Assembly: GCA_903897605.1 (NCBI GenBank)
Contig: CAIUCH010000050.1
Location: 1 to 64,000, forward strand
Direction of reading: 5' to 3'
DNA: 64,000 nt
DNA from: an uncultured Alphaproteobacteria bacterium
Lineage (GTDB): Bacteria; Pseudomonadota; Alphaproteobacteria; Micropepsales; Micropepsaceae
Shown here: positions 1-64,000 of the stretch, one piece after another
How positions within the stretch are numbered: position 1 is the stretch's first letter
Layout: each line of letters begins with the position of its first letter
Notes under the pieces: generated by a model
Told to the model about the DNA's origin: nothing
The model's input: only the letters and a program-made list of their open reading frames with translations
Databases searched by the model: none
Made by a program: the position numbers and the translations under genes

Positions 1-2
1 CA

Positions 3-104
3 CACTCATCGCTGGGATATCGGCCACCAGCGCCAGAAGCAATCTGCTGGCCGCCCGATCCGCCGGTCAGCAACAAGGTGGCGCAAACGCCGCCACTGAA
101 CTAA
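3..104 (+). mobile_element. C-terminal tail of IS3-type (OrfB/integrase core) transposase, truncated by window edge
   Basis: Frame 3 reads HSSLGYRPPAPEAICWPPDPPVSNKVAQTPPLN*; 'PHSSLGYRPPAPE' is the hallmark C-terminus of IS3-family transposases. Confidence 0.75.
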
Positions 105-138
105 CATCGCAACTGGACCACTCAGTGGGGGCCGGTCA
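99..138. repeat. Putative IS terminal sequence, related to 36360-36393
   Basis: aactaacatcg-N8-ccactca[g/c]tgggggc occurs at 99-132 (immediately after the transposase stop) and again at 36360-36393 with identical N8 spacing. Confidence 0.6.
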
Positions 139-806
139 ATTTGCGCACACCGCTCGCATCGGTGCTGGGTGCTGCCACAAGTCTCATTTCCAATCGGAAT
201 CTGTACAGTCCTCATCAAACCGACGAGTTATTGGCCACGATCCGGGAAGAAGCCGAACGCCTCGACCGGTTTGTCGGAAATCTGCTGGATATGTCACGCC
301 TTGAAGCCGGCGTTGTGGGCGCCAAGCCCGAGACGACGGATGTTGGCGAACTCGTCCAAATCTCACTAAAACGGCTGGCGCGGCGGCTTTCCAAGCACAA
401 GATCATTATTGATTTGCCGTCAAATCTTCCCTTGGTATCCACTGATCCATTGCTCATGGAGCAGGCATTGGTAAATCTTCTCGACAATGCAGCAAAATAT
501 TCTCCAGTGGATTCACAAATTCGCATCGCCGCCCATCCGTTCGCGCAGATTGTTTTGGTAACCGTTGAAGACGAAGGTCTTGGTATTGCACCGGATGAGA
601 TGTCTCACATATTCGATAAGTTTTACCGCGCCAAAGCGGCGGATCAACGGATCGCCGGTACAGGGCTCGGTTTGGCGGTTGCGCGTGGCTTTGTCGAAGC
701 CTTTGGCGGCAAGCTTGATGCCTCGAACAGAACGGACAGAAGTGGGGCAATTCTGACCATTGCGCTTCCCATTGCCGCGGAAGGGACCGTCCCCCTTGGC
801 ACATAG
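139..806 (+). pseudogene. kdpD: KdpD sensor kinase C-terminal fragment, 5' end replaced by IS
   Basis: LRTPLASVLGAATSLISN...DNAAKYSP...GTGLGLAVARGFVEAFGGKL; KdpD-like HisKA/HATPase_c; begins directly after the IS end so the phospho-acceptor 'SHD' and all upstream domains are missing. Confidence 0.75.
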
Positions 807-1488
807 TCTGGCCAAAATACTAATTGTCGATGACGAGCCGTAGATTTTGCGTTTTCTGCGCGCCAGTCTTCCGCCGCACGGATACAAATGCATTGAAGCT
901 GTGACTGGGGCTGCGGCGTTGAAGGCCTTTGCAGAGCAGAAGCCGGACGCTGTTATATTGGATCTCGGATTGCCAGATCAGGACGGCTTTGCGGTGATAG
1001 AGCAAATTCGCAAAGCAGGCTTGACGCCCATCATCATATTGTCTGCCCGCAGCGACGTTGAAGGAAAGGTGAGAGCTCTCGAACTTGGCGCCGACGATTA
1101 TGTCACCAAGCCTTTCGATATGACGGAATTGTTGGCGCGGCTCAAGGCGGCATTGCGGCACGGGTTGCAGGTGGCAGGTGAGACCCCCGTATTTCGTAGC
1201 GGCTCACTGAGTGTCGATTTGGTCCACCGCCGAGTGCATCTGGGCGAGAACGAAATTCATCTATCTCCAAAAGAATACAATTTGCTCAAATATCTTGTAA
1301 GTCACGCTGGCAAGGTCGTAACGCACCAGCAGTTGTTACGCGATGTGTGGGGCCCCGCGCATGTCGAGGACGTGCAATATTTGCGTGTGCTAATGCGAAC
1401 GCTTCGACAAAAGCTTGAGCCCGACGCCAGTACTCCGCGATTATTGATCACCGAAGCTGGGGTCGGTTACCGCTTGTTGGCGCAATAA
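796..1488 (+). pseudogene. kdpE: KdpE-like OmpR-family response regulator with in-frame TAG
   Basis: Frame from TTG 796: LAHSLAKILIVDDEP*ILRFLRASLPPHGYKCIEA...; TAG at 841-843; remainder is receiver + winged-helix domain (DLGLPDQDGF, KPFDMTELLAR, VGYRLLAQ). Confidence 0.75.
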
Positions 1489-1823
1489 TATCGTGCCGAT
1501 GCCAACCGTACTGCTTATCTGGGCTTAACTGACCTTTGGCCTCGGTTTCTTCCAGTTCCTTTATCGCTCTGGCGATACGAACCCAAGCGTTGTAGCCCTC
1601 GGTGTCACTGGTCTTCAGCAACGGCCGTCCTTTTGCCCCGCCTCTTAGCTGGCATCGCCATCGAGCGGCTCGACATACTGGATACTCACCACTAACCTAC
1701 CATGCGGTCCTGGCAAGGTTGGCCAAATAGAAGCTGGGTTCTTGGCTGCCATCTGCAGTGGGGCAATCTTTTTTGTGCATCTGGGGCGCGTGGGATTTTT
1801 CGTCCCGTTGATTGAGGAGAGCA

Positions 1824-2732
1824 ATGATGCGTAAATTTGCGAACATGGCGTTTGTGCCTTTTTTGTTGCTGGCGAGCGCCGGTGGAGGCAAAGCCGACGA
1901 CGCCGGCGACCGGCAGACGTTCCATGACTTTCTGGCCCAGGCAAAAAACCTCCCCGGCACCGACAAGGAAAAGAGTTCGGCCTTCTACAAAACCAGTGAG
2001 GTTTATTGGCACGCGCACTGGCTGGATTATTCGACCCATCCGGAAAATTACACGGATGTGATGGCGTTGTATCGGGAAGGCCAGGCCGCCTATCAGCGCC
2101 CCTATGTGTCACCCGACCCGGAGCGGTACAGGAAAGACATCGAGCTTTTCAAGGAATTTGACGCCAAAAACGCGCTTCCGAAAAATCCGGCCCTGTTTGT
2201 CGGCAGTTCGACCATCATGAAGTGGAAGACCGCGGAAGCCTTTCCTGGCTTCAGCGTGATCAACCGGGGATTTGGCGGCAGCGTCATCGGGGATGTGCAG
2301 TATTTCTACAAGGACGTGATCGGGAAATATCATCCCTCCGCCGTGCTGTTCTATTGCGACAATGACGTCGTGGGCGGCCAAAGCGGTGATGAGGCGTTCG
2401 AAAAAGCCATGAAAGTCTATCACCAGGTTCGTGCCGACTTTCCCAAGGTGCCGTTTGTTTTCCTCAGTATGAAACATGCGCCCAACTCCGCCTTCGCGAA
2501 TCCGGCGGAGCCTTCCGCCATTGACCGGTTCAATGACCTTGCCAAAGCAGAAACCAAAAAGGATTCCGGCTTCAAGTATTTCGATATGGATGCGCCGGTC
2601 CTCAATGCCAATGGCAAAGTGCAGCCTGATCTGTTCTTGGATGGAGAGCATTTCAATGACAAAGGCTACGCCTTAATAAACCCGATGGTGCAGAAGCTTC
2701 TGATTTCGTTGCACGTGCCACATTCGAACTGA
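1824..2732 (+). CDS. Exported SGNH/GDSL-type hydrolase
   Basis: Signal peptide; VGSSTIMKW block, CDNDVVGG, DGEHFNDKGY catalytic block. Confidence 0.7.
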   Translation: MMRKFANMAFVPFLLLASAGGGKADDAGDRQTFHDFLAQAKNLPGTDKEKSSAFYKTSEVYWHAHWLDYSTHPENYTDVMALYREGQAAYQRPYVSPDPERYRKDIELFKEFDAKNALPKNPALFVGSSTIMKWKTAEAFPGFSVINRGFGGSVIGDVQYFYKDVIGKYHPSAVLFYCDNDVVGGQSGDEAFEKAMKVYHQVRADFPKVPFVFLSMKHAPNSAFANPAEPSAIDRFNDLAKAETKKDSGFKYFDMDAPVLNANGKVQPDLFLDGEHFNDKGYALINPMVQKLLISLHVPHSN

Positions 2733-2923
2733 ACCTCGTACGGTCGCGTGGTGTTGACCGGCTAGGTGCCGTGCGCGCCGTCCAGGCGGGACAACCGATC
2801 TGTAAACCTGGGGCAACCGAAGTTTCATCGGCCGCATTTCAGCCTGCGGACACGCCGGTGAACCTCGTTCCCTCAAGTCGCCAATTCTGTCCCAACGGCG
2901 CTGACGGCGGATAGCCCCAGGGT

Positions 2924-4258
2924 CTATCGGGAAGGGGCGCCCAGCAACTCGACCTCCTGTAACGTCCACCAATAGCCGCTGCCGGGCGGGTCGGACTTAT
3001 AACTGGTACCCAGATAGCCATTGGTGAAGTTTGCGGAGTATGAGAGCCACGCCCGTCTGCCGTCGGCACTGATGAATTTGGATGGGAAGTTGGCGAAGTA
3101 TCCCTGCTCGCCGAAGTCCTTCATGTAAGTGACGAGTTTGAACGGACCAGTGATTTGGCTGCTTTCAAGGATATAGGTATTGAATTTGGCGATCGTCGTT
3201 CCGCCGTCGGTTACGACCATCAGATACTTCTTCAGCGGCGCGTCGTAAGTCATGGTCACGCTGCCCATTTTGTTGTTCCATGTGAGCAGCGGCTTTATCC
3301 TGGCAAAGTCATGAGACCAAACTGGTGATCCTTTGCGGTCGTTGCCGGCATAGAACTCGTATGCGGATGGAGTGTCCATGTTGCGGATCGACGGCTTGAC
3401 GCGGGCCAGGTAGATCTCGTCGCCGGTAATCCAACTCAGGTTTGCCTCTCTGGGCGCTGGGTTTTCACCGGAAGCTCCCTGCGACACCAGATAGGCTTTG
3501 CCGTCGGGCGAGTTTTCCATGTCGCGGCCAAAATCGACGACATGCGGAACGCCCATCTTCACTCTTCCGGCAAAGTGGTCCGGCTCCGGGAAAAGGGGTT
3601 GCGCGGGCGTGTGTTTGGTGTCGTGCCAGGTGCGGCCATAGTCGGTTGAATAGCGGAAGCCGACAAAGGGGCCCAGCACATCCCAGTTGAGGTGTTTCCC
3701 CGGCGTTTCATACAGGCTGTAGGTCCCGTAGTACCAGACCCCGCGGTAGACCAGGCTTCCTGCAGGGTAGCGGCCTCCATAGGGCGCCGGGTCCCCGGGA
3801 TAGGTGCTGACATCGGTGATTGTCAGTTGTTGAGGGTCATCGCCCAGGATGGTGGCGTAGCCGGTTGTGGCTTTCGATCCGGCTGAGGAAGCTTCCACGC
3901 CGCTGACTTTTCCGTCTGTCCAGGGCGAATAAAGTTTGCCGTTGGCGGCCCATGAAGGATACCAGGTGTCAGCTCCGCCGTATTGTGCATGGCGGCCGGT
4001 AAAAGCCAGTCCTGTAATCTCGCTTGATGGCGGGAAGGAATTATCAGGGGGCGGATCAGACGGCCAGACACGGTAGCCGGAATCGCCGGGCGAATTCTGG
4101 GACAGGCTGGGGTGCGCGGCCAACACCAAAAAGCAGAAGGTCAGCAGAGGTCTCAAGGCGGCAGAGGATCCGAATGTCCAGAACCTAATTCCAAAAGGCA
4201 CCCCGCATCCTGGAGCGGGCGTACGCAACAGCGTCTGTTTTATGTTCAGCATGGTCAT
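2924..4258 (-). CDS. Exported beta-propeller-like (DUF4185/glycosidase-like) protein
   Basis: Signal-peptide-like N-terminus after MTMLNIKQ; YSTDYGRTWHDTKH, WNNKMGSVTMTYDAPLKKYLMVVTDGG typical of sialidase/GH43-like propeller proteins. Confidence 0.5.
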   Translation of the reverse strand: MTMLNIKQTLLRTPAPGCGVPFGIRFWTFGSSAALRPLLTFCFLVLAAHPSLSQNSPGDSGYRVWPSDPPPDNSFPPSSEITGLAFTGRHAQYGGADTWYPSWAANGKLYSPWTDGKVSGVEASSAGSKATTGYATILGDDPQQLTITDVSTYPGDPAPYGGRYPAGSLVYRGVWYYGTYSLYETPGKHLNWDVLGPFVGFRYSTDYGRTWHDTKHTPAQPLFPEPDHFAGRVKMGVPHVVDFGRDMENSPDGKAYLVSQGASGENPAPREANLSWITGDEIYLARVKPSIRNMDTPSAYEFYAGNDRKGSPVWSHDFARIKPLLTWNNKMGSVTMTYDAPLKKYLMVVTDGGTTIAKFNTYILESSQITGPFKLVTYMKDFGEQGYFANFPSKFISADGRRAWLSYSANFTNGYLGTSYKSDPPGSGYWWTLQEVELLGAPSR

Positions 4259-4370
4259 GGGATTTTCCTCTTTCCGCGATGCGGATGCCGTCATCAAGCT
4301 TGCGTCAACCTCGCGTCAATTCGAATTTGGCTGCGCGCCAATCAGTCCACGTCCCAATCCGCCGCACCAG

Positions 4371-5849
4371 CTATGCCGTTGTCAGGACCAGTACGCTCGC
4401 AATCGGATCCGGCGCCTGCCGCGGCAATTCGACGTCCAGGCCGTCGCCCCGCTTCGTCACCTTCAGTCGAGACCGCGCTTTGTCAGCCAATAAATACGCG
4501 CCCGTTACATCGCGGGATACCTTGGCCACATGAAATATGGTGGCCGGCCATTCGAACAAATGAACGTAGATCTTGTCGTGTCCGGTTGTCGATCGCCACT
4601 TCCAACTCGGCACAAATTTCGGATTGCCATTGTCGTCCTTTTCGGTGGTCGAGAACGCGCCTGCCTCGGTGCCGAACAGTGTCGGCTGCGTCGCATAAAT
4701 CGACTCGCCGTTCACCGCCAGCCATTTACCCATTTCCCGTAACCGCTCTATCTCCGGGGCGGGTACCTCGCCTGTTGGCATCGGCCCGATGTTCAGCAGA
4801 TAATTTCCTCCCTTGCTCGCGATATCGATTAAATTTCGCAGCAATATTTCCGCGCTCTTGAAGTTCGTATCATCCCGCTTGTATCCCCAGGTGTCGTTCA
4901 TTGTCATGCAGGATTCCCAATCGCGCCCCGGAAAACCCTGTGCGGGGACGTACTGCTCGGGCGTCTCCGTGTCTCCCATGTAACTTCCGCCCAGGCGGTT
5001 ATTCCAGATGAGCTTCGGATGCTCATTCAAGATCGCAACGATTTCACCCGCCAACGCCGGCGTCATGTCCTTGGTCGGTGTATCGAACCAAACGATTGCA
5101 GGATAATCGCCATAGTTCGTGAGCAGCTCCCGAAGCTGCGGAATCGCCTTTCTATGGAGATAATCCGAATAGCTGCCGTCTTGGGCCCGATCCCAGTGAT
5201 AGGTTGGCGGCATATGCTCTCTGCTTTTGAGAGCGCCGCCATATGGAAGGGCCGCTCCGCCCGGTGCCGTCCAGTCCTGGTCTTGCGAATAATAGAAGCC
5301 GAGTTTTATGCCCTGTTTCTGGCATTCTGCCGCCAATTCCCTCAGCGGGTCACGCTTGAACGGCGTCGCTTGCACAATGTTGAAGGGGTCGGCCTTCGAA
5401 TCAAACAGAGCAAACCCATCGTGATGCTTGGATGTGATCACGATGTATTTCATCCCTGCCGACTTTGCCAAGCCCACGATCTTCGCAGCGCTGAATTGCG
5501 TCGGATTGAATTTCGGCGCCAACGCCTTGTATTCCGCCACCGGAATCGAAGCGGTATTCATGATCCACTCGCCGATACCTGGCACTTTTTCACCATCCCA
5601 GCGCCCCGCCGGAATTGCGTAAAGTCCCCAATGGATGAACATGCCGAAACGCGCCTCCCGGAACCATGCCATCCGTTCACGCTTTTGGGCAGGCGTCTCG
5701 GTGTCTTGGATGGAACGCACCGGGTGCGTAGCGCTTGCCTGATAATGTTCGTCTTGCATCTGTGCCCAGGCCCGAATCGGGTCACTGATCACAGCCCCCG
5801 ATGCAGCTAGAACGCAGGCTTGAACCGCTCCCCGCCTAGATATCTTCAT
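4371..5849 (-). CDS. GH29 alpha-L-fucosidase with Tat-like leader
   Basis: MKISRRGAVQ leader; WFREARFGMFIHWGLYAIPAGRWDG, SKHHDGFALFDSKADPFN, YYSQDQDWT, PAIVWFD motifs of GH29. Confidence 0.9.
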   Translation of the reverse strand: MKISRRGAVQACVLAASGAVISDPIRAWAQMQDEHYQASATHPVRSIQDTETPAQKRERMAWFREARFGMFIHWGLYAIPAGRWDGEKVPGIGEWIMNTASIPVAEYKALAPKFNPTQFSAAKIVGLAKSAGMKYIVITSKHHDGFALFDSKADPFNIVQATPFKRDPLRELAAECQKQGIKLGFYYSQDQDWTAPGGAALPYGGALKSREHMPPTYHWDRAQDGSYSDYLHRKAIPQLRELLTNYGDYPAIVWFDTPTKDMTPALAGEIVAILNEHPKLIWNNRLGGSYMGDTETPEQYVPAQGFPGRDWESCMTMNDTWGYKRDDTNFKSAEILLRNLIDIASKGGNYLLNIGPMPTGEVPAPEIERLREMGKWLAVNGESIYATQPTLFGTEAGAFSTTEKDDNGNPKFVPSWKWRSTTGHDKIYVHLFEWPATIFHVAKVSRDVTGAYLLADKARSRLKVTKRGDGLDVELPRQAPDPIASVLVLTTA

Positions 5850-5924
5850 GCGCGCGCTCCCTTTTGGAAGTTTCTTGGAAAATAAATGACCAACGGTGCA
5901 TAGTAACTCTCCCTGGGCTAACGG

Positions 5925-6135
5925 ATATTTTGTACCGGCGGGATAGAGAGTTTATTGCATCGGCGCCCTTTGATCTAGGGATAGTGGGAGCGAGCTGGAC
6001 GTTTGCGGAGCGGGTGGTCTGTAGCCCAGTGATGAGTGCGGCCTGATCGTGTTGTAGTGCTAGCGCCATTGCTCGATGACGATTTTTGCTTCCTTGAGGC
6101 TATAGAAGATTTCGCCGTTAAGTCCCTCGTTGCGC
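5925..6135 (-). pseudogene. Degenerate IS3-family transposase C-terminal remnant
   Basis: Reverse strand reads RNEGLNGEIFYSLKEAKIVIEQWR*HYNTIRPHSSLGYRPPAPQTSSSLPLSLDQRAPMQ*: canonical IS3 OrfB tail with internal stop. Confidence 0.85.
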
Positions 6136-6204
6136 ATGTTTCTTGTCTCGGAGGCCTCGGACATGATTACCGGTCAGAATATCAATGTCGACGGCGGCGG
6201 GTGA
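6136..6204 (+). pseudogene. C-terminal stub of a short-chain dehydrogenase/reductase
   Basis: MFLVSEASDMITGQNINVDGGG* matches the canonical SDR C-terminus; upstream gene body absent, replaced by the IS remnant. Confidence 0.75.
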
Positions 6205-6210
6205 CGGGCG

Positions 6211-7143
6211 ATGCCGCGGCGGGAGATCCTGACGATATCCGACGGCATCGCCGAGGCCGCAATCGTCCCGGAACTTGGCGCGGCGCTGGCTTGGTACGAT
6301 TTGATGATCGCAGGCAGGCGCGAGCCTGTCTTCCGCGCGTGCCGCAATCCTTCCCAAGCGCATCCGTTCGATCTCGCGCTAAATCTTCTGGTGCCTTGGT
6401 CCAATCGGATTTCGGACGGCGGATTTGCGTTCGAAGGGGAGTTCCGCCGACTGGAGCCCAACCTGCCTGGAGAAGCCTTTCCGATACACGGTAATGGATT
6501 TTCAAGTGCGTGGACGGTCGTGGCCGCGCAACCCTCAAGCGCCGTACTTACGCTGGCGTCCCCCGGCCCCGGCCCTTTTCGCTATGAATCCAGGGTGACG
6601 TACGCGCTTGAAGGCGGGGCGCTCACGGTGCGATTGTCGGCGAGAAACACGGGCCGCAAAGCCCTGCCTTATGGTCTCGGCCTCCATCCCTGGCTGCCGA
6701 GAACGACGCAGACGCAGCTTCAGGCGAAGTCGGAGCGCGTCGTGCTTGAAGATAGTGGGCACTTGCCGGCGGGCGAAGTCGACATCCGTTCCCGGCAGAA
6801 CTGGAATTTCGAGACGCCGCGACGACTGCCAAACACCTGGATCAACAATGCGTTTCTCGGATGGGACGGACATGGCGCCATCCTTTGGCCGGATCGCGCC
6901 CTCTCTCTCGAAATCTCAACGGCCCCGGTCCTTTCAACCTACATCGTGTATTCGCCTGGCTCCGACGCGCACTTTTTTTGTTTCGAGCCGGTAACGCACC
7001 AAGTCGATGCTCACAATCTACCGGGTGGAATGGAAGCAAACGGCCTCGTCGTGCTTAAACCTGGACAGGAATGCGCGATGTCGTGTCGTTTTGCGCCAAG
7101 GTCATACGCCTTTGGCGCAGACGAGGCGCACCGAACGGCATGA
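6211..7143 (+). CDS. Aldose 1-epimerase family protein
   Basis: VPWSNRISDGGFAFEGEFRRLEPN, FPIHGNGFSSAWTV, LGLHPWLPRT pattern of GalM-like mutarotases. Confidence 0.8.
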   Translation: MPRREILTISDGIAEAAIVPELGAALAWYDLMIAGRREPVFRACRNPSQAHPFDLALNLLVPWSNRISDGGFAFEGEFRRLEPNLPGEAFPIHGNGFSSAWTVVAAQPSSAVLTLASPGPGPFRYESRVTYALEGGALTVRLSARNTGRKALPYGLGLHPWLPRTTQTQLQAKSERVVLEDSGHLPAGEVDIRSRQNWNFETPRRLPNTWINNAFLGWDGHGAILWPDRALSLEISTAPVLSTYIVYSPGSDAHFFCFEPVTHQVDAHNLPGGMEANGLVVLKPGQECAMSCRFAPRSYAFGADEAHRTA

Positions 7144-7313
7144 ATCGCGGATGGCCTTGAGGCCTTGATAAACGGGGCCGAGGTAGAAATCCTCCCCAGC
7201 CGCAATGGTTGGAAATTGCGGATTGACGCGGTTTCCAGCGTCGGCTTCTGCTGGCACTCCGCAAATTTGAGAGTTAGGCTCGTTCCACAAATGAGACCCA
7301 AGGGGAAACTCCG

Positions 7314-9068
7314 ATGCGCCGAATTCTGACCACGCTGACCGGCCTTTCCTTCCTGTTGACCCCGAGCCTGACCCTGGCGCAACCGGCGCCCCAATCGCAG
7401 CTGTCCGAGCTCAATGGCGCGGAGGTTATCGGGAAATATCCCCCGCCCGTTGAAGCCGAACACAGTATGGCAGTCAGCTCCCAAATCGACGCCACCAAGG
7501 CGGGTGCCGATATTTTGGCGGCAGGTGGCAACGCCATCGATGCTGCGGTGGCGATCGGCTATGCGCTGGCGGTGACCCATCCCTGTTGCGGCAATGTCGG
7601 CGGCGGCGGTTTCGCCACCATCCATCTGGCGAACGGCCACGACACCTTCATCAACTTCCGCGAAAAGGCGCCGGAAGCTGCAACCGCCACCATGTACCAG
7701 GATGCTAAGGGCAACGTGATCCCCGGCCTTTCGCTGTTCGGCTACAAGGCGGTGGGCGTGCCCGGCAGCGTCATGGGCTTTGAAAGGATGTTGAAAGAAT
7801 ATGGCAAGTTGAACCGCGCCCAGGTGATGGCCGCTGCCATCAAGCTAGCGGATCAGGGCTATGTCCTGCAGGAGGGCGATGTGCGCATCCTGGCCGAAGG
7901 CAATGCCGATTTCGACAAGCAGGCCAATGTCGCGCCAGTGTTTCTCAATCATGGCAAGCCGTGGAAAGCTGGCGAGCGGCTGGTGCAAAGAGATCTTGCC
8001 GCCACCTTAAAGGAAATTTCCGCAAAAGGACCCGATGTTTTCTACAAGGGCGACATCGCGAGCCGGGTGGTGGCCGCGTCCAAGGCCAATGGCGGCCTTT
8101 TGACAATGAAGGATTTCGCCGATTACAACGTGACGGAAGGCGACCCGCTGCGCTGTTCCTATCGCGGCTATCAGATCATCTCTTCGCCGCCGCCATCCTC
8201 GGGCGGCGCCTCGATGTGCGAGATCATGAACATTTTGTCGGGCTATCCGATGGGCAAGATGCCGGCCCATTCCGCCAAAAGCATTCATCTGATGGTGGAA
8301 GCGATGCGGCACGCCTTTGTCGACCGAAACTTCTCGCTGGGCGATCCCGCCTTTGTGAAAAATCCACTCGACAAACTGTTGTCGACCAAGCACGCCACCG
8401 ACACCCGTTCCAAGATCGATCCGGTTAAGGCGACGCCATCGACTGAAGTAAAGATCGGTGTGGCGCCGCATGAAAATCAGCAGACCACGCATTATTCCGT
8501 GATCGATAAGGACGGAAACGCCGTTGCGGTGACCTACACGATCAATGGTGGATTTGGCGCACGGGTGATCGCGGGCAATACCGGCTTCTTTCTCAACAAT
8601 GAGATGGACGATTTCACCTCCAAGGTGGGCGCGCCCAACATGGACGATTTGGTTCAGGGCGACAACAATTCAGTCCAGCCGGGCAAGCGTCCACTTTCTT
8701 CGATGAGCCCCACCATCATCACAAGAAACGGAAAAATCTTCATGGTGACGGGCAGTCCCGGTGGCTCGCGGATCATCACCATCACTCTGGAATCCATACT
8801 CAACGTGATCGACCATCACATGGACATCCAGTCCGCGATCGACACGCCGCGCATTCATCACCAATGGATGCCCGACACCGTTTATCTCGAGGCCAATGCG
8901 ATAACGCCGCAGGTGCGCAAGGAACTGGAAGCCGACGGCTATCATTTCACCGACAGCCGCCCCTGGGGTGCCGACGAGGGCATCATCATCGGCGCCAAGA
9001 ACGGCAAGCGCGTTCTCTATGGCGCCAATGACGGCCGCAGTCCCGCGGGCGCCGCCATCGGTAACTAG
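7314..9068 (+). CDS. ggt: Gamma-glutamyltransferase, exported
   Basis: Signal peptide; GGNAIDAAVAIGYALAVTHP, GNVGGGGF, autocleavage region QQTTHYSVIDKDGNAVAVTYTIN, RPLSSMSPTI, GSPGGSRI. Confidence 0.93.
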   Translation: MRRILTTLTGLSFLLTPSLTLAQPAPQSQLSELNGAEVIGKYPPPVEAEHSMAVSSQIDATKAGADILAAGGNAIDAAVAIGYALAVTHPCCGNVGGGGFATIHLANGHDTFINFREKAPEAATATMYQDAKGNVIPGLSLFGYKAVGVPGSVMGFERMLKEYGKLNRAQVMAAAIKLADQGYVLQEGDVRILAEGNADFDKQANVAPVFLNHGKPWKAGERLVQRDLAATLKEISAKGPDVFYKGDIASRVVAASKANGGLLTMKDFADYNVTEGDPLRCSYRGYQIISSPPPSSGGASMCEIMNILSGYPMGKMPAHSAKSIHLMVEAMRHAFVDRNFSLGDPAFVKNPLDKLLSTKHATDTRSKIDPVKATPSTEVKIGVAPHENQQTTHYSVIDKDGNAVAVTYTINGGFGARVIAGNTGFFLNNEMDDFTSKVGAPNMDDLVQGDNNSVQPGKRPLSSMSPTIITRNGKIFMVTGSPGGSRIITITLESILNVIDHHMDIQSAIDTPRIHHQWMPDTVYLEANAITPQVRKELEADGYHFTDSRPWGADEGIIIGAKNGKRVLYGANDGRSPAGAAIGN

Positions 9069-9193
9069 GCTCCGACCTTCGCGCCATTCTGTCGTTGTGT
9101 AATGCAGGGGGCGCGTGCTCGAGTCACGCAGGCGGCACCAATTTCCAAAACCGGTTCCGCCGCGGTTTGTATTCTGGGTTTGCAGGCTTAGAT

Positions 9194-10159
9194 TCAGTCC
9201 GCCCAATCCGCCACCGGCCGGTCCCAGCGATGCTTGCGAAGCTCTGCCATCAGGCCGGGCTCGATCGGTCGGTCACTGGCAGCGAGATTTGCCTTGACGT
9301 GTGCGAGTGATCGCATGCCGACAATGACGGTCGAGATCGCCGGATTCTGGAGGACAAATCGCAGCGCCAAGTCCGGCATGGAGGCGTTCGGCGGTAGAGC
9401 CTGCCTAAGCTTCTCGACTCGCTGGATAGTCGGGGGCAGATTTTCGGGCCCGAAGTATTTCGCGCGCCAATCGTCGGACGCGAATCGTGTCTCCAGCGTC
9501 AGGTTCCCACCGAGACTGCCCTCGTCGAGAGGCACACGGGCAATGACGCCGATATTTCGTTCGGCGCAAATCGGCAGAAGCTCGTCCTCGGGGGATTGGT
9601 CGAAAATGTTGTAGATGACTTGCACCGCATCAACCAGGCCGGTCTTGATCGCCTTCAGACCATTGGCGGGCTGCCATCGGTTGAGGCTGAGACCAAAAGC
9701 AACGCACAGCTTGCGCTTCTTGAGTTCCAAAACAATCTTTTCGAACCCAGGATCGGTCGTCCAAGTGTCATCCCACACATGCAATTGCATGAGAGCCAAC
9801 GTATCGACGCCGGCCTTAAGGCAGGAATCCTCGGCCGACTTGATCACATAATCGATCGGGTAGACGTCGGAAAATTTATCGGCGGACGAGCCGGGCCATT
9901 TCCAATTCTTCGGCGGCACCTTGCTGGCCAGAACAGGGGGGTGATCGCCGCCGCCTGCGATGTGACGGAGCAGTGCGTCGCTACGTCCCCGGCCATAAGC
10001 CCATGCGGAATCGTAGAAATTACAGCCGCCAGCCTGGGACGCCTTCAGCGCCGCGATCGAGGCGGTTTCGGCAGACCCCGACCAGTCGCCCATGCCCCAC
10101 AGGCCATGACCAATCTCACTAACAGAAAATCCGGTGCGTCCGAGGGTCCGAAATCGCAT
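9194..10159 (-). CDS. Aldo/keto reductase family protein
   Basis: MRFRTLGRTGFSVSEIGHGLWGMGDWSG; FYDSAWAYGRGRSD; TVIVGMRS. Confidence 0.85.
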   Translation of the reverse strand: MRFRTLGRTGFSVSEIGHGLWGMGDWSGSAETASIAALKASQAGGCNFYDSAWAYGRGRSDALLRHIAGGGDHPPVLASKVPPKNWKWPGSSADKFSDVYPIDYVIKSAEDSCLKAGVDTLALMQLHVWDDTWTTDPGFEKIVLELKKRKLCVAFGLSLNRWQPANGLKAIKTGLVDAVQVIYNIFDQSPEDELLPICAERNIGVIARVPLDEGSLGGNLTLETRFASDDWRAKYFGPENLPPTIQRVEKLRQALPPNASMPDLALRFVLQNPAISTVIVGMRSLAHVKANLAASDRPIEPGLMAELRKHRWDRPVADWAD

Positions 10160-10257
10160 GTCGCCACTGTCTCCGCCAGATTTGTTGTGTGATAGCATAT
10201 TTAGAATTTGAAAGTGTCTGATTGAGGGGAAGCATCATGGACAGGCGGGACCTTATA

Positions 10258-11565
10258 CGGTCGATGATGGCCGGCAGCGTGGCGTTGTTGGCAAGCAAGA
10301 CGGCCAGGGCGCAGAATATCATGGCCGCTGCCGGGCGTGGCATGGCCTCGCCGAAAATCAGGGACATCACGGTGATCAACACCGCGCCGGAAGGCTCGCG
10401 CCTCTGTGTGGTGAAGATCGTGACCGATCAGGCCGGTCTTTACGGCTATGGCTGCGCCACCTTCACTCAACGTGCCGATCTGATTGCGCCTGCGGTGGAA
10501 GCCTATCTAAAGCCGCTACTGGTGGGCCGGCCGGTGGACCGCATCGAGGATATTTGGCAACTCGCTTATGACAGCTCGTATTGGAAGAACGGGCCGGTGG
10601 AGAACAATGCCATTGGCGGTGTGGACATGGCTTTGTGGGACATCAAGGGCCGCATGGCCAAGATGCCGGTCTATGAACTTTTGGGTGGCAAGGTGCGCGA
10701 AGCCGCCGATCTTTATGGACACGCCGATGGGACCGAAATCGAACAGACCATCGAAAGCGCCAAGCAATACATCGCCCAGGGCTTTCGCCATGTGCGCGTA
10801 CAAGTGGGCGTGCCAGGCATGGCCGGTTACGGATCGCCCCGCGACAATACCCGCATGCCGGCGCTCCATGATGCCCCGGTGTTCGAGCGTGAAGCCGCCA
10901 AACGCCGGGCCATGGCTCTGTTCGAGGCGGCGCGCAAGGAATTGGGCGCGGAAATCGAACTCATCCATGATGCCCATGAACGCTACACCCCCACCGAAGC
11001 GGTGCAGTTCGCCAAGGATGTCGAGAAGTTCCGGCTGTTCTTTCTGGAAGACCCGCTATCGCCGGAAGACCTGCAATGGTTCCGCAACATTCGCGCCCAG
11101 TGCACCACGCCAATCGCCATGGGCGAGCTTTTCAACAGCCCGCATGAATGGACGCCACTGATCACCGAACGGCTGATCGACTATATGCGGATGCACATTT
11201 CACAGATGGGCGGGCTGACCCCGGCACGGAAGGTGGCGGCCATGGGCGAGATCTTCAATGTCCGCACCGCTTGGCATGGGCCCGGCGATGTCTCGCCCAT
11301 TGGCCATATGTGCATGGTGCATCTGGACCTCACCTGCACCAATTTCGGCATCCAGGAATACACACCCTTCAACGCCGCCACCCAGGAGGTCTTTCACGGG
11401 GTACCGCAGATGCGGGGCGGTTATCTTTATGCCAACGAGCGACCGGGCTGGGGCATCGAGATCGATGAGGCGGTCGCGGCCAAACACCCCTTCGACCGCA
11501 GCAATTCGCTGAACGGTGGCTGGGGTGAGCTTCGCTTGCCGGATGGTCAGATCATCAAGCAGTAG
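10258..11565 (+). CDS. Enolase-superfamily dehydratase, ManD/RspA-like, with Tat-like leader (ORF opens at 10222; MDRRDLIRSMMAGS leader)
   Basis: MDRRDLIRSMMAGSVALLASKTARAQ leader; KNGPVENNAIGGVDMALWDIKGRMAKMPVYELLGGK; HDAHERYTPTEA; AWHGPGDVSPIGH; start may be 10237 (ATG of MDRRD) rather than 10258. Confidence 0.75.
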   Translation, partial: RSMMAGSVALLASKTARAQNIMAAAGRGMASPKIRDITVINTAPEGSRLCVVKIVTDQAGLYGYGCATFTQRADLIAPAVEAYLKPLLVGRPVDRIEDIWQLAYDSSYWKNGPVENNAIGGVDMALWDIKGRMAKMPVYELLGGKVREAADLYGHADGTEIEQTIESAKQYIAQGFRHVRVQVGVPGMAGYGSPRDNTRMPALHDAPVFEREAAKRRAMALFEAARKELGAEIELIHDAHERYTPTEAVQFAKDVEKFRLFFLEDPLSPEDLQWFRNIRAQCTTPIAMGELFNSPHEWTPLITERLIDYMRMHISQMGGLTPARKVAAMGEIFNVRTAWHGPGDVSPIGHMCMVHLDLTCTNFGIQEYTPFNAATQEVFHGVPQMRGGYLYANERPGWGIEIDEAVAAKHPFDRSNSLNGGWGELRLPDGQIIKQ

Positions 11566-11704
11566 GGACGGCGATTGGCCGCCACTGATTGATAGAGCCG
11601 GCCGGTACGGGTCAGGATTGCTTGGGCCTGGGCTTTGTCGCGCTCCGCAAAAGTGGCTAGGCTCCCCCCAAGAAATCGTTCGGGTGTTCGCAAAGGAGCC
11701 GTCC

Positions 11705-12052
11705 ATGTCGAAGCACATGCGCCCTCGCGGTGCCGGCCTGCTGCTGCTGGCAGGCCTTCTGGGGTCCGTGGCCGCCGGCTATGATTATGTCACCCCCGCG
11801 ACCGGCATCGATCATACCGGTGGCGTGATCCTGGTATTGGTGTCTTGCATGCTGCTGCTGCTGGCGGCGCTGGGCATCCTTGCGATGGGGCAAGGTCTGT
11901 TGGCGGGCATTCTGACGGTTCTGATTTTTCTCGACATTGTGGGCACCGGCACCGCCGCCTGGTTTCTGGAAAGCGAATTGGTGATGGCGGCAATGATGAT
12001 CGCAACGGTCGGTTTTTTTTACTGGATTACAAGCCGCAGGATGGCGCAATGA
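11705..12052 (+). CDS. Small four-helix membrane protein, resembles the detached N-terminal membrane domain of membrane-bound quinoprotein glucose dehydrogenase
   Basis: 116-aa hydrophobic product, about 4 predicted TM segments; stop overlaps start of downstream PQQ dehydrogenase (ATGA at 12049-12052). Confidence 0.65.
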   Translation: MSKHMRPRGAGLLLLAGLLGSVAAGYDYVTPATGIDHTGGVILVLVSCMLLLLAALGILAMGQGLLAGILTVLIFLDIVGTGTAAWFLESELVMAAMMIATVGFFYWITSRRMAQ

Positions 12053-13959
12053 AAAAACGGCCCTTTATATTCGCAGCGACGGCGTTGATTGGTGCCGCAT
12101 TACTGTTGCCGGTTCGAGGGATTGCCGGTGACGAAGACTGGTCCGACTTCAATGGCAATGCCAAAGCGCAAAAATATTCCACCGCTGCCCAGATTACGCC
12201 CGACAATGTGAAGACCCTTGCGGTCGCGTGGAGCGTCCATACCGGCGATCTGTCCGAGGGCGGCACAGGCATTGGTCCCAAGACAGCGTGGCAATCGACG
12301 CCGTTATTCGTCAACAATATGGTCTATTTCTCGACGCCCTTTTATCGCATTTTTGCCGTTGCACCCGATACGGGGAAGGTCAAGTGGGTATATGCCGCCA
12401 AGACCATCTCCAACGATCCGAAGTCGAAATTCCACGGTCGAAATCGTGGCATCGCCTATTGGGCGGCTGCCAATCCCATTGCCGGTCAGCCCTGCCAGAA
12501 GATCCTTTATATCGGCACGGTCGAGGGGCATCTGCATGCGATTGACGCCGACACCGGTCAGCTTTGCCAGAGTTTCGGTGATCACGGCATCCTCAATGTC
12601 GATCAGTGGAACACGATAAATCACAAATTTCCGTTCGAACTGAATCAGTCGGTTTCGATCTACAAAGACACGATCATTATCGGTTGGGCCGGGGTTGACT
12701 GGACCTGGGAAGATTCTCCCCCCGGCTCAGTCTTCGGTGTCGATGCCCGCACCGGCCAAAAGAAGTGGGAATTCCAGACCGAGCCGGAAAATATGCGCAG
12801 CAAGATCGGCACCACCAACGTTTGGGCGGCGATGTCGGTGGATGTGCAAAACGGCCTGGTTTATCTGCCGGTCAGTTCGCCGGAGAATAATTTCTGGGGC
12901 GGCAACCGCAAGCAGGAGATGCCCTATGCAACTTCGGTGACAGCCCTGCATGCTGAAACCGGGGAAGTGGCCTGGGCGCGTCAGCTCGTTCATCACGATA
13001 TCTGGGATATCGACACCAATGCGGCACCGACCTTGGTGGATATCCAGAAAGACGGCAAACAAATCCCGGCCCTGGTGCAAACCACCAAGCAGGGCTTTGT
13101 CTTTGTATTGAACCGCCTGACCGGCGAGCCGATCTATCCCCTTGAGGAGCGGCCGGTGCCCAAATCCGATGTGCCAGGCGAGCTGGCCGCACTCACACAG
13201 CCGGTACCGACGGTGATGCAACCGACCACGCCATGGAATTTCCCCGGCCTCTCGACCATTGCCGACATCGCCAGCGGCGGCCAATGCAGCAGGGACTATG
13301 CGAGCTATCGCGACGAGGGAAAATTCACACCGCCATCGCTTAAGGGCACCGTCACGGAGACGCCTACCACCGGCGGCATGGAGTGGGGCGGCGGCGCGGT
13401 TGATCCCACCACACAGACCTATGTCGTCAATAGTTCCAATGTCATTCAAATCTACAAATTGATCCCGCGCCATGAATTCGAGGCGCTCTACGCCAAGGTT
13501 GGCGCCGCCGCTGGCGCGACCGAATATGAATCGCCCTACGCCGCGCAAATTTCCAGTTTTCTCAACCTTTGGGGCATGCCGTGTTGGAAGCCACCTTATG
13601 GCACCTTGTCATCCTATGACCTGAAGACCGGAAAATTGCTGTGGCGTCATCCTTTCGGCCAAGTGCAGCAATGGGGCTTCTACATGCCTGAAAGCTGGGG
13701 TTCGGTGACGATCGGTGGACCGGCGATCACCAAGACGGGATTGATCTTCATTGGCGCTTCCATGGATAGTCGCGTGCGCGCCATCGATCTGAAATCTGGT
13801 GACGTTTTGTGGAAGCACCAAGTCGATGCGCCGGCGGTTTCGACGCCGGCGGTTTATACCTATAGGGGCAAGGAATATGTCGTATTCGCCGCGGGCGGCA
13901 ACGGCATCCTGTCGCCGCGGATAGGCGATCAGTTGGTCGCTTTCGCATTACCGAATTGA
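12049..13959 (+). CDS. PQQ-dependent membrane-type aldose/polyol dehydrogenase (glucose/quinate dehydrogenase family)
   Basis: DEDWSDFNGNAKAQKYSTAAQITPDNVKTLAVAWSVHTGD, repeated propeller motifs (DARTGQKKWEFQ, DLKTGKLLWRHPF, DLKSGDVLWKHQVDAPAVSTPAVYTYRGKEYVVFAAGGNG). Confidence 0.88.
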   Translation: MKKRPFIFAATALIGAALLLPVRGIAGDEDWSDFNGNAKAQKYSTAAQITPDNVKTLAVAWSVHTGDLSEGGTGIGPKTAWQSTPLFVNNMVYFSTPFYRIFAVAPDTGKVKWVYAAKTISNDPKSKFHGRNRGIAYWAAANPIAGQPCQKILYIGTVEGHLHAIDADTGQLCQSFGDHGILNVDQWNTINHKFPFELNQSVSIYKDTIIIGWAGVDWTWEDSPPGSVFGVDARTGQKKWEFQTEPENMRSKIGTTNVWAAMSVDVQNGLVYLPVSSPENNFWGGNRKQEMPYATSVTALHAETGEVAWARQLVHHDIWDIDTNAAPTLVDIQKDGKQIPALVQTTKQGFVFVLNRLTGEPIYPLEERPVPKSDVPGELAALTQPVPTVMQPTTPWNFPGLSTIADIASGGQCSRDYASYRDEGKFTPPSLKGTVTETPTTGGMEWGGGAVDPTTQTYVVNSSNVIQIYKLIPRHEFEALYAKVGAAAGATEYESPYAAQISSFLNLWGMPCWKPPYGTLSSYDLKTGKLLWRHPFGQVQQWGFYMPESWGSVTIGGPAITKTGLIFIGASMDSRVRAIDLKSGDVLWKHQVDAPAVSTPAVYTYRGKEYVVFAAGGNGILSPRIGDQLVAFALPN

Positions 13960-14158
13960 AGAGCAGCCAGAGACAATGTTCGCATGAAGGCCGATTGCAG
14001 ATCACAAAACGGCAATTTCAGCATGGCGCCAGCCTATCCTCGGACACTTCACAGGCAAGTTTCCCCGCTTCCGTTTCGACGCTGTGCACCTCCTCGTGAC
14101 GACCCTGGGCAGGCTGATCGAATATGAAGTGAGCAAGCACACAAAAGGGAAAATATCG

Positions 14159-15364
14159 ATGCCTCGCACAGCTTCTTGCCGTCTCAGCCTTTTGGCGGCC
14201 TTTATATTGCTTTCGATCATGCCAACCAGTTTGGCGTTTGCGGCAACCGAGCGCGCCTATATCGGCACTTACACCGCCAAGCCGGGATCGACCCGGTCAC
14301 AAAATCACGGCGAAGGCATTTACCTGGTGCAGTTCGATACCGCCACAGGGGCGCTTTCCAACCCCAGACTGGTGGCGAAAACCGCGTCGCCGTCCTGGAT
14401 CGCGCTGTCGCCCAACGGCAAGATTTTATACGCCGGCAACGAGGTATCCAATTTCAACGGTATCGAGAATGGGTCGGTGACCGCCTTCGCGGTCAACAAG
14501 GACGACGGCGATCTGACCTTGCTCAACGCGGTTGGCTCTGGCGGCGCCGGTCCGGCCTACATCGCCGTGGATCCGTCTGGCAAATACGTGCTGTCGGCGA
14601 ATTATGCCGGCGGCAGTCTGGCCGTGCTGCCAATCAAGCCTGACGGCAGCTTGAGTGAGGCCAGCGATGTAATCCATCCGTCAGGCCCGCTGAATCCTTC
14701 CCAAGCGGTCGACGATCCACCGGGCAATTTTTCGCCCAGCAATCATCAAGGCTCTCATGTCCATATGGTGGGTTTCGATCCTCAAGGGCGCTTCGTGATC
14801 GCCGACGATGCGGGGCTGGATCAGATCCTGGTGTGGAAACTCGACCTTGCGAATGGCAAGCTCGCGCCGATTTCCGTTACCACGGCGCTACCAGGTTCGG
14901 CGCCGCGCCATTTCGTGTTCGATCCGAAGGGGCAAATCTTTTACCAGCTCCAAGAACAGGACTCGATGCTGACGGTGTATGATTTCGATCCCGTGAGCGG
15001 GCGCTTCAACCAGCGGCAGAGCCTTTCGGCACTTCCCCCCGGTTTTGCTGGCAGCAGTCTTGCCTCTGAACTTCTGCTCTCCCGGGATGGGCGGCATCTC
15101 TATTTTGGCAACCGGGTGCACGATTCCATCGCTGTATTCTCTGCCGATCGCGGAGGGCATGTGACGCGGCTGGCCAATGTTCCGACCGAGGGCGATCAAC
15201 CGCGTAGCCTGGCACTCGACCCCACCGGTCATTATCTGTTGTCGTTGAATCAGGGGGGTGACTCGGTAACCAGCTTCCACATCGATCCAAAGACCGGGTT
15301 GTTGCGTTTTACCGGCCATTTCCTGGCATTGGGCAGTCCGGCGTCGATGGTATTTCTACCCTAG
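14159..15364 (+). CDS. Exported lactonase family protein (YbhE/YkgB-type 7-bladed propeller)
   Basis: Signal peptide MPRTASCRLSLLAAFILLSIMPTSLAFA; AYIGTYTAKPGSTRS..GEGIYLVQFD, SPNGKILYAGNEVSNF, GSHVHMVGFDPQGRFV. Confidence 0.85.
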   Translation: MPRTASCRLSLLAAFILLSIMPTSLAFAATERAYIGTYTAKPGSTRSQNHGEGIYLVQFDTATGALSNPRLVAKTASPSWIALSPNGKILYAGNEVSNFNGIENGSVTAFAVNKDDGDLTLLNAVGSGGAGPAYIAVDPSGKYVLSANYAGGSLAVLPIKPDGSLSEASDVIHPSGPLNPSQAVDDPPGNFSPSNHQGSHVHMVGFDPQGRFVIADDAGLDQILVWKLDLANGKLAPISVTTALPGSAPRHFVFDPKGQIFYQLQEQDSMLTVYDFDPVSGRFNQRQSLSALPPGFAGSSLASELLLSRDGRHLYFGNRVHDSIAVFSADRGGHVTRLANVPTEGDQPRSLALDPTGHYLLSLNQGGDSVTSFHIDPKTGLLRFTGHFLALGSPASMVFLP

Positions 15365-15450
15365 TTCGCTGCTGAGAAATGTATGATTGTAATCCTCCCG
15401 AGCCTTGGCTGGGAGGCGTCGCTGACATATTCGAGGAAGCAGAGGTGTCC

Positions 15451-16710
15451 ATGCTGATGAAAATGAACCGCCGCAAAATGCTTGCGGGTCTCGCCGGAAC
15501 GGTCGGCGTCAGCGCACTGTGGACGCCGCCCGATGCCTTCGCACTGGGCCTGCCCAAGGATAGGATCAAGCGCATCCGCTATTATATTACGCCCACCGAC
15601 GCGGCCGGGCGTGCCAATCTCCACCAACCGACATTCAATCAGTCCACCAACATCGTGATCATCGAGACGGCGGGCGGGCTTACCGGCATCGGCGAGGGCG
15701 GCGACCCGGATACGATGGAGCAATGCGCCGGAATGCTGATCGGGGAAGATCCGTTTCGCATCGAGCATCTGTGGCAGGAAATGTTTCGCGGCTATTTCTA
15801 TCCGGCGGGGCGCGAGAAAATTCATTCCCTGGGCGCACTCGATCTCGCGCTATGGGACCTCAAAGGCAAGGCGCTGGGCGTGCCGGTGTGGCAATTGTTG
15901 GGTGGCAAGAGCCGCGACTTTGTCGAATGCTACGCCACGGGCTATCCCACCCCGCCGGGCGGCACGCTGGAGGACGCGGCGCGCGCTTGCATCGCCGAAG
16001 GCTTCCGCGCCTACCGCCATGCCATCGACCGGGGCGCCGAGATGGACCGGTTCGCCTCGGTGGAGGGGGTCTATGAAGATTGCGTGCTGCTGCGCAAGGG
16101 CGCGGGCAAGGATGGCGGTTTCGCCCTCGATTTTCACGCCCAACTCGACATGCCCGACGCGATTACGCTCTGTACGCTGCTCGAACCACTGCACCCTTAT
16201 TTCTGCGAGGACCTGATCCGCAGCGAAAATCCGGATGTCTACAAGACCCTCCGGCCCCGCGTGAAAGTTCCGATCGCGGTGGGCGAACAGTTTGGCTCCA
16301 AGTGGGACGTCAACGGCCTGATCGAGAACCAGTTGATCGACTATGCCCGGGTCACTGTTCCCAATGTCGGTGGAATTACCGAATATATGAAGATCCAGGC
16401 GCTGGCCGAGACACATTACGTCGGCATGATTCCGCATTTCACCGGCCCGATTGGCGAGACGGCGCTGGTCCATTGTCTCACCGCGTCCTCCGTGGTGGCC
16501 GTGATGGAGATGACAGGCGCGGGCCAGCGCGCCTGGCCCTATCTGCCTCAGGCCTATGATTTTCATAACGGCAAGCTGTGGCCTAACGAGCGGCCTGGCC
16601 TGGGCGTCACGCTCGATACCAGCAAACTGAAGCTGGTGGGCGACTATACCGAACATTACACGCCTATCCCGCTCAACCACCGCCCGGACGGCACCTACAC
16701 CAACTGGTAG
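15451..16710 (+). CDS. Enolase-superfamily sugar-acid dehydratase (galactonate dehydratase-like) with Tat-like leader
   Basis: MKMNRRKMLAGLAGTVGVSALWTPPDAFA; GALDLALWDLKGKALGVPVWQLLGGK; DFHAQLDMPDA; PIAVGEQFGSKWD; HFTGPIGETALVH. Confidence 0.8.
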   Translation: MLMKMNRRKMLAGLAGTVGVSALWTPPDAFALGLPKDRIKRIRYYITPTDAAGRANLHQPTFNQSTNIVIIETAGGLTGIGEGGDPDTMEQCAGMLIGEDPFRIEHLWQEMFRGYFYPAGREKIHSLGALDLALWDLKGKALGVPVWQLLGGKSRDFVECYATGYPTPPGGTLEDAARACIAEGFRAYRHAIDRGAEMDRFASVEGVYEDCVLLRKGAGKDGGFALDFHAQLDMPDAITLCTLLEPLHPYFCEDLIRSENPDVYKTLRPRVKVPIAVGEQFGSKWDVNGLIENQLIDYARVTVPNVGGITEYMKIQALAETHYVGMIPHFTGPIGETALVHCLTASSVVAVMEMTGAGQRAWPYLPQAYDFHNGKLWPNERPGLGVTLDTSKLKLVGDYTEHYTPIPLNHRPDGTYTNW

Positions 16711-16874
16711 TCGATTGCGGAATTGATCGGCTTGCTGGGATCGAAATGGCCTCGTAGCTTGCTCGGGTAGAAATATATTGCAGCCGGTTCCCCGAAAATT
16801 CTGCTACTTTCCCGGCTGCGGTTCAACCGCGCCGGCACGGCTGTGCTGAATTCCAAAAAGATCGGGAGACGCGC

Positions 16875-18392
16875 ATGAACATCCAGACGACTGATAGTTC
16901 GACGCTTGAACGGGTACCGGCCGCATTACGGGAATGGTTGGCCAAGCCGCGTCCCATGCTGATCAACGGCAAGTGGGTGCAAGCAAAATCCGGCAAGGTG
17001 TTTGACGTCAACGATCCCGCTACCGAAATGCGCCTAACGACGGTGGCGGAAGGCGATGCCGCCGATATCGATGCTGCCGTGCGCGCGGCGCGCGCCGCGC
17101 TAGATGGCCCCTGGGGCCGCATGTCGCCATCGGTTCGCGGTCGTATCATCCACCGTATCGGCGATCTCATCCTGGAGCATCTGGACGAACTGGCGCAGCT
17201 GGAGAGCCTGGACAACGGCAAGCCGTTCAGCGTGGCGCGCGTTGCCGACGTGCCGCTGTCGGCGGATATGTTCCACTATATGTCGGGCTGGGCGACTAAG
17301 ATCGAAGGCAAGTATATTCCGATCTCCAATCTTGCCGCGCCGGGGCAATATTTGTCCTTTACCCGGCCTGAGCCGATCGGCGTTGTCGGCCAAATCATTC
17401 CATGGAATTTTCCTCTGCTGATGGCTGCCTGGAAGTTGGCGCCAGCTTTGGCGACCGGCTGTACCGTGGTGCTGAAAGTCGCGGAAGAAACGCCGCTTTC
17501 GGCGCTGCGGCTTGGCGAGTTGTTGATGGAGGCGGGCCTTCCCGACGGCGTGGTCAATATCGTTCCGGGCTTCGGCGATACCGCCGGCGCGGCACTGGCG
17601 GCCCACCCAGGCGTGGACAAGGTGGCCTTCACCGGCTCCACGGAAGTGGGACGGCTTATCGTTCAGGCAGCTTCGCGCGATCTGAAGAAAGTCAGCCTCG
17701 AACTGGGCGGCAAGTCGCCCAATATCGTGCTGGAAGACGCCGACATTGACGCCACCATCGCTGGCGCCTCAGCCGGAATTTTCTTCAACCATGGCCAGTG
17801 CTGCAATGCGGGGTCACGGCTATTCATTCAGGAAAAGATATTCGACAAGGTGGCCGCGGGCATCGCTGCCAACGCGGAAAAAATCAAGCTTGGCGTTGGC
17901 ATGGATCCGCTCACCGAAATGGGGCCGCTGGTGTCCGAGGTCCAATATGGCCGTGTCACCGGCTACCTCAAATCAGGGATGGAAGAAGGCGCTCGCGCCC
18001 TGACCGGCGGCGCGGCGGCGGGCAATCGCGGCTATTTCGTCAAGCCCACGGTGCTGGTCGATACCAAGCCGGCCATGAAGGTGGTGCGGGAGGAAATTTT
18101 CGGGCCGGTGCTGGTGGCAATCCCCTTCAAGGAAGCCGACGACAGTCTGATTGCCGCCGCCAACGACACGATCTACGGCCTTGCCGCCGGAGTTTGGACT
18201 CGCGACGGCGCCAAAGCGCAGCAGATCGCCAACCGGCTGAAGGCCGGAACAGTCTGGATCAACTGCTACCATGTGTTCGACTCGGCGCTGCCGTTTGGCG
18301 GCTACAAGCAATCGGGCTGGGGTCGGGAAATGGGCCAGGCGGTGCTGTCGAACTATCTGGAAACCAAGGCGATCACATCCCGAATTCACTAG
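16875..18392 (+). CDS. NAD(P)-dependent aldehyde dehydrogenase
   Basis: IIPWNFPLLMAAWKLAPALATG, VAFTGSTEVGRLI, LELGGKSPNIVLEDAD, FFNHGQCCNAGSR, EEIFGPVL. Confidence 0.93.
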   Translation: MNIQTTDSSTLERVPAALREWLAKPRPMLINGKWVQAKSGKVFDVNDPATEMRLTTVAEGDAADIDAAVRAARAALDGPWGRMSPSVRGRIIHRIGDLILEHLDELAQLESLDNGKPFSVARVADVPLSADMFHYMSGWATKIEGKYIPISNLAAPGQYLSFTRPEPIGVVGQIIPWNFPLLMAAWKLAPALATGCTVVLKVAEETPLSALRLGELLMEAGLPDGVVNIVPGFGDTAGAALAAHPGVDKVAFTGSTEVGRLIVQAASRDLKKVSLELGGKSPNIVLEDADIDATIAGASAGIFFNHGQCCNAGSRLFIQEKIFDKVAAGIAANAEKIKLGVGMDPLTEMGPLVSEVQYGRVTGYLKSGMEEGARALTGGAAAGNRGYFVKPTVLVDTKPAMKVVREEIFGPVLVAIPFKEADDSLIAAANDTIYGLAAGVWTRDGAKAQQIANRLKAGTVWINCYHVFDSALPFGGYKQSGWGREMGQAVLSNYLETKAITSRIH

Positions 18393-18686
18393 TCGCGCCA
18401 GTTGTTCAGTGCGGGCGAAGGCGAATTCCCAGTCGCGCGTCAGGATTCCAGCACGGCATCGTCTAAATGGCTGGGCGCGGCTGGCACCACCCCCTTGCGA
18501 GCCGGGTCGAGGCTGGGCGGGTTCCCATGTCAATCGACGACCGGCGAGGAGACCTAGTCTCCGTTCGCGTTCCGGCAACGGATCCGGGATCTCCGAATAA
18601 GTCATTGAAGGTCATACGAAATATCCGCATGGGGGCAATTTCGGGCGGATACGGCATGTTAAATTTTCGCCTGTAAATTGGGCAAT

Positions 18687-20369
18687 ATGAGCGTTCGGAC
18701 AAATTGGGTCGGCAACGCGCGATCCGGGAAGAAAACCGCCTTTGCGGGTAGTTCGGCGGTATTGGCTCTGACCATACCGGTTGTCGCAATTCTCGGCGCC
18801 TGCTTTTTCGTTTGCTATTCGATACTTCGATCATCGGCGTATCACGCTGATGCTGCTGCGCTCGAGGCCGAACAGCGCATCGCTAGAGCCGCTGTTCTTT
18901 TCACCACTGCCCCCGTCGTTAAGAGTGATGGTGATTATGCCTACTGGGATGAATTATTCTTGCGGGCGAAAAATCCTCTAGATCCCAAATGGGCCGACGC
19001 TCATCTCGGCCCATATCAAGAGAATTTAAATGGCATTACCGGTTCAGCCGTCGTCACGCAAACCGGTGCACTTCAATATCTTTATCTTTCGCAGCGATCG
19101 GGCCCGCGCAACCTGACGCCGAAAGAGTTGCGCTTATTCACTTCGCTCACCCAGAGCGCGGTGGCTCACAATGGCCGAGTTGGTCAAAGCTCACAGAGTG
19201 GATTTATCTTATTCCGCAACAAGCCGATTTTTCTCGCAGTTGCTCCCGTAAGAGCATCGGGCCTCGAAGGCGGTCCCAAGGGGGAAAAACCTTTTGCAGC
19301 ACTAATTTTCTTTATCGATTTTGACTCGGAGCTTCTCTCCAGCCTCACGAAAAACTTTAATCTCGGCGACGCCCACGTCGTTTCTGCTCGATCTGGCAGC
19401 ATCACATTACCGAATTTCCCCGGGGTGCCCGTCGATCTGGGGCTGCAATGGAACAAGAGGATTGCCTCGCAGGACATCATCGGCGAGAGCCTCCCCATGC
19501 TGAAGGCATTGGCCGTCGTTTCCTTGCTCTTGATCGCAGCAGTTGCCGGCGCCTGGTCATGGATTCTGATGCGGGTTCGGAAAATTGAAGCGGCAGCCCT
19601 GACCGAAAGAACCATGATTGCCGAACAGACTGCTCAGGCGAAGTCATTATTCATCGCCAATATGAGCCATGAGCTTCGAACGCCTCTAAATGCAATCATT
19701 GGATTCTCCGAAATGCTTACCCACCGGCTATTCGGGCCTCTTGGACATCGCAAATACGCGGAATATGCAGAAGATATATTGGCCAGTGGGCGGCATTTAC
19801 TCGCCATCGTCAATGATATCTTGCTCATGTCGAAGCTCGACGCAAAAAAACACGAGTTCGAAATTGGGGCGGTGGCGATTGACCCTGTGATTCAGGAAGC
19901 AATAACGCTTGTATCCGGCAATGCCATGAAAAAAAGCATTGTAATTGATTTCAGGAATCTGAATGGGAGCTTCATCATCTATGCTGATCGTCAGGCCTTG
20001 AAGCAGATTCTCATTAACTTGCTTAGCAATGCCGTCAAATTCTCGATCGCTGAGGGTCACGTCAGTGTAACGACGAGAGAAGTAGCCGATCAGGGCGTTG
20101 TCGAATTGCGCGTTTCAGATCGCGGCTGCGGAATGCCCAAAGATCTCCTACAAAAACTGGGGCAGCCATTCACCCAGGCTACCCATGCCTATATCAGAGA
20201 CAATCAAGGTACCGGCTTGGGACTTTCCATATCTTTTGCGCTTGCTGCCGGATTTGGGGGCACCTTGGAGTTCGAGAGTGCCGAGGGCGCGGGAACAATT
20301 GCAATATTGCGTCTCAGATCCGTGCAGCAGAATGTCTTCTCTGGTCGACTGGAAGATCACGCGGCCTGA
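18687..20369 (+). CDS. Membrane sensor histidine kinase with CHASE4-like periplasmic domain
   Basis: Two TM segments; DYAYWDELFLRAKNP (CHASE4-like); IANMSHELRTPLNAIIGFSEML (HisKA); ILINLLSNAVKFS, GTGLGLSIS (HATPase_c). Confidence 0.85.
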   Translation: MSVRTNWVGNARSGKKTAFAGSSAVLALTIPVVAILGACFFVCYSILRSSAYHADAAALEAEQRIARAAVLFTTAPVVKSDGDYAYWDELFLRAKNPLDPKWADAHLGPYQENLNGITGSAVVTQTGALQYLYLSQRSGPRNLTPKELRLFTSLTQSAVAHNGRVGQSSQSGFILFRNKPIFLAVAPVRASGLEGGPKGEKPFAALIFFIDFDSELLSSLTKNFNLGDAHVVSARSGSITLPNFPGVPVDLGLQWNKRIASQDIIGESLPMLKALAVVSLLLIAAVAGAWSWILMRVRKIEAAALTERTMIAEQTAQAKSLFIANMSHELRTPLNAIIGFSEMLTHRLFGPLGHRKYAEYAEDILASGRHLLAIVNDILLMSKLDAKKHEFEIGAVAIDPVIQEAITLVSGNAMKKSIVIDFRNLNGSFIIYADRQALKQILINLLSNAVKFSIAEGHVSVTTREVADQGVVELRVSDRGCGMPKDLLQKLGQPFTQATHAYIRDNQGTGLGLSISFALAAGFGGTLEFESAEGAGTIAILRLRSVQQNVFSGRLEDHAA

Positions 20370-20645
20370 ATACCGGAACCTCCGGCTTGCAAACGAAAGT
20401 GGATCCATTTTCCACGTGGCGAATATCGCCGGCGTGGGCACCGATCCGGGCGGTTTGTGCGATGCTTTGGCCGTATTCGCCTTGAAATGACGCGCAGGGA
20501 CTAGCCGGCATCCTTGAAACCCGCACAGGAGAGTTATAACCTTGTGCCAAAGAAAAGCCTGCCTCGATGCGCGACATGATTCGCCCATCCTGGCGTCATT
20601 TCCCGTCGCGATGAAACCAGAACAATCATTCAGGGAGAACGCCGA

Positions 20646-21806
20646 ATGACACATTTGATCCGTGAAGACGTGAAGGACGATCTGCTCAGCCGCGGCTATT
20701 CGCGCCGCCAGATGCTGCGTACCGCCATGATGTTCAGCGGTGCGGCCGCTGCACTCAGCCTGAACACCGAACTGGCGTTCGCCCAAGAGGATGAGGCGGC
20801 CAAGAATATGGTCCGCATCGGCTCCAACGAATGCTGGACCGGCCCGATGGCGCCAGGCCTACAGGCGGGCATGGCGGCATTTGCCAACGCCAACCGTTAT
20901 TCGCCCAATGGCGAGGTCGCGCAACTGACCAAGACCATCGCCGGAATCGAAAACGTGCCGGAGGATCATATCGCCACCTATCCCGGCTCCGGCGGGATCC
21001 TGGCGCGCACCCTGGTCGCTTTCTGCTCGCCCACCAAGGGGCTTGTGCAGGCCGACCCCACCTATGACAATCCCACCAGGGTCGCCAAATTCCTCAAGAC
21101 GCCGATCTCCAATGTGCCCCTGACTTCCGACTATCGCCATGACGTCAAGGCGATGTTGGCGGCCAATCCCGATGCGGGCGTCTATTATGTGGTCAACCCC
21201 AACAACCCGACCGGCACCATGACGCCGATGGCGGAGATCGAATGGCTGGTGGACAACAAGCCTGCCGGTGCGGTGGTGTTGATCGACGAAGCCTATATCC
21301 ACTGGACCAAGGACTATCCCAACAACACTGCCACCCATCTGGTCAGGGCGGGCAAGGAAGTCATCATCACGCGCACCTTCTCCAAGGTGTTCGGCATGGC
21401 CGGCGCGCGAGTGGGCTTCCTGATGGCCTCGCCGGACGTGCTCAAGAAGGTCGGGCTCTATGAAACCGACCGGCCTTCGATCCCGACCACGGCCTGCGCC
21501 ACCGCCAGCCTGACGGCCACCGGGTTGATCAACGCCCGCCGCAAGGAACTGTGGGAGAACCGGGCCATGACGGTGGAGTATCTCACCAAGCGCGGCCTCA
21601 AGGTGATCGGTCCCAGTGAAGGCAACATGATCATGGTGGACTGGAAGACCAAGTCGGCCAAGGATATGGGGATCATCTACAAGGCCCAGGGTGTCCAGAT
21701 ATCTTCACCGCGCTGGCCAAGTTGGCCCACGGTCGGCCGCATCTCCATCGGCAGCAAGACCGATATGGAAGCCTTCTGCAACGCCACGGGCAAAATCCTG
21801 ACCTGA
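20646..21806 (+). CDS. Class I/II PLP aminotransferase, HisC-like, with Tat leader
   Basis: YSRRQMLRTAMMFSGAAAALSLNTELAFAQ; NPNNPTGTMTPMAEI, IDEAYIHWTKDY, TRTFSKVFGMAGARVGF (Schiff-base Lys). Confidence 0.85.
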   Translation: MTHLIREDVKDDLLSRGYSRRQMLRTAMMFSGAAAALSLNTELAFAQEDEAAKNMVRIGSNECWTGPMAPGLQAGMAAFANANRYSPNGEVAQLTKTIAGIENVPEDHIATYPGSGGILARTLVAFCSPTKGLVQADPTYDNPTRVAKFLKTPISNVPLTSDYRHDVKAMLAANPDAGVYYVVNPNNPTGTMTPMAEIEWLVDNKPAGAVVLIDEAYIHWTKDYPNNTATHLVRAGKEVIITRTFSKVFGMAGARVGFLMASPDVLKKVGLYETDRPSIPTTACATASLTATGLINARRKELWENRAMTVEYLTKRGLKVIGPSEGNMIMVDWKTKSAKDMGIIYKAQGVQISSPRWPSWPTVGRISIGSKTDMEAFCNATGKILT

Positions 21807-21827
21807 CCCTGATCGCAGCCTGACATC

Positions 21828-21862
21828 AAGCGCCCCTTCTCAACTGGGGGCGCTTTTTGTTT
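21828..21862 (+). terminator. Rho-independent terminator
   Basis: AGCGCCCC (21829-21836) / GGGGCGCT (21847-21854) stem followed by TTTTTGTTT, 22 bp after the aminotransferase stop. Confidence 0.85.
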
Positions 21863-22550
21863 GCGCTCTGAGGAAAGCTGCGATTGCTGAATATGGCCCA
21901 AGCGGCCGGTCAGCTTTTGGCGCGAAGCAGACTTCACATCATACCATAACTCAGGTCTTGGAATCGTAACCAAGCAGCAGCCGGAGTTTTGTCAGGTCAA
22001 ACCGAGTATCGGCTCCACTGCGGGCGGAACGGACCGGGCTCTTATCTCATGGGTGCCGGATGCGGCCTGCAGGCTTCAAGCTGAGGATAACCGGATCACA
22101 TGAGAACATGCCCGGTATCTTGGGTCTCCGTTGGAGATAGAACGAGTGGCATGTGTTAATCGGAATGGGCGGCGAAACAATTTGGAGTGTTTGCGAATTA
22201 TGTTCAGCTGCGGGCGGCATACCGGCGATTGCATGATCACGCGGCCTGAATTCTCAGAGGCGCGGTCTGTTCGGACTGATTTTACGCAAAGGAGTTTTCG
22301 ATTGGAAAGGGCAGTTTCGTCGATTTGATGACGCCAATTCGGTGATTATTGGCATTTATCAATCTAATTGACGAAACGTGTGCGGCGTTGAAAACAAAGG
22401 TCTTCCACGATTTGGCGTGAAGTATCAACTCCCTCAGTCACTTTCTTTACCGTGCCGTCATACATCCGAATCCAAACTGTCTTCTTTGGCTCGCTAGAAC
22501 CTCCCGGCGCCGACGCAATCCTTCGGCGCATCATTCTCGGGGACCTGGCA

Positions 22551-25106
22551 ATGACCAAATCTGCATTCAAAAAACACCTTCTTTGCACGGCCGGACTCGC
22601 GGCATTGGCGGTCGCGGTTCCCGCTTCCGCGCAGACAGTCGGAGGATCGAGCAACATCGAAACGGTAGTCGTCACCGGCGCGCGCGATCAGGCCCAGGAA
22701 GTCAAGAAACAGGCGCAAGTCATTCTCGATATCGCGCCGCTCGATCAAATTCGCTCTATGCCCGACTCCAATGCCGCCGAAGCGCTGCAGCGCCTGCCTG
22801 GCATCTCCCTGGAAGCCGACACCGGCGAGGGTCGCTTCATCAATATTCGCGGCATGGACGCCGACCTTAACGGCACCACCTTCGACGGCGTGCGCATGAC
22901 CTCCAGCAATCCCGCATCACCGATGAGCGGAGGGCGTGCGGTGGCGTTCGATTCTTTCCCATCCGGGCTTCTGGGCGGCGTGGAAGTGATCAAGTCGCTG
23001 ACGCCGGACGTGGACGCCGAAGGGCTTGGCGGCGTGGTCAACATCCAGCCGCGCACGATCCCAATTGGTCAAGATCATATCATCGATGCTTCGATCGCCG
23101 GCGGCATCGAGGCTCTGCGCGGTTCGCCCGTCTACAAGGGCGATATCACCCTGGGCCAGCGATTCTTCAACGACAAGCTGTCGGTGATTTTCAGCTATGG
23201 CTTCGAGCAGGATCATCGTGGCATCGACGATGTTGAGGCGGACTACATCAACGATCCGACTACCGTTCCACCCGGCACAAACGCTTTTCTGACCAAGAAG
23301 GCGTTCGATGATTTGCAGAGACGTTGGTACCAATATCACCGTTCGCGCCAGGGATTTGGCGGCGGCTTTACCTATAACCCGGATTCGGCCACCAGCATCT
23401 ATCTGCGCGGATTCAATACCGGCTATTCGGAACGCGCCAACAAGCACGAATTCGTCATCACGGGCCTGGCCGACAATATTCAGAGTGTCGACAATACGAC
23501 CGGGAGTTTTACGTCTTCTGGCGCGCAGTCGCGTTACAGCGACATCAACACCAAAGAGGATGTTGGCAACGAGTTGATCGAGTTCGGCGGAAACACACTC
23601 ATTGCCGACACGGTGACCATGGATGCGCGCCTCTCCTGGACCCAGGGCCATGACCGGTTTCCTTATTCGGTCAACGCCCGATTCAGCAATCCCACGCCAT
23701 TTGACATCGTCTATAACAACACCGACGCGTCGCATCCCACGACGCAGGCCCTTGGCGGCATCAATCTCGTCAATCCAGCCCTCTATGCTGTCGCTTCGGG
23801 CAGCAACAGTCCGACGAAGCAAACCGATAACGAATATGGCGCCGTGGTGAATTTTTCCGTGCCCGTCGACCTAATTGGCGAGGGCGGCGTGTTCAAGTTC
23901 GGCGGAAGCCTGCGCGAGCGCGCCCGCCGGGCGCAGCGATTCGCGGCTGATTTGAACCCGGTCGACCAGAACCTCACCGACTATGTCGCCGGACCCGACA
24001 TCACCTATTATAACGGCCGCTACGATATCGGTCCGCAGCCCATCTTTTCCAAGCTGCTGGCTATTCCACAATCGGCGATAACGGCGGATCCCTCGACGAC
24101 CGAGCATGACAATGAAAATATCTATGCGGGTTATGCGCAATATGCCACGACTTTCGGCGATATTGACGTGCTGGCAGGCATCCGCTTCGAATCCACCAAG
24201 GGCACCTACCGAGCCAACACCCTCACCACCGACGCCTTTGGAAACACGACCATCACTCCGAACGTGGTCGGACACACTTATAATAACTTCTTCCCCGATG
24301 TGAGCCTGAAATACCAGGCAACCGACGATCTGCAGGTCCGCGCCGCGTTCTCCACCGCCATCGCCCGCCCGGGTTTCAACCAGATCACGGCGGCCCGAAC
24401 AGTTAATCTGCAAAATGCCATCCCCGCCGTCACACAGGGCAATCCCGATTTGAAGCCGACGCTGGGTCGGAATTTCGATCTGACGGCGAGTTATTTCCTG
24501 CCGCAAGGCGGCATTGCCTCCATCGGCCTGTTCTACAAGGCGTTCAGCAATTACATCGTCTCGACCGAACAGACCAATGCCACCAATGTCAGCGGCTTTG
24601 GAGGCCAGAGAGTCGATTTGATCAGCTTTTCCAATGTTGAGGCGGCCCATGCCGAGGGCGCCGAATTGCAATATAATCAAAAGCTGGAATTTCTTCCCGA
24701 TCCGCTCAGCGATTTCGGCTTCGAGGGCAACATGACCGCCATCGATTCCAAGGGACAGATACGCCCGGGGGAAAAGCACACGCTGCCGCAAACCTCGCCC
24801 TTCAATTACAACGGCGCCGTCTATTACCAGAACGGGCCGGTTTACCTGAAGATGGGTGCGTCCTATGTTTCGAGCAATTTGTGGGCCGTGGGTGGTAGCA
24901 GTGCGACCGATCTGTATTCGCAGCCGCGTTTTCGGCTCGACTTCGGTGGGTCCTATGACATCACCAGCGAAGTGCAGCTCTATGTCGACATCAAGAACAT
25001 CACCAACACGAAGCTGGAATTCACTCAGACCAAGGACAACAACTTTCCGGTACAGCGCGAATTCTACGATGCCGATTATCTTGTCGGCGTGCGCGTGAAA
25101 ATGTGA
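22551..25106 (+). CDS. TonB-dependent outer-membrane receptor
   Basis: Signal peptide; NIETVVVTGAR (TonB-box-like), PDSNAAEALQRLPGISLEADTGEGRFINIRGMD plug, C-terminal ...YDADYLVGVRVKM. Confidence 0.92.
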   Translation: MTKSAFKKHLLCTAGLAALAVAVPASAQTVGGSSNIETVVVTGARDQAQEVKKQAQVILDIAPLDQIRSMPDSNAAEALQRLPGISLEADTGEGRFINIRGMDADLNGTTFDGVRMTSSNPASPMSGGRAVAFDSFPSGLLGGVEVIKSLTPDVDAEGLGGVVNIQPRTIPIGQDHIIDASIAGGIEALRGSPVYKGDITLGQRFFNDKLSVIFSYGFEQDHRGIDDVEADYINDPTTVPPGTNAFLTKKAFDDLQRRWYQYHRSRQGFGGGFTYNPDSATSIYLRGFNTGYSERANKHEFVITGLADNIQSVDNTTGSFTSSGAQSRYSDINTKEDVGNELIEFGGNTLIADTVTMDARLSWTQGHDRFPYSVNARFSNPTPFDIVYNNTDASHPTTQALGGINLVNPALYAVASGSNSPTKQTDNEYGAVVNFSVPVDLIGEGGVFKFGGSLRERARRAQRFAADLNPVDQNLTDYVAGPDITYYNGRYDIGPQPIFSKLLAIPQSAITADPSTTEHDNENIYAGYAQYATTFGDIDVLAGIRFESTKGTYRANTLTTDAFGNTTITPNVVGHTYNNFFPDVSLKYQATDDLQVRAAFSTAIARPGFNQITAARTVNLQNAIPAVTQGNPDLKPTLGRNFDLTASYFLPQGGIASIGLFYKAFSNYIVSTEQTNATNVSGFGGQRVDLISFSNVEAAHAEGAELQYNQKLEFLPDPLSDFGFEGNMTAIDSKGQIRPGEKHTLPQTSPFNYNGAVYYQNGPVYLKMGASYVSSNLWAVGGSSATDLYSQPRFRLDFGGSYDITSEVQLYVDIKNITNTKLEFTQTKDNNFPVQREFYDADYLVGVRVKM

Positions 25107-25120
25107 GGACGACATCCGGC

Positions 25121-26263
25121 ATGGGACTGCAAAAGACCGCACAATCGATCCTGGTTGGGACCTGCGTGATGGGCGTTTGCGGCGTCTCGGCAGTCGCCAC
25201 GGCGTTCGCTCCACGCCCTGCCATGCCGCGCTATCAACACATCTTCGTCATTATCGAGGAAAATCAAAGCTTTGATAAAATGATGCAGCATCCGCAATGG
25301 ACGCCCAATCTGCACCGGCTGGCGGCCGACTATGGGCTGGCCACGCAATTCTATGCCGAGGTTCATTCCAGCGAAGGCAATTATGTCGCCATGGTGGGCG
25401 GCGACACGTTTGGCATTCATGACGATGATGCCTTTTTCTGCAAGCAAGGAACGCAAGACAAGTATTGTGAAAATTCCGGCACGGCGCAGTATGCCGATCA
25501 CGACATAGCCGCTCCCAATCTTGCCGACCAGTTGACTGAAGCGGGTCTCTCCTGGAAGGCCTATCTTGAGGATCTGCCTGCGCCCGGTTCCCTGGTTCCG
25601 CGCTGGCCGACCAAAGATTACCCGGTCTCCGGCATGCCTTATGAGATGTACGCCGCTAAGCATAATGGCTTTGTGAGCTTCCGGAGCGTTAATCGGGAGC
25701 CCTATCCGGAGCTGGCGGAGCATTTTGTCAATTTCCGGCAGCTAGATGACGATCTGGCGCAAGACCGAATGCCAAACTACGCGCACATCGTTCCCAATCA
25801 GTGTAACGACATGCATGGTAGGGGCGCCAAGGACGGGCCCAACATCCCCGCCGATTGCGTGGGAGGCTCTGATCCGTCGGGCCTGATCCAGCGCGGTGAC
25901 GCGCAGATCGCCCGATTGGTCGAAAAAATCATGGCGTCGAAGCTTTGGCGCGATCCGGGCAATAACGCCATCGTCATCACTTTTGACGAAAATGATGGGT
26001 CCGATCGCATGCATGGCGTTCAAGGTTGTTGCGGTTACGAGCCGGGCAGCCGGGCCAATTTTGGCGGCGGGCGCATTCCCACCATCGTCATCACGAACCA
26101 CGGTCCGCGCCATGCCGAAGATGCTACGCCCTATAATCATTACTCGCTGTTGCGCACGACCGAGGCGGCGTTTGGCATCAAGACCTATCTCGGTCATGCC
26201 GCCGACAGCGACAAAGGCGTGGTGGCAATGACGCCCCTGTTCGCGACCGGCGAAAATCAGTAG
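25121..26263 (+). CDS. Exported phosphoesterase-family protein (acid phosphatase/phospholipase C-like)
   Basis: RYQHIFVIIEENQSFDKMM, NAIVITFDENDGSDRMHG, PTIVITNHGPRHAEDATPYNHYSLLRTTEAAFGI. Confidence 0.8.
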   Translation: MGLQKTAQSILVGTCVMGVCGVSAVATAFAPRPAMPRYQHIFVIIEENQSFDKMMQHPQWTPNLHRLAADYGLATQFYAEVHSSEGNYVAMVGGDTFGIHDDDAFFCKQGTQDKYCENSGTAQYADHDIAAPNLADQLTEAGLSWKAYLEDLPAPGSLVPRWPTKDYPVSGMPYEMYAAKHNGFVSFRSVNREPYPELAEHFVNFRQLDDDLAQDRMPNYAHIVPNQCNDMHGRGAKDGPNIPADCVGGSDPSGLIQRGDAQIARLVEKIMASKLWRDPGNNAIVITFDENDGSDRMHGVQGCCGYEPGSRANFGGGRIPTIVITNHGPRHAEDATPYNHYSLLRTTEAAFGIKTYLGHAADSDKGVVAMTPLFATGENQ

Positions 26264-26468
26264 CCTGCCACTGCATTCGACAGCGGTATGGATCCGCTCC
26301 GTTGTCTCGCCCATCCTTCGGGTTAGGCCGTTATGCGGCTGCGGAACGCGGATCGGAACTATGTGTTGACTACCATATTCATAGGCAAAGGCTATTGGCC
26401 CGTCGCAGGCCAAAGATGGCATTGAGATCGTCGCCAGCGCTTCGGTGACGGATCTTTCGAAGCTCCCT

Positions 26469-26494
26469 GTAACCAATTCGCCTGGCGACGCGAC
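26469..26494 (+). promoter_or_regulatory. Putative sigma-F/NrsF-type ECF promoter (site A)
   Basis: GTAACC (26469-26474) - N16 - CGAC (26491-26494) upstream of cytochrome b gene. Confidence 0.6.
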
Positions 26495-26530
26495 TTAAGC
26501 ATGACCGCGTTCCAGGGATGTTGCCGGAAA

Positions 26531-27418
26531 ATGGACCATTTGCAGGCCGAAACAGCCATTACCGCGGATATCGGCGTGACCGGCGATGTGCCAGCCGTCG
26601 CACCGGCTGCCTCCGAGGGTTTCTATCGGCACCGGGCCGTTGTGCGCCTGACGCATTGGATCAATGCATTGGCGATCCTGTTTCTTCTGGGCAGCGGCCT
26701 CAACATCTTCAACGCCCAACCAAATCTCTATTGGGGCCGCTATGGCTCCAACGCCAATCCGCCTGACCATGCCTTCTTTTCCATCGGTGCGTTCAATACG
26801 CCGGACGGACCGCGCGGAATGACCCAAATCGGTTCCTGGCAGTTCGATACCACCGGCGTTCTGGGCTGGTCGAAAGTGAGCGGCGAATATACCGCGCGCG
26901 GCTGGCCCAGCGGGATCACCATTCCCAGCTTTCAGGATCTTGCCGATGTACGGCATTGGCACTTTCTGTTTGCCGCCGTCCTGGCGATCAACGGCCTGAT
27001 CTATCTGTCCTGGAGCCTTTGGCGCCGTCATCTCCAGCACGACATTTGGCCGACGATGGCGGATCTCAAGGCCATTCCCCGCGCAGTGCTGGATCATCTG
27101 AAACTGAAGCATCCCAGGGGCGAGGCGGCAAAGCGTTACAATGTGCTGCAGCGTCTGGCCTATTTGGGCGTGATCGCGCTGATCACCCTGATGGTGTTGA
27201 CGGGCCTGACCATGTCGCCGGGCTTCGACGCGGTGTTTCCCTGGCTGCTGGACATTTTCGGCGGCCGCCAATCCGCCCGCAGCATTCATTTCATCTGCGC
27301 CGCACTGATCGTGCTGTTCGTCATCGTGCATCTCGCCGAAGTGGTTCTTGCCGGACCGATCAACGAAGTGCGCTCCATGCTCACCGGCTATTTCGTCCTT
27401 CCCAGGGAGCATCCGTAA
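26531..27418 (+). CDS. Cytochrome b561/formate-dehydrogenase-gamma-like membrane subunit (ORF opens at 26501; downstream ATG 26531 preferred)
   Basis: YRHRAVVRLTHWINALAILFLLGSGLNIF; WHFLFAAVLAINGLIYL; SARSIHFICAALIVLFVIVHLAEVVLAGP. Confidence 0.82.
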   Translation: MDHLQAETAITADIGVTGDVPAVAPAASEGFYRHRAVVRLTHWINALAILFLLGSGLNIFNAQPNLYWGRYGSNANPPDHAFFSIGAFNTPDGPRGMTQIGSWQFDTTGVLGWSKVSGEYTARGWPSGITIPSFQDLADVRHWHFLFAAVLAINGLIYLSWSLWRRHLQHDIWPTMADLKAIPRAVLDHLKLKHPRGEAAKRYNVLQRLAYLGVIALITLMVLTGLTMSPGFDAVFPWLLDIFGGRQSARSIHFICAALIVLFVIVHLAEVVLAGPINEVRSMLTGYFVLPREHP

Positions 27419-28212
27419 TGGCATCGGCGAAAATTCTCACCCGGCGTGCTGCCATCCTGGCGGGCTTTGGCGGCGCCGGCGCACTGCTCTGGAACGTCAA
27501 CAGCCTGACACTGAGCCCCAGCTTCGCGCATGTTTTTCATGCGGTGGAGGATTGGACCAGGATCAGTCAGCGGACGCTGCTGTCGCCGGGGCAGTTGGCG
27601 CGCGAGTACAGCCCGGCCGACATTTCGCCCACATTTAAGCCCAACGGCACCATCAATCCGGGCGGCGATGACTATAACGGCCATGTGGCGCAGAATTTCG
27701 CCAACTGGCGGTTGAAGATCGACGGCATGGTGTCGCGTCCCTTGTCGCTGTCAGTGGCGGATCTGCGCCGTCTTCCGTCGCGCACCCAGATCACCAAGCA
27801 TGACTGTGTCGAAGGTTGGACCGCCATTGGCATGTGGCAGGGCGTACAGTTGGGCCTGTTGCTGAAGGCGGCGGGTGTGGCGATGGGCGCACGGTATGCG
27901 GTGTTCCATTGCGCCGACAATTTGGACGGTGAGCCACAAAAGGGCGGCATCCAGAGTCCCGGCCAATATTACGAAAGCATCGATCTCAATGACGCGTTCC
28001 ATCCCCAGACCATCATCGCCTATAATTTCAACGGCAAAACGCTGGATGTGCCGCATGGTGCGCCGCTGCGGCTGAGAGTTGAGCGCCAGCTTGGTTACAA
28101 GCACGCCAAATATCTTCAACGCATCGAACTGACCGACAGCTTCGCGCACATTGCGGGCGGGCAGGGCGGCTATTGGGAAGATCGCGGCTATGAATGGTAT
28201 GCCGGGGCTTAA
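27418..28212 (+). CDS. Molybdopterin-dependent oxidoreductase, YedY/SoxC-like, Tat-like leader
   Basis: LTRRAAILAGFGGAGALLW leader; THDCVEGWTAIGMWQGV (Moco-ligand Cys context); HGAPLRLRVERQLGYKHAKYLQRIELTD. Confidence 0.85.
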   Translation: MASAKILTRRAAILAGFGGAGALLWNVNSLTLSPSFAHVFHAVEDWTRISQRTLLSPGQLAREYSPADISPTFKPNGTINPGGDDYNGHVAQNFANWRLKIDGMVSRPLSLSVADLRRLPSRTQITKHDCVEGWTAIGMWQGVQLGLLLKAAGVAMGARYAVFHCADNLDGEPQKGGIQSPGQYYESIDLNDAFHPQTIIAYNFNGKTLDVPHGAPLRLRVERQLGYKHAKYLQRIELTDSFAHIAGGQGGYWEDRGYEWYAGA

Positions 28213-28226
28213 TCGTCGTTTTTCCG

Positions 28227-28252
28227 GTAACCGATTTCGCCAACCGCCCGAA
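28227..28252 (+). promoter_or_regulatory. Putative sigma-F/NrsF-type ECF promoter (site B)
   Basis: GTAACC (28227-28232) - N16 - CGAA (28249-28252), 40 bp upstream of DUF1223 gene. Confidence 0.7.
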
Positions 28253-28291
28253 TGACTTTCCGAGACCGCAACGCGGACGGAAGGGTGGACC

Positions 28292-28978
28292 ATGAAAGCC
28301 AACAGAATTTCCATTGCGGCGGCCGTTTCGGGCCTGTTTCTTACCGCCCCGGCGCACGCCATCGCGCAGCCCACCGTGGTCGAACTTTTCCAGAGCCAAG
28401 GTTGTTCGGATTGCCCGCCGGCCAACGCCAATCTGATGGCGCTGAGCGATCGTGCCGATCTGATCACGCTCAGCTTCGGCGTCACCTATTGGGACCGACT
28501 GGGCTGGAAGGACACCTTCGCGTCACCACAATTCACCGACCGGCAATGGGATTATGCCCGCGCCTTTCATCGCCAACAGATGTTCACACCGGAAGTGGTG
28601 GTCAATGGCCGCGCCGATGTGGTGGGCGCCAATCGCGCCGAATTGGAAAATCTGATCCGGCGGCAAGCCAATGACCACGGCCCGCAAGTCAAGATCGATA
28701 GCGGCATCGTCACGGTTGGCGAGGGTATGGTGCAGAAGGCCGACGTCTGGCTGGTGCGTTACGATCCCAGCATCGTCCAGGTTCCGATCGCGCGCGGCGA
28801 GAATGGCGGCATCACCTTGCCGCACAGAAATGTCGTGAAGGCGCTGATCAAGCTGGGCGAATGGTCCGGTGCGGCGCAGACCTACCGCATTCCGGACGAC
28901 GCGAATAAGAGCTGGCGCGAGGCGGTGCTGGTCCAGGCTGGACCGGGCGGCGCGATTTTGGCCGCCGCGCGCAACTGA
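28292..28978 (+). CDS. DUF1223 (thioredoxin-like) exported protein
   Basis: VVELFQSQGCSDCPPANANLMALSDRADLITLSFGVTYWDRLGWKDTFASPQFTDRQWDYARAF; YTPEVVVNGR-like block. Confidence 0.85.
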   Translation: MKANRISIAAAVSGLFLTAPAHAIAQPTVVELFQSQGCSDCPPANANLMALSDRADLITLSFGVTYWDRLGWKDTFASPQFTDRQWDYARAFHRQQMFTPEVVVNGRADVVGANRAELENLIRRQANDHGPQVKIDSGIVTVGEGMVQKADVWLVRYDPSIVQVPIARGENGGITLPHRNVVKALIKLGEWSGAAQTYRIPDDANKSWREAVLVQAGPGGAILAAARN

Positions 28979-29052
28979 GAAAGCAACGAGATTTCACCAA
29001 TGTGAAGTGCCAAGGCCCAGGCAATGCGGCCATTCCCAAGGAGAGTTTCTAA

Positions 29053-29337
29053 ATGCATTCTTCCATCAAGATCACCACCCTTGCCCTGTTCATCAGCACA
29101 GTGGCTGCCGGCGCGGCTCTGGCGCAGGCGCAAAGCGGCGCCATGTCGAACGGTTCCATGTCCAGCGGCGCGATGTCGGACGGTAAGATGTCGGACGGCA
29201 AAATGGCGGACGCCAAAATGTCCGACCATGCGATGACCAATCACAAAGGCAAGAAGAAGACTGACGCGATGGCGAGCGGCGCAATGTCCAGCGGCGCGAT
29301 GTCGAATGGTTCGATGTCGGACGGTCAGAAGCACTGA
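29053..29337 (+). CDS. Exported pentapeptide MXKDX-type repeat protein
   Basis: Signal peptide then tandem pentapeptides: SGAMS NGSMS SGAMS DGKMS DGKMA DAKMS DHAM; second block after KGKKKTD. Confidence 0.8.
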   Translation: MHSSIKITTLALFISTVAAGAALAQAQSGAMSNGSMSSGAMSDGKMSDGKMADAKMSDHAMTNHKGKKKTDAMASGAMSSGAMSNGSMSDGQKH

Positions 29338-29359
29338 TCGTCGATTTTTCCATAGACTT

Positions 29360-29397
29360 GGCCGGAGTGTACGCCCTCACCACTCCGGTCATTTTTT
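29360..29397. terminator. Terminator between convergent genes
   Basis: CCGGAGTG (29362-29369) / CACTCCGG (29381-29388) stem followed by ATTTTTTG. Confidence 0.7.
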
Positions 29398-29398
29398 G

Positions 29399-30037
29399 CT
29401 ACCAACGCAGCAGCCAGCGCCCCAGCACTGCACCCAAAAGACCCGACGCCGCCACACCCAGCGTGTACCAGATCGCCATGAACGGCATGGCGTCCTCATT
29501 GCAGTGGAAGGCATAAACCCAAGCACCGACTGCGCCCGCCAGCAATCCTGCGCTGGCACCCGCCAAGGTCAGGCGCGTCGGCGCCAACTGACGCAAGCTC
29601 CAGAACAGCCCGGCGAAGATCGGCAAGGACAATACGAAGATATTGCGGGTGCAGACATTGGCGGAACCGCCCATGATCAGCGCATGACGCGGCGCGTCCG
29701 ATGGCATCAGCTGCAAGATTGCCAATCCCACCATCACCGCCAGGGTGAACAAGCCCAGCAAGGTCGCCGCGCCGATTTTTCCACCGGCGCGGGCCTGGCG
29801 GTCCACCATCCAGAATCCGGCAATCGCCAGCACCAAAGTATAAGCGAATTTGACCCAGAACGGCGTGGTCATCATCGCATCGCCCATGTCGGGGCGCAGG
29901 CCCAGCCATGGCACCATGATGGCCGCCGACACCGCCATGCCGCCAATCAGGCCCACCGCCAGCACGCGTAGCACATGGCCGGGCGTCACGGGCGCCAGAT
30001 CCTGAGCCAGAAGGTCGATGAGATTATCGGTTTTCAT
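29399..30037 (-). CDS. NrsF/DUF1109-type membrane anti-sigma factor
   Basis: Six TM-like segments; LAPVTPGHVLRVLAVGLIGG; two conserved-looking Cys (SANVCTRN, AFHCNED); overlaps the sigma factor gene by 14 bp. Confidence 0.8.
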   Translation of the reverse strand: MKTDNLIDLLAQDLAPVTPGHVLRVLAVGLIGGMAVSAAIMVPWLGLRPDMGDAMMTTPFWVKFAYTLVLAIAGFWMVDRQARAGGKIGAATLLGLFTLAVMVGLAILQLMPSDAPRHALIMGGSANVCTRNIFVLSLPIFAGLFWSLRQLAPTRLTLAGASAGLLAGAVGAWVYAFHCNEDAMPFMAIWYTLGVAASGLLGAVLGRWLLRW

Positions 30038-30569
30038 CGTCGCCCTCCTCGAGATTGTTGCGCAAAGTCTTCAACGCCCTGTGCACGCCAACCTTTACAG
30101 CCGATTCCGACATGCCGGTTTGCGCCGCGACTTCCTGGGTGGAAAATCCTTCCAGCTTGGCTTTGCGCACCAGGTCGGCCCGCGCCTTGGGCAGGGTGGC
30201 CAGCAGCTTGTTGACATCGCGTTTGGCGCCAGCGGCTTCGGCCTCGTCGCGGGCAAAGAGTTCTGGCGCATCGTCCAGGGGCACGGCGGCGCGGCGTTTG
30301 CTGCGGCGATATTCGTCGATCAATTTGTAGCGTGCGATGCCATAGACCCAGGCTGTGAAGGGTTGCGAGGTATCGTAGGTGGCACGGCGCGTATGCATCG
30401 CAATCAATGTCTCCTGCACCAGGTCCTCGGCATCGGCTGGCCCGACCCTGCGGCCATAATATGCCCGCAAATGACTTCCCAGGGCCGCCAGCAGCATCCG
30501 ATAGGCGGCGCCATCGCCCGCCAGCGCTGCGATCATCCAGGCGCGGTATTGGGTCTCTTCCGCGATCAA
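30024..30569 (-). CDS. ECF sigma-70 factor (SigF-like)
   Basis: DAEDLVQETLIAMHTRRATYDTSQPFTAWVYGIARYKLIDEYRR; KLEGFSTQEVAAQTGMSESAVKVGVHRALKTLR. Confidence 0.9.
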   Translation of the reverse strand: MIAEETQYRAWMIAALAGDGAAYRMLLAALGSHLRAYYGRRVGPADAEDLVQETLIAMHTRRATYDTSQPFTAWVYGIARYKLIDEYRRSKRRAAVPLDDAPELFARDEAEAAGAKRDVNKLLATLPKARADLVRKAKLEGFSTQEVAAQTGMSESAVKVGVHRALKTLRNNLEEGDDENR

Positions 30570-30584
30570 TCCAGGCTCCCATAG

Positions 30585-30610
30585 TTCGTGGGGGCTGGCG
30601 AAATAGTTAC
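30585..30610 (-). promoter_or_regulatory. Putative autoregulatory ECF promoter (site C)
   Basis: On the - strand GTAACT-N16-CGAA; CGAA lies 16 bp before the sigma factor start. Confidence 0.65.
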
Positions 30611-30702
30611 GCCCCGGAAGGGCGGCTCCAATACGGACAGGAAGGTCATGAAACCGCTTTTACGCTGCCGCCCACCCGCTCGCAATTGGGCGGTCCGGAA
30701 GG

Positions 30703-30727
30703 GTAACTAAATTCGGTAGCGGCCGAA
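30703..30727 (+). promoter_or_regulatory. Putative ECF promoter (site D)
   Basis: GTAACT (30703-30708) - N15 - CGAA (30724-30727) upstream of peroxiredoxin gene; spacer one nt shorter than sites A-C. Confidence 0.45.
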
Positions 30728-30759
30728 TTTGGGGCATGCGGACGTAACAGGAGACAAAT

Positions 30760-31323
30760 TTGGGCAAATTCATCGCGGCGCTGCTTTTGAGCTTGGGATT
30801 GGCATTGCCGGCGGCAGCCAATCCGGAATTCGACCTTGGGCCTCCGACGGGATCCAAGGTGCCTGCGATCGGCATGCCGCTCGACCACACCGGCACCGCC
30901 CGTTCGATGAATTCCCTGATGGGAAAGAACGGGATGGTGTTCTTCTTTTTTCGCTCGGCGGCCTGGTGCCCCTACTGCAAGGCCCAATTGATCGACCTCA
31001 ACAATGGCGCCGCGGAAATTCAAAAACGTGGCTACGCCCTGGTGGGAATTTCCTACGATCAGCCAAAGGTACAAGCCGATTTCATCGCCGAGCGCGCAAT
31101 CAAATACACGCTCCTCAGCGATCCGAAATCGGAGGTCATCGACCGTTACGGCTTGCGCGATCCGCAATACAAGAAGGGCAGCCTTGCCTATGGCGTCCCG
31201 CGGCCGATCATCTTCATTTTGGACCGCGATGGCGTTGTGAAAGCCAAACTTTACGAGGACACCTATACCAAACGGCCGCCCACCAGCGTGGTGATCGAGA
31301 CTTTGGACAAAGTCGGGCATTGA
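30760..31323 (+). CDS. Exported peroxiredoxin/AhpC-TSA thioredoxin-fold protein
   Basis: Signal peptide; FFFRSAAWCPYCKAQLIDLNNGAAEIQKRGYALVGISYD; TTG start. Confidence 0.85.
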   Translation: MGKFIAALLLSLGLALPAAANPEFDLGPPTGSKVPAIGMPLDHTGTARSMNSLMGKNGMVFFFFRSAAWCPYCKAQLIDLNNGAAEIQKRGYALVGISYDQPKVQADFIAERAIKYTLLSDPKSEVIDRYGLRDPQYKKGSLAYGVPRPIIFILDRDGVVKAKLYEDTYTKRPPTSVVIETLDKVGH

Positions 31324-31516
31324 CCCCTGCAACGACGCCGGCCGGCTTTGGTACCCGATCTCCAGATGCCAAAACTGGCCGCGATTGCTGCAGGGTTGCA
31401 TTTTTTGGACTTGAGGGCACCCCTCTGGCCATGGATCGGGCCGCATCCATGCAATAGTCTCTCCATGCCGCCGGCAGAAAATATCAATCGGGCCGGCTCA
31501 GTCTGGGAGGGACACC

Positions 31517-32167
31517 ATGAACAATACTGCATTGAAAACTCTGGTTATTGCGTCAGTTTTGAGTCCGGTGGCCGCGCTAGCTCAGGCCGGGGCGACACCG
31601 CCAACGACCGCCACAGTCATCACCAAGGAAGAAATCGCCAAGATCAGCGCAACCGAACAGTCCCAGCGAACCCGGGATGAGAACGCAAAAGTTGTCGATA
31701 TCGGCGGCGGTTACAGCATGGAACTCGGGATCGTTCACCGAAGCTCTACCCGGACCCCGGCGCCTCCGCGTGCCGCCGGCGCGGCGCCGGCAGAGGAACG
31801 CGGAGCATGCGGGCGCACGATGGCCACTCTTCCTGCGGGCGGGCTGCCGGGCGGCCTGACACATGACGGCCAGACCGAAGGCTATTACATCACTTCCGGC
31901 GGCGGAACGGCGTTCATTGACGGCTATATCGTCAATGGACAACACAGCACGGCAAACCCCGATGGTGGACCGAACGGGCCGACCTGCGGTGGCACGAGCT
32001 ATGGCTCGAACAAAATCGAACTGAAAGTTGGTGACGTGCTGATCGTTCCGCCGGGCGTCGTGCACGGCTGGGCCGACATCCCGGATCATGTGGACTATCT
32101 CACCTTCCGGCCGTCGCATGGCGTGATGAAGAACGGCTGGGTGAATCCGACGATTGCGAGTAAATGA
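31517..32167 (+). CDS. Exported cupin-domain protein
   Basis: Signal peptide; LTHDGQTEGYYITSGGGTAFIDG ... LKVGDVLIVPPGVVHGWADIPDHVDYLTFR. Confidence 0.75.
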   Translation: MNNTALKTLVIASVLSPVAALAQAGATPPTTATVITKEEIAKISATEQSQRTRDENAKVVDIGGGYSMELGIVHRSSTRTPAPPRAAGAAPAEERGACGRTMATLPAGGLPGGLTHDGQTEGYYITSGGGTAFIDGYIVNGQHSTANPDGGPNGPTCGGTSYGSNKIELKVGDVLIVPPGVVHGWADIPDHVDYLTFRPSHGVMKNGWVNPTIASK

Positions 32168-32182
32168 CGTTGTCACCTGTCC

Positions 32183-32220
32183 GCCTGTACCACGCGTGTC
32201 CATCCTTGCGTGGTACAGGC
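32183..32220. terminator. Perfect 13-bp hairpin after cupin gene, no T-tract
   Basis: GCCTGTACCACGC (32183-32195), 12-nt loop, GCGTGGTACAGGC (32208-32220). Confidence 0.55.
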
Positions 32221-32484
32221 GCAGTCTGGCTTGCTCATTTCGCACCGGGTGGTTTGAGGGCGCTCAGAGTGCGAGCTTGGGGCCCGAGCGCGCTTTGCTT
32301 TTGAACGCGGTTGCAATTGGTTTGCAGCTACGCCATTGCGCATCAATTGACGAATATACCCAGCGTTTCGCAATCATGCGAATTTCTGGCGATGTCGAGA
32401 CCGCGCGGGAATGGGCGCCCGTGCATCACGCCGAGATACAATCGATGATCCTGGGTTCAAAATTGTGCCTTGACCGCACCTCCA

Positions 32485-33921
32485 ATGACGCAGGCGCAGA
32501 TGGTCCAAGCCGTGATACGCAAGACACGCGTGCGTAAGAGCTCCGCCATTGCGGCCATTCTGGCATGGGCTGTTGGACTGGCGCTGAGCCTATCTTTCTG
32601 GCCTGGCATTATGATCTGGGACAGTGCCCGCCAGTATAGACAGGCGCTGAGCGGTCATTTCGACGACTGGCATCCGCCGTTGATGGAGTGGATCTGGCGG
32701 CAGTTCATTGCGCTGGCCCCGGGCCCGGCGCCGATGCTGGTTTTGCAACTTGGCATTTACGGCGCAGCGATGGGGCTGCTGACTTACCGGACTTGGCGAG
32801 ATGGACGCGGACACCAAGCCGTTTGGCTGGCTGCCACCGGCCTGTTTCCACCGACGCTGCTGTTGATGGCGACGATCACCAAGGACGCATTGACGGCGGC
32901 CATGCTTCTTGCCGCCTTTGTCCTTCTTGGCTGTGCCCGCGATAACGGTGACAAGCTGGCGCGTGCGGCCGGTATTGCCTGCATCCTGACCGCCGCATGC
33001 CTGCGCTTCAACACGTTCCTGGCCGCTCTCCCATTGCTCCTGCTGGCGATGCCGTCGGGCTGGACTGGCCATCGCGGACGCAAGGCGCTGGCCTTGGCCG
33101 GTGCCACCATCGTGTTGCTTCTGGCCATGCCGGTGACGAACCGGTTGCTGCGAGCCGAACGCAGCGGCGTCGAACTATCGCTGGTGATCTTCGATCTGGG
33201 TGGCATCACCGCATTTAGCGGCAGCAACGCCTTCCCGCCGATGACGGTCAGCGATCCGATTGCCGTCAACCATCATTGCTACCTTCCGGAGCGATGGGAC
33301 AGTTACAGTTGGTGGGTCAATCCTCCTTGCCCAATCGAATTCACGGCGGTACGCCGCGCTTTTGCGGAACAGCACATCAACCCGGAATTCTTCTGGTTGA
33401 AAGCAATTCTCGTGCATCCATTGGCTTATGCCAGCCATCGACTTGGCCATTGGAACATTGCCAGCCATTTTCTTGTGCGTCAGCCCGTCGAACGCTGGAT
33501 TATCAGTGCCACCGATCCCAATGAGTGGGGTTTTCGGATCGCGCCAAACGCCGCAAATCGGGCGGTCGCCGCCGCGACTTGGGCGCTTGATCGTACCCCG
33601 CTCGGCTGGCCATGCTGGTGGCTGGCGCTGTCATTCGGCCTGGTGATGCTCGGCCGCCGGCTGCTTCAGGCGGAGCAGATGCTGGCACTTGCCGGTTCGG
33701 CTTTGCTCTACGATCTCGGCTATGCCGTTTTCAGCGTCGCTGCCGAACTTCGCTATTACTGTTGGCCAATCATGGCGACATTGATCGCGACAGTGATGTT
33801 TGTCGGACAATGGAGACGAACACCCGCAGCGCATCGACCTGGCAGGACACATCAGGCACTGGCCGCCGCGCCATTGCTGCTGGTGACTTTGTTTGGGCTG
33901 GGTTGGCGCTGGCTTGGCTAA
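32485..33921 (+). CDS. Polytopic membrane protein, possible glycosyltransferase-like
   Basis: Many TM segments; SFWPGIMIWDSARQYRQALSGHFDDWHPPLMEWIW resembles GT-C/PMT-like membrane proteins. Confidence 0.6.
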   Translation: MTQAQMVQAVIRKTRVRKSSAIAAILAWAVGLALSLSFWPGIMIWDSARQYRQALSGHFDDWHPPLMEWIWRQFIALAPGPAPMLVLQLGIYGAAMGLLTYRTWRDGRGHQAVWLAATGLFPPTLLLMATITKDALTAAMLLAAFVLLGCARDNGDKLARAAGIACILTAACLRFNTFLAALPLLLLAMPSGWTGHRGRKALALAGATIVLLLAMPVTNRLLRAERSGVELSLVIFDLGGITAFSGSNAFPPMTVSDPIAVNHHCYLPERWDSYSWWVNPPCPIEFTAVRRAFAEQHINPEFFWLKAILVHPLAYASHRLGHWNIASHFLVRQPVERWIISATDPNEWGFRIAPNAANRAVAAATWALDRTPLGWPCWWLALSFGLVMLGRRLLQAEQMLALAGSALLYDLGYAVFSVAAELRYYCWPIMATLIATVMFVGQWRRTPAAHRPGRTHQALAAAPLLLVTLFGLGWRWLG

Positions 33922-33958
33922 GGCAAATGCCCGTGCCCTGGCACACATGACGCGGCGA

Positions 33959-34013
33959 ATATTTTGTACCGGCGGAACCTGGCGTTAATGCATTGAGCGC
34001 TGCCTGATCTTGA
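33959..34013. repeat. Remnant related to the IS3 scar at 5925-5978
   Basis: atattttgtaccggcgg followed by ttaatgcat..g.gc, as at 5925 (atattttgtaccggcggg...tttattgcatcggcgc); adjacent - strand codons ...RLKIRQRSMH* parallel ...SLDQRAPMQ*. Confidence 0.5.
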
Positions 34014-34250
34014 GGCGCGGCGGCATTCTAATGGCTATCTTAGGCTGGGAGCGATTGCAGCAGAGATGTTCCGGGGAGGTGGGTGGGCAACACCCGGCGC
34101 GCGGAATAGATAGACCCGCAAAAATTCGCCGTTTTTCGCCGTTGTTCAGTTTCGCGCAATAGATTCCGTCCATAAAATGGAAAATTGTGGCATGGCGATA
34201 ATTTCTCCCGTATTTGTGGTCCATCGAGGCGGCTGCGCAGGAACTCAAGG

Positions 34251-35396
34251 ATGTCTGGTTTTATCCGGAACGTGACCATGGCGGCCGCCGCAAGCGTGCT
34301 GTGCCTTTCCGGCTGCAGCCGCGGCGAAACCCAGCAGGCGAAGCCGGTTCCTCCCGATGTGGCCTTTATCGTCATCCGCACGGCCTCGGCAGCGCAGATC
34401 GAGGACCTGCCGGGCAAGACGGAAGCCTATGCCGTCTCGGACATCCGCCCTCAAGTCAGCGGGAAATTGGAGGCGCGGCTGTTCACCGAGGGAAGCACGG
34501 TCGATGCGGGCCAGCCGCTGTATCAAATCGACCGGGCGCCCTATCAAGCCGCCTTTGACGGCGCAGCCGCGATTCTTCAGAACGCGCAGGACAATCTGGC
34601 CCTGGCGGAGGGCAAGGCCAAGCGCTACGCCGAGCTTCTCAACCAATTCGCCATCAGCAAGCAGGATTATGACAGCGTTCAGGCGGCCTATAAGCAGGCG
34701 GCGACCATCGTGGCGCAGCAGAAGGCCAGCCTCGACAACGCGCAGTTCAATCTCGACAACACGATCATTCGTTCGCCGATTGCCGGCTATATCGGCCGTT
34801 CTTTCATGACGCCGGGCACGCTGGTGACCGCGTATCAGACCAATGCACTCGCCACGGTCGAATCCCTCAATCCGATCTATGTCGATATCGCCGTGTCGAG
34901 CAATCGGCTTACCGCCCTCAAGCAGAAGCTCGCCACCAATCAGAGGCTGGGGAATGGTTCCGCCGCCGCGCATGTGCAGCTGCAGCTCGATGATGGAACG
35001 ACTTATCCCCTCGAAGGCAAGCTGCCCTTTACCAACATCACCTTCGACAGGGACGCCGGAAAGGTGCTGCTGCGCGCGCTGTTTCCCAATCCGAAACTTC
35101 TTCTGTCACCCGGCATGAATGTGCGCGTGACCTATTCGGACGGAACCAACAATGACACGATTTTCGCGCCGAAATCCGCCATCGCCCACGATGCGAAGGG
35201 GGAGGCGTCGGCGCTCATCATCGACCGCAAAGGGATCGTCCGCCGGCGCATTCTCAAGATCGATAATGCGCTCGGCGATTTGTGCCTGGTCATGGATGGT
35301 CTGACGCCGGGAGACAGACTGGTTGTGAATGCGCCGCGCAGCCTGGCGCCGGACATGCCCGTCCATCCCGTGCCGGCGGCACGTCCCTACTCATGA
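34251..35396 (+). CDS. RND-efflux periplasmic adaptor (MFP) lipoprotein
   Basis: VLCLSGCSRGE lipobox; DIRPQVSGKLEARLFTEGSTVDAGQPLYQIDRAPYQAAFDGA; NTIIRSPIAGYIGRSFMTPGTLVTA. Confidence 0.9.
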   Translation: MSGFIRNVTMAAAASVLCLSGCSRGETQQAKPVPPDVAFIVIRTASAAQIEDLPGKTEAYAVSDIRPQVSGKLEARLFTEGSTVDAGQPLYQIDRAPYQAAFDGAAAILQNAQDNLALAEGKAKRYAELLNQFAISKQDYDSVQAAYKQAATIVAQQKASLDNAQFNLDNTIIRSPIAGYIGRSFMTPGTLVTAYQTNALATVESLNPIYVDIAVSSNRLTALKQKLATNQRLGNGSAAAHVQLQLDDGTTYPLEGKLPFTNITFDRDAGKVLLRALFPNPKLLLSPGMNVRVTYSDGTNNDTIFAPKSAIAHDAKGEASALIIDRKGIVRRRILKIDNALGDLCLVMDGLTPGDRLVVNAPRSLAPDMPVHPVPAARPYS

Positions 35397-35550
35397 GCGC
35401 ATATGATCGCGGCCGTGTAAGATCGGTGGATCATCCTTGCTTATTGCCTGCGGGTTGACCGCGCCGTCGGCTGGCAAAGGCGGCCAAGCGCGTCTGTTCG
35501 AAATACACACTTCGGCACTTCGGGTAGATTCAGGAATGTCAGGCCGTTCG

Positions 35551-36252
35551 TCAAATCCGCAAAGCCGGGCCGCTTCCTCGCACATGCTCGCTCCAAAGCT
35601 CCCCAGCTAGAAGCCCGGCCGTCCCGCCGACAAACGCACCGCCAACCACATCGCCAAGGAAATGCCAGCCGCCTATGACCAGCACGGCCCCGGTGACGAA
35701 GAGAACCATCGCGAATGGGACGATCATACGCGGATAAAGTCTCATCAGGACCCCAACGAACGCCGACGCCACGACCATATGGCTCGATGGAAAGCTTGAG
35801 CTCTGACCGCCATGAAAAAAGTGAAAGACACCCGTCATTGGGGTCAAAAAGTATTCGGAAGGATTTTGACGGCCAAACAGCAATTTGAGCACGAATTCAT
35901 TCGCGGAATATGCGGAAAGCGAGGCGCAGCACGCCAAAAGCACTGCCTTGGCCAAATCCGGCAAGCTGCCGCGGATGACGCGGGCAATTGCCAGCGACAA
36001 AATAATGATCATCTGGGTAGCAACCACGACCGGACCGCTAAGGGCCCGCCCGATGTCCTCAACGCGGCCAACATTACCCAAGAAGAAGGATGCAACTGGG
36101 TAATCGAAGAAACGAATGCAGACGAAGACCAAAATGACCGCCGCAAGGAGGCCGGCGCCCCATAGTAAAAATATTTTCCACAGACCCATTGAAAACCATT
36201 TGATCGCAAAAAGACGAAAGGAGCGATCGCGCCGCCCGCTTACCGTACCCAT
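35551..36252 (-). CDS. PAP2-superfamily membrane phosphatase
   Basis: LLFGRQNPSEYF, SSFPSSHMVVASAFVGVLMRLYPR, GGWHFLGDVVGGAFVGG; start codon uncertain. Confidence 0.85.
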   Translation of the reverse strand: MGTVSGRRDRSFRLFAIKWFSMGLWKIFLLWGAGLLAAVILVFVCIRFFDYPVASFFLGNVGRVEDIGRALSGPVVVATQMIIILSLAIARVIRGSLPDLAKAVLLACCASLSAYSANEFVLKLLFGRQNPSEYFLTPMTGVFHFFHGGQSSSFPSSHMVVASAFVGVLMRLYPRMIVPFAMVLFVTGAVLVIGGWHFLGDVVGGAFVGGTAGLLAGELWSEHVRGSGPALRI

Positions 36253-36359
36253 ATCGTCAAATATACCTCCTGCTTTCGAAGTCAACGCTGCCACTGCGCC
36301 TTTGCAAGGGCACACGGCTCCGGTCAGATACCAAAATCGTGGCGAAAGCCGTGCTTCTA

Positions 36360-36393
36360 AACTAACATCGGGTTCGGGCCACTCACTGGGGGC
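36360..36393. repeat. IS-end remnant matching 99-132
   Basis: aactaacatcg-N8-ccactcactgggggc. Confidence 0.55.
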
Positions 36394-36428
36394 AGCCCGG
36401 ATTCAAATGGAAGCCTAAAGGAGCACGA

Positions 36429-38117
36429 ATGATTTCCAGGCGCTCATTTCTTGGACAAACCGTGGCGACCGGCATGTCGGCCGCCACGGTACCGGCTTCC
36501 GGTGCCATGGCCGAGGTGAAGAACCGTCCGCGGCGCGATTCCAGCTTCGTTGAGATACTCCGGATGCCCGACTCGGTGACCGCATTCTCCGGATTGGATA
36601 CACACCTGCCGCTCCAAATGGATGGACGCAGCTTTGCCGCCCGCGATATTATGGTCCACGTGGATGTGCAATCCGCGGAATTGAACCTCCGCCTGACGGC
36701 GCCCGCCACAGAGCTGACGCATATCCATGTGCGCTGGCTGGCCGCCATACATCCGAAAATCATTTGCCTTGGCGATCATTGGGAGCGCAGTTACGGCGAT
36801 CTTGCCTGGCGCGGCATGGTGCCGGACAGAGCGATGCCGTGGTACTTCGCCACTCATGACGGCAGCGCGGCGCATGCCTATGGCGTGAAGACGGGCGCAG
36901 GCGCCATGTGCTTCTGGCAGATCGATCCCGAGGGGATTTCGGTCTGGCTCGACGTCCGCAATGGCGGGGACGGCGTGCTTTTGGGCAGTCGCGAACTGCA
37001 TGCCGCCACCGTGGTGACGCGCCGTGGCGCGGCGAACGAATCGCCGATGGTTGCGCTACGCTCCTTTTGTGGGCGGATGTCGCCCGCGCCGCGGCTGCTC
37101 AAGACGGCGGTCTATGGGGTCAACGACTGGTATTACGCCTATGGCAAAAACAACCAGAATATGTTGCTGCGTATGGCCGACTTGGTGGCGGAGCTCGCGC
37201 CCCCGGCCGGTCCCAGGCCCTATGCGGTTGTCGACGAGGGATGGAAGGATGGCTCCGCCACCTTCCCCAGCATGGCCAGCTACGCCGCGCAGGTGAAACA
37301 GAGAGGCGTGCATCCCGGTATATGGATCCGTCCGCTCAGGGCCATGCCCGGCGCCGATCCCAAGCTGTTGCTGCCGAATAAGCGCTTTGGCGAACGCGCC
37401 AGCCGCTACCAGGAGCTGGCTTTTGATCCCACCATTGCCGAGGCGCTGGCGCTCGTCACCCGCCAGGCAAAAGACACAGCCGATTGGGGCTTCGAGCTGG
37501 TGAAGCACGACTATTCCACCTACGACTTGCTCGGCCAGTGGGGCTTCGAAATGGGCGCTACGCCGACCTTGCCTGGCTGGCACTTCAATGACCGCACCCG
37601 CACCAATGCCGAGATCATTCTCGACCTTTACAACGCGCTGCGCACCGCCGTCGGCGATCGGACGGCGATTTTGGGTTGCAACACCGTGGGTCACCTCGGT
37701 GCGGGTGTTTTTGAAATGCAGCGCACCGGCGACGATGTCGGCGGGATGTGGGATCGCACCCGGCGCATGGGCGTGAACACCCTGGCTTACCGGCTGCCGC
37801 AGCACGGCACCTTCTTCCATCTGGACGCCGATTGCGTGGCGATCACCAAAGCGGCGCCGTGGGAGATGACCCGCCAGTGGCTGGATGTGGTGGCGCGCAG
37901 CAGGACGACTTTGTTCATTTCTCCGGAGGAAGGCGAAGTAGGGGCCGAACAGCGCGCCGCCCTGCGCCAAGCCTTTGCCGAAGTCACCGCGCCTGGACCT
38001 GGCGCCGAGCCGGCCGATTTCGTCCACGACACGACGCCCGAAGACTGGAAGCAGAGCTCCGGCCTGAAGCACTATTCCTGGTCTGGCGCCGCCGGGGCCT
38101 CGCCCTTTCCAGTCTGA
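36429..38117 (+). CDS. GH36/GH27-like glycoside hydrolase with Tat leader
   Basis: MISRRSFLGQTVATGMSAATVPASGAMA; GVNDWYYAYGKNN, VVDEGWKDG, GVHPGIWIRPL, FELVKHDYSTYDLLG, TAILGCNTVGHLGAG. Confidence 0.75.
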   Translation: MISRRSFLGQTVATGMSAATVPASGAMAEVKNRPRRDSSFVEILRMPDSVTAFSGLDTHLPLQMDGRSFAARDIMVHVDVQSAELNLRLTAPATELTHIHVRWLAAIHPKIICLGDHWERSYGDLAWRGMVPDRAMPWYFATHDGSAAHAYGVKTGAGAMCFWQIDPEGISVWLDVRNGGDGVLLGSRELHAATVVTRRGAANESPMVALRSFCGRMSPAPRLLKTAVYGVNDWYYAYGKNNQNMLLRMADLVAELAPPAGPRPYAVVDEGWKDGSATFPSMASYAAQVKQRGVHPGIWIRPLRAMPGADPKLLLPNKRFGERASRYQELAFDPTIAEALALVTRQAKDTADWGFELVKHDYSTYDLLGQWGFEMGATPTLPGWHFNDRTRTNAEIILDLYNALRTAVGDRTAILGCNTVGHLGAGVFEMQRTGDDVGGMWDRTRRMGVNTLAYRLPQHGTFFHLDADCVAITKAAPWEMTRQWLDVVARSRTTLFISPEEGEVGAEQRAALRQAFAEVTAPGPGAEPADFVHDTTPEDWKQSSGLKHYSWSGAAGASPFPV

Positions 38118-38436
38118 CCGGCGGTGAGGCGATACCACAGCGGCGAACGAATCTGGAATGATGACGGATCCAGCATTCGAGTTTCCGGTGGGGGGCCTGA
38201 TATCCCGCAAGCCCGCTTCGGACCCACCTGATTCGTATGGTTCGCCGTGTTGAATTCATCGGGTTGCCGGACATTCGACAATCCCACAACTCAGATATAT
38301 ATTTTCACCATATACAGAAATCAGTACCGCTTCCGCCGCGACTGCTACCGCCAAACACCAGCCGCGCCGATGTGCGTCTAGGCACTGTGCGGCAGACGAA
38401 GATTCTTGCAGCACATCAGCATTTCCGCATTGGCCC

Positions 38437-39714
38437 ATGACCTCAAATGCCGCCCCTCCAATCGTTGAAAAGCGCTATCTGCTGGCATTTCTTCTCGTCG
38501 CCAGCCTCTTCTTCTCATGGGCGCTGGCGGCCGCTTTAAATGATGTCCTTATCCGGCAATTCCAGAAGGCGCTGAACCTCAATCGAGGAGAAGCGAGCTT
38601 CATCCAACTCGCCTTCTATATCGGGTATTTCTGTGCCGCCCTGCCCGCTGGGCTCCTCATCCGGCGGATTGGCTACAAATCCGTGATGATAGTCGGATTG
38701 ATCCTCTATGCTTGCGGAGCATTCCTGTTCTATCCGGCTGCCGAAATTCGCGTCTATGGCGTGTTTCTTGCCGCGCTCTACACAATCGCATTTGGTTTGG
38801 CGTTTCTTGAAACGTCCGCGAATCCCTATGTTTCAATTCTGGGCGATCCCAAGACAGGGGCGGCGCGGCTAAACCTTGCGCAATCATTTTATGGAATAGG
38901 CGCGATCCTTGGTCCCTTTATCGGGGGCAAATTCATTTTCTCCGGGGTGGAACATTCCAAAGCCCAACTCTCCGCCATGTCGCCTGCCGCCCTCCTGGCG
39001 TACCGGGCCGTGGAAGCCAAGGCGGTGCAGATGCCCTATCTGGTCGTGGGGTTGTCGATGTGTGCTCTGGCCATCGTCATTGGGCTTACCCGCTTTCCAT
39101 CGATTGCGACGCCGCAAAAGACGATCGCATTGCAAGCGGACCGGGTATTTTCAGTTTTGCGCCATGGCCGCTTGAGGCAGGCGATTGTCGCGCAATTCTT
39201 CTATGTCGGAGCCCAAGTCGGGATTTGGAGTTTTTTCATCGATTTTACCAAGGACGCCATGCCGTCGCTTTCGGAGCGCACTGCTGCCTACCTGCTCTCG
39301 GGCAGTTTGGGCCTTCTGATGATCGGCAGGGCGAGTGGCGCATTTATTCAGAGATATGTAAAACCGGCCAAACTTCTTGCAATTTATGCGGCAATTAATA
39401 TCGGTCTTTGTCTTGCGGCGTCATTCGCGGCCGGGCCTGCCGCGGTGGGCGCGCTCTGGTTCAGCAGTTTCTTCATGTCGATCATGTTTCCGACCATATT
39501 CGTCCTCGGTCTTGATGGCCTGGGAGAGCGGAAGGAACTTGGGTCGTCTTTCCTGATCATGTCGATCATCGGCGGGGCCGTGATCCCGCCCACCATCGGC
39601 ATCATTGCCGATCGTTTCACGGGTATTCATCTTGCGATGGTCGTGCCCGCGCTATGCTTTGGGATTTGCCTGACATTTGCATTCAAGGTGCTTCGCGACA
39701 AGGAGCCATCATGA
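38437..39714 (+). CDS. fucP: MFS transporter, L-fucose permease-like
   Basis: 12 TM; SLFFSWALAAALNDVLIRQFQKALNLNRGEASFIQLAFYIGYFCAALPAGLLIRRIGYK; LETSANPYVSILG. Confidence 0.82.
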   Translation: MTSNAAPPIVEKRYLLAFLLVASLFFSWALAAALNDVLIRQFQKALNLNRGEASFIQLAFYIGYFCAALPAGLLIRRIGYKSVMIVGLILYACGAFLFYPAAEIRVYGVFLAALYTIAFGLAFLETSANPYVSILGDPKTGAARLNLAQSFYGIGAILGPFIGGKFIFSGVEHSKAQLSAMSPAALLAYRAVEAKAVQMPYLVVGLSMCALAIVIGLTRFPSIATPQKTIALQADRVFSVLRHGRLRQAIVAQFFYVGAQVGIWSFFIDFTKDAMPSLSERTAAYLLSGSLGLLMIGRASGAFIQRYVKPAKLLAIYAAINIGLCLAASFAAGPAAVGALWFSSFFMSIMFPTIFVLGLDGLGERKELGSSFLIMSIIGGAVIPPTIGIIADRFTGIHLAMVVPALCFGICLTFAFKVLRDKEPS

Positions 39715-40055
39715 ATTCCCGCAGACTTTGCCTTGCGTTGGATTTGGTCGATGACGCCGAGCTCATTGCGCAATATGAAAAATGGCATGCCCCCGGAGCG
39801 GTCTGGCCGGAAATACTGGCGGATATAAGGGCGCGGGGAATACTCAACATGGAAATATGGCGAATTGGCACGCGCATGGCGATGATCATGGATGTTGATG
39901 AAGGCTATCCCCGCTTTGAGGCGAATGCTCCGCGTGTCAAGGAATGGGAAGTCTTGATGTCGAAATTTCAGCAACCACTTCCCAACACCAATCCCGCGGA
40001 AAAATGGGCGCCCATGACCCGGATTTTCGCGCTCAACGATAGCGCCGAACCATAA
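39711..40055 (+). CDS. L-rhamnose/L-fucose mutarotase (RhaM-family)
   Basis: LALDLVDDAELIAQYEKWHAPGAVWPEILADIRARGILNMEIWRIGTRMAMIMDVDEGY; overlaps fucP stop (ATGA). Confidence 0.85.
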   Translation: MNSRRLCLALDLVDDAELIAQYEKWHAPGAVWPEILADIRARGILNMEIWRIGTRMAMIMDVDEGYPRFEANAPRVKEWEVLMSKFQQPLPNTNPAEKWAPMTRIFALNDSAEP

Positions 40056-40151
40056 TGGCTCTTATCCGGGGCGGTCCGCAGGTCGTGGCTTGCCAAAAAT
40101 TGCTCACCCGGTTCATATCTCGCCCAGTGTTTTTAGTGGAAAGGCGCGCCT

Positions 40152-41462
40152 TTGGCCCTAACCATCGAGCATATTGAAGCGTTTGACATCCGCTTTCCGA
40201 CGTCGCGTTGGCTGGACGGATCCGACGCCATGAATCCGGACCCCGATTATTCGGCCGCTTATGTGGTGATTCACACCGGCGATCCCAAGCTGGCGGGCCA
40301 TGGCTATACTTTCACCATCGGACGGGGGAACGAACTTTGCGTCGCTGCGATCCGGACCATTGCGCCCCTGGTCGAAGGCCGCGCCCTTAGCGACATATGT
40401 GCCGACATGGGGATGTTTTGGCGCAGCCTCGCGGGTGACAGCCAGCTTCGCTGGCTAGGCCCCGAAAAAGGGGTGATTCATTTGGCCCTTGCCGCCATCA
40501 TAAATGCGGTTTGGGACCTTTGGGCCAAACAGCAAAATAAGCCGGTCTGGCAGCTGATCGCCGACCTTCCGGTCGATGATCTGGTCGGGGTGGTCGATTA
40601 TCGGCACATCACGGACGCGCTGACCCCGTCCGAGGCCAAGGATATCGTGGCAAAAGCCCGTCCGAGCGGAGCTGCCCTCAGGCCGCAACTCGAATCCGCC
40701 GGCTATCCAGCCTACACCACGTCCGCCGGGTGGCTAGGATATCCCGACGAAAAGATTCGAGAGCTATGCGCCCGGGCGATCTCTGATGGCTGGAATGCCA
40801 TCAAAATCAAAGTCGGCCGCGATCCAGAAGACGATTCGCGCCGATGCGCAATCGTTCGCGACGCGATCGGCGAGCGCCTTATGATGATCGATGCCAACCA
40901 GGTGTGGGAGATCGAGGACGCCATCAAGAATGTCCGGGACTTGGCGAAGTACAGGCCATATTGGATCGAAGAACCGGTAAGTCCCGATGATATTCTCGGT
41001 CACGCCAGGGTCCGGCGCGCGGTATCCCCGGTTCGTGTCGCGACGGGGGAGCACGCCCATAACCGGATCATGTTCAAGCAATTTCTCCAGGCCGAGGCCG
41101 TCGACATTGTACAGTTCGACTGCTGCCGCCTGGGCGGCGTCAACGAAGCGATCGCGGTTTTTCTGCTGGCCGCCAAGTTTCAAATTCCCGTTTGCCAGCA
41201 CGCCGGCGGTGTTGGGCTTTGCGAGGTCGGTCAACACCTTGCCTTTGCCGACGCCCTCACGCTCAGTGGAAGCATCGAAAACCGAATGCTGGAGCATGCC
41301 GGCCATCTGCATGAACATTTCCTCGATCCGATCAGGATCAAGGACGGCAGGTACCAAATACCGACAGCGCCCGGGTTCAGCACGCAACTGAACTCCGACA
41401 GCCTGCGGGATCATGCATTTCCAGAAGGGGCAGTTTGGAAAACGGTGCATCGCGACCGTTGA
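40152..41462 (+). CDS. L-fuconate dehydratase (enolase superfamily)
   Basis: FDIRFPTSRWLDGSDAMNPDPDYSAAYVVIHTG; WNAIKIKVGRDPEDDSRR; MMIDANQVWEIEDAI; CQHAGGVGLCEVGQHLAF. Confidence 0.92.
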   Translation: MALTIEHIEAFDIRFPTSRWLDGSDAMNPDPDYSAAYVVIHTGDPKLAGHGYTFTIGRGNELCVAAIRTIAPLVEGRALSDICADMGMFWRSLAGDSQLRWLGPEKGVIHLALAAIINAVWDLWAKQQNKPVWQLIADLPVDDLVGVVDYRHITDALTPSEAKDIVAKARPSGAALRPQLESAGYPAYTTSAGWLGYPDEKIRELCARAISDGWNAIKIKVGRDPEDDSRRCAIVRDAIGERLMMIDANQVWEIEDAIKNVRDLAKYRPYWIEEPVSPDDILGHARVRRAVSPVRVATGEHAHNRIMFKQFLQAEAVDIVQFDCCRLGGVNEAIAVFLLAAKFQIPVCQHAGGVGLCEVGQHLAFADALTLSGSIENRMLEHAGHLHEHFLDPIRIKDGRYQIPTAPGFSTQLNSDSLRDHAFPEGAVWKTVHRDR

Positions 41463-41483
41463 TGCTTTCAATTGGGTCCGGAA

Positions 41484-42455
41484 ATGCCGCACGCGAAAAC
41501 CTGGAACGCAATTATCCCCAAGCTAGCTTATGGTGCAGCCCATCTCGGCAATCTCTATACGCCCATCACCGATGCCATCGCGGACGATATTTTGGATGCG
41601 GCCACTGATGGAAGTGCCTTTGTCGATACCGCGCCATATTATGGCCATGGCCTGAGCGAATTGCGGATCGGCAATTACCTCAAGACGCACCAAACCCGCC
41701 TGCCCATGATCTCCACGAAGGTGGGTCGCCGTCTCGACCATTGCGACCACCCGTCGGATTTTGGCTTTGTAAACCCGGCGCCTTTTGAGCCTGTGTTTGA
41801 TTATTCCGCGGCCGGAATTTGCGAAACCTTTCAAGGCAGTCTGAATCGCCTCGGCTTGCCTCGCGTCGACTTGCTGTTATTGCACGATATCGGCGCGATG
41901 ACGCACGGTTCATCTCACCCTGACCAGATGAGGCTCGTCGAACAAGAAGCCTGGCCGGCGATGCAAGAGATCAAAGGCAGCCATCGCGCAGACGCCATCG
42001 GGATTGGAGTCAATGAATGCGAGGTCGTCCTGGAATGTCTCGACCGGGGCCTCACGCCTGACGCCATCATGCTGGCTGGCCGGCATACGCTTCTGGATGC
42101 GAGCGCGGAAAAATCCGGGGTGATCGCGCGGTGCAAGTCTCTCGGCATTCGCCTGCTTATTGCCGCGCCGTTCAACTCCGGCATTTTGGCGGGTGGAAAT
42201 CAATTCAACTATGCAGCGGCACCCGAACCGATTCTCGCGGTTGCCAGGAAATTGTCAGAGATCTGCGCGGATTTCCGTGCAGAGCTTCCCGCGGCGGCCC
42301 TGCAATTTCCACTGCGCCAGCCGGGTGTGTCCATGGTGGTTGCCGGTGCAAAGAGCCGTGACGAATTATGCCAGCAAAGGATTTGGATGAATTCTTCCAT
42401 TCCCGAGGACTGCTGGACCGCCATCGATGCGATTCGCAACCGATACCTCTCATGA
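41484..42455 (+). CDS. Aldo/keto reductase, L-fucose (D-threo-aldose) 1-dehydrogenase-like
   Basis: KLAYGAAHLGNLYTPITDAIADDILDAA, FVDTAPYYGHGLSELRIG; position inside fucose operon. Confidence 0.82.
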   Translation: MPHAKTWNAIIPKLAYGAAHLGNLYTPITDAIADDILDAATDGSAFVDTAPYYGHGLSELRIGNYLKTHQTRLPMISTKVGRRLDHCDHPSDFGFVNPAPFEPVFDYSAAGICETFQGSLNRLGLPRVDLLLLHDIGAMTHGSSHPDQMRLVEQEAWPAMQEIKGSHRADAIGIGVNECEVVLECLDRGLTPDAIMLAGRHTLLDASAEKSGVIARCKSLGIRLLIAAPFNSGILAGGNQFNYAAAPEPILAVARKLSEICADFRAELPAAALQFPLRQPGVSMVVAGAKSRDELCQQRIWMNSSIPEDCWTAIDAIRNRYLS

Positions 42456-43294
42456 TCATCGATGCGCATCATCATTTCTGGCTTCTCAGTCGTGGCGACT
42501 ACGAATGGTTGGCGCCTGAAACGGGCAAGCTTTACCGCGACTTTCAGCCGGAAGACCTCAACGACGATCTCTCGAAAAGCGGAATTTCTGGAACCGTCCT
42601 GATTCAAGCCGCCCCGACGGAGGCCGAAACGCATTACCTCCTGGAGATAGCGGATCGTTGGCCAAAAGCGTTGGGCGTGGTGGGATGGACCGATTTGACG
42701 TCTCAGGCTTCACACCGACGGCTGGAGGGTTTGGCACGGCATCCGATGCTGAAAGGCATTCGTCCCATGCTCCAGGACGAGCGCGATCCTGATTGGATTC
42801 TTCAATCGCAGGTTTCCGAATCCTTGAAGATCATACAGACGCTGGGATTGGCATTCGATGCCCTGGTTCGGCCGCGTCATTTGAAATCATTGGCGTTGGC
42901 CACGGATCGCCATCCCGGTTTGCGGATTGTCATCGACCATGCCGGAAAGCCCGAGATCGAAAAAGGAGAATTCGATGATTGGGCCATGGACATAAAGGCG
43001 TTGAGCGAGCGCCCGAATATATTCTGCAAACTGTCGGGTCTACTCACGGAGGCCGGATCCCGAACCGCCGACAATGATCTGCGCCCTTATATCGATCACC
43101 TTCTGAATTGTTTTGGTCCCCGGCGGCTGATGTGGGGAAGCGACTGGCCGGTGCTTTTGGGCAAGAGCGGCTATTCTCAATGGTTCGACCAGGCGGTCCG
43201 GCTGACCGCGGAATTGGGCACGCGGGAAAAGCAATGGCTGTTCGGAAGAACCGCGGCGGCGTTCTATAATATTAAGATCGATCACGACCGTTAG
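42452..43294 (+). CDS. L-fuconolactone hydrolase (amidohydrolase superfamily)
   Basis: MIIDAHHHFWLLSRGDYEWL; VIDHAGKPEI; FGPRRLMWGSDWPVLL; overlaps previous stop (ATGA). Confidence 0.87.
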   Translation: MIIDAHHHFWLLSRGDYEWLAPETGKLYRDFQPEDLNDDLSKSGISGTVLIQAAPTEAETHYLLEIADRWPKALGVVGWTDLTSQASHRRLEGLARHPMLKGIRPMLQDERDPDWILQSQVSESLKIIQTLGLAFDALVRPRHLKSLALATDRHPGLRIVIDHAGKPEIEKGEFDDWAMDIKALSERPNIFCKLSGLLTEAGSRTADNDLRPYIDHLLNCFGPRRLMWGSDWPVLLGKSGYSQWFDQAVRLTAELGTREKQWLFGRTAAAFYNIKIDHDR

Positions 43295-43332
43295 GCTTTC
43301 GGGGGCAAGGCGCTTTGCAAGTGATGCATATG

Positions 43333-44874
43333 CTAGCCGTGCTTCGGGGCCGAGCGGGATGGCTGATTGCGGGTTCGGCCGATGGCCGGCAACATCAGCA
43401 ATGAAACCGCGAATAGAGCGGCCATCGCAAACCATGCCTCGTTGAACGATTGGGTAAGCGCCGCACGCTTGACCATTGGGGCGATCAAGTTTCTGGTGAG
43501 CTCGTCCACCGGTCCCATGTCGTGATTGCGAAACAACGCCACGGGAAGGCCCACCAGGCGCGCGGCCTGCGGGTCGCCTGCTTGCAGCCGCGCAGCGAGG
43601 GCCGTTATATGATTCGGCGTGCGCTGCTCCAAAATCGTGTCCATCAACGCGATCCCGACTGCCCCGCCAAGATTGCGCATGAGATTGAACAGGCCGCTGG
43701 CGTCGGCAATGTCCTCCGGCGGCCAACCGTCCAGCGCCAGCCGGGTCGCCGGAAGCAGGCACAGCATCATCGCAACGCCGCGCAATATTTGCGGCCAGAA
43801 GAGGCCATTAAAATCCGTGGTCGATGTCGTGAACCCGTTGGCAAAAACGCCAATACCGAACAGGCCAAAGCCGATGGCCGTCAGAAGGCGCGCATTCACG
43901 CGAACTTCCAGTATCGCGGCAATCGGCGCCATCAAGAGTCTGGAGATGCCCGTGACGATCATGATTTCGCCAATCGCCAGTGCGGAATGACCCCGCACCA
44001 ATCCGAGAAACAGGGACAGCAAATAAATCGACCCATATAAGCCGAAGCCCAGCACAAAGCTGAAGCCGCAGCCGATGGAGAATGAAATCTTGCAGAACCG
44101 CCGAATGTCAATAAACGGGCTGGCGTGATTGAGCGCGCGCCAAATGCCAAGCGCGCCGGCCGTGAAACAGACCGCCATCAATATGAATATGTAAGTTCCG
44201 CGCCAATCGTGCCGTGGCCCTTCATTCAAGATCAGCTCAAGCGCTGCCAGAAACACCGACGCCAAGATCATGGTCTGATAGTCGATCCTCTTCAGCGAGG
44301 CGTAATCCGGCGCGCCGGCGCGGACGAAATAGGCGACCATTGCGGCAACGAGGAGGCCTGGCGGGATATTGATCAGAAAGATCCAGCGCCAGGAATATGT
44401 CTCTGTAAGGTAGCCGCCAATAACCGGCCCGATGGCGGGCGCGATCATCGCGAATGCGCCCGCGATCGTGGTTCCCAGAACACGGTGCTGTTCCGGCAGC
44501 ATGGTAAAAACGCTGGTAAAGACGGGTGGAATCAGCATGCCACCGCAAAATCCCTGGAATACCCGAATGGCGATCATTGTGGTGACATCGGTGCTGAGCG
44601 CGCAGCCCAGACTGGCGATCGTGAAGCCAAGCGTGGCCAGAACGAACATCCAACGAAGTGTCAATGCGCGGGTCAGCAGTCCCGTTAGCGGGATGGCGAT
44701 CACCTCGGCCATCAGGTAGCCCGTTTGAATCCAACTGAGGCGGTAATCCGGTATTGCTAGCGCCGACCCGATATTCGTCAGCGAGCTCGCCACGATTTGA
44801 ATGTCGAGGATCGCCATGAACATTCCGACGCACATCGCGCCAAACCCCAGCCAGGTCGAAATGGGATTTTTCAT
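43333..44874 (-). CDS. EmrB/DHA2-family MFS transporter
   Basis: 14 TM; MAILDIQIVASSLTNIGSALAI, WIQTGYLMAEVIAIPLTGLLTR, PPVFTSVFTMLPEQHR, PAIGPVIGGYLTETYSWRWIFLINIPPGLL. Confidence 0.9.
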   Translation of the reverse strand: MKNPISTWLGFGAMCVGMFMAILDIQIVASSLTNIGSALAIPDYRLSWIQTGYLMAEVIAIPLTGLLTRALTLRWMFVLATLGFTIASLGCALSTDVTTMIAIRVFQGFCGGMLIPPVFTSVFTMLPEQHRVLGTTIAGAFAMIAPAIGPVIGGYLTETYSWRWIFLINIPPGLLVAAMVAYFVRAGAPDYASLKRIDYQTMILASVFLAALELILNEGPRHDWRGTYIFILMAVCFTAGALGIWRALNHASPFIDIRRFCKISFSIGCGFSFVLGFGLYGSIYLLSLFLGLVRGHSALAIGEIMIVTGISRLLMAPIAAILEVRVNARLLTAIGFGLFGIGVFANGFTTSTTDFNGLFWPQILRGVAMMLCLLPATRLALDGWPPEDIADASGLFNLMRNLGGAVGIALMDTILEQRTPNHITALAARLQAGDPQAARLVGLPVALFRNHDMGPVDELTRNLIAPMVKRAALTQSFNEAWFAMAALFAVSLLMLPAIGRTRNQPSRSAPKHG

Positions 44875-44923
44875 CGGGCTATTTTGCAAAGCGCAACACC
44901 GTCAGGACTTGAGGCATAAGCGC

Positions 44924-46129
44924 TCATCGGTGGACGGCCAGAACCGCGTTAAGTCCACCAAATGCGAATGAATTCGACATCGCCATGTTGATTTGCGCGT
45001 TCCGCGTCACATTCGGAACATAATCGAGATCGCAATCGGGATCTCTTTCGATAAAATTTGCCGTTGGAGGGGTGAACCCGTCGCGCATCGCCAAAAGCGT
45101 CGCGGCCAACTCGATTGCGCCCGCCGCTCCCAGGGCATGGCCGTGCAACGACTTTGTCGCGGAGACGCTAAGGCGATCGGCGTGGCCGCCAAACACGGCG
45201 CGGATTGCCCTGGATTCCGTCACGTCGTTCATGGTCGTGCCAGTGCCATGCGCATTGATGTGATCGAACGCTTCGGGCGCCATTCCACAGTCGGCAAGGC
45301 AGGCGCGCATGGCGCTTGCCGCGCCGTCCAGGGACGGTAACACGATATCCCCCGCATCCGAACTCATGCCAAAGCCTGCAATCTCGCCGAAAATCTCGGC
45401 GCCGCGCGCATTGGCATGCTCAAAATTTTCCAAGACGAACATGCCGGCGCATTCGCCGAGAACCAGACCCATCCGGCCACGGGAGAATGGCCTGCAGGTG
45501 TCAAACGCCAATATTCGCATGGCCTCCCAGGCTTTGAGGGTACCCAGGGTAAACACGGATTCCGTGCCGCCGGCCACTGCCACATTCACGGTTCCGGCGC
45601 GCACCATCTGATAGGCAATGCCGATGGCGTGATTGGCGGACGCGCAGGCGCTCGCTACGTTGAAGGCCGGTCCCTTGATGCCATTTTCCATCGTGATGTG
45701 GCTGACCGCCGCGCTAATCATCATTTTTGGAATGGTGATGGGGTGAAAGCGCTTGGCGCCTTCGGCATAGAGTCGGCGAAAATTATCGTCAAGTGTACTC
45801 ATTCCGCCCACGCCGGAGCCGACGATGGCAGCACTGCGCGCGCCAAGTTCGCCGTGGAAATTCAACCCACTTGCCAATATCGCTTCGCGCGCGGCAACCA
45901 ATGCGAATTGGGCGCAGCGATCCAAAAGCGCCAGACGCTTTTGATCGAAATGGGCCAGAGGATCGAAATCAGAAACCTCGGCGCCGATTTTAACAAGGAG
46001 CTCGCCGGTCGGGATGACGGTAAGCGGGCCGATTGCGCTTTTGCCGCTTTTCAGGGCAGTCGACATGGCACGCGTATTTTGGCCGAGCGCGGAAATGACG
46101 CCGATTCCCGTGATTGCCACACGATTCAA
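44924..46129 (-). CDS. Beta-ketoacyl-ACP synthase, FabF/NodE-like
   Basis: RVAITGIGVISALGQN; active Cys VASACASANHAIG; His NAHGTGT and SLHGHALGAAGAIE. Confidence 0.88.
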   Translation of the reverse strand: MNRVAITGIGVISALGQNTRAMSTALKSGKSAIGPLTVIPTGELLVKIGAEVSDFDPLAHFDQKRLALLDRCAQFALVAAREAILASGLNFHGELGARSAAIVGSGVGGMSTLDDNFRRLYAEGAKRFHPITIPKMMISAAVSHITMENGIKGPAFNVASACASANHAIGIAYQMVRAGTVNVAVAGGTESVFTLGTLKAWEAMRILAFDTCRPFSRGRMGLVLGECAGMFVLENFEHANARGAEIFGEIAGFGMSSDAGDIVLPSLDGAASAMRACLADCGMAPEAFDHINAHGTGTTMNDVTESRAIRAVFGGHADRLSVSATKSLHGHALGAAGAIELAATLLAMRDGFTPPTANFIERDPDCDLDYVPNVTRNAQINMAMSNSFAFGGLNAVLAVHR

Positions 46130-46171
46130 TGGATGCCACCCAACGCTTCGGTATTCGCCGGAAATTGATAT

Positions 46172-46447
46172 CTAAGGCTTGCGGCCACCAGGTTGATCCA
46201 CATGTTTTGCGACGTAATCAATCACTTCGCCCACCGTCTGGAAGCTGCCGCCGCCGGTGGATGAAGCTTCATTGGCATTATAAAGCAATGAGATGTCGAA
46301 CCTTTCTTCGATCTCGAAAATGATCTCGACGATGTCGAGTGATTCGAGGTTAAGGCTTGATATCTCGGTGGTGCGGTGCAGTGCTGAAGGCTCAACATGC
46401 GCCTGCTGCGCGACTATTTCAAATACGACTGCTTCTACATCCGCCAT
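46172..46447 (-). CDS. Acyl carrier protein
   Basis: ISSLNLESLDIVEIIFEIEERFDI with phosphopantetheine-attachment Ser; adjacent to ketosynthase. Confidence 0.85.
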   Translation of the reverse strand: MADVEAVVFEIVAQQAHVEPSALHRTTEISSLNLESLDIVEIIFEIEERFDISLLYNANEASSTGGGSFQTVGEVIDYVAKHVDQPGGRKP

Positions 46448-46718
46448 CTATGTCCCCGATCCCCGAGCTAGGCAGCATTATCCATTTAATTCGATCGGGA
46501 TACAAAAAATGGCCTGTCAAATGGGAAAATCGGCGAATAAACGCGGGCCGTGAGACTGTTAAGCGGACAATATTGGAAAATCGCTAGAGATTGAAAAGGT
46601 GCGCTTCTACACCAAACAGAAGTCGATAATGCAGCGCTGGCCCGATAGTATCGACAAAAGCGCCGAATTCCAGATGCCGACTTCGCGCTGATATTCAAGT
46701 TGGTTCCTGGAGGGAACG

Positions 46719-47930
46719 ATGCAGACCGAAGAGCTTCGCAAGGGGCCTCTTGAAGGGATCACGGTTCTGGACTTCTCCCGCGTTCTGGCGGGCCCCTATT
46801 GCACGATGGTTTTGGCGGATCTCGGAGCCCGTGTCATCAAGATCGAAAAATTTGGTACAGGCGACGACACCCGCGCATTCGGGCCATTCGTGGATGGCGA
46901 GTCGGCCTATTTCATGTGCTTCAATCGGGGAAAGGAAAGCATCGTCCTCGATATCAAGTCGCCGCGCGACCGGGAGCTGCTGGAGCGTCTGCTGAATGAA
47001 GCGGATGTGGTGGTGGAAAATTTCCGCCCAGGCGTGATGGACCGGCTGGGATACGGCGCGGAACGGTTGGCGAAAACCCATCCCCACATCATCTATGCAT
47101 CGGTATCGGGCTTCGGCCATAGCGGCCCCTTCAGCGATCTTCCGGGCTACGACATGGTCGTGCAGGCGATGGGCGGCATCATGAGCCTGACCGGCTGGCC
47201 GGACGGCCCGCCCTCGCGGGTTGGGACAAGTTTCGGCGATCTTGGTGCGGCGCTTTTCGCCACGGTGGGCATTCTTGCGGCTCTCTACAAAAGAACCCAG
47301 AATGCGCAGGGTGCCCGGGTCGATATCGGCATGCTGGATTGCCAGGCTGCCCTGATGGAAACCGCCCTGGCGCGATACGACGCGGAAGGAAAGATTCCGA
47401 CCCGCACGGGCGACAGCCACCCGTCCCTGGCGCCATTCGAGAGTTTTGCCGCCAAGGATGGCCGCATCGTCATTGCTGCCGGCAACGACACGCTATTCAT
47501 TTTGATGGCCGACGCCTTGGGTGCCCCGGAACTGGCACTGCATCCCTTGTTTGCGACCAACGATCTGCGCTGCCGGAACAGGCCGGCGATGGCGGCCGCG
47601 ATAGAAGTGGTAACGAAAACCCAGAATATTCAGCATTGGATCGATAAGCTGAACGAGGCAGGCGTGCCCTGTTCTCCCATCAACACCATCGACAAACTGT
47701 TCGATCACCCTCAGCTTCTGGCGCGGAACATGATCATAAAAGTCAGAAGCGGCGAAAATGGCCGCGCGGTCCGCACCGCGGGAAACCCAATCCGCATGAG
47801 CGGATACAGGACCAACAATGTGGTGGATCCCATCGAAGCGCCCAAGCTGAACCAGCATCGCGAGCAGATTCTGCATGAATTCATGGCCTCGCGGGACGCC
47901 TATGTATCATCGGTCGACGAGGACAGCTAA
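46719..47930 (+). CDS. CaiB/BaiF-family CoA-transferase
   Basis: [84 protein letters not shown]. Confidence 0.93.
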
Positions 47931-47992
47931 GAAGCAACGTCTTTATTGAAGGGCGGGGCACGAATACGCCTCCGCTGCGGAAGGAGAATTTC

Positions 47993-48826
47993 ATGGACGA
48001 CAAAGCGACTGAGAACAAGCCGGAAAATCAGGCCCCGGAAGAGGGCAAAGCCAAGAAGTGGGAAACGATTCTGGTGGAACGGCGGGAGCGCGTCGGCCTC
48101 ATCACCCTCAATCGTCCGAAATCCTTGAACGCCCTCAATCGGCAGCTGGCGCAGGAAACCCTCAAGGCGCTGCAGGAATTCGACGCCGATGATCGTGTCG
48201 GCGCCATCGTGATCGCCGGCAGCCCGCGCGCTTTTGCCGCCGGCGCCGACATTGCCGAGATGGCGGAAAAATCCTTCACCGATTTCTACAGGGACGACTT
48301 TCTCGCCCCGTGGGACCAGGTCCGGTTGATCGCAAAGCCCATCATCGCGGCCGTCAGCGGTTTTGCGCTTGGCGGCGGATGCGAGCTTGCCCTTCTTTGC
48401 GATTTCATAATCGCCTCCGACGATGCGCAGTTCGGTCAACCCGAAATCAAGCTCGGAATATTGCCGGGAATTGGCGGCTCGCAACGATTGACCCGGGCGG
48501 TCGGCAAATCGCTGACGATGGACATGGTTCTCACCGGACGCTCGATCAACGCGGCCGAGGCCAAGGCCGCGGGACTTGTCGCGCGCGTCGTCGCCCCCGC
48601 CGATCTGCTGCAGACCGCATTGGAAGCCGCCCACACCATCGCGGCCTATAACGCACCGGCCGTGAAGATGGCGAAACAAGCCGTCAACCAGGCTTTCGAG
48701 GGAACGCTGGCCGAGGGCCTGCGCCATGAGCGGCTGCTGTTCCAGGCCGCATTCGCTACCGAAGGCCAGAAGGAGGGGATGAACGCGTTTGTTGCGAAGC
48801 GGGCTCCCGTCTTCCGGAACCGGTGA
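47993..48826 (+). CDS. Enoyl-CoA hydratase/isomerase family protein
   Basis: [71 protein letters not shown]. Confidence 0.93.
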
Positions 48827-48838
48827 AATAATCGGGGC

Positions 48839-50479
48839 TTGATGGTGGACCAAGTTCAATTGCTCGACGGCGATTATGATTACATCGTAGCCGGCGCCGG
48901 TTCGGCGGGCTGCGTTGTCGCCAACCGCCTTTCGGCCGATCCCAAAAATCGGGTCCTGCTGCTGGAGGCGGGTGGCCGGGATAATTGGATCTGGTTCCAT
49001 ATTCCGGTCGGCTATCTCTTTGCCATCGGCAATCCCAGAAGCGACTGGATGTTCCAGACCGAGCCGGAGCCGGGGCTGAACGGACGCTCGCTGAATTATC
49101 CCCGGGGCAAAGTTATCGGTGGTTCATCGGCGATCAATGCCATGATCTCCATGCGCGGTCAGCGCCAGGATTACGATCAATGGCGCCAGATGGGGTTGAC
49201 CGGCTGGAGCGCCGATGAGGTTTTTTCAACCTTCAAGCGGCTGGACAATCATTTTCTGGGCGAAACCGAACATCACGGCTCCAAAGGCGAATGGCGCGTC
49301 GAAGAACCAAGATTGCGCTGGGATATTCTTGACGCGGTCCGCGATGCCGCGGAGCAGATGGGTATTGCGCGCATTCCGGATTTCAACACCGGGGACAATG
49401 AAGGCGTTGGCTACTTTCACGTAAACCAGAAGCGAGGGCTGCGCTGGTCCGCCGCGCGCGGCTTCCTGAAACCTGCCTTGCATCGCTCCAATCTTCGCCT
49501 TGAAACGCATGCCAGCATCGACAAGCTGGTTTTTGACGGACGCCGCGCAAGCGGCATCCGTTTTAATCGCGGCGCGCAGGTTTACGAGGCCCGAGCAAAG
49601 CGCGAAATTATATTGTGCGCCGGTTCGATCGGTTCGATCGAAATTCTACAAAGATCCGGAGTGGGCGATCCAGCCTTCCTCCAGTCCCTTGGCATTCCGG
49701 TTGTCCTGGAGCGCCAAGGAGTCGGCAAAAACCTACAAGACCATCTGCAGCAGCGAATGATCTACAAAGTGTCCGGGGTGAAGACGCTGAACGAGACCTA
49801 CCATTCGCTGGTGGGCAGAGCATTGATGGGGGCGGAATATGCGTTGTTCCAAACCGGCCCCCTCACCATGGCGCCGTCGCAGTTGGGTATTTTTACCCGC
49901 TCCGACAATTTGCAGGAGCGCGCCAACATCGAATTTCATGTCCAGCCGCTGTCGCTCGATAAGTTCGGTGACCCCCTGCATCGGTTCCGGGCCATCACCG
50001 TCAGTGCCTGTAACTTGAGACCGACATCCCGAGGTGTCATTCACATCCGGTCCACGAATTTTCGAGACAAGCCCGTCATCAAGCCCAACTATTTATCGAC
50101 CGATGAAGACCGGCGGGTGGCCGCCAATGCGATTCGCGTGACGCGCCGGCTGATGGGCCAGCCGGTGCTCGGCAAATATCGGCCGGAAGAATATGTCCCT
50201 GGCACCGTGGTCTCAAACGACACGGCGGATCTGGCAAAGGCCGCAGGGGATATCGGCACAACCATCTTCCACCCGGTCGGTACCGCCAAAATGGGATTGC
50301 CCAGCGATCCGCTCGCCGTCGTGGACGAGCGCCTTCGTGTTCATGGGGCCAAAGGGCTGCGCGTCGTCGACGCCTCGGTCATGCCCAACATAACGTCAGG
50401 CAACACCAACACACCTACGATCATGATCGCGGAAAAGGGCAGTAATTATATCATCGAGGACAGTCGCGGCCGGGCCTGA
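48839..50479 (+). CDS. GMC oxidoreductase (choline dehydrogenase-like)
   Basis: DYIVAGAGSAGCVVANRLSADPKNRVLLLEAGG; GKVIGGSSAINAMISMRGQ; GTAKMGLPSDPLAVVDERLRVHGAKGLRVVDASVMPNITSGNTNTPTIMIAEKGS. Confidence 0.93.
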   Translation: MMVDQVQLLDGDYDYIVAGAGSAGCVVANRLSADPKNRVLLLEAGGRDNWIWFHIPVGYLFAIGNPRSDWMFQTEPEPGLNGRSLNYPRGKVIGGSSAINAMISMRGQRQDYDQWRQMGLTGWSADEVFSTFKRLDNHFLGETEHHGSKGEWRVEEPRLRWDILDAVRDAAEQMGIARIPDFNTGDNEGVGYFHVNQKRGLRWSAARGFLKPALHRSNLRLETHASIDKLVFDGRRASGIRFNRGAQVYEARAKREIILCAGSIGSIEILQRSGVGDPAFLQSLGIPVVLERQGVGKNLQDHLQQRMIYKVSGVKTLNETYHSLVGRALMGAEYALFQTGPLTMAPSQLGIFTRSDNLQERANIEFHVQPLSLDKFGDPLHRFRAITVSACNLRPTSRGVIHIRSTNFRDKPVIKPNYLSTDEDRRVAANAIRVTRRLMGQPVLGKYRPEEYVPGTVVSNDTADLAKAAGDIGTTIFHPVGTAKMGLPSDPLAVVDERLRVHGAKGLRVVDASVMPNITSGNTNTPTIMIAEKGSNYIIEDSRGRA

Positions 50480-50813
50480 TTTTTCCCAAATATCCGTTGG
50501 CGAGCCGCGAGTTGTTCGGGAATTTCGAGATGCCGCACCCACTAAGATCATGTTGCCGTTAGGATCTTTATTGCTTCGACGTGCGCAGAGTGTGCTCAAA
50601 TGCTGGGCATCCGTGCGGCAGCATGCCTGCATCATCGCGGCCGGTATTTTCCGGCATGCCTAGAAAGACATCACGACGCCGAGTCGATAGGCAACCCGTC
50701 CGCTCACAACGCCACTGGATCGGAGGGAGCCGATGCCATAACCTCTTTGCCATTGCCGGGATCAACACGCCGTCGATCACTCCCAAGTCCAAAGTGATTG
50801 CGGCAATCGGGGG

Positions 50814-52538
50814 ATGACCATGACCATCAAACGCAGTCGCAGACAGATTCTCGAGTCGATGGGCTTTGGAACCAGTGTTCTGCTGGGATCATCCTGGCTC
50901 GACGCAGCGCGGGCGGCCGAGGAAAATCCCAGGCCCGATCTTATCGTCATCAACGCCAAGGTCACGACCATGGATCGTGCCGCGCCGGCGGCAGAGGCTT
51001 TCGCGGTGCGTGCGGGCCGGTTTACGGCAGTGGGCAGCACGGCAGACATGAAGTCGTTGGCGAGCCCCAAAACACAGGTCTATGACGCCAAGGGTATGAT
51101 GGTGGTGCCCGGCTTCAACGATACCCACAATCACGGCGGTGGCGACCTTCTGCTTTACGAAGTTCTGGTCGGCAATCCCTATGTCGTCGAATTTGTCACC
51201 ATTCAGAGCATCATCGATAAACTGAAGGCGCGTGCGGCGAAGACGCCGCCGGGTTCCTGGGTGATCGGCTATTATTACGACGACACCAAGGTGAAAGATA
51301 ATCGCCCGCTCAACAACAAGGATCTGGACAAGGTCTCGACTGTGCATCCCGTCATGGTCATCCATCGCGGCGGCCACACGTCGTTCTACAACAGCAAGGC
51401 CATGGAGATGGCGGGCTTGACCAAGAACACGCCGCCTCATTTCGGCGGCACCTTCGACAAGGACGCCAATGGCGAGTTGAACGGCCGCGTCACTGACAAT
51501 GCCCGCGATATCTTCAAGGGCGTCGGAAAGATCGTCGCCTACAGCCCCGCGGAACAGGAGCGCCGTTCGGTCAGCGGCGTGGAATTCATCTCCAAGAAGT
51601 TCGTCGAGTATGGCCTGACCAGTGTATGCCACGACGAAGACGTGCTGGCCGCGATGCAAACGGTGCGCCAACGCGGCAATCTTCTCCACAGAGTCAGCTA
51701 TGAACCCGACGATGTCCTTGTGGAGGCCATGATCAAGACGGGTATCAAGACGGATTTTGGCGACGAGTGGATCAAGTTCGGCGCCACCTCCGAGCATGTG
51801 GTCGACGGTTCCTTCTCCGAGCGTACCGCCGCGATGAGCCGGCCCTATCTGGGCATCTCGCCGTCCTATAAGGGCAATGTGACGGAAAAACAGAAGGATA
51901 CGAATGTCTGGGCCGAAAGGGTGCATCGAGCCGGCATTCGTCTGAACTGTCATGCCAATGGCGATGTGGCCATCGATCAGGTGATGACGGCGTATGAGCT
52001 GGCGTTGAAGGCCTATCCCGTGCCCAACAGCCGGCCCAAGATCACGCACTGCACCTTCATCAACGATGATCTCATCCGGCGGATGAAGGCAGTGGATCTT
52101 GTGCCGTCATTGTTCAGCTCTTACGCCTATTACAATTCGGACAAATTCCATTTCTACGGCGAAGACTACATGAAAAACGCCATGGCGTATCGCACCTTCG
52201 AGGATGCCGGCCTGCACGCTTCCACCGGTTCGGATTTCGGAACGCCCGGACCCTTTGCGCCTCTGATGTCCATACAGGGCATGGTGACCCGCAAAGGGTT
52301 CAATGGCGAAATTTGGGGCGCCAATCAGAAGCTGACGGTGGACCAGGCGATCCGGGCATCAAGTTATAACGGCGCTTACAATACCCGCGAAGAAAACATC
52401 AAAGGCTCAATTACCGCGGGTAAGTTGGCGGACTATGTGGTGCTGGCCGATGATCTGCACAAAATCGATCCGGAAAAGATCAAGGATGTGAAGATCGTTC
52501 AAACCGTGGTCGGGGGGATTGCCCGATATCAGGCCTAG
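50814..52538 (+). CDS. YtcJ-like metal-dependent amidohydrolase with Tat-like leader
   Basis: KRSRRQILESMGFGTSVLLG; DLIVINAKVTTMDRAAPAAEAFAVRAGRFTAVG; GFNDTHNHGG; NCHANGDVAIDQVM; GSDFGTPGPFAPLMSIQGMVTR. Confidence 0.88.
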   Translation: MTMTIKRSRRQILESMGFGTSVLLGSSWLDAARAAEENPRPDLIVINAKVTTMDRAAPAAEAFAVRAGRFTAVGSTADMKSLASPKTQVYDAKGMMVVPGFNDTHNHGGGDLLLYEVLVGNPYVVEFVTIQSIIDKLKARAAKTPPGSWVIGYYYDDTKVKDNRPLNNKDLDKVSTVHPVMVIHRGGHTSFYNSKAMEMAGLTKNTPPHFGGTFDKDANGELNGRVTDNARDIFKGVGKIVAYSPAEQERRSVSGVEFISKKFVEYGLTSVCHDEDVLAAMQTVRQRGNLLHRVSYEPDDVLVEAMIKTGIKTDFGDEWIKFGATSEHVVDGSFSERTAAMSRPYLGISPSYKGNVTEKQKDTNVWAERVHRAGIRLNCHANGDVAIDQVMTAYELALKAYPVPNSRPKITHCTFINDDLIRRMKAVDLVPSLFSSYAYYNSDKFHFYGEDYMKNAMAYRTFEDAGLHASTGSDFGTPGPFAPLMSIQGMVTRKGFNGEIWGANQKLTVDQAIRASSYNGAYNTREENIKGSITAGKLADYVVLADDLHKIDPEKIKDVKIVQTVVGGIARYQA

Positions 52539-52560
52539 AGGCCGTGTTCCGCTCCGAACA

Positions 52561-53700
52561 TTATTCCGTTTCAAATCTATAAACGGTCTGGCTCCGGTAA
52601 TTTTCCCCGGGTTGCAAAGTCGTCGACGGAAAATTCGCGTGATTGGGGGAATCGGGGAAGTGCTGCGTCTCCATGCAGAACCCGGTGCGATACGCCAAAA
52701 CCGATCCGTTCTTTCCCACCGCCTTTCCATCCAGAAAATTGCCACTGTAGAACTGAATGCCGGGCTCCGTCGTGCGGATCTCCAATACCCGTCCCGTTGC
52801 AGGCTCAACCACATGGGCAGCCAGTTTCAGCCCGGCTCCGCTGGCCAGGACCCAATTGTGGTCATAGCCCTTTCCCAGCTTCAGTTGCTCATCGCTATCG
52901 GCAATGCGCTTTCCGATCGCGACGGGTTTTCGGAAATCGAATGGCGTGCCTTCGACATTGCGCAGCTCGCCCGTGGGGATCAGGCCATTATCGACCGGCG
53001 TGAATTGCGGCGCCTCCAGCCGAACCATATGGCCAAGGATATTCTTTTGCGGGTCCCCGGCGAGGTTGAAATAGGAATGATTGGTCAGATTCACCACGGT
53101 GGCCTTGTCGGTATGCGCGAAATATTGCACGCGCAATTCGTTCCGATCGGTCCAGGTGTAGAGGACGCGGACCGAAAGATTGCCGGGATAACCTTCCTCG
53201 CCATCCTTGCTGACATAGGTCAGTTCCAGGGCCTGACCTTCCTTTGAAGGCCGTTCATGGGCCGTCCACACGACCTTGTTGAAACCGCGCTTGCCGCCGT
53301 GAAGGCTGTTCTGCCCGTCATTCTTCGCCAAGAGATAAGTCTGGCCATCCAGGGCAAATTTCGCGCCGCCGATGCGGTTGCCATAACGCCCGATCAATCC
53401 GCCAAAATACGATGTGCCGGTTTCATATCCTTTCAGGGAATCATATCCCAGAACGACATCCGCCAGTTTTCCCTCCCGGTCCGGAACCTCTATGGCGACA
53501 ATTGTCGCGCCGAAGTCGGTGATGGAAACCTTGGCGCCTTTCGTGTTTTGAAGAACATATAGATGAGCGTCGGACCCTTCGGATGTCTTGCCGAACGATT
53601 TGGTCAGGATGGATGGTGCGGACATGGCCGGCTCCCACGACAATGCCGCCATTGCGGTCAAGGCGAGCATGATCGAAAAAATGGATTGGTGAATCTTCAT
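52561..53700 (-). CDS. galM: Exported aldose 1-epimerase
   Basis: Signal peptide; VSITDFGATIVAIEVPDREGKLADVVLGYDSL; GLIGRYGNRI; VVNLTNHSYFNLAG; GIQFYSGNFLDG. Confidence 0.9.
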   Translation of the reverse strand: MKIHQSIFSIMLALTAMAALSWEPAMSAPSILTKSFGKTSEGSDAHLYVLQNTKGAKVSITDFGATIVAIEVPDREGKLADVVLGYDSLKGYETGTSYFGGLIGRYGNRIGGAKFALDGQTYLLAKNDGQNSLHGGKRGFNKVVWTAHERPSKEGQALELTYVSKDGEEGYPGNLSVRVLYTWTDRNELRVQYFAHTDKATVVNLTNHSYFNLAGDPQKNILGHMVRLEAPQFTPVDNGLIPTGELRNVEGTPFDFRKPVAIGKRIADSDEQLKLGKGYDHNWVLASGAGLKLAAHVVEPATGRVLEIRTTEPGIQFYSGNFLDGKAVGKNGSVLAYRTGFCMETQHFPDSPNHANFPSTTLQPGENYRSQTVYRFETE

Positions 53701-53863
53701 GATGCGCCTCGGGCGGAGATCAATTCGGTTTCCTGTGTCATGACGAAAAATCGCAGTCCTATTGCCATTATTCATTGCCGCCCCCGTTTGATGAAAGCTC
53801 GCGCAACAGGGGCAGCAAGTCAAGAAATGGCTCCGGATGGTTGGACGGCTTGCCCGCCGCCTC

Positions 53864-55432
53864 TCACCAGAATGTGGCGTAGAGCGCGGTCAGGATTGCG
53901 ATGACCAGCACGCTTGCGACATTGAATGAAAGGGAAGTCGAGTAGTCGATGTTTGAAACATCGATGGTGGAGGTGGACCTCTTGCGCTGCAGCAGCGAAA
54001 CCACAATCGCCGCGCCCAGGCAGATCAGGAACACATAGCCCACGCGGTTCATGAACGGAATTTCGGGCGCATAGATCTTGTAGCCATAGGACAACACCAC
54101 CGACCCGATCGCCGCGACAAAGGCGCCCGCTGTTGTCGCGCGCGGCCAGAACAATCCCAGAATGAAGATCACGACGATGCCCGGAGTCACGAATCCGGTA
54201 TATTCCTGAATATATTGAAAGGCCTGGGGAAGATTTCCAAGCAGCGGCTTTGCCGTCAGCAATGCGGCAACCAGTGCGACGACCGCCGTGATGCGGCCGA
54301 CGATCACCAGCATGCGCTCGCTCGCATTTTTGTGCAGCGGTTTGTAAAGGTCGATCGTGAAGATGGTGGCGATGGAATTTATCTTGGACCCCATCGACGC
54401 GATGATTGCCGCGATCAGCGCGGCAAACACCAGGCCGAGAAGACCCGGCGGCAACAATGTCATGAGATAGGGATAGGCCTGATCGGGCTTGGCCAGATGC
54501 GGCGCCAATGTGCCCGCCGCGATCCCCGGCAGCACCACAAGCACGGGCATGAGCAGCTTCAGGAAGGCGGCGAGAACGATGCCGGTTTGTGCTTCGGCAG
54601 TATCCTTCGCCGCCAGGGCGCGCTGGATGATGTATTGATTGAATCCCCAATAGGACAAATTCATGATCCACATGCCGCCGACCAGGACCGACAGGCCGGG
54701 CAAATCCATATAACTCGGATTGTCCGGCGAAAGGATCATCTGGAACTTGCCCGGCATCTGGGCCCTCAGCGTATTGAACCCGCCGATCACGCCGCCTATG
54801 CCGGTGCCGCCAGATATTTTTTCCAGCGCGATCGCGGCAATCACCAAACCGCCCAGCACCAGCAGGCTGACTTGGACGATGTCGGTCAGCGCCACGGCTT
54901 TAAGCCCGCCATAAAGCGCATAGGCGCCGGCAAACACGCCCAGCCCAAGCATGGCATATTCGATGTCCAATCCGGTGACGGTATGGACCGCGGTTGCGCC
55001 AAGCCAGAGAATGGATGTCAGATTCACGAAGACATAGAGTCCGAGCCAGAATATGGCCATCACCAGCCGCACACTGGTGCCATACCGGCGCTGGAGGAAT
55101 TCCGGCATCGTGCTGATTTGGTTTTTCAGGAAGATCGGCAGGAAAAATTTGCCCACGATCAGCAAGGTCAGCGCCGCCATCCATTCATAGGATGCAATGC
55201 CCAACCCGATGACATAGCCCGACCCGGACATGCCGATGATTTGTTCCGCCGAGATATTTGCCGCGATCAGCGAGGTGCCGATCGCCCACCAGGGCAGGTT
55301 CCTACTGGCCAGGAAATAATCCCTGCTGTTTTTGACATGGCCGGGTTTTTCGCGCGAAACCCATTGGGCAAGCGTGAAGATCGATACGGCATATACCAAT
55401 ATGACGGCGATATCGGCGAATGACAGGTTCAT
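53864..55432 (-). CDS. Sodium:solute (SSS/SGLT-type) sugar symporter
   Basis: SRDYFLASRNLPWWAIGTSLIAANISAEQIIGMSGSGYVIGLGIASYEWMA; LGLVFAALIAAIIASMGSKINSIATIFTIDLY. Confidence 0.9.
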   Translation of the reverse strand: MNLSFADIAVILVYAVSIFTLAQWVSREKPGHVKNSRDYFLASRNLPWWAIGTSLIAANISAEQIIGMSGSGYVIGLGIASYEWMAALTLLIVGKFFLPIFLKNQISTMPEFLQRRYGTSVRLVMAIFWLGLYVFVNLTSILWLGATAVHTVTGLDIEYAMLGLGVFAGAYALYGGLKAVALTDIVQVSLLVLGGLVIAAIALEKISGGTGIGGVIGGFNTLRAQMPGKFQMILSPDNPSYMDLPGLSVLVGGMWIMNLSYWGFNQYIIQRALAAKDTAEAQTGIVLAAFLKLLMPVLVVLPGIAAGTLAPHLAKPDQAYPYLMTLLPPGLLGLVFAALIAAIIASMGSKINSIATIFTIDLYKPLHKNASERMLVIVGRITAVVALVAALLTAKPLLGNLPQAFQYIQEYTGFVTPGIVVIFILGLFWPRATTAGAFVAAIGSVVLSYGYKIYAPEIPFMNRVGYVFLICLGAAIVVSLLQRKRSTSTIDVSNIDYSTSLSFNVASVLVIAILTALYATFW

Positions 55433-55450
55433 GCGAATCCAGCCCCTGAT

Positions 55451-56083
55451 CTATTTTCTCTGTTGTGTCTGCCCGATTGTTTCAACCGCGCGCCGCGCGC
55501 GGGCGGCAATATCGGCAATGGCATAGTCCGGCTTGAAAAGCTCCGATCCGAAACCAAATCCCGCCGCGCCGGCGCGAATCCAAGCGCCGATCTGCTCGGA
55601 CCCCACACCGCCAACGGCATAGACCTTGATGTGATCTGGAAGAACCGCTCGCAGCGCCGTCACATGCGCAGGGCCATAGGTTGCGGCAGGAAACAGCTTC
55701 AGTCGTGTCGCGCCGGCCTTTGCCGCAGCGAACGCTTCTGTTGCCGTGGCAAATCCCGGCATCGAGACCATGTCCAACGACAAGGAGCGGGCAATGATGC
55801 CTGAATCGGTATTTGGCGAGACGACCAGTTGGCCGCCCGCCTCGCGCGTACGGTCTACGTCGTCCAGCCGCAACACGGTGCCCGCGCCGATGAGGCAGGA
55901 ATTTCCCAACAATTTTCTCAGCCGGGAAATGCTCTTGAACGGCTCGGGAGAATTTAGCGGCACCTCGATGGCGCGGATACCGGCGGAAAAAAGAGCATCG
56001 CCGACAGCCTCGACGCGGTCGGGAACGACCCCGCGCAGAATCGCGACCAGGGGAATCTCGTCAAGCAGCCTTTCATGCGGCAC
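55451..56083 (-). CDS. dgoA: 2-dehydro-3-deoxy-6-phosphogalactonate aldolase
   Basis: IPLVAILRGVVPDRVEAVGDALFSAGIRAIEVPLNSPEP; IGAGTVL; LKLFPA; GGVGSEQIGAWIRAGAAGFGFGSELF; likely GTG start overlapping dgoK end. Confidence 0.9.
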   Translation of the reverse strand: MPHERLLDEIPLVAILRGVVPDRVEAVGDALFSAGIRAIEVPLNSPEPFKSISRLRKLLGNSCLIGAGTVLRLDDVDRTREAGGQLVVSPNTDSGIIARSLSLDMVSMPGFATATEAFAAAKAGATRLKLFPAATYGPAHVTALRAVLPDHIKVYAVGGVGSEQIGAWIRAGAAGFGFGSELFKPDYAIADIAARARRAVETIGQTQQRK

Positions 56084-57026
56084 GGCCGGCGCCCCCGTCG
56101 AACAACATGTCGTGGAGCATAGCCAACCCGCCAAGGGATGCAATTTCACCATCGATTTGGCGGGTGGCAAAACCATGGACCTCAAGCGCTTGCGCGTAAA
56201 GCTGGCTCAACCTGGGCGCGCCGATCACGGTGACCCGCTGCGCATCCGGCAATTCGGCCCGGAACAGGCGTTTTGCTCCGGACACATCCTGGCCGATGAT
56301 CAGCCCGGACAAATGGGCCGCCGCGTCCTCGCGGTTCAATTCTCCCCGCAACTGACGGCTGCGAACCTCAAACAACAGATGGATGAGTTCGGCATCGGGA
56401 AATTTCCTGGTCTGCGCGAGCGCCCGTGCGAATGCGGCGCCCCCGGTGACGTCCGCCATGCCGTCGCCATTCACCAGGATGCTGTGGCTGCGAAGGATTT
56501 CGAACAATTCGCCGGCCAGGCCAGTTTGAAACTGTTCGACGACGCCGTCTTTGAGCGACACCCATTTGGTGTGCGTCCCGGGCAGGCAGAGAAATTGACG
56601 GCCCGCCACCAATCCTGGGTCGCTGCGGAGCGCACCCAATAGCTGGGTTTCTTCGCCGCGCATCATGTCCGGCGCTTGCAGGCGATTTTGACAGGTGAGA
56701 CCGGGCGCAATCGCGATCGCCCGCCCGTCGAAGTCAAAGCGGAACGAATTCGCCGCCATCGAATCCAATCCCGCCGGACAAACGATGTAGGGGACTTCGT
56801 GCCAACCTATGGTGGAACCGACCATGCCACACAAAATCGCCGGCAGTTTTCCGTGGCTGGCGTCCCAGCCTTCCACCAGGTTGGAAAAAGCACTGCCGAT
56901 TTTGTCGCGCGCGCCGCCGACGCCTTTGCCGGCTTTGCGTTCCAGCACTTCGCCCTGGCGGTCACAAAGATACAGCCGCAAATGTGTGGTGCCCCAGTCC
57001 CCCGCGATGAACGCAGCGTTCGGCAC
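56073..57026 (-). CDS. dgoK: 2-dehydro-3-deoxygalactonokinase
   Basis: FIAGDWGTTHLRLYLCDRQGEVLERK; CGMVGSTIGWHEVPYIVCPAG; LPGTHTKWVSLKDGVVEQFQTGLAGELFEIL. Confidence 0.93.
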   Translation of the reverse strand: MPNAAFIAGDWGTTHLRLYLCDRQGEVLERKAGKGVGGARDKIGSAFSNLVEGWDASHGKLPAILCGMVGSTIGWHEVPYIVCPAGLDSMAANSFRFDFDGRAIAIAPGLTCQNRLQAPDMMRGEETQLLGALRSDPGLVAGRQFLCLPGTHTKWVSLKDGVVEQFQTGLAGELFEILRSHSILVNGDGMADVTGGAAFARALAQTRKFPDAELIHLLFEVRSRQLRGELNREDAAAHLSGLIIGQDVSGAKRLFRAELPDAQRVTVIGAPRLSQLYAQALEVHGFATRQIDGEIASLGGLAMLHDMLFDGGAGRAA

Positions 57027-57125
57027 TGATGCGGCTCTCTGCTTGTGTGCTGCCCCAGGGCCGATTTAATTGATAAAGGCGCAGGCTGTAAAGCAAGTCG
57101 ACATGCTGTCTGGAGGCTTGCCAGC

Positions 57126-58055
57126 TTAGGGGTCGAACCGATCCACAATCATGCGCGTGCCGACCAGAAAGGCATCGGCCACCAGTTGGAACGGGCGTGC
57201 ATCGACATCGCTGACGCCTTTCGCCACCAGGTCGGCGAAATGGCGATAAAGCGACGGGTACTCCCCTTCCACTTCTGCCGTCGCAACAGGCTTGCCATCG
57301 GCAAAAAGCCGATTCCCCCCTTCGGACAGCCTCAAGCTACCTTCCTCCGTCTCGATATCGATGTCCCAGGTTTGCAAGCCGGTGTGCCGGAAATCAAAAT
57401 TCGCCGCTATCGGCGTTCCGGCGTCGGTTGACAGATTGAGGTCCGCGGCGATTGGGGCTTGGCAATTTTCCGGAATATAAAGATGGGCCTCATTCACGAA
57501 GACGGCGCGCGGCAGGATTTTCGTCAAAATCGATAAGGCGTTGATGCCGGGATCGAAAACGCCGAAGCCGCCCGCCCGCCAAATCCATTCCTGCCCGGGA
57601 TGCCATTGGCGCACATCCTCTTTCCATGTGATCCGGATTGTGCGCACGGCCCGGCCCTCAAGCATTCTTTGTGTGGCGTATACGGCGGCGGCGTGCCGCG
57701 AATGCCAGCTTTGCAGAAGGACGCAATTCGATTGCCGGGCGAGCAGCGCCAGGTGATCCAGCTGGGCGGTGGTGGCGCAAGGCGGTTTTTCCAGAAATAC
57801 ATGCTTGCCGCGCGTCAGCGCCAACCGGGCGGCATCATAATGGACCTGGGGCGGCGTACAGATGGTGACGGCATCAAGGTCGGGACGGGCATCCAGCATG
57901 CCCTCGAAGCTGGCAAAATTGTCGATGCCCTCCACATGGGCATTTCTGCTTGCACAGGCTTCCAGTTTGAAGAGCGGATTTTCGCGCAACGCGGGAATAT
58001 GCTGACTTCTCGCGATCGCTCCGACGCCGACCAGGCCTATCTTGATTGGCTTCAC
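57126..58055 (-). CDS. Gfo/Idh/MocA oxidoreductase, D-galactose 1-dehydrogenase-like
   Basis: IKIGLVGVGAIARSQHIPALRENPLFKLEACASR; AVTICTPPQVHYDAARLALTRGKHVFLEKPPCAT; WHSRHAAAV; GVFDPGINALSI. Confidence 0.87.
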   Translation of the reverse strand: MKPIKIGLVGVGAIARSQHIPALRENPLFKLEACASRNAHVEGIDNFASFEGMLDARPDLDAVTICTPPQVHYDAARLALTRGKHVFLEKPPCATTAQLDHLALLARQSNCVLLQSWHSRHAAAVYATQRMLEGRAVRTIRITWKEDVRQWHPGQEWIWRAGGFGVFDPGINALSILTKILPRAVFVNEAHLYIPENCQAPIAADLNLSTDAGTPIAANFDFRHTGLQTWDIDIETEEGSLRLSEGGNRLFADGKPVATAEVEGEYPSLYRHFADLVAKGVSDVDARPFQLVADAFLVGTRMIVDRFDP

Positions 58056-58202
58056 CGAAGGTTCTTCCTCGCCTTGTGCGGACAGCAGTTCTTTAGGCTA
58101 CGAGGGACCGCCGCGCATGAATAGATGGCAATTTGTCTGACATTAGCGATATTGTAGAGCAACGTGTCTTTTGTATTTTGCAATCAACCGGGGGCAATGG
58201 CG

Positions 58203-59336
58203 ATGCGAATTTCAGGAATGATCTGGGCCGTCCTGCTTGTCGCGGTGTCGCTGGGGAGCCCGGCCCAGGCGCAAACCGGGCAAGCCGCCGGACGCTGGAG
58301 CGAGAAACAGGCCGATGACTGGTACGCCCGTCAGCCCTGGCTGGTCGGCAGCAACTATATCCCCGCCACGGACATCAATGAACTCGAAATGTGGCAAGCG
58401 GAAACTTTTGATCCCAAGCGCATCGATCTCGAACTCGGTTGGGCGCAAGCGACCGGCCTCAACACCATGCGGGTTTTCCTCCATGATCTGCCTTGGCAGC
58501 AAGACGCGGCCGGCTTTCAAAAACGCATTGACACCTTCCTCACGATTGCCGACAAGCATCATATCCGAATCCTTTTTGTGCTCTTCGATTCGTGCTGGGA
58601 TCCGAATCCGCATCTCGGCAAGCAGCCCGACCCGCGTCCGGGTATTCACAATTCCGGCTGGGTGCAAAGCCCCGGCGCGGCGGCGCTGAAGGATCCGGCG
58701 CAATACCCTCGCCTCGAAGCCTATGTCAAAGGCGTGGTAGGACGATTCGCCAACGATCCGCGTGTTGTCGGCTGGGACGTTTGGAATGAACCCAGCAACA
58801 CGAATGAAGGAAGTTACGACAAGCAGGAATTGTCCGGCAAAAAGGAAATCGTCCGCCAATTGCTTCCCAAGGTTTTTGCCTGGGCGCGCCAGGCCGGGGC
58901 CTCGCAGCCTCTCACCAGCGGTGTCTGGGAAGGCGACTGGTCATCGCTCGAGAAGGTAGATCCGATTGCCAGAATTCAGCTGGAGCAGTCCGACATCGTA
59001 TCTTTCCACAATTATGGCAAGCCGGCGGTATTCGCCAAGCTGGTCCGTGAACTTCAGGCCTATCATCGGCCCATCATCTGTACCGAATATATGGCGCGGC
59101 CCAATGGCAGCACTTTCCAGAGTATTCTGCCGGTCGCGAAGAAATATCACGTCGCCGCGATTAATTGGGGTTTGGTCGCCGGAAAGGCGCAGACTTATCT
59201 TCCTTGGGATTCCTGGAAGCATCCTTATATCGATCACCAGCCGAAAGTCTGGTTCCACGAAGTCTTCCGCACCGATGGCACGCCGTACAGAGTTGAAGAA
59301 ACCGATTTCATCCGCAAAATCACGGGCGAGAAATAA
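58203..59336 (+). CDS. Exported GH5-like clan-A glycoside hydrolase (ORF opens at 58164)
   Basis: Signal peptide MRISGMIWAVLLVAVSLGSPAQA; TMRVFLHDLPW; VGWDVWNEPSN (acid/base), PIICTEYMARPNG (nucleophile). Confidence 0.82.
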   Translation: MRISGMIWAVLLVAVSLGSPAQAQTGQAAGRWSEKQADDWYARQPWLVGSNYIPATDINELEMWQAETFDPKRIDLELGWAQATGLNTMRVFLHDLPWQQDAAGFQKRIDTFLTIADKHHIRILFVLFDSCWDPNPHLGKQPDPRPGIHNSGWVQSPGAAALKDPAQYPRLEAYVKGVVGRFANDPRVVGWDVWNEPSNTNEGSYDKQELSGKKEIVRQLLPKVFAWARQAGASQPLTSGVWEGDWSSLEKVDPIARIQLEQSDIVSFHNYGKPAVFAKLVRELQAYHRPIICTEYMARPNGSTFQSILPVAKKYHVAAINWGLVAGKAQTYLPWDSWKHPYIDHQPKVWFHEVFRTDGTPYRVEETDFIRKITGEK

Positions 59337-59362
59337 CGCCGCGTCGCACCAAGGCGTCTCGG

Positions 59363-60496
59363 TCAGGACTTCAACAGCCCGCGCTTGGCGAGATTGTGCA
59401 TCAGATCCGCGATGCCAAAATCCCATGGCGGCGCCGCGTTGCAATGGGTGACTTTGTTTTTCAGGCTGCCCAGCCGCGGCGTGGACACCTGCACCAGGTC
59501 ACCCAATTTGTGCGTGAAGCCCAGGCCGGGCTCATCGCGATCCTGGATCGGCGCAAACATGGTGCCCAGGAATAGCGCAAAACCATCGGGATAATGATGC
59601 TGGCTGATCGCCTGGCGCACCAGATCCAGTGGATCACGGCTGATTTCCTTCATCGAACTTTTGCCTTCCAGGCGATAGTTGTCCGGTCCGGCAATCGTCA
59701 GTTCCACCACGGCGCCGCGCACATCATCCATCGTGTAATGCACATCGAACATGCGGACGAACGGCCCAATGCTGCAGGACGCGTTATTGTCCTTGGCCTT
59801 GCCCAGCAACAGGGCGCTGCGGCCCTCGAAATCGCGCAGATTGACGTCATTGCCCAGGCTTGCGCCCACCGTCTCTCCAAGCCGGTTTGTCACCAGCACG
59901 ATTTCCGGCTCCGGATTGTTCCAGATGGAGTCGGAGCGTATGCCGATCTCCGCGCCCCAGCCGACCGACGAGAGCGGCGGCCCCTTGGTGAAGATCTCGG
60001 CGTCCGGCCCAATCGCCACTTCCAGATATTGCGACCACAATCCATCGGCGATGAAGGCTTCCTTCAATCGGGCGGCTTGCGGCGAACCAGGGCGGCAGGC
60101 GCGCAGATTCGAGCCGACATGGCTTTCCAGTGTCGCGCGAATGGCCTGCGCCTTGCCCGCGTCTCCGCGGGCGCGCTCCTCGATGACCCGTTCCATGGCC
60201 GAGATGGCGAAGGTGACACCGGCGGCCTTGACGCATTGCAAGTCTATGGGCGCAAGTAATCTTGGCCCGTTCTGCTTTTCCCAACTCGGTTGAAAATCGA
60301 AGTCCCGCAGATCCCCCAGGGCGCGGCCTGACAATGCGCCGGCGGGTTTTTCCAAAAGCTGCGAGACGGTGGATGCGATCCCAGAAAGATCGAACAAGAT
60401 GCCAGACCTGACAGCGACCGGGGTGGGACCATCGCCGAAATCGATCCGCCCGATCAGGATCGCCTTCTGCCAATCCTCGGGCAGGAAATCCAGCAT
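59363..60496 (-). CDS. Fumarylacetoacetate-hydrolase-fold protein; candidate 2-keto-3-deoxy-pentonate dehydratase (XylX/KdaD-like)
   Basis: GVTFAISAMERVIEERARGD; VGWGAEIGIRSDSIWNNPEPEIVLVTN; SLGNDVNLRDFEGRSALLLGKAKDNNASCSIGPFVRMFD; context of pentonate genes. Confidence 0.82.
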   Translation of the reverse strand: MLDFLPEDWQKAILIGRIDFGDGPTPVAVRSGILFDLSGIASTVSQLLEKPAGALSGRALGDLRDFDFQPSWEKQNGPRLLAPIDLQCVKAAGVTFAISAMERVIEERARGDAGKAQAIRATLESHVGSNLRACRPGSPQAARLKEAFIADGLWSQYLEVAIGPDAEIFTKGPPLSSVGWGAEIGIRSDSIWNNPEPEIVLVTNRLGETVGASLGNDVNLRDFEGRSALLLGKAKDNNASCSIGPFVRMFDVHYTMDDVRGAVVELTIAGPDNYRLEGKSSMKEISRDPLDLVRQAISQHHYPDGFALFLGTMFAPIQDRDEPGLGFTHKLGDLVQVSTPRLGSLKNKVTHCNAAPPWDFGIADLMHNLAKRGLLKS

Positions 60497-60522
60497 GTCT
60501 CAACTCCCTTGCGCAGGTCGCA

Positions 60523-61944
60523 TCAGATTGCCGGCTTGCTCCACAAGGCCTGCAATGATTCCAGGCTGTGACGTTTGGTTTCCGGCACAAAGCGCAGCAC
60601 GAACAATGCCGCCAAAACACTCATGGCGGCATAAAGCCAATAGGCAAAGCCGTGATGAAACATTCCGTTCAGCAACGAAGAACCATCCAGAACCTTGAAC
60701 GACCAGGAGATGAACAGGTCAGCGATCCATTGCGCCGCCACCGCTATCGCCAGCGCCTTGCCCTTGATCGCGTTGGGGAAGATCTCCGCCAGCAATACCC
60801 AGGTCACTGGTCCCCAGCTGAGCGAGAATCCGGCGATGTAAGTGAGCGCCGCCACCAGCGGCCAGAGATTCTGCGCGCCCGCGTCGAACAGGCTGCCGAG
60901 CGCGAACATCGACACCGCCATGATAAGGGCTCCGGTAATCAGCAATGGCTTTCGTCCCCAGCGGTCCACCGTCACCAATGCGACCAAGGTGAACAAAACC
61001 AGCGCGACGCCGACCACGATCGTCTGCAGCAGCGCGACATTGTTCGAGAAGCCCGCGTTCCGGAACATCTGCGGCCCGTAATACAGCACCGCATTGATGC
61101 CAACGAATTGCTGGAGTACCGACAACATGATGCCGACAAAAATCACCATGCCTCCGAAACTCAGCAATGGCCGCGTTTTCTGCACCAGCGTGGCCTCGAT
61201 TTCCGCCAGGGTGGCCCGGGCCGTGGCCTCGTCGCAGATGCGCCGCAGCACCGCCAATGCCTGCTCCTTGCGGTCCTTGAGCACCAGCCAGCGGGGAGAA
61301 TCCGGTATCCGCAGCAGCAGAAGCAGGAAGATGGCGGCCGGTATCGCCTCCGAAGCCATCATCCAGCGCCAGCCGGTCGAAAGGCCCCAGGCCTCATCTC
61401 CCTGGGAGGCAATCGCCCAGTTCACGAAATAGACCAAGGTGATTCCGATCACGATGGCGATCTGCTGCAAGGTGACGAGGCGGCCGCGTTCCGCCGGCGG
61501 TGCAATTTCGGCGATATACATGGGCGCAAGCATCGAAGCCAATCCGACGCCGATGCCGCCAAGGATGCGATAAAAGATGAAGGGCGTCAGCGCCGCCGTG
61601 CCCATGCCGCCGATCGGTCCCAGGCCGATTTCCGGGATGGCCGACCCCAGCGAGCCGACCAGAAAAAGGACAGCCGCCACCATCAACCCGGCCTTGCGCC
61701 CCAACCGGTTGGCAATCGGGCCACCGACAGCTGCGCCGATCACGCAACCGAGCAAGGCACAAGACACCGCCCAACCGGAAAGGCTGTCACGCGCGGCTTC
61801 GGAAAGATTGCGCGGGCTGATGAAATTATGATCAATCGCGGAGACCGCGCCGGAGATTACCGCCGTGTCATAGCCAAACAACAAACCGCCCAGCGAGACG
61901 ATCAGCGCAAGGCCGATGACAAGTCTTGGATTGTGCTGAGACAT
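60523..61944 (-). CDS. Sugar porter-family MFS transporter (xylose/arabinose/galactose:H+ type)
   Basis: LGGLLFGYDTAVISGAVSAID; GCVIGAAVGGPIANRLGRKAGL; RIPDSPRWLVLKDRKEQAL; QQFVGINAVLYYGPQMFRNAGF; FVPETKRHSLESLQ. Confidence 0.95.
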   Translation of the reverse strand: MSQHNPRLVIGLALIVSLGGLLFGYDTAVISGAVSAIDHNFISPRNLSEAARDSLSGWAVSCALLGCVIGAAVGGPIANRLGRKAGLMVAAVLFLVGSLGSAIPEIGLGPIGGMGTAALTPFIFYRILGGIGVGLASMLAPMYIAEIAPPAERGRLVTLQQIAIVIGITLVYFVNWAIASQGDEAWGLSTGWRWMMASEAIPAAIFLLLLLRIPDSPRWLVLKDRKEQALAVLRRICDEATARATLAEIEATLVQKTRPLLSFGGMVIFVGIMLSVLQQFVGINAVLYYGPQMFRNAGFSNNVALLQTIVVGVALVLFTLVALVTVDRWGRKPLLITGALIMAVSMFALGSLFDAGAQNLWPLVAALTYIAGFSLSWGPVTWVLLAEIFPNAIKGKALAIAVAAQWIADLFISWSFKVLDGSSLLNGMFHHGFAYWLYAAMSVLAALFVLRFVPETKRHSLESLQALWSKPAI

Positions 61945-62002
61945 GTCCCCTCGGAATTTTATATTTTTGCCCGTAATGGCGGAACGCCATCACGTCCGTG
62001 CT

Positions 62003-63772
62003 TCAGTGATTGTGCCGTGGAATTTTTTGCCCCAAGCCACGATATTTAAGCGCCAATTCCATGACGGCGCCACTGTCAAGCTGCCCGACGCCGGCGCGGT
62101 AGATCTCCTGCCAGGGCGTTGCGCTGGCGCGCACCGGCGGCGGGCCGGCCAGCCTGCGCCGGGCGATTTCTTCGGCCGCCACCAGCATATTGCATTCGCC
62201 TTTGTTGATATCGACGTGGATCATGTCGCCGGTCTTGAGCCATGCCAACCCGCCACCGGCCGCGCTTTCCGGCGAGGCATTGAGAATGGACGGGCTGTCG
62301 GCGGTACCGGACTGACGGCCGTCGCCGATGGTGGGCAGGCTCATAATGCCGCGTTTGAGAAGCACATCCGGCGGCTGCATGTTGACGACTTCCGCCGAAC
62401 CCGGCCAGCCCAACGGTCCCGAACCCCGGATGACCAGAATGCAATTCTCGTCGATGCCTAGCGACGGATCGTTGATGCGCGCGTGATAGTCATCCGAACC
62501 ATCGAATACGATCGCCCGCCCCTCGAAGATCCCTTCGCGGCCCGGCGTCGAAAGATAGCGGTTGCGAAACTCTTCGGAAATCACGCTGGTCTTCATGATG
62601 GCGAAATCGAAAAGATTGCCCTTCAGCACCAGGAAGCCGGCGCGTTCCAACAGGGGATTGTCATAGGGGCGGATCATTTCGCGGTCCTGCGCCTCACAGC
62701 CCTGGATGTTCTGCGCGATGGTCCTGCCGGTCACGCTTTTCTGGTTGCCGTCGATGCGCTTGGCCTTCAGCAGCTCCCACAGGATCGCCGGCACGCCGCC
62801 AGCGCGGTGAAACCGTTCGCCCAGATATTTGCCGGCGGGCTGCATGTTGAGCAGCAGCGGAATGTCGTAGGCCGCGCTCCAATCGGCCGGCGTGATCTCG
62901 AATCCGGCATGACGCGCCATCGCCACGATATGCGGCTGCGCGTTGGTCGAACCGCCGATCGCAGCCACCAACGCAATGGCGTTCAGGAATGACTGGCGGG
63001 ACAGGATCTGCGAAGGTTTCAGATCCTCATAGGCCATGGCGACTATGCGTTTGCCGGTTTCATAGGCGATCTGCGAGCGTTCGCTGTAAGGCGCCGGGAT
63101 GGCGGAACATCCCGGCAGCGAAAGCCCCAATCCTTCCGCCACCGCGTTCATGGTCGAAGCCGTGCCCATGGTGTTGCAATGACCGGCAGAAGGCGCCGAC
63201 GCCGTGGCCGCGGCAAAAAATTCTTCTTCGGTGATTTCGCCCGCCGCAAGGCGGCGCCGGCTTCTCCAGATCACGGTTCCCGAACCCACCAATTCTCCGT
63301 CATGCCAGCCGTCCAGCATCGGGCCGCCGGACAGAACAATGGCGGGAATGTCCACGGCGGATGCCGCCATGATCGCCGCCGGCGTGGTCTTGTCGCAGCC
63401 CGTGGTCAGCACCACCGCATCAAGCGGATAGCCATGGAGAATCTCGATCAAGGTCATCGCCGACAGGTTGCGGTCGATGGCGGCGGTGGGGCGGCGGCAG
63501 GTTTCAAAGATCGGATGGGTGGGAAATTCAATCGCGATGCCGCCCGCTTCGCGAATGCCTTCGCGGACACGCTTGGCAAGTTCGAGATGATGACGATTGC
63601 AGGGATTGAGATCGCTGCCGGACTGGGCGATGCCGATGATGGGCCGGCCGGACCGCAACTCGTCCGGGGTCAGGCCATAATTCATGAACCGCTCGAGATA
63701 GAGCGCGGCGAGATCGACGCGTCCTGGCGCATCGAACCATTCTTGGGAGCGGAACCGCCGCTTCTCAGCCAT
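62003..63772 (-). CDS. IlvD/Edd-family sugar-acid dehydratase (xylonate/arabonate dehydratase type)
   Basis: IIGIAQSGSDLNPCNRHHLELAKRVREGI; TTGCDKTTPAAIMAAS; SAGHCNTMGTASTMNAVAEGLG; GGSTNAQPHIVAMARHAG; SLPTIGDGRQSGTADSPSILNASPESA. Confidence 0.92.
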   Translation of the reverse strand: MAEKRRFRSQEWFDAPGRVDLAALYLERFMNYGLTPDELRSGRPIIGIAQSGSDLNPCNRHHLELAKRVREGIREAGGIAIEFPTHPIFETCRRPTAAIDRNLSAMTLIEILHGYPLDAVVLTTGCDKTTPAAIMAASAVDIPAIVLSGGPMLDGWHDGELVGSGTVIWRSRRRLAAGEITEEEFFAAATASAPSAGHCNTMGTASTMNAVAEGLGLSLPGCSAIPAPYSERSQIAYETGKRIVAMAYEDLKPSQILSRQSFLNAIALVAAIGGSTNAQPHIVAMARHAGFEITPADWSAAYDIPLLLNMQPAGKYLGERFHRAGGVPAILWELLKAKRIDGNQKSVTGRTIAQNIQGCEAQDREMIRPYDNPLLERAGFLVLKGNLFDFAIMKTSVISEEFRNRYLSTPGREGIFEGRAIVFDGSDDYHARINDPSLGIDENCILVIRGSGPLGWPGSAEVVNMQPPDVLLKRGIMSLPTIGDGRQSGTADSPSILNASPESAAGGGLAWLKTGDMIHVDINKGECNMLVAAEEIARRRLAGPPPVRASATPWQEIYRAGVGQLDSGAVMELALKYRGLGQKIPRHNH

Positions 63773-64000
63773 AATCCACCTCATTTTGTGACTGACCAGG
63801 CGTTGCGGTCTCGAACCGGAACAGGCCCCCCGCCAGAGGTTGCGCCTCTCGCGCCGCTGTATCCAGGCCTTTCCACGCGGTGGTGGCGTAGACCATGGTG
63901 CCATCGAAAGCGAGCTTGGTGACATTGGCGACGGGAAACCGCACCGTGCTCAATAGCGCGCCCTTGGGCGAATAGCGGCGCGCCGCCCAGCCGCCGAACA
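63765..64000 (-). CDS. SMP-30/gluconolactonase family lactonase, C-terminal part (5' end beyond window)
   Basis: - strand reads FGGWAARRYSPKGALLSTVRFPVANVTKLAFDGTMVYATTAWKGLDTAAREAQPLAGGLFRFETA..; typical SMP-30 C-terminus; overlaps IlvD/Edd start by 8 bp. Confidence 0.82.
   Translation of the reverse strand, partial: FGGWAARRYSPKGALLSTVRFPVANVTKLAFDGTMVYATTAWKGLDTAAREAQPLAGGLFRFETATPGQSQNEVDYG

Follow-up and report, generated by a model that had tools for sequence, protein, structure and literature searches.

The window analysed here is a 64,000-nucleotide stretch of DNA (G000:C50:1-64000) from a source genome, G000, of 2.79 Mb in 60 contigs, whose closest named relatives are alphaproteobacterial MAGs. 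Its plus strand carries a codirectional run of genes with intergenic gaps of 86-199 bp, except for an overlapping PQQ dehydrogenase pair. The run opens with P0001 (10237-11565, +), a ManD-like enolase-superfamily dehydratase with MR_MLE domains and a twin-arginine leader. This is followed by P0002 (11705-12052, +), a small SldB-like membrane subunit, and P0003 (12049-13959, +), a PQQ-type dehydrogenase that has a Sec-type leader, lacks a membrane domain of its own and matches TIGR03074 from profile position 154; the start of P0003 overlaps the end of P0002. Downstream lie P0004 (14159-15364, +), a predicted exported 7-bladed lactonase (PF10282) with a Sec-type leader, and P0005 (15451-16710, +), a second enolase-superfamily dehydratase with MR_MLE domains and a twin-arginine leader that falls between ManD and DgoD. 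A leaderless, cytosolic aldehyde dehydrogenase (ALDH; 16875-18392, +) comes next, with copies at 87-88% identity in the L101 and L127 loci. A HisC-like aminotransferase (20646-21806) bears a YSRRQML Tat leader; it scores just below the PRK09105 family cut-off and is related to pyoverdine PtaA. All of these genes are where an earlier note on this DNA had placed them, with the exported lactonase, the PQQ pair, the trailing ALDH and the twin-arginine leaders as it had described.

On the minus strand, 39-41 kb from P0005, are genes for two cytosolic enzymes: a dgoK-like 2-keto-3-deoxygalactonokinase (56073-57026), which has no NCBIfam match and is named via its pairing with dgoA, and a dgoA-like 2-dehydro-3-deoxy-6-phosphogalactonate aldolase (55451-56083), above cut-off for NF006600. 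An SSS sodium/solute symporter adjoins them (53864-55432, -) and is a candidate importer. Elsewhere in the window, a Tat-leader alpha-L-fucosidase (4371-5849) and a cluster with a leaderless fuconate-type dehydratase and MFS, AKR and amidohydrolase genes (38437-43294) probably make up a cytosolic L-fucose pathway. A xylose cluster (59363-64000 and L132:2-1380), whose enzymes include a dehydratase of the IlvD type and a D-xylose 1-dehydrogenase above cut-off, probably represents an oxidative (Weimberg-type) pathway. The 562-aa product of 36429-38117 has a Tat leader and no Pfam match.

The leader of P0001 is MDRRDLIRSMMAGSVALLASKTARAQ and that of P0005 is MLMKMNRRKMLAGLAGTVGVSALWTPPDAFA. After their twin-arginine motifs, DRRDL and NRRKM, come a segment of moderate hydrophobicity and an end of the AxA type. 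Leader hydrophobicity is 1.47 and 1.57 for the two dehydratases compared with 2.51 and 2.18 for the run's two Sec-type leaders, a difference that matches expectation for Tat. TatC is encoded in the genome (G000:C15:78962-79618). Translation starts downstream of the leaders were also considered. The best start of P0001, at 10237, has GAGG at -13, and the P0005 start at 15451 has GAGG at -9. Among genus orthologues of both families, whose genes were called with a codon-usage caller, most have an SD-like site before the start directly ahead of the arginine pair, and none has a convincing SD at an internal start. In most P0005 members, no start downstream of the leader is usable. Close to its mature N-terminus, P0001 has an internal ATG without an SD; L103 (GAPSPK) and Acidobacteriota (LSSP) do not conserve this methionine.

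The leaders are retained well beyond the window, in 10/10 aligned genus orthologues of P0001 and in 13/13 genus-level P0005 copies. Scanning the P0005 alignment against GTDB returned 80 loci, 79 of them with a judgeable N-terminus; 73 of the 79 relatives, from Alphaproteobacteria, Acidobacteriota, Verrucomicrobiota and Bacteroidota, have the arginine-pair leader. The six leaderless relatives come from Chloroflexota, Armatimonadota, a record labelled Gracilibacteria and Opitutaceae, and leader state clusters on the family tree, where two changes of state suffice. As background, an arginine pair falls within the first 12 residues in 62 of 527 genes of the genus-level loci, the dehydratases counted in. 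P0001 relatives occur in 22 of 23 searched genomes bearing P0005 relatives, 13 of the 22 having one at 63-69% identity with the leader, and Tat-leader P0001 orthologues are also found in Acidobacteriota. Outside these, a leader was sought in Caballeronia and Variovorax homologues (45%), and none was found. Within G000, three leaderless paralogues, a fuconate dehydratase (40152-41462), a rhamnonate dehydratase (L134) and a DgoD-like protein (L135), serve as an internal control for leader presence. Judged from the aligned sequences, the leader is a family trait of both P0001 and P0005, common to several phyla, and both dehydratases are very likely exported.

Both enzymes also look catalytically intact. 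With active-site roles assigned by alignment to ManD, the invariant residues are D227/E253/E279 (Mg ligands) and H229/H329 in P0005, and D245/E271/E297 (Mg ligands) and H247/H347 in P0001. The D/E/E ligands and the catalytic His/Glu/Arg are unchanged in 41 P0005-family sequences, and the same metal ligands and catalytic residues are unchanged in all complete aligned P0001 orthologues. The predicted model of P0005 has a pLDDT of 88, with ManD and a DgoD-like enzyme among its best PDB matches. The ManD subgroup of D-mannonate/D-gluconate dehydratases (2qjj, 3thu, 3t6c) has the fold, Mg ligands and catalytic His and Arg in common with these proteins, and P0001 is about 45% identical to its leaderless members. 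Unlike ManD, P0001 carries a twin-arginine leader, and it scores 415 bits against an equivalog cut-off of 550 (NF043051) and 402 against 430 (PRK15072). P0005, for which PRK14017 is the joint best family match, reaches 201 bits against cut-offs of 550 for ManD and 311 for DgoD (NF010624). Because both dehydratases fall short of the curated specificity cut-offs, their substrates are inferred.

For P0005, the genomic neighbourhood points to a galactonate-type acid. Nine genus loci (L108-L113, L115-L117) have dgoK and dgoA next to its orthologue, and in L120 the three genes lie within 4 kb. At a threshold of at least 50% identity, dgoK is present in 12/12 genomes with P0005 and in 1/49 others (Fisher p = 7e-12, a value that ignores kinship and is indicative only); since the genus genomes are related, this co-occurrence is not independent evidence. 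A nearby MFS protein is closest to the D-galactonate-transporter family in most dgoK/dgoA loci, below cut-off. In Sphingobium ummariense RL-3, only 15 bp separate the P0005 orthologue (L201:7941-9179) from the TonB receptor gene that precedes it, and a GH27 alpha-galactosidase, a GH95 protein and a galactonate-family MFS are encoded nearby. Together, the dgoK/dgoA linkage, the MFS and the Sphingobium locus favour a galactonate-type substrate, and P0005 is likely an exported galactonate-type dehydratase. This association, which the earlier note missed, is a stronger functional link than the run itself. The De Ley-Doudoroff enzymes DgoD, DgoK and DgoA are the nearest parallel; unlike DgoD, P0005 has a Tat leader, so its dehydration step would sit outside the cytoplasm.

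The link has a boundary. Outside the genus, dgoK is lacking in 20 of 22 searched genomes with P0005 relatives, acidobacterial ones included, and dgoK was rejected as a general P0005 partner. In those acidobacterial genomes, the 2-keto-3-deoxygalactonate product or its fate may therefore differ. P0005 relatives outside Alphaproteobacteria have no stable neighbours. Two other candidates in the window were set aside: the IlvD/Edd-type protein at 62003-63772 is unlikely to be a galactonate dehydratase feeding DgoK in G000, because it lies in the xylose cluster with a D-xylose 1-dehydrogenase above cut-off, and the Gfo/Idh protein at 57126-58055, considered as a galactose dehydrogenase, obtained no family assignment. 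Six genus loci have a gene for an exported beta-propeller 18-45 bp upstream of the P0005 orthologue; in the window, the exported propeller found 86 bp upstream is another one, P0004, the PF10282 lactonase. The 280-aa exported propeller paired with P0005 orthologues (L116:8357-9199 and equivalents) has a weak DUF6923 match and is a candidate new lactonase; it could not be assigned as a known lactonase, having no confident solved relative.

The substrate of P0001 is likely mannonate or gluconate. In L099, genes for another PQQ enzyme and an NHL/SMP-30-like propeller come after its orthologue; in L100 and L101, a cytosolic UxuA, a UxuA-like protein with a Tat leader and a sugar-acid MFS are encoded close to the orthologue. 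These UxuA-like proteins (PF03786; L100:3682-4866, L101:10005-11189), with their twin-arginine leaders, are possibly a third exported sugar-acid dehydratase family. Acidobacterial P0001 orthologues (L219, L220, L222-L230) recur beside two membrane-protein genes that appear ccmB/ccmC-like by eye.

Known SldB/SldA-type enzymes oxidise polyols plus other substrates, and this breadth makes an aldose a guess as the substrate of P0002/P0003, in which a small membrane subunit gene likewise lies directly before the catalytic gene. The pair is kept in 5 genus relatives and also on Pantoea and Pseudooceanicola plasmids. In Gluconobacter, whose membrane PQQ polyol dehydrogenase has the same arrangement, sldB is required for SldA activity, going by the title of a study cited in PMC8102297. 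Unlike that system, the host genome of P0002/P0003 yielded no PqqE, nor did the searched P0005-bearing relatives, so an outside supply of PQQ would be needed. Most P0005-bearing genomes encode 4-13 PQQ-type dehydrogenases each without PqqE, and these enzymes may be users of environmental PQQ or PQQ-free relatives. The PF10282 propeller and export signal of P0004 are shared with the periplasmic gluconolactonase PpgL (6igb), of which P0004, a predicted lactonase, is a distant relative.

Oxidation of quinate and the action of 3-dehydroquinate dehydratase are both periplasmic in Gluconobacter. That route is a precedent in that oxidation is followed by dehydration of the acid, by a type II dehydroquinate dehydratase (PMC8102297); its enzyme family and substrate chemistry are unrelated to those of P0001 and P0005. 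In the open-access papers searched, no earlier description of Tat-exported or periplasmic enolase-superfamily dehydratases was found.

The reading we somewhat favour is that P0001 and P0005 represent two Tat-exported families of sugar-acid dehydratases, with galactonate dehydrated by P0005 outside the cytoplasm and the product imported for DgoK and DgoA. The enzymes would fold with Mg2+ in the cytoplasm, be exported by Tat and remove water from aldonates on the periplasmic side. Galactonate would be provided by exported oxidation and lactone-opening enzymes, and P0005 would most likely convert it to 2-keto-3-deoxygalactonate. After import, DgoK would phosphorylate this acid, and DgoA would split the product into pyruvate and glyceraldehyde-3-phosphate. 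Besides the lack of dgoK in most genomes outside the genus and the scores below the ManD and DgoD cut-offs, two points count against this reading: galactonate itself might be taken up by the neighbouring MFS family, in which case a cytosolic dehydratase would be needed, and G000 encodes the leaderless DgoD-like protein.

Exported dehydratases could instead process other acids, for instance aldonic acids derived from uronates or bound to oligosaccharides, and not the free galactonate or gluconate that sugar oxidation yields. The UxuA, Tat-leader UxuA-like and MFS genes near P0001 orthologues in L100 and L101 would suit this, as would the acidobacterial genomes lacking dgoK, the unstable surroundings of P0005 relatives outside Alphaproteobacteria and the scores below known specificity cut-offs; the nine genus loci with dgoK/dgoA and the galactosidase locus in Sphingobium speak for galactonate, and we consider the other acids a serious but unlikely alternative. 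Less probable still is that the run itself is the unit, as the earlier note proposed, for a complete periplasmic route from aldose through lactone and aldonate to 2-keto-3-deoxyaldonate. The close codirectional spacing, the propellers directly before P0005 here and in six relatives, and the PQQ enzyme and propeller after the P0001 orthologue in L099 speak for this route. However, its gene order is absent from every relative examined: the PQQ pair, the lactonase and the orthologues of both dehydratases lie at separate places, which marks the run as a local arrangement and led us to reject it as a conserved operon unit. Moreover, the SldBA-like PQQ enzyme has candidate substrates not confined to aldoses, and PqqE was not found in G000. 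Of that proposal, the very likely exported, intact-looking dehydratases stand, but the full route is not supported.

We give very little credence to the idea that the leaders are non-functional and that the enzymes serve an ordinary cytosolic De Ley-Doudoroff pathway in G000, even though the cytosolic location of DgoK and DgoA and the internal ATG of P0001 would fit it and, to our knowledge, every characterised relative of the two dehydratases is cytosolic. That ATG is neither conserved nor preceded by an SD, the arginine pair is retained across phyla, and tatC is present.

Export signals shared with relatives in other phyla suggest that part of sugar breakdown proceeds outside the inner membrane in these bacteria. 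On a broader proposal, to which we assign a chance slightly short of even, two old, cross-phylum Tat-exported families relocate an Entner-Doudoroff/De Ley-Doudoroff type of dehydration into the periplasm, and cells take up 2-keto-3-deoxy acids in place of sugars or aldonates. If so, a catabolic step regarded as cytosolic would run outside the inner membrane in Alphaproteobacteria and Acidobacteriota from soil and fresh water, and genome-based prediction of sugar pathways and transporters would change for these groups. The absence of a cytosolic dehydratase would no longer mean absence of the pathway, and one would expect there to be transporters for 2-keto-3-deoxy acids. There would also be a testable explanation of why these groups export so many sugar enzymes.
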